Assembly (NCBI GenBank): GCA_016288465.1
Contig: JAEEZC010000232.1
Coordinates: 1 to 34,119, forward strand
DNA: 34,119 bases
DNA from: Verrucomicrobiota bacterium
Lineage (GTDB): Bacteria; Verrucomicrobiota; Kiritimatiellia; RFP12; UBA1067
Direction of reading: 5' to 3'
Part shown: in pieces, positions 1 to 34,119 of the stretch
Numbering within the stretch: the stretch's first letter is position 1
Layout: the number at the start of each line of letters is the position of its first letter
The notes under the pieces: generated by a model
What the model saw: the letters and a program-made list of their open reading frames with translations, nothing else
Databases searched by the model: none
Told to the model about the DNA's origin: nothing
Translations under genes and position numbers: made by a program

Positions 1-187
1 CAAGGCGGCGTTTCAGGGGGAGGACATGAAGATATACCCCTTCTTCGGTCCATCGGCTGGAACGACATGCGAAAGCCGGGTCTGCGAAACGGCGACCCAG
101 CCTAATACCGACGGGCAACTTTGAAGGCCCGTCGGCCGACTGGGCACCCCGCCGTTTCAGGCCGTCAAAGGCCAACGGCGGGCTGGG
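1..187. other. Non-coding, strongly structured window edge with two perfect hairpins
   Basis: No convincing gene is seen here. Two perfect 9-bp inverted repeats lie in succession: 108-116 pairs with 127-135 (10-nt loop) and 148-156 pairs with 174-182 (17-nt loop). CCCAG at 96-100 and CTGGG at 140-144 could add an outer stem around the first hairpin. CTGGG recurs near 140 and 183. Two frames are open from the left edge and end at TAA 103-105 and TGA 122-124; neither gives a recognisable protein tail. The hairpins may end transcription of a gene lying left of the window, but no T-tract follows either, so a structured RNA or repeat element is also possible. Confidence 0.5.
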
Positions 188-283
188 TACACGGGGTAGG
201 CGCTCTCCCTACACGGGGTAGGCGTTCTTCCTACACGGGGGGTTTGACCTTCCTACACGGAGGGTTTGACTTTCCTACACGAG
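188..283. repeat. 22-bp tandem repeat, four full copies plus a partial fifth
   Basis: The heptamer TACACGG begins at 188, 210, 232 and 254, and TACACGA begins at 276, so the period is exactly 22 bp. Copies 1 and 2 share a GGTAGGCG centre, while copies 3 and 4 share a GGGTTTGAC centre, so the array has an AABB structure. There are no spacers, so this is a short minisatellite and not a CRISPR array. It ends about 180 bp upstream of the promoter of the large repeat protein. Confidence 0.85.
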
Positions 284-465
284 ATTTCGGTAGTTAGCAG
301 TTAGGAAAAATCCAAAACCAACGTTGGAAATTTTCGTTTCCTCTGGAGGGAACACCACGGTGCACGGCATTTGACGAACGGGACATGTCGGGAAAGCCCA
401 TCTTCTTCGACCGGGCGCACGCTATTCTGACGAATTGCGCGCGACAAGCGGCAGAATGTGGCAAT
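284..465. other. Intergenic stretch with a 10-bp palindrome
   Basis: No open frame with protein-like content is seen in either direction. The only clear structure is the palindrome CCAACGTTGG at 318-327, with AT-rich flanks. The stretch leads into the promoter of the following gene. Confidence 0.5.
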
Positions 466-495
466 TTGACTGGCTACCCGCAAAAGTGATAAAAT
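466..495 (+). promoter_or_regulatory. Promoter of the large repeat protein
   Basis: TTGACT (466-471) and TAAAAT (490-495) are separated by 18 bp, with TGA at 487-489 giving an extended -10. The predicted start of transcription is near 502, leaving a leader of about 70 nt to the ATG at 571. Of the promoters proposed in this window it has the clearest -35 box. Confidence 0.6.
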
Positions 496-570
496 ACACG
501 GCCAATTCTTGCGGTTGAAGCGGGGATGTCCTACTATCTGCACGAAACAGACCAAACGGAACACGATGAT

Positions 571-3500
571 ATGAAAAAGCTCTATGCCTCGTCCGCGGCA
601 TTCGCCCTGGCCGTTTCTCTTTGCGCACATGGCGCTTTGCCCCCTTTCACGACAGGCGGAGACGACGGCGTCGGCTGGAGTGTCCAGAGCAATGCCGTCT
701 GGCAGAGCGGCGCGATAGGCGACAACCAGTCCACCTGGCTCGAATTCACGGTTACGAACACCCCGTGTCTCGTGTTTTTCGACTGGAAGGTGAGTTCGGA
801 GTCCGGTTGGGACAAGCTGCATTACTATGTTGACGACGTCGAGGCGTCCGATTCGCCAATTAGCGGAGAAGTCGACTGGACGCACAATGCATTCGAGCTT
901 TACGGCACCAACACCTGCATAGTGCGCTTCGTATACGAAAAGGACGGCAGCTCAAGCGGAGGCTCGGACTGCGGATGGGTAAGAAACTTCTCCACGACGC
1001 AAGCAAAACCGCGCACACTGCTGCTAAACGAAAACACAGGAACGACAAACACGACAGAACATACCGTTTATGACGATGCGCCCCTTGGCGCGCTGCCGGT
1101 TCCGACGATGAGCGGCATGGTGTTCGTCGGCTGGTTTACAGACGCTGAAGGCGGAGAACTGGTGACGGCGGAGTCAATTGTCGACGCCTCCTGGACGACG
1201 CTCTATGCGCACTGGGAGGAATCGCCCTTCTCCGCGTCTGGCGGCGCGGCGGACTGGACCGTTGAAGCGGACGGCAGCTGGAAGAGCGGCGCGATAGGCG
1301 ACAGCCAGACCACATGGATAGAGATTATCGTCACCAATGCGCCGTGCATAGTGTCCTTCGACTGGAAAGTCAGCTCGGAGAGAAACTGCGACAAACTGCA
1401 CTGCCGTCTGGACGGAGCCGAAGTGCCAGATTCGCCCATTAGCGGAGAGAAGGACTGGAATGCAAGATCGCTGGAAATCACCGGAACGGAGACTTGCACA
1501 GTGCGTTTCGAATACGCAAAGGACGGCAGCGTACCCAGCGGTTCGGACTGCGGATGGGTAAGGAATTTCGCTATAGTCCCGATAGAAACGCGCACGGTGC
1601 TTCTGAACGCGAACGGCGGAACACTATCGACAGACAGCATTAGGGTTATAGAAGGCGCTGCCGTCGGCGAACTGCCTGTACCTAGCAAGAGCGGACATCT
1701 GTTCCTCGGATGGTTCACCGAATCGGAAGGCGGAGACAAGGTGACGGCGGAGTCCATTGTCGACGCTTCATGGACGACGCTATACGCGCACTGGGAGAAA
1801 TTGCCTTTCTCCGCAACAGGCGGCCATGCCGACTGGACGGTGGAAGGAGACGGAAGTTGGAAAAGCGGCGCCATAGGCCACAACCAGACAACATGGATAG
1901 AGATTGCCATTACCAATGCGCCGTGCCTGGTGTCTTTCGAATGGAAGGTCAGCTCGGAGAGCTACGACGAACTTCATTGCCTTCTGGACGGCGTCGACGT
2001 GCCAGGTTCGCCTGTTAGCGGAGAGGAAGACTGGACGACTAAATCCATTTTTGCTAACGTAACGGGAACTTGCACAGTTCGTTTCGAATACAAGAAAGAC
2101 GGGAGGACAAACGCAGGATACGACTGCGGCTACGTGAAGAATTTTTCAGTAGTCCCCGTAGTGACCCGCACGTTGCTCCTGAATGCGAACAACGGAGCGC
2201 CATCGCCATATAGCATTAGCGTCCTAGACGGCCAGGCAATTGGCGAGCTGCCCGTGCCAAGGATGGTCGGATATCAGTTCCTCGGATGGTTCACCGAATC
2301 GGAAGGCGGAGAGCTTGTGACGGGGGAGTCCATTGTCGACGCTTCCTGGACGACGCTCTACGCGCACTGGGAGGAATCCCCCTTCTCAGCGATGGGCGGC
2401 AATGCCGACTGGACGGTGGAGGCGGACGGAAGCTGGAAGAGCGGCGCGATAGGCGTCAACCAGACAACATGGATTGAAATTGACTTTACCAATGCACCGT
2501 GCAACGTGTCTTTCAGCTGGAAGGCAAGCTCTGAAAAGGGCTACGACAAGCTTCACTGCTATTTGGACGGAAGCGCAAACGATACCGTACCCGCAATAAG
2601 CGGAGAAATGCTCGAATGGGAAGACGTGTCCTTCCAGGTTCTAGAGGCCGGAATTCACACGGTAAGGTTTGCCTACACGACCGACGGCAGCAACAATCTA
2701 CACGACAACTGCGGCTGGGTGAAGGACTTCGCGGCAGTCTCCATCGAAATGCGCGTTCTGCCGCTGAACGCCAACGGCGGCGAGTGCGCGACTGACGAAA
2801 TTCTCGTAGGCGAAGGCGGAACCGTCGGCGAACTGCCGGTTCCGACATTGAGCGGGCACTTGTTCCTCGGCTGGTTCACGGAGCCGGAGGGCGGAGACAA
2901 GGTGACGGCGGCATCGACAGTCGACATTGGCTGGACGGAGCTTTATGCGCACTGGATGAAGTCCCCTTTCTCCGCGGCAGGAGGAGCGGACTACTGGTCC
3001 GTTGACGACGACGGAAGCTGGAGGAGCGGCGTTGCAGACGGCGGACAGTCGTCGTGGGCGGAAATAACGGTATCGAACACGCCATGCAGAGTGTCCTTCA
3101 AGTGGAAGACCAGCTCGGAGGGAACGAACGACACTCTGCGCTGCTACGTCGACTATGCCGGCGAAGGCGGCAGGGACGCCGCGCCGGCGATAAGCGGAAT
3201 CATGGACGACTGGGAAACGGTCAACCTTCTCATAGCCGAGCCTGGAATACACACTGTGCGGTTCGCATACGTCAAGAACGACAGCGTTGACGAGGGCGAA
3301 GACTGCGGATGGGTGAAGGAATTCAGGCCAGTCGACGTGCAACCGCGAACTCTGGAGCTGGACGCGTGCGGCGGCACCTGCGAGACGGATCAGAAGCCGG
3401 TCTGCAACGGATGCCTAGTCGGGGAGCTGCCGGTTCCTGTCTGGAGCGGCATGCTGTTCAGAGGCTGGTTCACGGAGGAGACAGGAGGCGACCGTGTGAC

Positions 3501-4920
3501 CGCGACCAACGTGACGGAGATTTCGTGGACGGCGCTCTACGCGCACTGGATGGCGTCCCCCTTCTCCGCAACTGGCGGCGACGCGGTCTGGACGGTCTCC
3601 GACGACGGAATCTGGCAGAGCGGCGCGATAACGAACTCCCAGAGCTCCTGGGCCGAGCTCACCGTCACGAACACGCCGTGCCTCATTTCCTTCAAGTGGA
3701 AGACAAGCTCGGAGAGGTACGACAAACTTCGCTGCTACATGGACTATGGGTCATACTACTCTTCAGACAGAGGCGAAATCAGCGGAATAAACGACGACTG
3801 GACCGAGGCATCATTCATGATCAACTGGGAAGGATCCCACACAATACGATTCCAGTACGAAAAAGACTACTCCGACAACAGCGCAGACGTGGGCGAAGAC
3901 TGCGGATGGGTAAAAGACTTCGCGGCCACGAAAACCCGCACTTTGTATTTTGACGCCAACGGAGGGGATGCGGTTGAGACCGAGACACTCGTTGCCGACG
4001 GCTTTCCCGTAGGAAGACTGCGCAATCCGTCAAGGGAATACCACAAGTTCCTAGGCTGGTTCACGGACGCGACAGGCGGCGAACATGTCACGGAGGACAC
4101 GCCGATGCAAGCCGCCTGGACGACGCTGTACGCGCACTGGGAAAGTTCGCCGTTCATCGAGCAAAGCGGAGCGCCTTGCTGGTTCCTCGACGCCGACGGC
4201 AGCTGGCGGAGCGGCGCGATAGGCGGCAACAGCTCAACTTGGGTCGAATTCGCGGTGACGAACGCGCCATGCACTGTGTCTTTCGACTGGAAGGTCAGCT
4301 CGGAGGCGGACTTCGACAAACTGTCCTGCACTCTGGACGGCGAGGTCGTGACAGAGCCGATCAGCGGAACGACCGACTGGAGCGTCATATCGTTCGAGAT
4401 CACCGAGGCAGGCGACCACAGAGTCCGAATAAAATACGAAAAGGACGGCGGCGGCGAGGGCGGCGAAGACTGCGGCTGGTTCAGAAACTTCACCGCCATC
4501 GCCGAAAGCTCTGCAGAAGAGGACGTCATCGTGGACGCAGGCGGCGGCAAGACGGTCCGCGTTCCGCAGGCGTGGCTCGCCAGGCATGCGATTGCGCTCG
4601 CGGCGCACAACGGCAACGCGGCGGAATACCTCCACTCTGCTGCCGCCAACGGACGGAAGGTCTGGGAGTGCTACGTGCTGGGACTTGACCCCGAAGAGAA
4701 GGACGACTTCAGGATCACGTCGTTCCCGATGAAGGCCGACGGCACGCCCGACCTGCAGAACATAACGATGCATCCGGCGCACAGCGACTGGAACCTCTCC
4801 GAAGCGCAGCCGAAGCTGAAAGGCGCGGCGCGTCTCGGCGGCGGCGCGGAGTGGCAGACGGTCACGGACGAGAACCAGTCGACGTTCCGCTTCTTCAGGC
4901 TCGAAGTCGTGCTGCCATAG
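571..4920 (+). CDS. Exported mosaic repeat protein with alternating beta-sandwich and InlB-type modules
   Basis: The 1,449-residue product begins with a Sec signal peptide (MKKLYASSAAFALAVSLCAHG), which is why ATG 571 is preferred over the in-frame ATG at 526. The body alternates two modules. Seven copies of a roughly 120-residue beta-rich module carry W-x-SGAI, a V-S-F-x-W-K-x-SSE strand and a closing DCGW-V-[RK]-[ND]-F signature. Six copies of a roughly 70-residue Listeria-Bacteroides (InlB B-repeat/Flg_new) module carry GELPVP, GWFT and YAHW. The YAHW tyrosines fall at residues 212, 405, 597, 792, 990 and 1187, a period of 192-198 residues. The C-terminus (about 1315-1449) is a separate domain with a W-x-C-Y-V-L-G-L-D-P motif and an RFFRLEV end, as found at the ends of surface repeat proteins in this phylum. 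The family suggests an adhesin or structural surface role. No catalytic residues are recognised and the ligand is unknown. Confidence 0.85.
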   Translation: MKKLYASSAAFALAVSLCAHGALPPFTTGGDDGVGWSVQSNAVWQSGAIGDNQSTWLEFTVTNTPCLVFFDWKVSSESGWDKLHYYVDDVEASDSPISGEVDWTHNAFELYGTNTCIVRFVYEKDGSSSGGSDCGWVRNFSTTQAKPRTLLLNENTGTTNTTEHTVYDDAPLGALPVPTMSGMVFVGWFTDAEGGELVTAESIVDASWTTLYAHWEESPFSASGGAADWTVEADGSWKSGAIGDSQTTWIEIIVTNAPCIVSFDWKVSSERNCDKLHCRLDGAEVPDSPISGEKDWNARSLEITGTETCTVRFEYAKDGSVPSGSDCGWVRNFAIVPIETRTVLLNANGGTLSTDSIRVIEGAAVGELPVPSKSGHLFLGWFTESEGGDKVTAESIVDASWTTLYAHWEKLPFSATGGHADWTVEGDGSWKSGAIGHNQTTWIEIAITNAPCLVSFEWKVSSESYDELHCLLDGVDVPGSPVSGEEDWTTKSIFANVTGTCTVRFEYKKDGRTNAGYDCGYVKNFSVVPVVTRTLLLNANNGAPSPYSISVLDGQAIGELPVPRMVGYQFLGWFTESEGGELVTGESIVDASWTTLYAHWEESPFSAMGGNADWTVEADGSWKSGAIGVNQTTWIEIDFTNAPCNVSFSWKASSEKGYDKLHCYLDGSANDTVPAISGEMLEWEDVSFQVLEAGIHTVRFAYTTDGSNNLHDNCGWVKDFAAVSIEMRVLPLNANGGECATDEILVGEGGTVGELPVPTLSGHLFLGWFTEPEGGDKVTAASTVDIGWTELYAHWMKSPFSAAGGADYWSVDDDGSWRSGVADGGQSSWAEITVSNTPCRVSFKWKTSSEGTNDTLRCYVDYAGEGGRDAAPAISGIMDDWETVNLLIAEPGIHTVRFAYVKNDSVDEGEDCGWVKEFRPVDVQPRTLELDACGGTCETDQKPVCNGCLVGELPVPVWSGMLFRGWFTEETGGDRVTATNVTEISWTALYAHWMASPFSATGGDAVWTVSDDGIWQSGAITNSQSSWAELTVTNTPCLISFKWKTSSERYDKLRCYMDYGSYYSSDRGEISGINDDWTEASFMINWEGSHTIRFQYEKDYSDNSADVGEDCGWVKDFAATKTRTLYFDANGGDAVETETLVADGFPVGRLRNPSREYHKFLGWFTDATGGEHVTEDTPMQAAWTTLYAHWESSPFIEQSGAPCWFLDADGSWRSGAIGGNSSTWVEFAVTNAPCTVSFDWKVSSEADFDKLSCTLDGEVVTEPISGTTDWSVISFEITEAGDHRVRIKYEKDGGGEGGEDCGWFRNFTAIAESSAEEDVIVDAGGGKTVRVPQAWLARHAIALAAHNGNAAEYLHSAAANGRKVWECYVLGLDPEEKDDFRITSFPMKADGTPDLQNITMHPAHSDWNLSEAQPKLKGAARLGGGAEWQTVTDENQSTFRFFRLEVVLP

Positions 4921-4951
4921 CCAGTGAAGCGTCGGACAAAGACTCAATATA

Positions 4952-4960
4952 TGGTATAAT
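4952..4960 (+). promoter_or_regulatory. Extended -10 promoter abutting the ThyX-like start codon
   Basis: TGG followed by TATAAT (4955-4960) lies exactly 7 nt upstream of ATG 4968. No good -35 box is seen; TCGGAC at 4932-4937 is the nearest candidate. A normal start of transcription would fall at or next to the A of the ATG, so the message is probably leaderless. Confidence 0.6.
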
Positions 4961-4967
4961 ACAGCGC

Positions 4968-5579
4968 ATGACACCCAAGATCAAATTTCTGAAGGTAAAA
5001 GGCACATGGCGTGAAGTCGCCGATGCCGCACGCACAACCATCAGGCAGGACGAAGGCACCGGCGAGCCGAGCGCAAGGTGGAAGAAACGGATACTTCTTG
5101 CCGAACACTCACCAATTCGCAAGCTCTGCTTCAACTGGAAGTGGTCCGACCTTCCGTATTGGGTGTCGGTGCATTTCGTCCGCCACAAATTCGGCATCGA
5201 GCACTTCGTCTCGACCCAGCGCAGCGACCGCACGGGCGTCGTGCGCGATGCTAACCGCCAGGACGCGCCCGTCATGCACGAATGCTTCGCCAATGCGCAG
5301 GCGCTGATGTTCATCTCGCGCCGCCGCCTTTGCGGGCAGGCAAGCGCCGAGACAAGGGCGGCATGGCGCATGGTAGTGGACGCGGTCGCGGCGAAGGAGC
5401 CCGAAGTCGCCTCCTGCTGCGTGCCCGAGTGCGTCTACCGCGGCTTCTGCCCCGAATTCAAGCCTTGCGGATTCTTCGGCACTAAGGCGTACGAGAAGGC
5501 GCTCGCCGACTATCGCGCGATCCCGCAGGCCGCCTCCCCTTCCGCCGCGGCTTCGGCGAAGAGCGCCTCTGCAGACTGA
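4968..5579 (+). CDS. thyX: Divergent FAD-dependent thymidylate synthase (ThyX-like)
   Basis: 203 residues. The family transfers a methylene group from methylene-tetrahydrofolate to dUMP, using FAD and NADPH. The core sits at residues 72-88: RHK, seven residues, then STQR-SDR. This is a variant of the canonical RHR-x7-S-x-R nucleotide/FAD-binding motif with one extra residue. Further on are ISRRRLCGQAS-x-ETR (116-130) and a cysteine-rich segment C150 C151 VPEC155 ... C161 PEFKPC167, which I recall from short ThyX-like proteins of gut bacteria and phages. The last 20 or so residues are Ala/Ser-rich and likely unstructured. The gene stands alone, with its own promoter ending 7 nt before the ATG, and its 3' end overlaps the convergent EEP gene by 98 bp. 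Family assignment is fairly secure; catalysis of dTMP synthesis is not proven. Confidence 0.75.
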   Translation: MTPKIKFLKVKGTWREVADAARTTIRQDEGTGEPSARWKKRILLAEHSPIRKLCFNWKWSDLPYWVSVHFVRHKFGIEHFVSTQRSDRTGVVRDANRQDAPVMHECFANAQALMFISRRRLCGQASAETRAAWRMVVDAVAAKEPEVASCCVPECVYRGFCPEFKPCGFFGTKAYEKALADYRAIPQAASPSAAASAKSASAD

Positions 5580-6444
5580 CAGGCGCGGCGGAGCCGCCTC
5601 CGCTTGCCGCGGCAATCGGCGCGGGCTCAAGACGGGCGAAGACCGCAAAATGGTCCGAGAGGCCGGCGTTCGGCACAAGAGAGGGTGTGCCGACGGCGGC
5701 CATGCCTTTGGCCATGATGTAGTCCAGGGCGCTGTCGCCGTAGCGTCTGTTGGGATGGGTGCCGCGTCCGTTCGGCGGCATGAGCGAGATGAGATTCGCG
5801 TAGCCGGCCGCGTCGAGAGACGAGAAGATGGTCTCGGCCGCGAACTCGCCGCGCCATCTGTCTGCGTTGAAGTCCCCTGCAAGCACGACCCTCGGAGCCC
5901 CTTTCACCAAGGCGATGAACTGGTCGATGGCGTCAGTCCTCTTGGCGCGGTTCTCGTCCGCAAGGGCCTTGGTCGTGGCGCCGTAGTTCGACTTCAGGTG
6001 GACGGCGTAGACCTGTGCGGTCACTGCGGGCGAGACCACAACCGCCGCGAACGCGTAGCCGCGCGGCGGATTTGACTCGCGTCCGCGCTGCCATCGGCCC
6101 CAACCAGAGTCCGCAACGGGAAGAGTCGTAAGTATCGCGTCCTGCTGCTGGTCGAAGCGGTCGCGGCGGCGGTAGGCAGAGATGGACGCCAGCTTCAGTC
6201 CGGGACGTCCGATTCTGGCGGCAAGCGCCTCGGCGACTTCGCGATTGCGAATCTCATTGAGGACGATCACGACGCCTTCGGAGCCGGAGGGATCAGCCGC
6301 GGCGAGCCCGTCGGAGAGCATCTTGCCGGCGGCCGCGATCGTCGCCGCCTCTACGTCAGGGTGCGCCCGGTGCTCGGCGCGGCCGGACGGAAACCAGTTA
6401 CCGTTCCACGTGCCGACAACGAGCGCCAGGATCGCGGCGAGCAT
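5482..6444 (-). CDS. Exported endonuclease/exonuclease/phosphatase (EEP) family protein
   Basis: 320 residues starting MLAAILALVVGTWNGNW, a short hydrophobic signal or anchor running straight into the first EEP strand. Family features in order are N/W near residue 13, VLNEIRN (metal-binding Glu), the AGDFNADRW motif and the terminal LSDHFAVFARL (catalytic Asp-His). The fold covers DNases, phosphodiesterases and sphingomyelinases, so the substrate cannot be told. The start is supported by GAGGTG 5-6 nt upstream, which overlaps the TGA of cysE; the 9-nt gap implies one transcript with cysE. After the EEP fold the protein carries a roughly 48-residue Arg/Pro/Ser-rich tail that runs antisense into the thyX-like gene for 98 bp. 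That tail is probably disordered or a recent readthrough extension. Confidence 0.75.
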   Translation of the reverse strand: MLAAILALVVGTWNGNWFPSGRAEHRAHPDVEAATIAAAGKMLSDGLAAADPSGSEGVVIVLNEIRNREVAEALAARIGRPGLKLASISAYRRRDRFDQQQDAILTTLPVADSGWGRWQRGRESNPPRGYAFAAVVVSPAVTAQVYAVHLKSNYGATTKALADENRAKRTDAIDQFIALVKGAPRVVLAGDFNADRWRGEFAAETIFSSLDAAGYANLISLMPPNGRGTHPNRRYGDSALDYIMAKGMAAVGTPSLVPNAGLSDHFAVFARLEPAPIAAASGGGSAAPVSLQRRSSPKPRRKGRRPAGSRDSRRAPSRTP

Positions 6445-6453
6445 GTCGTCACC

Positions 6454-7200
6454 TCAAATCGCCTTTATCACGGGCGCCGGCGGGCGGTTGTAGACGCGCG
6501 AGTTCGGCGGGACGGACGAGATGAGCCAGACGCTGCCGCCGATCTCGGAGCCGCGGCCTACGGTCGTGTCGCCGCCGAGAACCGTTGCGCCGGCGTAGAT
6601 CACGACGTCGTCCTCCACGTTCGGATGGCGCTTGATGCCCTTGACCAGCGCGCCGGTGACAGGGTCTTTGTCAAAAGACTTCGCGCCGAGCGTCACGCCC
6701 TGGTAGAGCTTCACGTTTCTGCCGATGACGCACGTCTCGCCTATCACGACGCCTGTGCCATGGTCGATGAAGAACCTCTCGCCGATCTTGGCGCCGGGAT
6801 GGATGTCGATGCCGGTCTTCGAGTGGGCAAGCTCGCTCATGATGCGCGGGATTATCGGCACCTTCAGCTCGTACAGCACATGGGCAAGGCGGTGGACGGT
6901 GACTGCGTAGAGGCCGGGATACGCCATAACGACCTCCATCGGACTAGTCGCGGCAGGGTCGCCCTCGTATGCGGCCTGCACATCCGTCTCGACAAGCCGC
7001 TTGACCTCCGGCAGCGCGGAAATGAAGCTCTTCACGACCTCCTTAGCGTCGCGGCCGGGGCACAGAAGGCCGACTTCACGTTCAAGGGAGGACGCCACGG
7101 CGCCTTCAATGTCCCTGTTACCCAACCCGTCATAGGCGCATGGATGCAGGAGCTCCATGCAGCGTTGCACGACTAACGCGATTCTCTGAGGCAATGTCAT
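6454..7200 (-). CDS. cysE: Serine O-acetyltransferase
   Basis: 248 residues. The enzyme makes O-acetylserine from serine and acetyl-CoA, the first step of cysteine synthesis in the cytosol. The N-terminal half is helical (SAT N-terminal domain). The C-terminal half is a left-handed beta-helix of hexapeptide repeats with the diagnostic segment around GIDIHPGAKIGERFFIDHGT and GVVIGETCVIGRNVKLYQGV, then a conserved KRHPNVEDDVVI. The end is SRVYNRPPAPVIKAI. The ATG lies 7 nt after a TATAAT element and has no Shine-Dalgarno sequence, so a leaderless message is likely. It heads a two-gene unit with the EEP protein. No cysK is in the window. Confidence 0.93.
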   Translation of the reverse strand: MTLPQRIALVVQRCMELLHPCAYDGLGNRDIEGAVASSLEREVGLLCPGRDAKEVVKSFISALPEVKRLVETDVQAAYEGDPAATSPMEVVMAYPGLYAVTVHRLAHVLYELKVPIIPRIMSELAHSKTGIDIHPGAKIGERFFIDHGTGVVIGETCVIGRNVKLYQGVTLGAKSFDKDPVTGALVKGIKRHPNVEDDVVIYAGATVLGGDTTVGRGSEIGGSVWLISSVPPNSRVYNRPPAPVIKAI

Positions 7201-7207
7201 GCCGAAT

Positions 7208-7216
7208 ATTATACCA
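7208..7216 (-). promoter_or_regulatory. Extended -10 promoter of cysE
   Basis: Read on the minus strand, TGG precedes TATAAT (7213 down to 7208). Seven nt (ATTCGGC) then separate the hexamer from the ATG at 7200. There is no recognisable -35 box. The spacing predicts transcription starting at the start codon. Confidence 0.65.
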
Positions 7217-7240
7217 TACCGTGCAATAGGCGGCGTCGCG

Positions 7241-8749
7241 TCAGCGCACCTGGACCTCGCCGAAGGAATTGGCGCTCAGCGTAGCGTTCCACATGCCGGC
7301 GTTCGCGAAGCGTATCGTGCGGCGCGGCGCATCGCCAGGGCGCTCGTCCTTCAGCGGCGCCGACACCCTGACGAACATCTCGCACTTGCCGCGGCGCAGG
7401 CCCTTCGGGACGACGACACGAAGCCCGAGGCGCTTACGCGTTCCGCCGAGGAGATCGGAGAACGAGGGACGGCTGTCGGCCGCCGCCGAGAGCGTCTCGC
7501 CGTTCTGCACAAAGAGCACCTCCGTCCTTGACGGCAGCAGCAGGCGCCCGAAGCCCGTGTTCTCGACGTCCAGCGCGACAAGAGCCGCTTCGCCTGGCTT
7601 GAGCTCCCTGGGCAGCCTCGCATCGCGGACGACGAAGCGGTAGCCCATGTGGTCAAGGAGGAACTTGTGCATGCCGACGCCATCGTACTCGGCGAGAGAG
7701 GGCATCCCCTCGAACTTGTATGCGCGGACGGAGAACACAAGCTCCTCACGTATGTAGTTCGCAAGGTTGTGGTCCGCGGCGCCAAGGTTGCGGAGGTAGT
7801 TCAGATGGCAGTCGTACCAGTCCTTCACCAGATTCCACTGCGAAGGGTCGAAGAGCCTCGAGTTGCTTTCGATGCGGTCGCGCTTGACGTATGCCAGCTC
7901 TCCGCCGTAAGGATGGTCGTTGAAGGTGCTCAGCATGCGGCAGGCGCGTTCGCGGGTGAAGTCGCCGACCCAGGTGCCGTAGTCCTGCCATGTTCCGAGA
8001 TAGCCGTCGTTGTACATGCCGAGCCTTCTGAGGCGCGGGTTGGAGAACGGAAGAAGCGACAGCGTGCCCTCAGCGTCGCATCCTGCCATGCTGCAGATGA
8101 AGGAAGGCGAACGGACCAGAATGGAAATCGGCCCAGGCAGAAGATCGCAGTATGTCGTGAGCACCCTGTTCATGTACTCCGGGCGGCAGTAGTCGGACGA
8201 GTGCATCTCTCCCCAAGGCCCCGCCACGCCCGCCTCCACGCCGACGATGACGTCCTCGAAGTCGGCCATGACACCGCAAAGCGCTCGCAGATGGCCGAGA
8301 ATCACTTCGAAGTCTTCTGGTTCGCAGCCGAGCTCGTCGCTCCACGTGTACCCGATGCGGACAATCAGCGAGCCGCCGGCCCTTCTCGTCTCTTCGAGAA
8401 AGCGGCGCACGTCGGACTTCATCGCGCCAGTCAGCGGAATGTCTGCGGCGCCTACGCGATCGGCGCGCGGGGTTCTGCCGCTCTGCATGCGCCCGCCCGA
8501 GAACCTGCTGAGGTCCCAGAGCGACGACCGGTACGAATCGGCGCCATGCCAGTCGGGCCGTCCTTCGGGATCGAACAAAGTCCAGCCGCCAGCGGCGATG
8601 CCGCGAGCAGGACCGGCAAAGGTCTCCGCCCCGTCCACATAAGAGACGGAAGGACGGAGGTGGCTGCCGCCGTCGTCGCAAGACGCCGTCGCCGCCGCGA
8701 AAAGGGACAAAGCGGAAAACAAGACGCATGCGGCGAAACCGCCATTCAT
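7241..8749 (-). CDS. Exported DUF4874/DUF4832 protein, TIM-barrel glycosidase-like
   Basis: 502 residues from ATG 8749, which opens a signal peptide (MNGGFAACVLFSALSLFAAATASC; the Cys might be lipidated but the lipobox is poor) and has GGAG 8 nt upstream. An in-frame ATG at 8791 lies exactly 7 nt after a -10 element and would add 14 residues (MHVARRMTERGEVV), so the start is ambiguous. The N-terminal half fits DUF4874 (RGIAAGGW near the start, then GGSLIVRIGYTW, a barrel strand). The second half fits DUF4832: MYNDGYLGTWQDYGTW, then NDHPYGGELAYV and a C-terminal beta domain. The acidic residues in VGVEAGVAGPWGEMH are possible catalytic positions. No activity is established for these families as far as I know. 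Its position beside the XylR-type regulator and the uxaB operon suggests a role on uronate-containing glycans. Confidence 0.75.
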   Translation of the reverse strand: MNGGFAACVLFSALSLFAAATASCDDGGSHLRPSVSYVDGAETFAGPARGIAAGGWTLFDPEGRPDWHGADSYRSSLWDLSRFSGGRMQSGRTPRADRVGAADIPLTGAMKSDVRRFLEETRRAGGSLIVRIGYTWSDELGCEPEDFEVILGHLRALCGVMADFEDVIVGVEAGVAGPWGEMHSSDYCRPEYMNRVLTTYCDLLPGPISILVRSPSFICSMAGCDAEGTLSLLPFSNPRLRRLGMYNDGYLGTWQDYGTWVGDFTRERACRMLSTFNDHPYGGELAYVKRDRIESNSRLFDPSQWNLVKDWYDCHLNYLRNLGAADHNLANYIREELVFSVRAYKFEGMPSLAEYDGVGMHKFLLDHMGYRFVVRDARLPRELKPGEAALVALDVENTGFGRLLLPSRTEVLFVQNGETLSAAADSRPSFSDLLGGTRKRLGLRVVVPKGLRRGKCEMFVRVSAPLKDERPGDAPRRTIRFANAGMWNATLSANSFGEVQVR

Positions 8750-8798
8750 GACGACTTCTCCACGTTCCGTCATACGCCTAGCAACATGCATTGCAAGT

Positions 8799-8807
8799 AT
8801 TCTACCA
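8799..8807 (-). promoter_or_regulatory. Extended -10 promoter of the DUF4832 gene, overlapping the regulator stop codon
   Basis: On the minus strand TGG precedes TAGAAT (8804 down to 8799). The TAG of the hexamer is also the stop codon of the upstream regulator gene. Seven nt (ACTTGCA) follow before ATG 8791. Confidence 0.55.
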
Positions 8808-9968
8808 TTTGTCGTCGCGCGACGCAAGACCGCCCTCGGCGTCGCCGCCGCTCCGGCGCCAGACCGCCGGCGTCACGCCCACGGCCTTCCTAAAGCTCCT
8901 GATGAGAAACGACGAGTGGCAATAGCCGCATCGGGACGCGATCTCGGAAAGAGTAAGGCCGCCCAAAGCGAGCAGGCGCTTTGCCTCCGCAATGCGTCGG
9001 CGGGCTATCTCGGCGCCCACGCTTCGTCCAAGTCTCGCGGAAAAGAGCCTGTCGAGGCGTATGCGAGGGACTCCGAGCGCCTCCGCCAGCTGCGCCGCGC
9101 CGAAAGGACGCGAAAGGTTGTCGCGGATGAGCCCGATGGCCGGGCGAAGCTCGGGGTCGTTGACCGCGAAAGTGTCTGTCGAGGCGCGGGTCACGACGCC
9201 GCGAGGCCGTATGCGCACGAGTCTTCTGTCGGGTTCGCCTCCGCACATGAGCCGCTCCAGCGTCGCGGCGGCCGCGTAGCCCACGCGCTCGTGGTCGTGT
9301 GCGATGGAGGAAAGCGGCACGCCCTGGTGTTCGCAGATGATGCGGTTGTCGTCCACGCCGATTACGGCGACTTCGTCGGGAACGCGGATTCCGGCGCGCC
9401 GGCAGGCGCTGAGGACGTGCGTCGAATCGTAGTCGTTCCATGCGAAGACCGCGAGAGGACGCGGCGACGCGCGGAGATTGGCCTCAAGCCACGCGTTCAT
9501 TCGCCGCCAGTCGCCCGGGCGCGCGCCTGCGACGTCCGGCCAGAGCCACATCATGACGGGTTCGCCGTCCCACGCTTCGCGGAAACCCTCGATGCGCATG
9601 TCGTGGGAATGGTTGTGGCGCACCGAGAAGAACGCCGCATGTCTGAAGTCTCGCTCGGTGAAGTGCCTCGCTGCGAGACGGCCGATCTCGGGATTGTCGC
9701 CGACGACTCGCACGACGTCCAGGCGAGTCACGTTTTCGAGCATGTCGACCACGGGCACGCCCCGACGTCGCACTGCGCGGACGAACGAGACGAGCGCCGG
9801 TATCTCGTCCACCATCGCCAGGACTCCGTCGCCTTCCCATCCGCGAGGAGGCTCGGTGCGAGGCTCGACGCGAAGGTGCCAGCCGCATTCCCCGGCAAGG
9901 CGCGCGACGCCCTGGAAGCGGCTCGGCGGGTCGGGATCTGTCAGCACTAGGACTTCGTGGTTGGTCAT
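8802..9968 (-). CDS. XylR-type transcriptional regulator (LacI-like sensor plus AraC DNA-binding domain)
   Basis: 388 residues. Residues 1 to about 275 form a periplasmic-binding-protein-like sensor as in LacI and E. coli XylR: VLVLTDPDPPSRFQGVARLA, then FAWNDYDSTHVLSACRRAGI and VPDEVAVIGVDDN. Residues about 285-375 form an AraC double helix-turn-helix: LAEALGVPRIRLDRLFSARLG and LTLSEIASRCGYCHSSFLIRSFRKAVGVTPAVWRR. The start at 9968 is chosen because the sensor domain begins immediately and a TGG-TAGAAT promoter lies 10 nt upstream; the longer frame to 10013 would have to cross that promoter. It is divergent from uxaB with 103 bp between start codons, so it probably regulates that operon and itself in response to a uronate or related sugar. 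The effector is inferred. Confidence 0.85.
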   Translation of the reverse strand: MTNHEVLVLTDPDPPSRFQGVARLAGECGWHLRVEPRTEPPRGWEGDGVLAMVDEIPALVSFVRAVRRRGVPVVDMLENVTRLDVVRVVGDNPEIGRLAARHFTERDFRHAAFFSVRHNHSHDMRIEGFREAWDGEPVMMWLWPDVAGARPGDWRRMNAWLEANLRASPRPLAVFAWNDYDSTHVLSACRRAGIRVPDEVAVIGVDDNRIICEHQGVPLSSIAHDHERVGYAAAATLERLMCGGEPDRRLVRIRPRGVVTRASTDTFAVNDPELRPAIGLIRDNLSRPFGAAQLAEALGVPRIRLDRLFSARLGRSVGAEIARRRIAEAKRLLALGGLTLSEIASRCGYCHSSFLIRSFRKAVGVTPAVWRRSGGDAEGGLASRDDKW

Positions 9969-9978
9969 ACGGTGAGGT

Positions 9979-9987
9979 ATTCTACCA
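9979..9987 (-). promoter_or_regulatory. Extended -10 promoter of the XylR-type regulator
   Basis: On the minus strand TGG precedes TAGAAT (9984 down to 9979), followed by 10 nt and ATG 9968. No -35 match is seen at 16-18 bp. The predicted leader is only about 3 nt. Confidence 0.55.
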
Positions 9988-9997
9988 AAAATGCCTG

Positions 9998-10016
9998 TGA
10001 TTGGATAGTGCAATCA
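9998..10016. promoter_or_regulatory. Candidate operator in the divergent regulator-uxaB intergenic region
   Basis: TGATTG (9998-10003) and CAATCA (10011-10016) form a perfect 6-bp inverted repeat with a 7-nt centre. It sits between the two divergent -10 elements, 13 bp upstream of the regulator -10 and 42 bp upstream of the uxaB -10. The position fits an operator for the adjacent regulator, although AraC/XylR proteins often bind direct repeats, so the link is tentative. Confidence 0.35.
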
Positions 10017-10055
10017 GACGATTTGACTTTGCTATATCCTTTCACGAGCCCGACA

Positions 10056-10064
10056 TGGTAGAAT
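10056..10064 (+). promoter_or_regulatory. Extended -10 promoter of the uxaB-uxaA-kdgK operon
   Basis: TGG precedes TAGAAT (10059-10064), and 7 nt (ATTAGGC) separate it from ATG 10072. No -35 box lies at 16-18 bp. This fits a weak, activator-dependent promoter giving a leaderless message. Confidence 0.6.
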
Positions 10065-10071
10065 ATTAGGC

Positions 10072-11217
10072 ATGAAAACCAAGATACTCCAATTCGGCGA
10101 GGGGAACTTCCTCAGGTGCTTCATTGACTGGATGGTCGAGAAGGCCAACCGGAACGCGGGCTTCGACGGAGCCGTGCAGATAATCCAGCCCATAGGCGAC
10201 GAGCTGAGCGCGCCTTCGAAGGCCCTGAACGCGCGCGGCGGCCGCTACCACACGTGCCTAAGGGGAATCTCCGGCGGCAGGACGATCGAGGAGATCGACG
10301 AAGTCACGTGCGTCAGAGGCGTAGACGTCGCGGCGAACGTCGAGCGGTACGCCGCCGAGCCCGAGCTGCGGTTCGTCGTCTCCAACACGACCGAGGCCGG
10401 CATACAGTACGTCAAGGGCCAGGACACGTTCCCTGCAAAGGTCCTGAGGCTGCTCAAGGCGCGCCGAGCGGCAGGGCTGCCGGGTCTGGTGTTCATTCCG
10501 TGCGAGCTCATCGAGCACAACGGCGACAACCTCAGGAGATGCGTACTCGCGCACTGCGCGGACGATGGCGACGCCGATCTCGCGGCGTGGATTGAGAGGG
10601 AATGCGTCTTCTGCTCCACGCTTGTGGACCGCATCGTCGCAGGCCGTCCCGACCCTGAGTCCGCCGAGCGATACGCCGAGAAGCTGGGCGAGAGAGACGA
10701 GGTGCTCGTCTGCGGAGAGCCCTTCCACTTCTTCGTCGTCGAGACGCCGGAAGGCTTCGACCTTGAGGCCGAGCTACCCCTCGCAAAGGCCGGCGTGAAC
10801 GTCGTATACACACGGGACATGCAGCCCTACCGCACGCGCAAGGTCCGCTTCCTCAACGCCACGCATACGACAATGGTCTATCTTGGGCTTGAACGCGGCT
10901 TCACGGAAGTCGCCCAGTGCATAGAGGACCCGGAGTTCAACAAGTTCGTGCGCAAGGTCGTATTCGAAGAGATATTCCCGACCGTAGCCCTTCCCGACGC
11001 CGAGAAGAAGGAATACGCCGAAAGCGTGCTGGAGCGCTTCGCCAATCCGTTCGCCCACCACAAGCTCGAGTCCATAGCGCTCAACACGATAGCGAAGTGG
11101 AAGGCTCGCTGCCTTCCTGTCGTATGCGACTACGCCAAGGCGTTCGGCAGGCTGCCTGAGGCGATGATGCAGGGCTACGACGCGATCGCGAGGCACTACG
11201 ACAGCTTAGGGCGCTGA
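10072..11217 (+). CDS. uxaB: Tagaturonate reductase (altronate oxidoreductase), C-terminally short
   Basis: 381 residues. The enzyme reduces tagaturonate to altronate with NADH, in the galacturonate branch. It belongs to the long-chain mannitol dehydrogenase family: FGEGNFLRCF (8-17) is the nucleotide-binding start, RFVVSNTTEAGI and FIPCELIEHNGDNL follow, and K257-V-R-F-L-N262-A-T-H265 is the conserved catalytic/substrate-binding cluster. E. coli UxaB is near 483 residues; here the helical C-terminal domain stops soon after FANPFAHHKLESIALN-x-IAKW, about 90-100 residues early. The stop is followed directly by uxaA with its own Shine-Dalgarno sequence, so this is a short form and not an obvious recent frameshift. 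A fructuronate-reductase role (UxuB) is possible, but the neighbouring altronate dehydratase favours UxaB. Confidence 0.85.
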   Translation: MKTKILQFGEGNFLRCFIDWMVEKANRNAGFDGAVQIIQPIGDELSAPSKALNARGGRYHTCLRGISGGRTIEEIDEVTCVRGVDVAANVERYAAEPELRFVVSNTTEAGIQYVKGQDTFPAKVLRLLKARRAAGLPGLVFIPCELIEHNGDNLRRCVLAHCADDGDADLAAWIERECVFCSTLVDRIVAGRPDPESAERYAEKLGERDEVLVCGEPFHFFVVETPEGFDLEAELPLAKAGVNVVYTRDMQPYRTRKVRFLNATHTTMVYLGLERGFTEVAQCIEDPEFNKFVRKVVFEEIFPTVALPDAEKKEYAESVLERFANPFAHHKLESIALNTIAKWKARCLPVVCDYAKAFGRLPEAMMQGYDAIARHYDSLGR

Positions 11218-11230
11218 AGCCGGAGGCCGC

Positions 11231-12604
11231 ATGATAATCAACCCGAAGGACAACGTCGAGATACGCGACGACGGGCACAAGTACGCGCTGCGCGACATCG
11301 CCGAGGGCGAGGACGTGGTGAAGTACGGCATGCCGATAGGCCATGCGACGCGGGCCATCCGCAAGGGCGAGCACGTGCACGTGCACAACGTGAAGACGAA
11401 TCTCGGAGAAGTGCTCGAATACCGCTACGAGCCGGACTTCGAAGACGTCGCGCCCATGCCGCCGCCGACAATGACGGCGTTCCGCCATCCCGACGGACGA
11501 GTCGGCATCCGCAACGAGCTATGGATCGTACCGACCGTAGGATGCGTGAACTCGCTTTGCGAGCGGCTCGCGGCCGCCGTCGGCGGCATTGCGCTTTCGC
11601 ATCCGTACGGATGCTCGCAGCTAGGCAGGGACCACGAGACCACTGCCGGACTGCTCGCGGCACTTTGCAGGCATCCGAACGCCGGCGGCGTGCTCGTCGT
11701 CGCGCTCGGATGCGAGAACAACACGCTCGAAAGCTTCAAGGCAAGGCTTGGGATCGGTCCCGACGACGCGGACGGGGCTCGCGCGGGCCTGAACATGCGG
11801 TTTCTGCGGGCGCAGGACGCAGGGGACGAATACGAGCGCGGGCTGGCGCTGCTACGGGAGCTGGACGCGGCGCGCCCCAAGACGCGAGTGGAGGTTCCCG
11901 TCTCGGAGCTTGTCGTCGGTCTGAAGTGCGGCGGCTCCGACGGATTCTCGGGGCTCACTGCCAATCCGCTTGTCGGCCGCTTCTCGGACTGGCTGGCTGC
12001 GCGCGGAGGCTCGACGGTGCTTACCGAGGTCCCGGAGATGTTCGGCGCGGAGACGCTGCTGATGAAGCGCTGCCGGACGCGCAGCGTGTTCGAGAAATGC
12101 GTCAGAATGATCAACGACTTCAAGGGCTACTACGCCTCGCACAACCAGGTCTGCTACGAGAATCCCTCTCCAGGCAACAAGGCTGGAGGCATAACGACGC
12201 TTGAGGACAAGTCGCTTGGATGCGTGCAGAAAGGCGGCTCCGCCCCTGTCGAAGACGTGCTGGACTACGGCGAATGCGTAAGGTCGCACGGCCTCTCGCT
12301 TCTCACCGGCCCCGGCAACGATCTGGTCGCCTCGACGGTCCTTGCCGCGGCAGGATGCCATCTGATACTGTTCACGACCGGGCGGGGCACTCCCTTCGGC
12401 TGCGTCGTGCCGACGGTCAAGGTCGCCACAAACGACGCCCTCGCGGCCAGCAAGCCCAACTGGATCGACTGGAACGCGATGTCCTGCCCAGACACGGAGG
12501 CCTTCGCGGCGAAGGTCGTGTCCATCGCATCGGGCGAACCCGCCCGCAACGAGACTAACTGCGCGCGCGGAATCGCGATTTTCAAGGACGGGGTGACGCT
12601 CTGA
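11231..12604 (+). CDS. uxaA: Altronate dehydratase
   Basis: 457 residues. The enzyme dehydrates D-altronate to 2-keto-3-deoxygluconate. An N-terminal SAF-type domain (about 1-75, with HKYALRDIAEGEDVVKYG and IGHATRAIRKGEHVHVHN) is fused to the large catalytic domain. That domain begins with FRHPDGRVGIRNELWIVPTVG and contains HPYGCSQLG, LKCGGSDGFSG and the family signature NPSPGNKAGGITTLEDKSLG. Its cysteines and acidic residues may hold the Fe/Mn cofactor. GGAGG lies 4 nt before the ATG and only 13 nt separate it from uxaB, so the two are co-transcribed. E. coli UxaA is about 495 residues; no functional motif appears missing. Confidence 0.93.
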   Translation: MIINPKDNVEIRDDGHKYALRDIAEGEDVVKYGMPIGHATRAIRKGEHVHVHNVKTNLGEVLEYRYEPDFEDVAPMPPPTMTAFRHPDGRVGIRNELWIVPTVGCVNSLCERLAAAVGGIALSHPYGCSQLGRDHETTAGLLAALCRHPNAGGVLVVALGCENNTLESFKARLGIGPDDADGARAGLNMRFLRAQDAGDEYERGLALLRELDAARPKTRVEVPVSELVVGLKCGGSDGFSGLTANPLVGRFSDWLAARGGSTVLTEVPEMFGAETLLMKRCRTRSVFEKCVRMINDFKGYYASHNQVCYENPSPGNKAGGITTLEDKSLGCVQKGGSAPVEDVLDYGECVRSHGLSLLTGPGNDLVASTVLAAAGCHLILFTTGRGTPFGCVVPTVKVATNDALAASKPNWIDWNAMSCPDTEAFAAKVVSIASGEPARNETNCARGIAIFKDGVTL

Positions 12605-12648
12605 CGCGAATGCGCCGTCCAAACACGCATTACGGAGAAACACAGGCA

Positions 12649-13749
12649 ATGGAATCACTAAACGTAAAGCCGGCGGAGAGCTGCCGGTGGGACGCCGCCA
12701 GCCTCGGCGAAATCATGCTGAGACTCGACCCGGGAGACGGGCGCATACACACAGCCCGCGAGTTCAGGGTATGGGAAGGCGGCGGAGAATACAACGTGGT
12801 GCGCGGCCTTAGGCGCTGCTTCGGCATGAGGACGACTGCCGTTACCGCGTTTGCCGACAATCCGGTCGGCAGGCTTGTCGAGGACTTCATGCTTCAGGGC
12901 GGCGTCGACGTCTCGCACGTCAAATGGACTCCATACGACGGAATCGGCAGAACGGTTCGAAACGGTCTTAACTTCGTGGAACGGGGCTTCGGGTGCCGCG
13001 GCGCCAGAAGCTGCGCCGACCGCGGCCTTACGGCGGTCAGCCAGCTTAGGCGCGGCGACATCGACTGGGACGGCCTGTTCGGCCGCGAAGGCGTTCGCTG
13101 GTTCCATACCGGCGGCATATTCGCGGCGCTTTCGGAGACGACCGCAGAAGTCGCCGTGGAGGCGCTGAAGGCGGCGAAGCGGCACGGCACGGTCACGTCG
13201 TACGACCTCAACTACCGCGCAAGCCTCTGGAAGTCCATCGGCGGACAGGCGCGCGCGCAGGAGGTCAACCGCGAAATCGCCAAGTACGTGGACGTCATGA
13301 TCGGGAACGAGGAGGACTTCACGGCCGCACTCGGCATCGAAGTGGAGGGCGTGGACAAGAACCTCACCACCCTTCCCGTAGAAGGCTTCCGCAGGATGAT
13401 CGAAAAAGCCGTGTCGGCATACCCGAACTTCAAGGCGGTCGCGACGACGCTTCGCTCGGTCAAGTCTGCGACAGTCAACGACTGGTCGGCGATCTGCTGG
13501 TACAAGGGCACGCTCCACGAGTCAATCAGGCGCCCGGGCCTCGAAATTTACGACCGAGTCGGCGGCGGAGACTCCTTCGCGTCCGGTCTCGTCTACGGCT
13601 TCATGACGTTCGACGACGCCGAGAAGGCCGTCAACTACGGCGCTGCGCACGGTGCGCTGGCGATGACCACGCCTGGCGACACTTCGATGGCGACTCTCTC
13701 GGACGTCGAGAAGCTTGTAGGCGGCGGCTCGGCTCGCGTCGACCGCTAG
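12649..13749 (+). CDS. kdgK: 2-keto-3-deoxygluconate kinase, PfkB family
   Basis: 366 residues from ATG 12649, chosen for CGGAGA upstream and because LGEIMLRLDP near the N-terminus is the normal first strand of KDG kinases. The enzyme phosphorylates 2-keto-3-deoxygluconate to KDPG using ATP. Family landmarks are GGGEYNVVRGLRR (substrate/sugar lid region), SYDLNYRASLW, NEEDF, and the C-terminal PfkB signature DRVGGGDSFASGLVYG with catalytic base D308. It closes the uxaB-uxaA-kdgK operon, 44 nt after uxaA. The downstream KDPG aldolase is not in the window. Its stop codon shares CTAG with the convergent SDR gene. Confidence 0.9.
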   Translation: MESLNVKPAESCRWDAASLGEIMLRLDPGDGRIHTAREFRVWEGGGEYNVVRGLRRCFGMRTTAVTAFADNPVGRLVEDFMLQGGVDVSHVKWTPYDGIGRTVRNGLNFVERGFGCRGARSCADRGLTAVSQLRRGDIDWDGLFGREGVRWFHTGGIFAALSETTAEVAVEALKAAKRHGTVTSYDLNYRASLWKSIGGQARAQEVNREIAKYVDVMIGNEEDFTAALGIEVEGVDKNLTTLPVEGFRRMIEKAVSAYPNFKAVATTLRSVKSATVNDWSAICWYKGTLHESIRRPGLEIYDRVGGGDSFASGLVYGFMTFDDAEKAVNYGAAHGALAMTTPGDTSMATLSDVEKLVGGGSARVDR

Positions 13750-14498
13750 ATCACCTTCTTAGGCAGAAGCAGGTTCACCAGCTCGTTCAGTCTGAACGGC
13801 AGGACTGAGAGCGACCAGGTCGCGAGGCGCATCGGCCACGGGAACGAGATGAGGCCGACATTGCGGTCTGCGCCGCGGAGAATCTTCTCTGCGGCGCGGT
13901 CCGCCTCCATGAAGAACGGCATGGGACATGTGTTGCCGTCGGTAATTCGCGAGCGGACGAAGCCAGGGCACACGACGCTGACCCTGATTCCGCGGGGAGC
14001 AAGCGCGCCGCGCAACGCCAGCCCCCAGGTCTTGACGCATGCCTTTGTCGCGGAATAGCTCGGGCAGGCGCGCAAAGGGCCATACCCGGCTATCGACGCC
14101 GTGATGACGACCTGGCCGCCACGACCGCCGCGCTCGAATGCGGCGACTGCGGGAAGAACCGTGTTGACGCAGCCTCCGACGTTCGTCGCGAAAGTCCGGC
14201 GGACGTTCTCCTCGTTCTCCACGCCAGTCGAAACGCCGGCGTTGGCGAACACCCGATCTAGCGGGGCCGCGGCGTCGCAACGCTCAATCCAGGCCTTTGC
14301 GGCGGCAGCGTCCGCGACGTCCACGACCTCGCATTCGGCCTTGGCGCGCGACCCGAGAAGCTCCGCGCAGCGAGAGCGGACGGACTCGAGCCGTCCCGAA
14401 TCGCGTCCGCAGAGAAAGAGCGCGTCGCCGCGACGGGCGCAGGCGAGAGCCAACGCCTCGCCGATGCCGGAGCTCGCGCCCGTTATAAGCGTGTTCAT
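13746..14498 (-). CDS. Short-chain dehydrogenase/reductase
   Basis: 250 residues with a classical SDR layout: TGASSGIG (6-13) for NAD(P) binding, NAG (86-88), the ITAS serine region near 132-135, and YSATK with Y148 and K152 as catalytic pair. PGFVRSRITD follows the active site, as in the SDR group often labelled oxidoreductases of the DltE/YbbO type. The C-terminus has a hydrophobic helix (WPMRLATWSLSVLPF) ending KKVI, which suggests membrane association and perhaps a lipid-like substrate. It starts 14 nt after the pilT stop with only a weak ribosome site, so it probably depends on pilT transcription. Substrate unknown. Confidence 0.85.
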   Translation of the reverse strand: MNTLITGASSGIGEALALACARRGDALFLCGRDSGRLESVRSRCAELLGSRAKAECEVVDVADAAAAKAWIERCDAAAPLDRVFANAGVSTGVENEENVRRTFATNVGGCVNTVLPAVAAFERGGRGGQVVITASIAGYGPLRACPSYSATKACVKTWGLALRGALAPRGIRVSVVCPGFVRSRITDGNTCPMPFFMEADRAAEKILRGADRNVGLISFPWPMRLATWSLSVLPFRLNELVNLLLPKKVI

Positions 14499-14512
14499 GC
14501 CGCCACGCCCTG

Positions 14513-15601
14513 TCAGGCCCTGTAGCCGGCCTCCTTGAGCTTGTTGATGACCGAGTCGGGATCCTGCGCCTTCGTGATGAGCTCCTCGTAGGAGATGAGG
14601 CCCTTCTTGTACAGGTCGGTAAGATGGGAGTCGAGCGTCTGCATGCCGTGCTTTACGCCGGTCTGCAGATCGGACTTGATCATGTTCGTCTTGTTATCGC
14701 GGATGCGCGAGCAGATGGCGTCGGTGCGCGTCATGATCTCAAACGCTGCAACACGCCCGTCGACCTCGCCGTTCGCTCCGAGCCGCGGCAGAAGTATCTG
14801 CGAAATGACGGCCTGAAGGCCCGCGGCGAGCTGCGTGCGGATCTGCGGCTGCTGGTTCATCGGGAAGGCGTCGACGATACGGTCGATCGTCTCCGCCGAG
14901 CCGGTGGTGTGCAGCGTTCCGAAGACGAGGTGGCCGGTTTCAGCCGCCGTGATGGCCGCGGCGATGGTCTCAAGGTCGCGCATTTCGCCCACGAGAATTA
15001 CGTCGGGGTCCTGACGCAGCGCGCGGCGGATCGCCTCGGCGAAGGAAGGCACGTCCTGGCCGATTTCGCGCTGGGTCACGAGCGAATTCTTGGAAGTGTG
15101 GTAGAATTCGATAGGGTCTTCGATCGTGACGATGTGGACGTTGCGCTCCTGGTTGATGACGTCGATCATCGAAGCGAGCGTCGTCGACTTGCCCGAGCCG
15201 GTAGGCCCTGTGACGAGAATGAGGCCGCGAGGCTTGAAGAGAAGCTCCTTCACGACCGACGGCAGGCCGATCTGCTCCATGGAAAGAAGCGTGGACGGAA
15301 TCTGGCGGAGCACGGCGCCGTAGCGCCCCCTCTCCTTGAACACAGACACACGGAAGCGCGTTCCGTCAGGGTGCGCAAGGGCGAAGTCGGCGCCGCCGTT
15401 GCGAAGAACCTCGCCCATCTGCTCTTCGGAGGATATCTCCTTCACAAGCCTCAGCGTGTCCTCCTCCGTAAGCGACTCGTCTGCTATCGGCAGAAGCTCG
15501 CCATGCACGCGCAGTTTCGGCGGCATGTGCGCTCTGATGTGCAAATCCGAGGCGCCCTCGTCGATTGTCGCCTGCAGAAGCTCTTCCATTCTAACGTCCA
15601 T
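14513..15601 (-). CDS. pilT: Type IV pilus retraction ATPase PilT
   Basis: 362 residues. PilT hexamers drive pilus retraction at the inner membrane. Seen in order are an N-terminal PAS-like domain (GASDLHIRAHMPPKLRVHGE), Walker A GPTGSGKST (about 130-138), the Asp box VTIEDPIEF, Walker B DVILVGEMRD, the His box FGTLHTTGSAETIDRIVDAF, and the C-terminal PilT regions AGLQAVISQILLPR and RIRDNKTNMI with GMQTLD. The start at 15601 is fixed by a strong GGGAGGAG (15606-15613), with its GGAGG core 6 nt upstream; the longer open frame has no homology before this point. It follows pilB by 44 nt on the same strand. Confidence 0.94.
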   Translation of the reverse strand: MDVRMEELLQATIDEGASDLHIRAHMPPKLRVHGELLPIADESLTEEDTLRLVKEISSEEQMGEVLRNGGADFALAHPDGTRFRVSVFKERGRYGAVLRQIPSTLLSMEQIGLPSVVKELLFKPRGLILVTGPTGSGKSTTLASMIDVINQERNVHIVTIEDPIEFYHTSKNSLVTQREIGQDVPSFAEAIRRALRQDPDVILVGEMRDLETIAAAITAAETGHLVFGTLHTTGSAETIDRIVDAFPMNQQPQIRTQLAAGLQAVISQILLPRLGANGEVDGRVAAFEIMTRTDAICSRIRDNKTNMIKSDLQTGVKHGMQTLDSHLTDLYKKGLISYEELITKAQDPDSVINKLKEAGYRA

Positions 15602-15645
15602 TATACTCCTCCCTAGCCGGTTTTTGGTGTAGGCGGCGCCACGCG

Positions 15646-17328
15646 TCAGTCGGCGTCGCCCATGGTCACGCGCAGGACCTCCGAAAGCGAGGTCATGCCC
15701 GAGGCGACCTTCAGCATTCCGTCCTCGCGCAGCGTGCGCATGCCCATCTCGCGCGCACGCTGCCTGAGCAGCGTAGCGGGCGCGTGGTCGAAGATGAGCC
15801 TCTGGATCGTGTCGTCCACCTTGAATATCTCGAAGATGCCCTTGCGGCCCTTGTAGCCGGACTTGCCGCACTTGTCGCAGCCGACGCCATGGTACATGTG
15901 GTCGGGCACCTGCACGTTCTTCGACCCGCTCGCAAGGCCCGTCAGCATCTTCATCTCGCGGTCGGTGGGCGTGTAGGACTCCTTGCACTTCTCGCAGATC
16001 GCCCTGACGAGACGCTGGGCCATCGCGGCGCGCAGAGCCGACGCGACGAGGAACGGCTTCACGCCGATATCGAGAAGTCGCGTGACGGCGGACGGCGCGT
16101 CGTTGGTGTGAAGCGTCGAGAACACGAGGTGGCCCGTGAGAGCGGCTTCCATCGCGATGTCGGCCGTCTCGGCGTCACGAATCTCGCCGATCATCACGAT
16201 GTTCGGCGCCTGACGGAGAATCGACCTCAGCGCAGCCGAGAAGTCGAGGCCGACGTCCTTGTTCACCTGCACCTGGTTGATGCCGGACATCTGGTATTCG
16301 ACAGGGTCCTCGACCGTGATGAGCTTCTTGTCGGGCGTGTTGATCTGGCCAAGGCAGGCGTACAGGGTCGTGGTCTTGCCCGAGCCGGTAGGCCCGGTGA
16401 CGAGCACGACGCCGTCAGGCAGCTTGATCAGGCGCTCGAACGTAGTCTGGTCGTCAGACAGGAAGCCGAGCTGCGGAAGGCCGAGCGACAGGTTCGACTT
16501 GTCGAGAATTCGCATTACGATCGACTCGCCGTGGTTCGTCGGCACCGACGAGACGCGCAGGTCGAGGTCCTTCCCGCCGACGCTGATCTGGATTCGCCCG
16601 TCCTGGGGAATGCGCTTCTCGGAGATCTTCATCTTCGACATGATCTTGAAGCGGGAGAGGATGGCGCCCTGGAGCCGCTTCGGCGGCGAGTCCATCTTGC
16701 GGAGCGCGCCGTCGATGCGATAGCGCACGCGGAACTCCTTCTCCATCGGCTCGATGTGGATATCGGACGCCTTCATCTTGATCGCCGTGGTGATGATCAT
16801 GTTGGCGAGCTTGATGACCGCCGAGTCGTCGCCGGTCGCGACGTCGTCGCCGAGGCCCTCCTCGTCGCGCGTCGTGACGTCGGCCGCGCCTGAATCGGCG
16901 TAGAGCTTCGCCTGCACGGCCTTCGCCTCGGCCAGCGGACAGAGCACCGCGTCGATGTCGCGACCGTGAAGCACGTATCGCAGCGAGTCGATCGCGTCGT
17001 AGCCCATCGGGTCGATCAGCGCCACGGTTATCGAATCGTCGGTCACGATAACGGGCACTACCCCGTACCGCTTCGAGATCTCGGCAGTGACCACGGTCGT
17101 GACGTCTTCTTTGATCGCGTCCGCGTCAATGTGGCAGTATTTGAGGCCGAACTGGTCGGCGATAGTGCCGAGAACCGTATCCTCGTCAAGTGCCCCTCCG
17201 GCTACGAGGACGTCAAGCGTCGTCTCGTTGTCGGCCTTCATGGAGGTCGCTGCCGCCTCGACCTGCTCGGCAGTGAGATAGCCGCGCTCGGTCAGCAGCT
17301 GGACCACATATTCGTCGTTGCTCGTCAT
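15646..17328 (-). CDS. pilB: Type IV pilus/type II secretion assembly ATPase PilB (GspE family)
   Basis: 560 residues. The enzyme powers pilin or pseudopilin polymerisation at the inner membrane. The N-terminus (about 1-150) is a MshEN domain (LLTERGYLTAEQVEAA, then FGLKYCHID and ISKRYGVVPV). The ATPase core has ASDIHIEPMEKEFRVRYRID, Walker A GPTGSGKTTT (about 310-320), VEDPVEYQM, Walker B NIVMIGEIRD and HTNDAPSAVTRL. A tetracysteine zinc site (CEKC then CDKCG) precedes GYKGRKGIFEIF. It is followed by pilT and an SDR. No pilins, PilC or secretin are in the window, so pilus versus type II secretion cannot be settled, though the PilT neighbour favours a retractile pilus. Confidence 0.93.
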   Translation of the reverse strand: MTSNDEYVVQLLTERGYLTAEQVEAAATSMKADNETTLDVLVAGGALDEDTVLGTIADQFGLKYCHIDADAIKEDVTTVVTAEISKRYGVVPVIVTDDSITVALIDPMGYDAIDSLRYVLHGRDIDAVLCPLAEAKAVQAKLYADSGAADVTTRDEEGLGDDVATGDDSAVIKLANMIITTAIKMKASDIHIEPMEKEFRVRYRIDGALRKMDSPPKRLQGAILSRFKIMSKMKISEKRIPQDGRIQISVGGKDLDLRVSSVPTNHGESIVMRILDKSNLSLGLPQLGFLSDDQTTFERLIKLPDGVVLVTGPTGSGKTTTLYACLGQINTPDKKLITVEDPVEYQMSGINQVQVNKDVGLDFSAALRSILRQAPNIVMIGEIRDAETADIAMEAALTGHLVFSTLHTNDAPSAVTRLLDIGVKPFLVASALRAAMAQRLVRAICEKCKESYTPTDREMKMLTGLASGSKNVQVPDHMYHGVGCDKCGKSGYKGRKGIFEIFKVDDTIQRLIFDHAPATLLRQRAREMGMRTLREDGMLKVASGMTSLSEVLRVTMGDAD

Positions 17329-17339
17329 GTGTACCTGCT

Positions 17340-17368
17340 ATTATACCCCAAATAGCCGAATCAGGCAA
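17340..17368 (-). promoter_or_regulatory. Promoter of the pilB-pilT-SDR operon
   Basis: On the minus strand TTGCCT (17368-17363) and TATAAT (17345-17340) are 17 bp apart. The -35 box is embedded in the last codons and stop of the upstream ATPase gene. ATG 17328 follows the -10 by 11 nt, leaving a leader of about 4-5 nt and no Shine-Dalgarno sequence. Confidence 0.6.
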
Positions 17369-18176
17369 GGGGCTTGCCTATCGCCGGCGCCGCCTCGAGC
17401 AGCGCCTTTGTGTACTCCTCCCTAGGGCTGCAGAGAACCTCCTCGCAGCTCCCGCTCTCCACAATCCGCCCCTTGTTCATCACCACCACGCTCTCCGCAA
17501 CGCGCCTCGCCGCGCCTATGTCATGCGTGATGAAAAGCACGGCAAGGCCCCTTCTCTCCCTCAGAGACGCAATAAGGTCGAGGGTCTGCGCGCGCACCGA
17601 GAGATCAAGCGACGAAACCGCCTCGTCGCACACCAGAAGGTCAGGTTCCAGCGCCATGGCCCTCGCGATGCATATGCGCTGGCGCTGCCCGCCGGAGAAC
17701 TCGTGCGGATACCTTTCGAGCGCGTCGCCGGAAATTCCGACGTCGCCCAGCAGCTCCGCCGCCCTGTCCCTCGCGTCCGACGCGGTGCAGAGCCCGTGGT
17801 ACAGCATCCCCTCCGTCAGTATCTCGAAAACCGTGTGCCGAGGGTTCAGGGACGCCAGCGGGTCCTGGAAGACGGCCTGAACCCTTCTGGCCCGCTCCTT
17901 CGCCCTGAGCCTCGGCGCCGGCCCCGCGACACGCCCGCCGCCGACGAGAATCTCCCCTTCCCGCGCCGCGACAAGACCTAGTATCGCCCTCGCCGTCGTC
18001 GACTTGCCGCAGCCCGACTCGCCCAGAAGCCCGAGCGCGCCGCCTCGCCTGAGCGAGAACGACACTCCGTCCACGGCCTTCACGTACCCTCGCGCCAGCC
18101 CCAGAACGCCGCGCCTGACGGGGAACCAGACCTTCAGCCCCCTGACTTCGAGTATGTTGCCGCGCTCCTCGCCCAT
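17361..18176 (-). CDS. Peptide-type ABC transporter ATP-binding protein (OppF/DppF family)
   Basis: 271 residues forming one nucleotide-binding domain: Walker A GESGCGKST (52-60), Q-loop FQDPLASLNPRHTV (about 103-116), signature SGGQRQR (161-167), Walker B LLVCDEAVSSLD with E185, and the switch FITHD. LEVRGLKVWFPVRRG and VKAVDGVSFSLRRG at the front, and SPREEYTKALLEA at the end, are typical of the OppF/DppF half of di/oligopeptide importers. It starts 3 nt after the nadB stop, so it belongs to the operon that begins with the GH28-like gene. The partner ATPase, permeases and binding protein are absent from the window, so it may serve a transporter encoded elsewhere. Some members of this family import oligosaccharides. 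Confidence 0.88.
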   Translation of the reverse strand: MGEERGNILEVRGLKVWFPVRRGVLGLARGYVKAVDGVSFSLRRGGALGLLGESGCGKSTTARAILGLVAAREGEILVGGGRVAGPAPRLRAKERARRVQAVFQDPLASLNPRHTVFEILTEGMLYHGLCTASDARDRAAELLGDVGISGDALERYPHEFSGGQRQRICIARAMALEPDLLVCDEAVSSLDLSVRAQTLDLIASLRERRGLAVLFITHDIGAARRVAESVVVMNKGRIVESGSCEEVLCSPREEYTKALLEAAPAIGKPLA

Positions 18177-18179
18177 GCC

Positions 18180-19769
18180 TCAGCCCTTGAAGCCGTCAAG
18201 AACGGTCTGCCGCGTGCGCTTCGACTGCCGCGGATAGTCCAGCGTGTAGTGGAGCCCGCGGCTCTCGTGACGCTTCTGCGCCGACCTGACGATCAGCTCC
18301 GCGCACACCGCAAGGTTGCGCAGCTCCAGCGTGTCCGGTGTCACGAGATAGCGGAAGTAGTAGTCGCGTATCTCGCGTCTGAGCGTGCGGATCCTGTGCG
18401 CGGCGCGCGCCAGGCGCTTGTTCGTGCGGACGATGCCCACGTAGTCCCACATCAGCCTGCGAATCTCGTCCCACATGTGCGACACGAGCACCGCCTCGTC
18501 CGGCGGCACGGCGTTGCCGATCTTCCAGTCCGGTATCCTGGGCGGCCGCGCGCCGAAGCTCTCCGGATGCGGACCAAGCCTCGCCGCCGTCATCCTGGCG
18601 CAGACGAGCGCCTCCATGAGCGAGTTCGACGCCAGCCGGTTCGCTCCGTGCAGCCCCGTGCACGCGCACTCGCCGACGGCGGAAAGTCCCTTTATCGAAG
18701 TGCGCCCGTCCGTCGCCGCCTGGATGCCGCCGCACATGTAGTGCGCCGCCGGCACGATCGGTATCAGGTCGGAGGCCATGTCTATGCCGAACTCCATGCA
18801 CTTCTGGTAGATGTTGGGGAAGCGCGTCATGAGGTACTTGCGCCCCTTGCTGCGGATGTCCAGGAACATGCAGTCGTCGCCGGTGCGCTTCATCTCGCTG
18901 TCGATCGACCTGGCCACGATGTCGCGCGGCGCAAGCGAGCCGCGCGGATCGTACTTCTTCATGAACTCCCTGCCATGCTTGTTCACAAGGACCGCACCTT
19001 CGCCGCGCACCGCCTCGCTGATGAGGAAGCGCTTCGCCTGCGGATGGTAGAGGCAGGTGGGATGGAACTGCACGAACTCCATGTTCTCTATCTTCGCGCC
19101 GGCGCGCCACGCGATCGCAATGCCGTCGCCGGTCGCGGTGTCGGGGTTGCACGTGTACAGATAGACCTTGCCGCAGCCGCCTGTCGCAAGTATCGTGTTC
19201 GGCGTGCGCACCGCGTATATCTCGCCAGTCTCCTTGTCGAGCACGTACGCGCCTACGCACCTGTTCTCGCCCTTGAGCCCTATGCGGCGCGTCATCACGA
19301 GATCGATGACTATCGCCTTCTCGCGGACGTCGACACCCGACCGCCTGATCTTCCTGATCATCGCCGCTTCGCACTTCTCGCCCGTGATGTCGCCCGCGTG
19401 CAGTATGCGCCGCGCGCTGTGCCCGCCCTCCCTGGTGAGGTCGAGTTCTCCGTCGGGCCGCCGCGAAAACCTCACGCCGCAGTCGATGAGGTCGCGTATC
19501 CCCTCGGGCGCATGCTCGCATATCTCGTGGACCACCTCGCTCTTGCCGAGCCAGGCCCCCGCTATCATCGTGTCGCGCTCGTGGTTGCCGAACGTGTCCG
19601 CCTTGTCCATGACGCAGCAGATGCCGCCCTGCGCGAAGTTCGTGTTGCAGTCCTGCAGCCTCCCCTTTGTCGCAAGCACGACCTTGCCGTACGACGCGAG
19701 GTGCAGCGCGCTCATGAGCCCGGCCATGCCGGACCCGACGACGAAATAGTCGCAGTCTATCGTTCTCAT
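18180..19769 (-). CDS. nadB: L-aspartate oxidase
   Basis: 529 residues. The FAD enzyme oxidises aspartate to iminoaspartate, the first step of NAD synthesis with NadA. The dinucleotide-binding site VVGSGMAGLMSAL is at residues 10-22. TNFAQGGICCVM, HSARRILHAGDITG, FVQFHPTCLY, LISEAVRGEGAVLVN, GSLAPRDIVARSID and the NadB signature GLHGANRLASNSLMEALV follow. The C-terminal helical domain ends RGLHYTLDYPRQ. Fumarate reductase or succinate dehydrogenase flavoproteins are close relatives, but HGANRLASNSL favours NadB. Its ATG overlaps the TGA of the GH31 gene (ATGA), so it is translationally coupled to a glycosidase, an unusual setting for nadB. No nadA or nadC is in the window. Confidence 0.92.
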   Translation of the reverse strand: MRTIDCDYFVVGSGMAGLMSALHLASYGKVVLATKGRLQDCNTNFAQGGICCVMDKADTFGNHERDTMIAGAWLGKSEVVHEICEHAPEGIRDLIDCGVRFSRRPDGELDLTREGGHSARRILHAGDITGEKCEAAMIRKIRRSGVDVREKAIVIDLVMTRRIGLKGENRCVGAYVLDKETGEIYAVRTPNTILATGGCGKVYLYTCNPDTATGDGIAIAWRAGAKIENMEFVQFHPTCLYHPQAKRFLISEAVRGEGAVLVNKHGREFMKKYDPRGSLAPRDIVARSIDSEMKRTGDDCMFLDIRSKGRKYLMTRFPNIYQKCMEFGIDMASDLIPIVPAAHYMCGGIQAATDGRTSIKGLSAVGECACTGLHGANRLASNSLMEALVCARMTAARLGPHPESFGARPPRIPDWKIGNAVPPDEAVLVSHMWDEIRRLMWDYVGIVRTNKRLARAAHRIRTLRREIRDYYFRYLVTPDTLELRNLAVCAELIVRSAQKRHESRGLHYTLDYPRQSKRTRQTVLDGFKG

Positions 19770-21394
19770 GGGATGCGCTCGTAGCGCGGCAGGCGCGCAA
19801 GTGGTACGTTCTCAAGGCGCAGCGTCTTCGGCCCTTCGTGAGTCTCGCCGAGGTCGTCGCGCCACTTTCCGGCCGGCAGCTCCACGGTCTTCGCGTCGTC
19901 GGGCGTCACGACCGGCGCGACGAGCCAGCGGCTGCCGAGCATGAACTGCTGCATCGGACGGTTGAAGCCCTGGTGAGGGAACTCGTACTCCATCGCCCTG
20001 ACGATGGGCTCGCCCGTGACGGACGCGTGCCGCGCTGTCTCGAGGATGTACGGCGCGAAGTCCACGTGCAGCTGCGCGAACGCGCGGCAGAGCTCCACGC
20101 CGGACTTCGAAAGGTGCCGCCAGGGCGCCGGCGAGAACTGCATCATCGGCATGAGCGCCTGCATCGCCGCCGAGCGCACGAACAACTTCTCGTCTATCCT
20201 GCCTCCGACGAAGGAGAGCTCAAGGCCCCCGCCCACCATGTCCGCCACAAGATACGGGCAGCCGAGAAGGCCCGCCGCGACGACCTGTGGTATCACTGTG
20301 TCCTGCGCCCTGCTGCCTGTCCACGCATGCGCGCGGTCGTTGAGGCGCGTCACGAGCGGAAGGCCTCCGCACTTCCAGCTCACGCGTATCTCGTGGTACG
20401 GAAACTCCCTCGCCGCAAGCTCCGCGTAGAGGCGCGTGTAGTCGACGGGGTCCGCCTTCTCGTCGTGGAAACGGCAGTCCTCGATGAACATGGCGGGGTC
20501 TCCCGCGTCGAACTTGAAGCCCGTTATGCCGTACTCCGCCGCGAAGTCGCGCAGGGTCTTCGCGTAGAACTCGGCCGCTTCCGGCTTGGTGAGGTCGTAG
20601 ACCGCGCTGATGCCGCTCCACCAGCGCACCACCGCCGCGTCGTGCGAGCCGGGCTTTCTGCGGTAGGCGAGGTAGTCGAGCCCGTTGAGCTTCGGGTGGT
20701 AGCGCAGCCTCTTGTACTCGCGGCTGTCCGGAGTCACGAAGTGCGCCGTCCAGATGAGAGACTTCCAGCCATGCGCGTTGATGCGGCCGAACATCCCCCT
20801 GGGATCGGGAAAGTCCTTCGCGTAGAACTCGTACGAGCCCTGGTGCGAAAGCCACCCGCCGTCCATCATGTACACGCCGCACTGGAACCCGCTCTTCGCA
20901 AGCTCCTCCGTGAACGCGTCCACGGACTTCTGGTTCGTTCCGTTGAGGAATATCTCGATCCAGTTGTTCCACTGCGGCAGCGAGAAGAAGATGTCGGGCG
21001 GCGTCCTGCCCTCGAAGCGCATGTGCGCCTTCGCCGCCGCGAGATAGGCGTCCTTCAGGGTCTTTCCGGCGACGACCGGCTCGACCCTCTCCACGTCGGA
21101 GTCGAGAACGAGCCTGCCCGCCCTGAACTCGTAGCCGAACGGCTTCTCACTCCACACGTAGCGCCCGCACGACGACACCAGAAGAGGCGAGGACGTGTTG
21201 CCGTGGCCGCGCAGGTCTATCCGCCTGCTGTCCGCGATGCCGTACGGCTGGCTCTGGCCGTCCGCGCCGCCGCCGCCCCACCACCGCTCGCCCTCCAAAA
21301 GCGGTATCTCGGTGACGACCGGCACGGCGGCCAGCCGCATCGCGACGAGCGCCGCCACGGAGACGGACAGCGCAAGGCCAGGAGATGACTTCAT
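19766..21394 (-). CDS. Exported GH31-family glycoside hydrolase
   Basis: 542 residues from ATG 21394, which opens a signal peptide (MKSSPGLALSVSVAALVAMRLAAVPV) and has AAGGAAC upstream; the longer open frame upstream is antisense-like and overlaps the GH28 gene. GH31 enzymes are retaining alpha-glycosidases (glucosidase, xylosidase, galactosidase or sulfoquinovosidase activities). The barrel shows SLPQWNNWIEIFLNGTNQ, CGVYMMDGGW, HGWKSLIWTAHFVTPDS and the nucleophile strand GITGFKFDAGD near residue 295. The C-terminal sheet has FMLGSRWLVAPVVTPDDAKTVELPAGKW. At 542 residues it is shorter than many GH31 proteins, with a reduced N-terminal domain. ATGA overlaps join it to the GH28-like gene upstream and nadB downstream. 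Linkage specificity cannot be read from the sequence. Confidence 0.85.
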   Translation of the reverse strand: MKSSPGLALSVSVAALVAMRLAAVPVVTEIPLLEGERWWGGGGADGQSQPYGIADSRRIDLRGHGNTSSPLLVSSCGRYVWSEKPFGYEFRAGRLVLDSDVERVEPVVAGKTLKDAYLAAAKAHMRFEGRTPPDIFFSLPQWNNWIEIFLNGTNQKSVDAFTEELAKSGFQCGVYMMDGGWLSHQGSYEFYAKDFPDPRGMFGRINAHGWKSLIWTAHFVTPDSREYKRLRYHPKLNGLDYLAYRRKPGSHDAAVVRWWSGISAVYDLTKPEAAEFYAKTLRDFAAEYGITGFKFDAGDPAMFIEDCRFHDEKADPVDYTRLYAELAAREFPYHEIRVSWKCGGLPLVTRLNDRAHAWTGSRAQDTVIPQVVAAGLLGCPYLVADMVGGGLELSFVGGRIDEKLFVRSAAMQALMPMMQFSPAPWRHLSKSGVELCRAFAQLHVDFAPYILETARHASVTGEPIVRAMEYEFPHQGFNRPMQQFMLGSRWLVAPVVTPDDAKTVELPAGKWRDDLGETHEGPKTLRLENVPLARLPRYERIP

Positions 21395-23487
21395 TTGACT
21401 GTTGTTCCTTTCATGCCTTCTTTCACAAGCGACAGCTCCTTGAAGCATATCTCGTCGGCAGGCGCCGACGACTTTATCGACATTGCCACAAGCTCGGTCA
21501 CCCCAAGGTCGAAGTCGAGGTCGAGCGAGGCCTCCATCCCGTGCCACGCTCCGTCGGCCGGGCAGACGAACTCGGCCCTCTCGGTCTTCTCGTTCGAGAA
21601 GACCGCCGCCTTCAGCTTCACCGGCTCGGCGTTCCCGGCCTTCGCCTGGAAGGAAAGCCTGTATCTTCCGTTGCCGTGGCGAAGGAACGCGTCCGTGAAT
21701 ATGTTGACGATGCCGGCGTTCCGCTCGCACTGCTTGAGGCGGTAGACTCTCTTTCCGTCCTCCATGCCGACGGCGTCGAACTTGACGAGCCACGACGGAC
21801 TCCTCTGCCACGCGCTCCGCGTCGCCGGCCTGTCGGCAAGCAGGTTCTCCCCGTCGTCCGGCTGCTCCTCGCGCAGCTCGCCCTTCCGGCGGTCAACCTT
21901 GCGGCAGTCGCGCTGGAGCGACGCTCCGATGTAGCGCTTGTAGGGGCATGTCCAGCCGACTTCGTGCCTGTCGGGAACGGCCGGTATTGCGCTCTTCGCA
22001 AGGACGTTCGTGACCGAAAGCCGCATCCGCTCGGGATTCACGACGCACTGCCCGGGTATCGCGTCAAGCCTCTCGCCCCCTACCCAGAGGTTCGTTATGG
22101 CAATCGTGTAGTTGTCGGTGTCGAGCAGCTTCGCGGAGTCGTGGCGGACCACCACCGCCGCTCCGCCGCGCTGCCCTATCGTGCGCCAGTCGTCCTTTCC
22201 TGTCGCATGAGGCACCGCGACGTTCTCGAAGCCGAAGACCTTCGGCAGCGTGCCCATGTTGCCGCCGACGAAGAATCGCGCGTAAAGCACGCAGTCCACA
22301 GCCGACAGGTTCTTTATGTGGAACTGCTGCCTTTGGTGCCTGAGGTCCTGAGGCCCGGGCTCCTTCTTCGCCTCGCCAGTCCCGGTCTCGCTCCACTTCG
22401 TGTTCCGCCGCAGCACTCCGTTGTAGATGTTCTCGATTGTCCCTTCGTCGGCCCTGAACACGTCGACGTTCTCCATCTCCACGCCGTAGTTGCTGCCCTG
22501 CGGGAATATCGCCTTGCACGACGTCCCGATCGCGACGTTGCGGAAGAGGGCCCCGCCGCCGATGCCGCTCACGACGAGCGCGTTGTCGCCCACGTAGAGC
22601 CACGCGCCGTCCACCGTCAGCCCCCGCCCGCCGCACGTTATCCCGTCCGAGCACATCATCGACGCAAGCGCGCGGACGTTCCTGAGCGTCACGCCGTTCG
22701 CGAACGTGCAGTAGTTGAACGTGCGGGCGTCGACGAGCTTCACGTCCTCAACCGTCACGCCGGGCGCCGATATCCTCATGAACCCGCGCGACTGGTTCTT
22801 CACCTGCTCGAAGCGGAACACGTCCGAGAACGGATCCAGCATCATGCCGCGCCCGTGGACGTAGGCGCCCGGACTCCTCACGACGAGACGGGAGTTTAGC
22901 ACTGCGCCGGGCGCAATGTAGACCTCCTTCACGGGCGGCTCGACCACCGTCACGCCGTCCTCTCCCGGCGGATCTGTCCACTTGTCGATGTAAAGGACGC
23001 CAGGCGCCCCTTTCGCCGGCACCTTCGACGGATCCTCCGGCGCGTCTGCGAAGACGGAAAGTATCGTCTTGTCGTAGTCGTTGAGCCTTATGCCGAAGGA
23101 CGCAGGCTTTTCCAGCGTCACGGATATCACGCCGTTCGAGAACGAGCTCCTGAGCCCGAGCCGGGACGGAAAGACCGCGTAGCTCTGCACATCCTCCGCA
23201 ACCACTATGTCGACGCGCACCGGGCCGCCGGAAAACGCGAACTCGCAGAACCTGCGGTTGACGTCCCCTCCGCGCGTCCGCGTGCTCAGCGGGGACTTCT
23301 CGCAGTGGTTGTAGACGGTGACCATCTTCTTGGCGTCGCCCTGCACAACCCGCACGGCGTACGCGTAGTCCCGCTCTATCTCACGAGGATATTCAGGATA
23401 GACGACTATCTCCGCCGCCGCGGACGTCGCGAACGCCGCCGCCATCAGACCGATCGTCCACTGAACCCTGCGCATTTTCCCGAGCAT
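21391..23487 (-). CDS. Exported right-handed beta-helix protein, GH28/GH49-like
   Basis: 698 residues. ATG 23487 is preferred because AAAGGA (23494-23499) is 6 nt upstream; ATG 23493 would abut it. A signal peptide (MRRVQWTIGLMAAAFATSAAA) is followed by a beta-sandwich domain (NHCEKSPLSTRTRGGDVNRR, RLNDYDKTILSVFADAP). The helix, from about residue 170, holds the GH28-like segments GAVLNSRLVVRSPGAYVHGRG, MMCSDGI (near 280) and YVGDNALVVSG (near 300). In polygalacturonases the last would read GDD, so one catalytic Asp is Asn here. A jelly-roll-like C-terminal domain (SFQAKAGNAEPVKLKAAVFSN) may bind carbohydrate. It is the first gene of the GH28-GH31-nadB-ABC operon. It could be a polygalacturonase-like or dextranase-like enzyme, or an inactive binder. 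Confidence 0.75.
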   Translation of the reverse strand: MLGKMRRVQWTIGLMAAAFATSAAAEIVVYPEYPREIERDYAYAVRVVQGDAKKMVTVYNHCEKSPLSTRTRGGDVNRRFCEFAFSGGPVRVDIVVAEDVQSYAVFPSRLGLRSSFSNGVISVTLEKPASFGIRLNDYDKTILSVFADAPEDPSKVPAKGAPGVLYIDKWTDPPGEDGVTVVEPPVKEVYIAPGAVLNSRLVVRSPGAYVHGRGMMLDPFSDVFRFEQVKNQSRGFMRISAPGVTVEDVKLVDARTFNYCTFANGVTLRNVRALASMMCSDGITCGGRGLTVDGAWLYVGDNALVVSGIGGGALFRNVAIGTSCKAIFPQGSNYGVEMENVDVFRADEGTIENIYNGVLRRNTKWSETGTGEAKKEPGPQDLRHQRQQFHIKNLSAVDCVLYARFFVGGNMGTLPKVFGFENVAVPHATGKDDWRTIGQRGGAAVVVRHDSAKLLDTDNYTIAITNLWVGGERLDAIPGQCVVNPERMRLSVTNVLAKSAIPAVPDRHEVGWTCPYKRYIGASLQRDCRKVDRRKGELREEQPDDGENLLADRPATRSAWQRSPSWLVKFDAVGMEDGKRVYRLKQCERNAGIVNIFTDAFLRHGNGRYRLSFQAKAGNAEPVKLKAAVFSNEKTERAEFVCPADGAWHGMEASLDLDFDLGVTELVAMSIKSSAPADEICFKELSLVKEGMKGTTVK

Positions 23488-23542
23488 CCACATTCCTTTG
23501 TTTAGTTGTCCGACCCTTTCCTAAGACGGACTTGAGTCTGGT

Positions 23543-23551
23543 ATTTTACCA
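23543..23551 (-). promoter_or_regulatory. Extended -10 promoter of the GH28-GH31-nadB-ABC operon
   Basis: On the minus strand TGG precedes TAAAAT (23548 down to 23543). The ATG at 23487 lies 55 nt further on, so this operon has an ordinary leader with a Shine-Dalgarno sequence, unlike most neighbouring genes. Confidence 0.5.
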
Positions 23552-23587
23552 AATTCCGCGGCGAAAAGCTAACAGACCCGCGCCGCT

Positions 23588-23603
23588 CCGCGCATAGGCG
23601 CGG
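23588..23603. other. Short GC hairpin between divergent promoters
   Basis: CCGCGC (23588-23593) and GCGCGG (23598-23603) form a perfect 6-bp stem with a 4-nt loop. It lies just upstream of the DUF975 -10 and between the two divergent promoters. TTTT follows at 23607-23610, but no plus-strand gene ends here, so it may be an operator or chance. Confidence 0.25.
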
Positions 23604-23609
23604 CAGTTT

Positions 23610-23618
23610 TGGTATAAT
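23610..23618 (+). promoter_or_regulatory. Extended -10 promoter of the DUF975 gene
   Basis: TGG precedes TATAAT (23613-23618). The ATG at 23647 is 28 nt downstream and has AAGGA at 23636-23640, with 6-nt spacing, so this gene has a leader and a ribosome site. Confidence 0.6.
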
Positions 23619-23646
23619 ACTCGCCACCTAACAATAAGGATGCACA

Positions 23647-24486
23647 ATGAGATCTAGCAAGGAAATTCGACAGGAAGCCTGGCGCATCGTCATGGACACG
23701 ACATGGCCGCGGAAGATACTGTGCAACGCCTTCGTGCTCTATTTGATACTCATCGGCGCCGCTATCGCAATTTCGGCGATCTACTGTAGCGCCGGCATAC
23801 AGACATGGGAATCTTTCAGAGAGGCTCAGCAAGCAGCCCGGCGCGCTGGCCTTGAGATGACAGTGCCGTCGATTGCCGAAGCATGTCGAATGACATGTGC
23901 AAGCCTGTGTTCATCGTTCATACAGCAGATATTGCAAGGCATCCTCGCGTTCGGAATCGCCACTACGCTCGTCAAATGCATCAGAAACGACAGCGCGAAC
24001 TGGTTCTCTGCCGCGTTCAGCGGCTTCAAGCGTCCTTTCGGGCTTCTGGGGCTGACGTTGCTCATCGCCCTTAAGATGTTCCTCTGGGCGCTGCTTTTCA
24101 TCATTCCCGGGATCATCGCCGCCATCCGCTATACATTCGCGATGTACGTCAAGGCGGAGGATCCCGAAATGGGCGCTAGCGACTGCATCAGACGCAGCTG
24201 CGAACTCATGGATGGCCGCAAGATGAAGTATGTGATGTTCTGCCTGTCCTACATTGGATGGGCAATCCTCACGATAGCTCCGATTTTCATCGCATTTGCC
24301 GTATGCCAACCTGACAGCAAGGCGGAAGAAGTCTCCATGGCAATGGGCGTGACGATGGGCGTCTGCTTCGTGGTCACATTCTTGATGATGATCTTCACCA
24401 GCATCTACATGGCAATCGGAAGCGCCGTCTTCTACAGAGACGCCAAAGCCGAACTCTATGGTCCCCGCGACAACCATATGGTGTAG
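23647..24486 (+). CDS. DUF975 family integral membrane protein
   Basis: 279 residues with about five to six hydrophobic segments (around 26-46, 85-108, 133-160, 197-217 and 230-262) and a charged N-terminus (MRSSKEIRQEAWRIVM). The family signature is the stretch ALLFIIPGIIAAIRYTFAMY followed by a polar loop AEDPEMGASDCIRRSCELMDGRKMKYV and FCLSYIGWAIL. The function of DUF975 proteins is not known; they sit in the cytoplasmic membrane. The gene is a monocistronic plus-strand island between two minus-strand operons, with its own promoter and Shine-Dalgarno sequence. Its codon use is somewhat less GC-rich than that of its neighbours. Confidence 0.85.
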   Translation: MRSSKEIRQEAWRIVMDTTWPRKILCNAFVLYLILIGAAIAISAIYCSAGIQTWESFREAQQAARRAGLEMTVPSIAEACRMTCASLCSSFIQQILQGILAFGIATTLVKCIRNDSANWFSAAFSGFKRPFGLLGLTLLIALKMFLWALLFIIPGIIAAIRYTFAMYVKAEDPEMGASDCIRRSCELMDGRKMKYVMFCLSYIGWAILTIAPIFIAFAVCQPDSKAEEVSMAMGVTMGVCFVVTFLMMIFTSIYMAIGSAVFYRDAKAELYGPRDNHMV

Positions 24487-24588
24487 CCTCCTCGTCTCCG
24501 CGTGAGGCCACCACATCGCCATAACTGCCGGAATCTTGCGAAAAGACAGTCATAACGCCCCAAAGGCCATGCCGGGGACAAGAGCTTA

Positions 24589-24616
24589 TTGACATAGTAG
24601 CATTGATATAGTAGCT
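24589..24616. repeat. 14-bp tandem duplication
   Basis: Two adjacent 14-bp units begin TTGACATAG and TTGATATAG and match at 12 of 14 positions (24589-24602 and 24603-24616). The duplication abuts the stop codon of the winged-helix fragment and is AT-rich compared with its surroundings. The rest of the gap from 24487 to 24588 shows only weak stem-loops. Confidence 0.6.
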
Positions 24617-24885
24617 CATGCCAGCCTGTACTCCTGCCTGGGCGACTTCGGACTGTCCAGATCGGTTCTTTCTATCATGCCCTTCTCCATCAGCGGCGTC
24701 AGGTAGTATCTCGAGAAATGGATTGGGCTCCTGATGCCGACCGCCTTCCTTAGCGCAGACGGCCGCATGAACTCCGCGGAGTTCCACATCCTGCGGATGA
24801 ACGAGGACTTGTGCGCCTCGAAGCGCGAGACGTACTTCTTCGTCGGGCGCGCCCGCTTGGAAAGCTCCAGATCCTTGTATCCCAC
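24616..24885 (-). pseudogene. Winged-helix fragment resembling the C-terminus of Schlafen/AlbA-type or Fic-associated proteins
   Basis: 89 residues from a GTG codon. The segment FMRPSALRKAVGIRSPIHFSRYYLTPLMEKGMIERTDLDSPKSPRQEYRLA matches the winged-helix tail that ends many Schlafen/AlbA_2-domain and Fic-family proteins, including the closing SPRQEYRL. No AlbA or Fic domain precedes it: upstream the frame runs only to a stop near 24958 and no promoter or ribosome site is seen. It is most simply a decayed 3' remnant of a longer gene, although a small free-standing DNA-binding protein cannot be excluded. It is isolated between the DUF975 gene and the exported-enzyme operon. Confidence 0.5.
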
Positions 24886-25000
24886 GGCTTGAGCCCTACC
24901 CGCACTGCAGAATACTCGCTCGCAAGCCCGAGACGCGTCCGTGGCTCTACGAGAACCTCAGAAAACACCTCAAAGAACCCGCGAAATGAAGGAGCCGAAA

Positions 25001-25019
25001 GGCTGGTACTACACCAGCC
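25001..25019 (-). terminator. Stem-loop at the end of the exported-enzyme operon
   Basis: GGCTGGT (25001-25007) and ACCAGCC (25013-25019) form a perfect 7-bp stem with a 5-nt loop that contains the stop codon of the metallo-beta-lactamase-fold gene. On the minus strand only TTT follows, and a competing AGCC-GAAA-GGCT tetraloop hairpin overlaps it (24993-25004). Its place at the end of the operon suggests termination or 3'-end protection, but the T-tract is weak. Confidence 0.35.
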
Positions 25020-25953
25020 GTTCGCCCCAGAGCGGCATGAGGGCGGAGAAGCCGGCCGCTTCGAGCTGGGCCTTCTCGTTCAGTCCGTCCCGATAGGTCC
25101 AACGGTAGCGCCCCTTTGCATGTCCCATCTCCTGAAGGTGCGCGATCACGGCCGTCTTCGGGCGGACGGCCTCCTGGCATCCCGCAACCGCCTTCATCCC
25201 GCAGCGCGGATGGAACACCCACATGTCCGGCTGGCGCGAGACATGGAGCTTGGCGTGGTCCGAACAGTCTCCGGAATGGAACAGGGTGAAGTTCCCTATC
25301 TCCACTTCGAATGTCGTCGTGTAGTCGATGAGATAGCTGTTGTGGTCGCAAAGGCCGGTGACGATCTTCACGTCGCCGTAGACGAACGTCTTCGTCTTCG
25401 CGCGGGTGTAGCCGCCGAGCTTCCTGTCGCTCACGCCGTAGTTGTCGAAGAAGTTGTTCACGACCGGCTTGTGCTGGACGCGGTCCATGGCGACCTTGAA
25501 CCGCTCAGTGTAGTGGTCGTTGTGGTTGTGCGTGATGAGCGCGAAGTCGAGAAGCGGCGCGAACTCCTCCGCCCGCCGATGATGCAGGTCGATGGAGAAC
25601 ATCGTCTTCGGAGTCTTGACCACGAGCCCCATGTTGTACACATACCATATCGCCGGACGGTTGACGTCTTCAACGACGGTGTCCTTCGCCTCGCGGAACA
25701 CCTTGTCGAACGCCGCCTCCAGACGTCCAAGCACGGGGAATCGGGCGACATGCTCCGCAAGCAGATTGCCGGGCATCTGCGTGCCGGGCGCCCAATACGC
25801 CTCGAATTCCTGCGGCGTGATCGCGTCGATCTCGCTCTGGCGCTCGTCGAGGTCCGGGTCTCCGGTTGGCGTGCGCTGCTGGGCGAAAACCCGTCCCAAT
25901 GCCATCGCAGATGCGGCGGCTACGCAGTTTTTGGTGAATTCACGTCTGTTCAT
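25009..25953 (-). CDS. Tat-exported metallo-beta-lactamase-fold hydrolase
   Basis: 314 residues. The N-terminus MNRREFTKNCVAAASAMALGRVFA is a twin-arginine signal peptide (RREF). The metal-binding motif H142-N-H144-N-D146-H147 is intact in a THNHNDHYT context, followed by HSGD (226-229) and a further His at 248, as in UlaG-type lactonases and RomA-like phospholipases of the superfamily. Folding and metal loading in the cytoplasm before Tat export would suit such an enzyme. It is the last gene of the operon, 47 bp after the GH20 gene; a CATAAT at 25965-25970 might allow some independent expression. The substrate is unknown; lactone, phosphodiester or ester cleavage are all compatible with the fold. 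Confidence 0.8.
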   Translation of the reverse strand: MNRREFTKNCVAAASAMALGRVFAQQRTPTGDPDLDERQSEIDAITPQEFEAYWAPGTQMPGNLLAEHVARFPVLGRLEAAFDKVFREAKDTVVEDVNRPAIWYVYNMGLVVKTPKTMFSIDLHHRRAEEFAPLLDFALITHNHNDHYTERFKVAMDRVQHKPVVNNFFDNYGVSDRKLGGYTRAKTKTFVYGDVKIVTGLCDHNSYLIDYTTTFEVEIGNFTLFHSGDCSDHAKLHVSRQPDMWVFHPRCGMKAVAGCQEAVRPKTAVIAHLQEMGHAKGRYRWTYRDGLNEKAQLEAAGFSALMPLWGERLV

Positions 25954-26000
25954 GATGTTGCCGCATTATGACTTGTGCCGCACGCGATTCCAGATGTCCG

Positions 26001-27968
26001 TTATCGCACAGCCATGTCGGAGCTGTACTCCAGCCCAGGCACTTCGCGCGGATGGTCGGTCGTACCTGCTACGGGAATGAACGTGCCGCTCCAGCGATGG
26101 CGCGTCTCTCCTTCGGAAGCGGGATTGGGAATCGTCAGCTTCACGTGGTTCCAGCCCTTGCGCAGCCAGATTGGCGTCGGCTCGCGCATGTAATACTCCT
26201 GGTCCGTGAACGGCTCCTCGTCAGCCTCGTAGAGCGTCCACGCCGGCGTCCAGTCCTCGATTGGCGCGCCCTTCTTCAGTCCCGGGCGCTTCCACTTCGG
26301 CGGAGCGATCTTCTCCCCGTTCAGTTCGACGGACGCTCCGAAGCGGTTCCACTCGCCGACGTCCGGGAGCGGAGCGGAATACACTAGCCCGTGGTCTCGC
26401 GTAATGTTGGTGAAGCCGATCCACGCGCCGACGGTCTGGTCCTTGGGCGACTTTATCCAGGTTTCGGCAATCACAGTCCCGTTGGAGACGCCGCACCCCT
26501 CGCGTCCCGGCGAGATAGTCGCCTGGGCGACGTCCTTCGCGATCAGCGCACCGTCTTCCTGCGTCAGACGCCAGCGCATGTCCGTCTGGCGAAGGAAGTG
26601 AAAGGGATGCTTCAGGTCGCCGAGCGCGCGGTCGCGCTGCGCCACCACTCGACGCTCGATATCCGCCGCCTCGGCGAGCAGCGGATCGCCGCCATGCGGA
26701 AGGCGCTTGCGGAACTGCGGCAGGTCGTCGTCGCGTCCATGCCAGTATGCGTCGCCGAAGAGGACGCACGACGGGAACACCGGCTGGTTGCGCAGAAGGT
26801 TCTCGTACGGAAGCCCGACGAATCCGTCGTGCCACGCGCAGAAGACCGCTCCGAAGTTCTTCTCCCCCGCGTCATGCCAGCGGGCCGCCTTGTGGTATGC
26901 GGCGACCGACAGAAGCTCGAACGGGTCGAAGTCCTCGATGTACATGCCGATTGCGTCCAAGTACGGCCCGGGATGCGTGTCGGGCGAGGCCTTGTCGGTC
27001 CAGAGCATGTTCACATGCGGCGCGGCGCTTTCGTAGTCCTCTCCGGGAACCCAGCTGACGACGGTGCGCCCCGCATTGCCGATCGCCCTGGACATCTGCA
27101 CAAGCGCATCGGCAGTCGCGCCTTCGAAGTCGCGCTTGTACACCTCGTCCGTTCCCATGTGGACGAACGGCATCTTCTCTTTCGGCGCGAGCGAGCATAG
27201 CTCCTCGAACAGCGCGGCGGCGGTCTCGGCGACGCCCGGATCGGACATCGTCTTGAAGCCGAACGCGCGGCGAAACGCGAGCGCGTGTCCGGGGAAGTCG
27301 AACTCCGGCATTGTGCAGATGCCGCGAGCATACGCGTAGTCGACGACTTCCCTGAACTCCTCCTGCGTGTAGAACTTGCCCTTGTGCCTGTGCAGGAACG
27401 CCCTCTCCGACTGCAGCTCCGGGAAGCGCTTCGACTCCAGGCGCCATGCGTAGTTCTCGGTGAGATGCCAGTGGAAGAGGTTGAGCTTGTAGCGCGACAT
27501 CACGTCGATGACGTCCTTGACGCCCTGCACCGGCAGGTAGTTGCGCACAGTGTCCAGCATGAACCCCCGCCACTTGAGGCGCGGCCAGTCCACGATGCGT
27601 CCGCACGGCACCCGCCCATCGCGCGAGAGGCGCACGAGCTGGTCGAGCGTCACGCGCGCCCATCGCTCGCCGCGCGGACCCGGCGCCGTTATCCGCACGC
27701 CTTTCGGAGAGATGTCGAGAATGTAGGCCTCGTCCGCCGTCGCCGCCGGCGCGCCCGGAACCGCTTCGCGGACCACTGTCACGTTCCCGAGCGCCGCCGT
27801 CTGGGCAATGCGCGCCCCGCCCGCCGCCGGCGTCTCCACCTTCGCCGGACGCGGCATCAGCTCGTCAACGACGGAGCCCTCCTGGCTCCCCTGACAAGTT
27901 CGAAGGGCGCATCCGCCGACAATCGCCAGCGCCGCAATGATCCTCAAAATGGATGGTGACGCAATCAT
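26001..27968 (-). CDS. GH20-family beta-N-acetylhexosaminidase-like lipoprotein
   Basis: 655 residues. The signal peptide ends in a good lipobox (IVGGC, Cys20), so the protein is probably lipid-anchored. An N-terminal GH20b-like domain (about 35-130) precedes the barrel: LKWRGFMLDTVRNYLPVQGVKD, LNLFHWHLTENYAWRLE, MPEFDFPGHALAF, and the catalytic pair in H270-M-G-T-D274-E275, where Asp and Glu assist the acetamido group and act as acid. GH20 enzymes remove terminal beta-linked GlcNAc or GalNAc. A C-terminal beta domain of about 200 residues (FTNITRDHGLVYSAPLP, WLRKGWNHVKLTIP) probably binds sugar and extends the protein beyond a minimal GH20. It starts 7 nt after the stop of the GH20-like Tat gene. 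Confidence 0.85.
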   Translation of the reverse strand: MIASPSILRIIAALAIVGGCALRTCQGSQEGSVVDELMPRPAKVETPAAGGARIAQTAALGNVTVVREAVPGAPAATADEAYILDISPKGVRITAPGPRGERWARVTLDQLVRLSRDGRVPCGRIVDWPRLKWRGFMLDTVRNYLPVQGVKDVIDVMSRYKLNLFHWHLTENYAWRLESKRFPELQSERAFLHRHKGKFYTQEEFREVVDYAYARGICTMPEFDFPGHALAFRRAFGFKTMSDPGVAETAAALFEELCSLAPKEKMPFVHMGTDEVYKRDFEGATADALVQMSRAIGNAGRTVVSWVPGEDYESAAPHVNMLWTDKASPDTHPGPYLDAIGMYIEDFDPFELLSVAAYHKAARWHDAGEKNFGAVFCAWHDGFVGLPYENLLRNQPVFPSCVLFGDAYWHGRDDDLPQFRKRLPHGGDPLLAEAADIERRVVAQRDRALGDLKHPFHFLRQTDMRWRLTQEDGALIAKDVAQATISPGREGCGVSNGTVIAETWIKSPKDQTVGAWIGFTNITRDHGLVYSAPLPDVGEWNRFGASVELNGEKIAPPKWKRPGLKKGAPIEDWTPAWTLYEADEEPFTDQEYYMREPTPIWLRKGWNHVKLTIPNPASEGETRHRWSGTFIPVAGTTDHPREVPGLEYSSDMAVR

Positions 27969-27975
27969 GGAGACA

Positions 27976-29007
27976 TCAGCTGTCGCTTTGCTTCGCGATG
28001 ACCGGCGCGGACAGGTCGATGGCCGTGACCAGGTCGTTCCTCCAATGCTGAATAGTATGCCGCCACGGCGCCATGATGAAGCCCTTCAGACGATCAGGAG
28101 AGATGTTCTTGCGGCAGAAATCCACAGTCCCGGCGAAGTTCTCGACGCAACTGTAGTTGGACCCTGTCGGCATCTGGTCGAATCCGCCGCGCTCAAGGTC
28201 GAGATACGCCTTCACAGTATTGCGCGACGCCGGATCAAACGTCTTGCCGTAGTACCAGTTGGACTGAAGGACGCTCTTGGGCATTCGCTTCAGGAACTCG
28301 TCGGTGTGCTTCCAGATGTAGTCGCTCCATATCCACGGGCGCATTCCGGCCTTCTCGATCTGTTCGACCATCCAGAGCAAGTCGTGCCACCAGAGATCGC
28401 CCTGGCGCACGACGACATACCGATACCGGTCCTGGTGCCCGTAGGTCTCCTCGTCATAGCCGATGTGGAAGAGGCGCGGATGTCCGAAGAGCTCGGCCAC
28501 GTCACGTATCAGGTCGGCGCAGACCTGGTAGTACTTCGGCGTCGAGACCATGCGGCTGTAGTCCTTGAGCCAGATGTCGTGCGCCGTCGAGAAGTTGAGC
28601 TTCGGCACAGGCTCCAATCCCATGGCCCGAAGGCGGGCAAGCTCCTTCCGCAGCTTCTCGGGCGACCAAGACCCCTTCACCGCGAGTTCGGGATGGCTTG
28701 GGTACTGGACGCCCTCGGCAAGGTCCATCAGCAGCATGTTGAAGCCCGCCGCACGAGCCTTGTCGGTGAGCTCCACCCAGAGCGCATCGTCGCACCTGAG
28801 CTCCTCGGACGGCGCCTTGTAGTGCATCTCGTCCGGCTTGAGGTTTCCCCAGCGAGGCGGCACGCAGTCGCACCACATGTTCGTGCCGAGCTTGAGCATG
28901 TAGCACCATGCGAAATCAGGGCGTGCCGGCCCGTCGCTCCAGACAGTCGGGCAAGCGGCCGTCGCGGCGGCCGCGCCCAGAAAACTTCTTCTCGTCATGT
29001 CGTTCAT
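27976..29007 (-). CDS. Tat-exported GH20-like TIM-barrel protein
   Basis: 343 residues. MTRRSFLGAAAATAAC is a twin-arginine signal (RRSF). The barrel resembles the catalytic domain of GH20-related enzymes without the usual N-terminal domain: ARAAGFNMLLMDLAEGVQYP, LRAMGLEPVPKLNFSTAHD, and the strand LFHIGYD185-E186-ETYG, whose Asp-Glu pair corresponds in position to the GH20 catalytic pair. Then come KAGMRPWIWSDYIW and FIMAPWRHT. An AAGGAG lies 11-12 nt upstream of the chosen ATG. It sits between the GH78 and GH20 genes in one transcript. Which sugar it cleaves, if any, is unknown; it could be an exo-hexosaminidase or a related unclassified glycosidase. Confidence 0.65.
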   Translation of the reverse strand: MNDMTRRSFLGAAAATAACPTVWSDGPARPDFAWCYMLKLGTNMWCDCVPPRWGNLKPDEMHYKAPSEELRCDDALWVELTDKARAAGFNMLLMDLAEGVQYPSHPELAVKGSWSPEKLRKELARLRAMGLEPVPKLNFSTAHDIWLKDYSRMVSTPKYYQVCADLIRDVAELFGHPRLFHIGYDEETYGHQDRYRYVVVRQGDLWWHDLLWMVEQIEKAGMRPWIWSDYIWKHTDEFLKRMPKSVLQSNWYYGKTFDPASRNTVKAYLDLERGGFDQMPTGSNYSCVENFAGTVDFCRKNISPDRLKGFIMAPWRHTIQHWRNDLVTAIDLSAPVIAKQSDS

Positions 29008-29040
29008 CTTGCTTCAATTCTCCTTTTCCACTTCAGCCCT

Positions 29041-31875
29041 TCAAGGCAAGCTAAAGACGTGTTCGCCGGCAGCGACCTCGCGGCGCGCGCCATCCGGCGT
29101 CTCGACCGTCGCCGTCGTGTTCGGCGGCACCGTCACACGCCATTTCCATCCGCCACCGTCTTCATACGCCCAAGCGCTCTTGATCCGGCCGTACGGCGAA
29201 TCGAAATGCGCGGCGACCTTCCCGATCCTCCTGTCCGGCTTCGGCGCGAGGACGAAATGGCGCCAACCAGGCGACTTCGGGTCGGGCTGGATGCCAGCCA
29301 TCGCACCGTACATCCATTCCAACACTGCGCCGTATGCGTAGTGGTTGTAGCTCTTCATGCTCAGGCGCAGGAACCCCGCCTCCTTCGAATAGCCGTTCCA
29401 GCGCTCCCATATGGTCGTGGCGCCCTGCTCCACAGAATGCAGCCAAGACGGATTGTTCCGCTGGAGAAGAAGCGTGTAGGCGACGTCGGGACGCCCCACC
29501 TCATACGTAAGCACGTCCATGATGATGGGCGTGCCGAGGAACCCAGTCTGCAGGCGGTCGCCATGCTCCTGGATGTTCTTCAGCAGGGCGTCCTTCGTCG
29601 CCGCGATTGCGTCGGGCTTCTCAAGAACGCCGAACTTCAGCGCGAAAAGCGCCGGCGTCTGCATCCCGCGCAGGCATCCCGGCAGCATCCCGTCGTCCTC
29701 CAGAAAGCGCCGGCGCACGTAGGCGAGCGCCTCGTCCGCCATCGCCCGATACATCGCCGCGGCCTCCGCCTTGCCGAGCGCCTCTGCCATCTCCGCGCAC
29801 ATATGCGCATCCATGAGCCAGTAGCAGCCGCCGAGGAAATGCCAGTAGACGAGCGCATCGGCCCTGGGACGCCACTTGCCGTCCGTCCCCTTTTCGAACG
29901 CGCCGCCGTCGTGCGACTCCAGCGGCTCGAACGACACCCAGTCTCCCCACTGATACTCGTTGGCGGCCGGCGAATCGAACCGGTTCTTGGCCGTGAGCGC
30001 CATGTACCGTTCGATTGCGGCGAAGTTCTCCTCCACGATTGCGACGTCTCCGTAGCGCTTCCACATGGTGTACGGCACGATCACCCCTGCATCGCCCCAG
30101 CCGAAGCGCTCCGCATCGTCGCCGAAGAGCCCGGGCGGCGCCACGCCGGCGAAGGAGCCCCCGTCATGCTGCGAATCGCGCATGTCGCGCATCCACTTGC
30201 GCAGGAAGCCGTAGACGTCGGCGTTGCGCGACGCCGCCGCGCAGAACACCTGCGCATCCGCCGTCCAGCCCAGCCGCTCGTCGCGCTGTGGACAGTCCGT
30301 CGGCACCGAAAGGTAGTTCGAATACTGGCTCCAGAGCACGTTCGAGACGAGCTTGTTCACGTCGGCGACGCCCGTCTCGATCTTCCCCGACTCGCTGGCC
30401 TTCGTAACCGAAGAAACCGGCACGGACGCAATCTCGCGGAAACTTACGTCGTCCGTCGCCGTCACGGACAGGTAGCGGTAGCCGAGGTAGGTGAACGCGG
30501 GACGGTAGAACTCGTCCCCGTCGCCCGAGAACACATACTCGACCTTCGCGCCCCAATCCCGCAGGACGCGCAGATTGCCGCGATAGACGCTTCCTTCCGG
30601 TCCGTCGTTCCCGCGGTCCCTGCGTCCGCCTCCGTCGCAAAGCATCTCGCCCGCCTTCGCCACAACCCGCGTCCCCTCGCGTGCCGCAAAGCGGAACTCC
30701 GGCACTGCTGCGGCGTTCTGGCCGAAGTCCACGACGAGCGTCTCGCCCGCCTTAAGCTCGACTTCATTCGCCGCCTCGTACCGACGCAGTATGTTCACCT
30801 TGCCGTATGCCTCTTCGGATTCGCCAGTGACGCCCTTCCAGACGTACAGCGCGCGCGGCGCCATCCGCAGGTCCTCGCGCAGCGACACCGCCGGACCTTC
30901 CATCGGCACAATCTCGCCCTTGAACTCGCGGCAGATCTTCACCGGCGCAAAGGCCGCGTCCTCGCCAGTAGTCATCCAAGGCGTCTTTTCCCGCGCATCG
31001 TATTCCTCGCCGTCGAAAATGCCCGCCGCCTTGACAGGACCCGTCACGCCGCCGCGCCAGCTTTCGTCCGTCCCGAACCGCGCCTGAGTGCCGTCCGCAT
31101 ACCGCAGTATGAGCTGCGCGCGGAAGGCCGACTCCTTGCCGCGGTAGTCCGTCACCTTGTCGCGCCACCAGCCCGCCGTGACGATGGACGAAAGCACGTT
31201 GTCCTCGTCCGCACCCCTGTTCACCAGCCCCGTCACGTCGAAGGTGAAGGAGTGCCGCGTCTTGAGGACATGGTCGAAGCCGGGCTTGAGGAATCCGGGC
31301 AGCGGCCTGCCGTTCACGTACGCCTGGAACACTCCCTGTCCCGTCACAGTCCACCAAGCCTCCTTGACGTCCTTGCCGTTCCTGAGCCGCTTCGCGAAAC
31401 ACGAGGAGCCCGGCATTGCGCGCCGATGCCTGCGGACCTCCCTGGAGACGTCCGTAGCCGCGTTCGGCACGGCGATCCAATCGCTGCCGCTCCAGTCGTC
31501 CGGCGCGATCAGCCCCGTCGTAAACGTAGCCGGCTCCGAAGAGACTTCACGGCCGCGATCGTCCGTCACAACGACCGACCAGACGTACCGCGTTGCGCTC
31601 TTCAGGGCCGGTCCCGTGTATGGCACCGCATGCGACGTCGCCTCGCAGACCTTGCCCGACCGCCAGACGTCCTCGCCGGAAGCTGTGCGCAGGACGATCT
31701 CGTACGCCTTCTGCGCGGCGCCCTTCCGCTCGGTCCGCATTTGCCACGAAAACACGGGCTTCACAATGTCGGAAGGCTCGACAAGGTGGCATACGCGAAG
31801 ATTCTCCACGGTCACGTTTGCAACGGACGCTGCCGCACAAAGCGCGGCAGCCGCTGCCAGCAAACAATTATTCAT
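29041..31875 (-). CDS. Exported GH78 alpha-L-rhamnosidase
   Basis: 944 residues from ATG 31875, which opens the signal peptide MNNCLLAAAAALCAAASVANV; the open frame continues upstream only through the neighbouring gene. The family removes terminal alpha-L-rhamnose by inversion. Seen in order are a fibronectin-like domain (VENLRVCHLVEPSDIVKPVFSW), the N-terminal rhamnosidase domain (YVNGRPLPGFLKPGFD), a beta domain with VDFGQN, and the (alpha/alpha)6 barrel. The barrel holds DCPQRDERLGWTADAQ near residue 525, carrying the family's catalytic and substrate-binding acids, and GWGDAGVIVPYTMW near 593. MDVLTYEVGRPDVAYTLLLQ and WERWNGYS follow, then a C-terminal sheet. It is 16 nt after the EEP gene. 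Rhamnogalacturonan, ulvan-type or rhamnosylated glycans are possible substrates. Confidence 0.92.
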   Translation of the reverse strand: MNNCLLAAAAALCAAASVANVTVENLRVCHLVEPSDIVKPVFSWQMRTERKGAAQKAYEIVLRTASGEDVWRSGKVCEATSHAVPYTGPALKSATRYVWSVVVTDDRGREVSSEPATFTTGLIAPDDWSGSDWIAVPNAATDVSREVRRHRRAMPGSSCFAKRLRNGKDVKEAWWTVTGQGVFQAYVNGRPLPGFLKPGFDHVLKTRHSFTFDVTGLVNRGADEDNVLSSIVTAGWWRDKVTDYRGKESAFRAQLILRYADGTQARFGTDESWRGGVTGPVKAAGIFDGEEYDAREKTPWMTTGEDAAFAPVKICREFKGEIVPMEGPAVSLREDLRMAPRALYVWKGVTGESEEAYGKVNILRRYEAANEVELKAGETLVVDFGQNAAAVPEFRFAAREGTRVVAKAGEMLCDGGGRRDRGNDGPEGSVYRGNLRVLRDWGAKVEYVFSGDGDEFYRPAFTYLGYRYLSVTATDDVSFREIASVPVSSVTKASESGKIETGVADVNKLVSNVLWSQYSNYLSVPTDCPQRDERLGWTADAQVFCAAASRNADVYGFLRKWMRDMRDSQHDGGSFAGVAPPGLFGDDAERFGWGDAGVIVPYTMWKRYGDVAIVEENFAAIERYMALTAKNRFDSPAANEYQWGDWVSFEPLESHDGGAFEKGTDGKWRPRADALVYWHFLGGCYWLMDAHMCAEMAEALGKAEAAAMYRAMADEALAYVRRRFLEDDGMLPGCLRGMQTPALFALKFGVLEKPDAIAATKDALLKNIQEHGDRLQTGFLGTPIIMDVLTYEVGRPDVAYTLLLQRNNPSWLHSVEQGATTIWERWNGYSKEAGFLRLSMKSYNHYAYGAVLEWMYGAMAGIQPDPKSPGWRHFVLAPKPDRRIGKVAAHFDSPYGRIKSAWAYEDGGGWKWRVTVPPNTTATVETPDGARREVAAGEHVFSLP

Positions 31876-31891
31876 CAATGCGCTGTACACG

Positions 31892-32836
31892 TCAGAAATC
31901 GAAATCGACAAGGATCGGGCGATGGTCGGACGGACGCCAGATGTCGCCCACACCGGCGTAAGTCGGACGCGTGTAGCGGTCGACCACGACACGCGCCTCA
32001 GTTACATGGTCGTAAAGCCCTCGCGTCATATAGACGTAGTCTATGCGCGACTTCTCTCCGCACGTCACGTGGAAGTCGTTCGGCAGCCATTCGTGCATGA
32101 GATCGACGAGGGGCGTGCTTTCGGCAAGCCACCTGTGAACCGCGTAGCGAGGGGAATCCAGCGGAATGTCGTACATCCGCGCATCGACCGGCGAGCGGGC
32201 ATTGTAGTCGCCCGCGACGACCCAGTACTGGTTCGTCGCGTCGGGCACGGTGAAGAACGACCCTTTGAGAACCGTCTCGATCTCGTCGCGGCGGGCCAGG
32301 TCGCCGCCGAACTTCGCCGCGCTTGCCTTGCGCTCGGCGTCCGACTTGCAGCCGCGTCCCCACGGCGTCCAGTTGAGGTGGACCGTAACGATGTTGATGA
32401 CGTTCGTCCCCGCCCTTACCTTCGCCCATCCCGATCCTGTCGGGACGAGGGCCTTGGCGACGCTCTCGATGGGATAGCGCGACGTGATGCCCTGCATGTA
32501 GCACTTCGGGTCTTCCGAACTTATCCAGACGTTGCCGTGTCCGTACCGCGCGGCAAGCTCCGGCCAGCCTTTTGGGAGAATGCGCTGCGATTCGTCCTTG
32601 ACGTGGTCGGTCTTGCCCGTCTGACGCTTCGTCTTCACCTCCGCGAAGACGCAGATGTCCGGCGACAGCTTCTGGACCCATTCCACGAAGCGGTTGAAGT
32701 TGTCGGTCTGCCCGTCCCACATCCCGTCCTGGATGTTCCAGTAGAGCATCCGCGTCGATCCGCAGGCAGTGCCGGCGAGAACGCCGGCAATCAACGCCAG
32801 CGTTCCCGCGCTCAGTATTCGTTGTTTCTTCTGCAT
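31892..32836 (-). CDS. Exported endonuclease/exonuclease/phosphatase (EEP) family protein in a glycosidase operon
   Basis: 314 residues from ATG 32836, with AAGGTG upstream and a signal peptide (MQKKQRILSAGTLALIAGVLAGTACG; the Cys might be lipidated). Family residues are intact: MLYWNIQDG (Asn), FAEVKTKR (metal-binding Glu), VTVHLNWTPWG, VVAGDYNARSPVD (catalytic Asp-x-Asn), SRIDYVYMT and the terminal SDHRPILVDF. This is a complete active site for phosphodiester or phosphomonoester hydrolysis. The gene begins 2 nt after the stop of the LamG-like gene and is followed by GH78 after 16 nt, so it is fully embedded in the operon. It could be a scavenging DNase or act on phosphate-containing glycans or lipids; the context favours a glycan-linked role but does not prove it. 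Confidence 0.82.
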   Translation of the reverse strand: MQKKQRILSAGTLALIAGVLAGTACGSTRMLYWNIQDGMWDGQTDNFNRFVEWVQKLSPDICVFAEVKTKRQTGKTDHVKDESQRILPKGWPELAARYGHGNVWISSEDPKCYMQGITSRYPIESVAKALVPTGSGWAKVRAGTNVINIVTVHLNWTPWGRGCKSDAERKASAAKFGGDLARRDEIETVLKGSFFTVPDATNQYWVVAGDYNARSPVDARMYDIPLDSPRYAVHRWLAESTPLVDLMHEWLPNDFHVTCGEKSRIDYVYMTRGLYDHVTEARVVVDRYTRPTYAGVGDIWRPSDHRPILVDFDF

Positions 32837-32838
32837 GT

Positions 32839-34119
32839 TCACCTTACCACCACCATAGTTCCCGACGGCGTGTACTCCACCCGCGCCGTCGCAGGCTCGC
32901 CCTTTACCGTCTCGTTGAACACCGTGTAGACCGGGACAACCTTGTAGATGCGCACGTGCGGCGCCCTGCCCACCCATGTCAACGTCAGCGAATCGGTCGT
33001 TTCGGGCAGGAGCTTGTCGTCTTCATACCATTCGTAGCTCTGCGCACCCGCGGCAACGCACGTAAGCGTGGACGTGTTCCGGGTGTATGTGAGCCTCGCG
33101 GGCTGCGGCGCGAGCTGGAACTCCTGCCCGGCAAGCGTGGCGCCACGCACCTTGCCGCCAGTCAACGGGAAGAACCTGTTCTGGCATGTCTCGTAAAGTC
33201 CCGCCGCACCGTTCTTTATGCATGGCACGAAGTTCCTGTCCAGAACGCCCGACTTGTAGATCTTCACGCCATAGAGGCGCATGCCTGCCGCATATCTGCC
33301 ATCGCAGCTGCCTCCAATTCGAAGAGTAGTTGAACACGTAGTGGCGGTAAGAGTACCACCATGCTGCGCCAGCTTGAAGGATTCTAGCGCCACGCCTCCT
33401 CTGTATGACGTGACAGTGTCGTTCGGTGCATCGAAGACGAACTTCACCCGTTCATTTGTAATGAAGGTCTTCTTGAACCATTCGTTATCCCCGGTATTAC
33501 GATCCGTGAAGCGCCAGCCATATCGGTATGCGCCCGACGGATAATAAAGGCTGAACCAGATACCGTCGGTACCGCTGCTCTTCTGATGGAAGAATACCGG
33601 AGCTGCAGATGGGGAAATCTTGAAATTGTTGTTCCATACGGCGAAGTCCGCTTCGACTCGGCAATCCTTGGTAACTACATATTCTGTATTTATAAGATGT
33701 CCCTCCACGCCGTCAAAGTCGAGATATGCCTCCTTCGCCGCCGCATCCCCCTGAATGTCGCCGCCGGCCTCGCACACGATGTTCGTGTGGGCGTTATTGT
33801 CAGGGCTTCCGTACACCGTCGAGTTGCGGCTGCCGTACACCGTGGGGAGAAGACCGTAGGTCGGTGCGGCCAGCGTGTCGCGAAGAATCGGCACGCTGTT
33901 GGTGATGCACGGCCGGTAGTCCCGAACCAACGTCTCGACGCCGTTCGCAGTCTCGTAGATCTTGAGCCCATATATCTTCATCGGCATCGCAGGATAACCG
34001 CCGGCGCGGAGGCCGACCTGAAGCAAAGTAGAATTCAAATTCGCCGTTACGGGACTGGAGGACGTGATATTGAAGTTCGTGTAGCCAGCGGTCTCCAGTC
34101 GAATATTGTTTGCGCTTGC
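32839..34119 (-). CDS. LamG-like surface protein (5' end beyond the window)
   Basis: 426 residues are visible; the frame is open to the right edge, so the start and signal peptide are missing. Two concanavalin/LamG-like modules are recognisable by their shared closing motif: PMKIYGLKIYE...LVRDYRPCI and GMRLYGVKIYKSGVLDRNFVPCI. Between them is a beta-rich lectin-like stretch (YLDFDGVEGHLI, YRYGWRFTDRN, TLTATTCSTTLRIGG). The C-terminal roughly 110 residues look like an immunoglobulin-like domain (TLTCVAAGAQSYEWYEDDKLL). The family binds carbohydrate or proteins at the cell surface. The stop overlaps the ribosome site of the EEP gene (2-nt gap), so it is probably an upstream gene of the same operon. 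A glycan-binding or anchoring role for the operon is inferred. Confidence 0.75.
   Translation of the reverse strand, partial: ASANNIRLETAGYTNFNITSSSPVTANLNSTLLQVGLRAGGYPAMPMKIYGLKIYETANGVETLVRDYRPCITNSVPILRDTLAAPTYGLLPTVYGSRNSTVYGSPDNNAHTNIVCEAGGDIQGDAAAKEAYLDFDGVEGHLINTEYVVTKDCRVEADFAVWNNNFKISPSAAPVFFHQKSSGTDGIWFSLYYPSGAYRYGWRFTDRNTGDNEWFKKTFITNERVKFVFDAPNDTVTSYRGGVALESFKLAQHGGTLTATTCSTTLRIGGSCDGRYAAGMRLYGVKIYKSGVLDRNFVPCIKNGAAGLYETCQNRFFPLTGGKVRGATLAGQEFQLAPQPARLTYTRNTSTLTCVAAGAQSYEWYEDDKLLPETTDSLTLTWVGRAPHVRIYKVVPVYTVFNETVKGEPATARVEYTPSGTMVVVR

Follow-up and report, generated by a model that had tools for sequence, protein, structure and literature searches.

A predicted Kiritimatiellia surface adhesin of alternating jelly-roll and InlB-type modules with a candidate class-specific sorting domain at its C-terminus

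The gene at positions 571–4920 of the window, that is, of the whole 34,119-nucleotide stretch of DNA that we analyzed, probably (about 55% in our estimate) encodes a multivalent surface adhesin of the glycan-binding type that is exported by the Sec pathway and ends in a C-terminal export or retention domain. Seven jelly-roll modules resembling the VesC carbohydrate-binding module (CBM) and MAM domains would serve as the binding heads and six InlB beta-grasp modules as the spacers, so the array would present multiple sites of weak binding; the C-terminal domain, which many extracellular Kiritimatiellia proteins share, may guide the protein through the outer envelope or hold it there.

The window is one entire contig of a metagenome-assembled genome (MAG; G000, 3.5 Mb in 393 contigs, 83% complete). 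The frame 526/571–4920 (+) is open; when it is read from the ATG at 571, the protein has 1449 residues with the following features:

571–636, + strand: signal peptide (MKKLYASSAAFALAVSLCAHGA), from the sequence itself
640–1011, + strand: beta module 1, from the module alignment (HMM match 643–1005)
1012–1221, + strand: InlB/List_Bact_rpt module 1, from PF09479 and the module alignment
1222–1587, + strand: beta module 2, the copy whose sequence went to AlphaFold2, from alignment, HMM and AlphaFold2
1591–1800, + strand: InlB/List_Bact_rpt module 2, from PF09479 and the module alignment
1801–2163, + strand: beta module 3, from alignment and HMM
2167–2376, + strand: InlB/List_Bact_rpt module 3, from PF09479 and the module alignment
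2377–2748, + strand: beta module 4, from alignment and HMM
2752–2961, + strand: InlB/List_Bact_rpt module 4, from PF09479 and the module alignment
2962–3342, + strand: beta module 5, from alignment and HMM
3346–3555, + strand: InlB/List_Bact_rpt module 5, from PF09479 and the module alignment
3556–3933, + strand: beta module 6, from alignment and HMM
3937–4146, + strand: InlB/List_Bact_rpt module 6, from PF09479 and the module alignment
4147–4509, + strand: beta module 7, adjoining the C-terminal domain, from alignment and HMM
4528–4917, + strand: C-terminal domain (WECYxxGLDPE ... RFFRLEVVLP), a candidate sorting/anchoring domain, from alignment and relatives; the stop codon is 4918–4920

The N-terminus from the ATG at 571 is a normal Sec signal peptide, in which inspection of the sequence found no lipobox; this supports an exported protein of the surface type and so agrees with the initial annotation, which had described a modular surface protein. 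That annotation had also proposed a strict alternation of seven beta-sandwich modules with six InlB-type modules, and the alignments agree: PF09479 (List_Bact_rpt) matches six stretches (whole-protein E 1.4e-69; 230.5 bits against a gathering score of 27), which places the second module type above the curated cut-off. Here the members of this family (List_Bact_rpt/InlB B-repeat; PF09479, TIGR02543) do not make up a tandem of their own but alternate one-to-one with another domain. The YAHW motif recurs at residues 212, 405, 597, 792, 990 and 1187, that is, with the expected spacing of 192–198 residues, and DCGW, reported as ending each alternating module, is located at seven sites (residues 133, 326, 518, 713, 911, 1110 and 1300) when the close variants DCGY and NCGW are included. 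Beta modules 2–7 are 41–56% identical to module 1, with 28 columns invariant over all seven; a single-module query against the whole genome retrieves exactly these seven, down to E 5e-82, and nothing else comparably strong. This seven-module repeat anatomy is far beyond chance. The description in terms of two module types holds for the arrays but not for the last ~130 residues, which fit neither type.

The beta module had been described as a family that could not be named, and no Pfam or NCBIfam model was found for it in searches with the whole protein, single modules and family alignments. Its AlphaFold2 model, calculated from an input alignment of 11 modules taken from two relatives as well as the window, is a jelly-roll with seven long strands (pLDDT 92.3, pTM 0.86). 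Among PDB structures, Foldseek ranks the C-terminal beta-sandwich domain (CBM type) of Vibrio cholerae VesC highest over the full length (6bqm; TMq 0.78, rmsd 2.7), followed by CBM6, CBM35, CBM61 and MAM domains (meprin, neuropilin). The check suggested in the initial annotation, a profile search and structure prediction of one DCGW module, gave no curated family but a match to a solved fold, the VesC CBM; this is half of what that annotation had named as counting against its proposal. With a profile of 28 modules collected across many genomes, residues 407–484 of VesC are the second best match among PDB sequences, at only E 0.07, and the SSExxxDxL strand motif is kept in both VesC and the beta-module family; the modules are thus linked by fold, and perhaps loosely by sequence, to domains of the carbohydrate-binding type. 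(A PDB sequence search with a narrow profile returned antibody light chains, which we dismissed as chance.) The CBM-type domain of VesC comprises residues 381–511, and its binding of carbohydrate was proposed without a test in the paper that describes it (PMC7771236); by analogy, carbohydrate may be the ligand of the beta modules. Both proteins are secreted; however, the VesC domain is present in single copy on a serine protease that is exported by a T2SS and that ends in GlyGly-CTERM, which the window protein lacks. The jelly-rolls of CBM6, CBM35, CBM61 and MAM share the overall fold with the beta module, but none gives a match above a Pfam gathering score; CBM_6 (PF03422) matches one of the seven modules at E 7e-4 and is not listed in the whole-protein search, so membership in that family is not assigned.

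Across 94 modules, the conserved residues comprise three tryptophans, the SSE..D and KD positions and D(C/A)GW. The cysteine at the DCGW position is conserved and often the lone cysteine of an extracellular module, with Ala or Arg in its place in some copies; a conserved disulfide through this residue is unlikely, and we rejected it as a family trait. The relatives recovered by sequence are Kiritimatiellae MAGs from the rumen. Of 145 related Kiritimatiellia genomes, 79 have the beta module, as do some genomes of the phylum beyond this class. Its companions on the same proteins include InlB repeats, BspA-type leucine-rich repeats (LRR_5), BACON, CHB_HEX_C_1 and parts resembling subtilisin. In viruses, both fold comparison and tblastn connect the module to phage tail/virion proteins, one of which bears the label VesC.

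The fold neighbors allow other functions for the modules. MAM domains of the jelly-roll fold mediate protein–protein contact, which counts against reading the modules as lectins; modules for protein–protein or cell–cell adhesion would be in keeping with the meprin and neuropilin MAM domains among the fold matches, and also with the DALI neighbors of the VesC domain, which include meprin and RPTP-mu (PMC7771236). However, the CBM families rank equal to or higher than MAM, Pfam gives no MAM match, and the conserved set of MAM-type cysteines and disulfides is absent (most modules in the family contain 0–2 cysteines), so we regard a MAM-like function as improbable. The modules might instead be rigid, ligand-free beads in a mainly structural stalk or matrix protein whose function derives from its length. 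Seven similar modules with strict spacing under purifying selection are compatible with such a stalk, and InlB repeats serve as spacers in many adhesins; but no distinct head domain would then remain to do the binding, and the fold neighbors are mostly CBMs. A stalk is unlikely in our judgment.

The divergence of the repeats bears on a further alternative, that of the initial annotation, in which near-identical repeats recombine and their number shifts between strains, as in a phase- or antigen-variable adhesin. The repeats are in tandem, copies 2 and 3 have 36 exact bases in common, and the number of beta modules joined to the same C-terminal domain ranges from 1 to 7 between species (one genome per species). 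The copies are not near-identical, however: 300-nt copies have 67–80% DNA identity to the reference copy, and the longest exact match is ≤25 bp for every pair other than copies 2 and 3. Pairwise comparisons of the beta modules give dS values of 0.76–2.2, with synonymous sites near saturation, and dN/dS values of 0.18–0.59, well below 1; the copies thus stem from old duplications and evolve under constraint. When the 94 modules are placed in a tree, the seven copies in the window cluster, with one copy from a related protein of another genus nested within them (support 0.88), so the expansion probably predates the split from that genus. Because the repeat units are whole codons (multiples of 3), their gain or loss alters the length of the protein but cannot switch the gene off; also, no long homopolymer, simple sequence repeat or microsatellite, sizeable inverted repeat or invertible element was found in the gene or just upstream. 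A variable adhesin is thus very unlikely, and the protein resembles a multivalent adhesin that evolves slowly rather than a switchable antigen. Least probable of all is that the seven-module array is an artefact of assembly: the MAG is fragmented and incomplete, as noted above, but at the DNA level the copies are at least ~20% different and share no exact stretch longer than 36 bp, the frame is open across 4.4 kb, and related architectures are present in other assemblies. As a separate observation, approximately four tandem units of ~22 nt (TACACGG...TTCC) are located at 188–281, ~290 nt upstream of the adhesin gene. This unit recurs on two other contigs of the same genome (C204 and C213) and is thus a dispersed repeat.

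The C-terminal domain (residues 1320–1449, ~130 residues; …WECYxxGLDPE…RFFKVxVxLP) aligns with the ends of other proteins. A profile built from ten sequences detects it in 123 of the 145 relatives; in a sample of the phylum, it is found in 50 of 64 members of the class vs 9 of 131 others, and in the latter weakly (best E 1.3e-7). After duplicates and training rows were taken out, 33 copies remained: 28 end ≤3 residues from the stop codon, two others stop short of it by 7 and 34 residues, and the remaining three have a clearly internal location. One copy (L101; G011:C25:10049–10402) has an in-frame TGA near its end, which probably reflects gene decay or a mistake in assembly. The domain is carried by extracellular proteins that otherwise differ (LRR, BACON, CHB_HEX and beta-helix proteins), and one beta module usually precedes it, partly an effect of the many loci that were fetched via that module. 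The copy in the window matches no curated Pfam or NCBIfam model, and its AlphaFold2 model is poor (pLDDT 47). Some copies contain an EF-hand-like DxDxDG...EY.AGTDP motif with sub-cut-off similarity (E 8e-6) to the TSP3_bac/Amuc_1099 family (NF042425); however, the alignment covers only ~50 residues, and the copy in the window, from which the acidic loop has been lost, is not matched.

A conserved domain at the C-terminus of otherwise unrelated exported proteins is what is expected of a sorting domain, and the simplest reading is that of a candidate domain for sorting or anchoring that is specific to the class; the poor AlphaFold2 model and the three internal copies speak against this reading. 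Domains of this kind, the CTDs, serve the T9SS in Bacteroidota. Like the T9SS C-terminal domains, GlyGly-CTERM and PEP-CTERM, the Kiritimatiellia domain is conserved at the C-terminal end of varied exported proteins; unlike them, it has no hydrophobic helix or basic end, and the copy in the window has no match to a curated model. It is possible, and we suggest this only tentatively, that the domain is an undescribed Kiritimatiellia export/anchoring signal for a dedicated outer-envelope pathway, perhaps T2SS/T4P-type machinery: T2SS/T4P-type secretins are present in 58 of the 58 relatives searched. For the T9SS protein SprA, a search of the relatives that had no positive control gave no match, and we draw no conclusion from it. 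Any tie between the domain and a secretion machine is likewise conjectural. Genes encoding PilT-like and PilB/GspE-like ATPases (T2SSE; MshEN in the second) are located at 14513–17328 (−), which places T4P/T2SS-type machinery on this contig as well. A search of the literature found nothing on point for surface proteins or sorting domains of Kiritimatiellia.

The contig also encodes functions in glycan catabolism, including GH31, GH20, GH78 and an altronate dehydratase. Such neighbors are in keeping with a glycan-binding protein, but their association with the adhesin gene is location on the same contig only. Hexuronate-type genes (a mannitol-dehydrogenase-type reductase, an altronate/galactarate dehydratase and a PfkB kinase) and the GH31, GH20 and GH78 glycoside hydrolases are located at 10072–13749 (+) and 19766–31992 (−); their annotations suggest a context of plant-glycan degradation. 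At 32839–34119 (−), a large protein is cut by the end of the contig; Pfam gives no match for it, and it looks like a further extracellular protein with repeats.

Kiritimatiellia are common gut and rumen bacteria that are mostly uncultured. Modular adhesins are a known kind of protein; the C-terminal domain is undescribed, and it is the part most worth following. With a false lead toward phase variation removed, the jelly-roll family and the class-wide C-terminal domain, neither of which has a database model, would make many ‘hypothetical’ surface proteins recognizable, and the C-terminal domain may provide a direct handle on how Kiritimatiellia cells place proteins outside.
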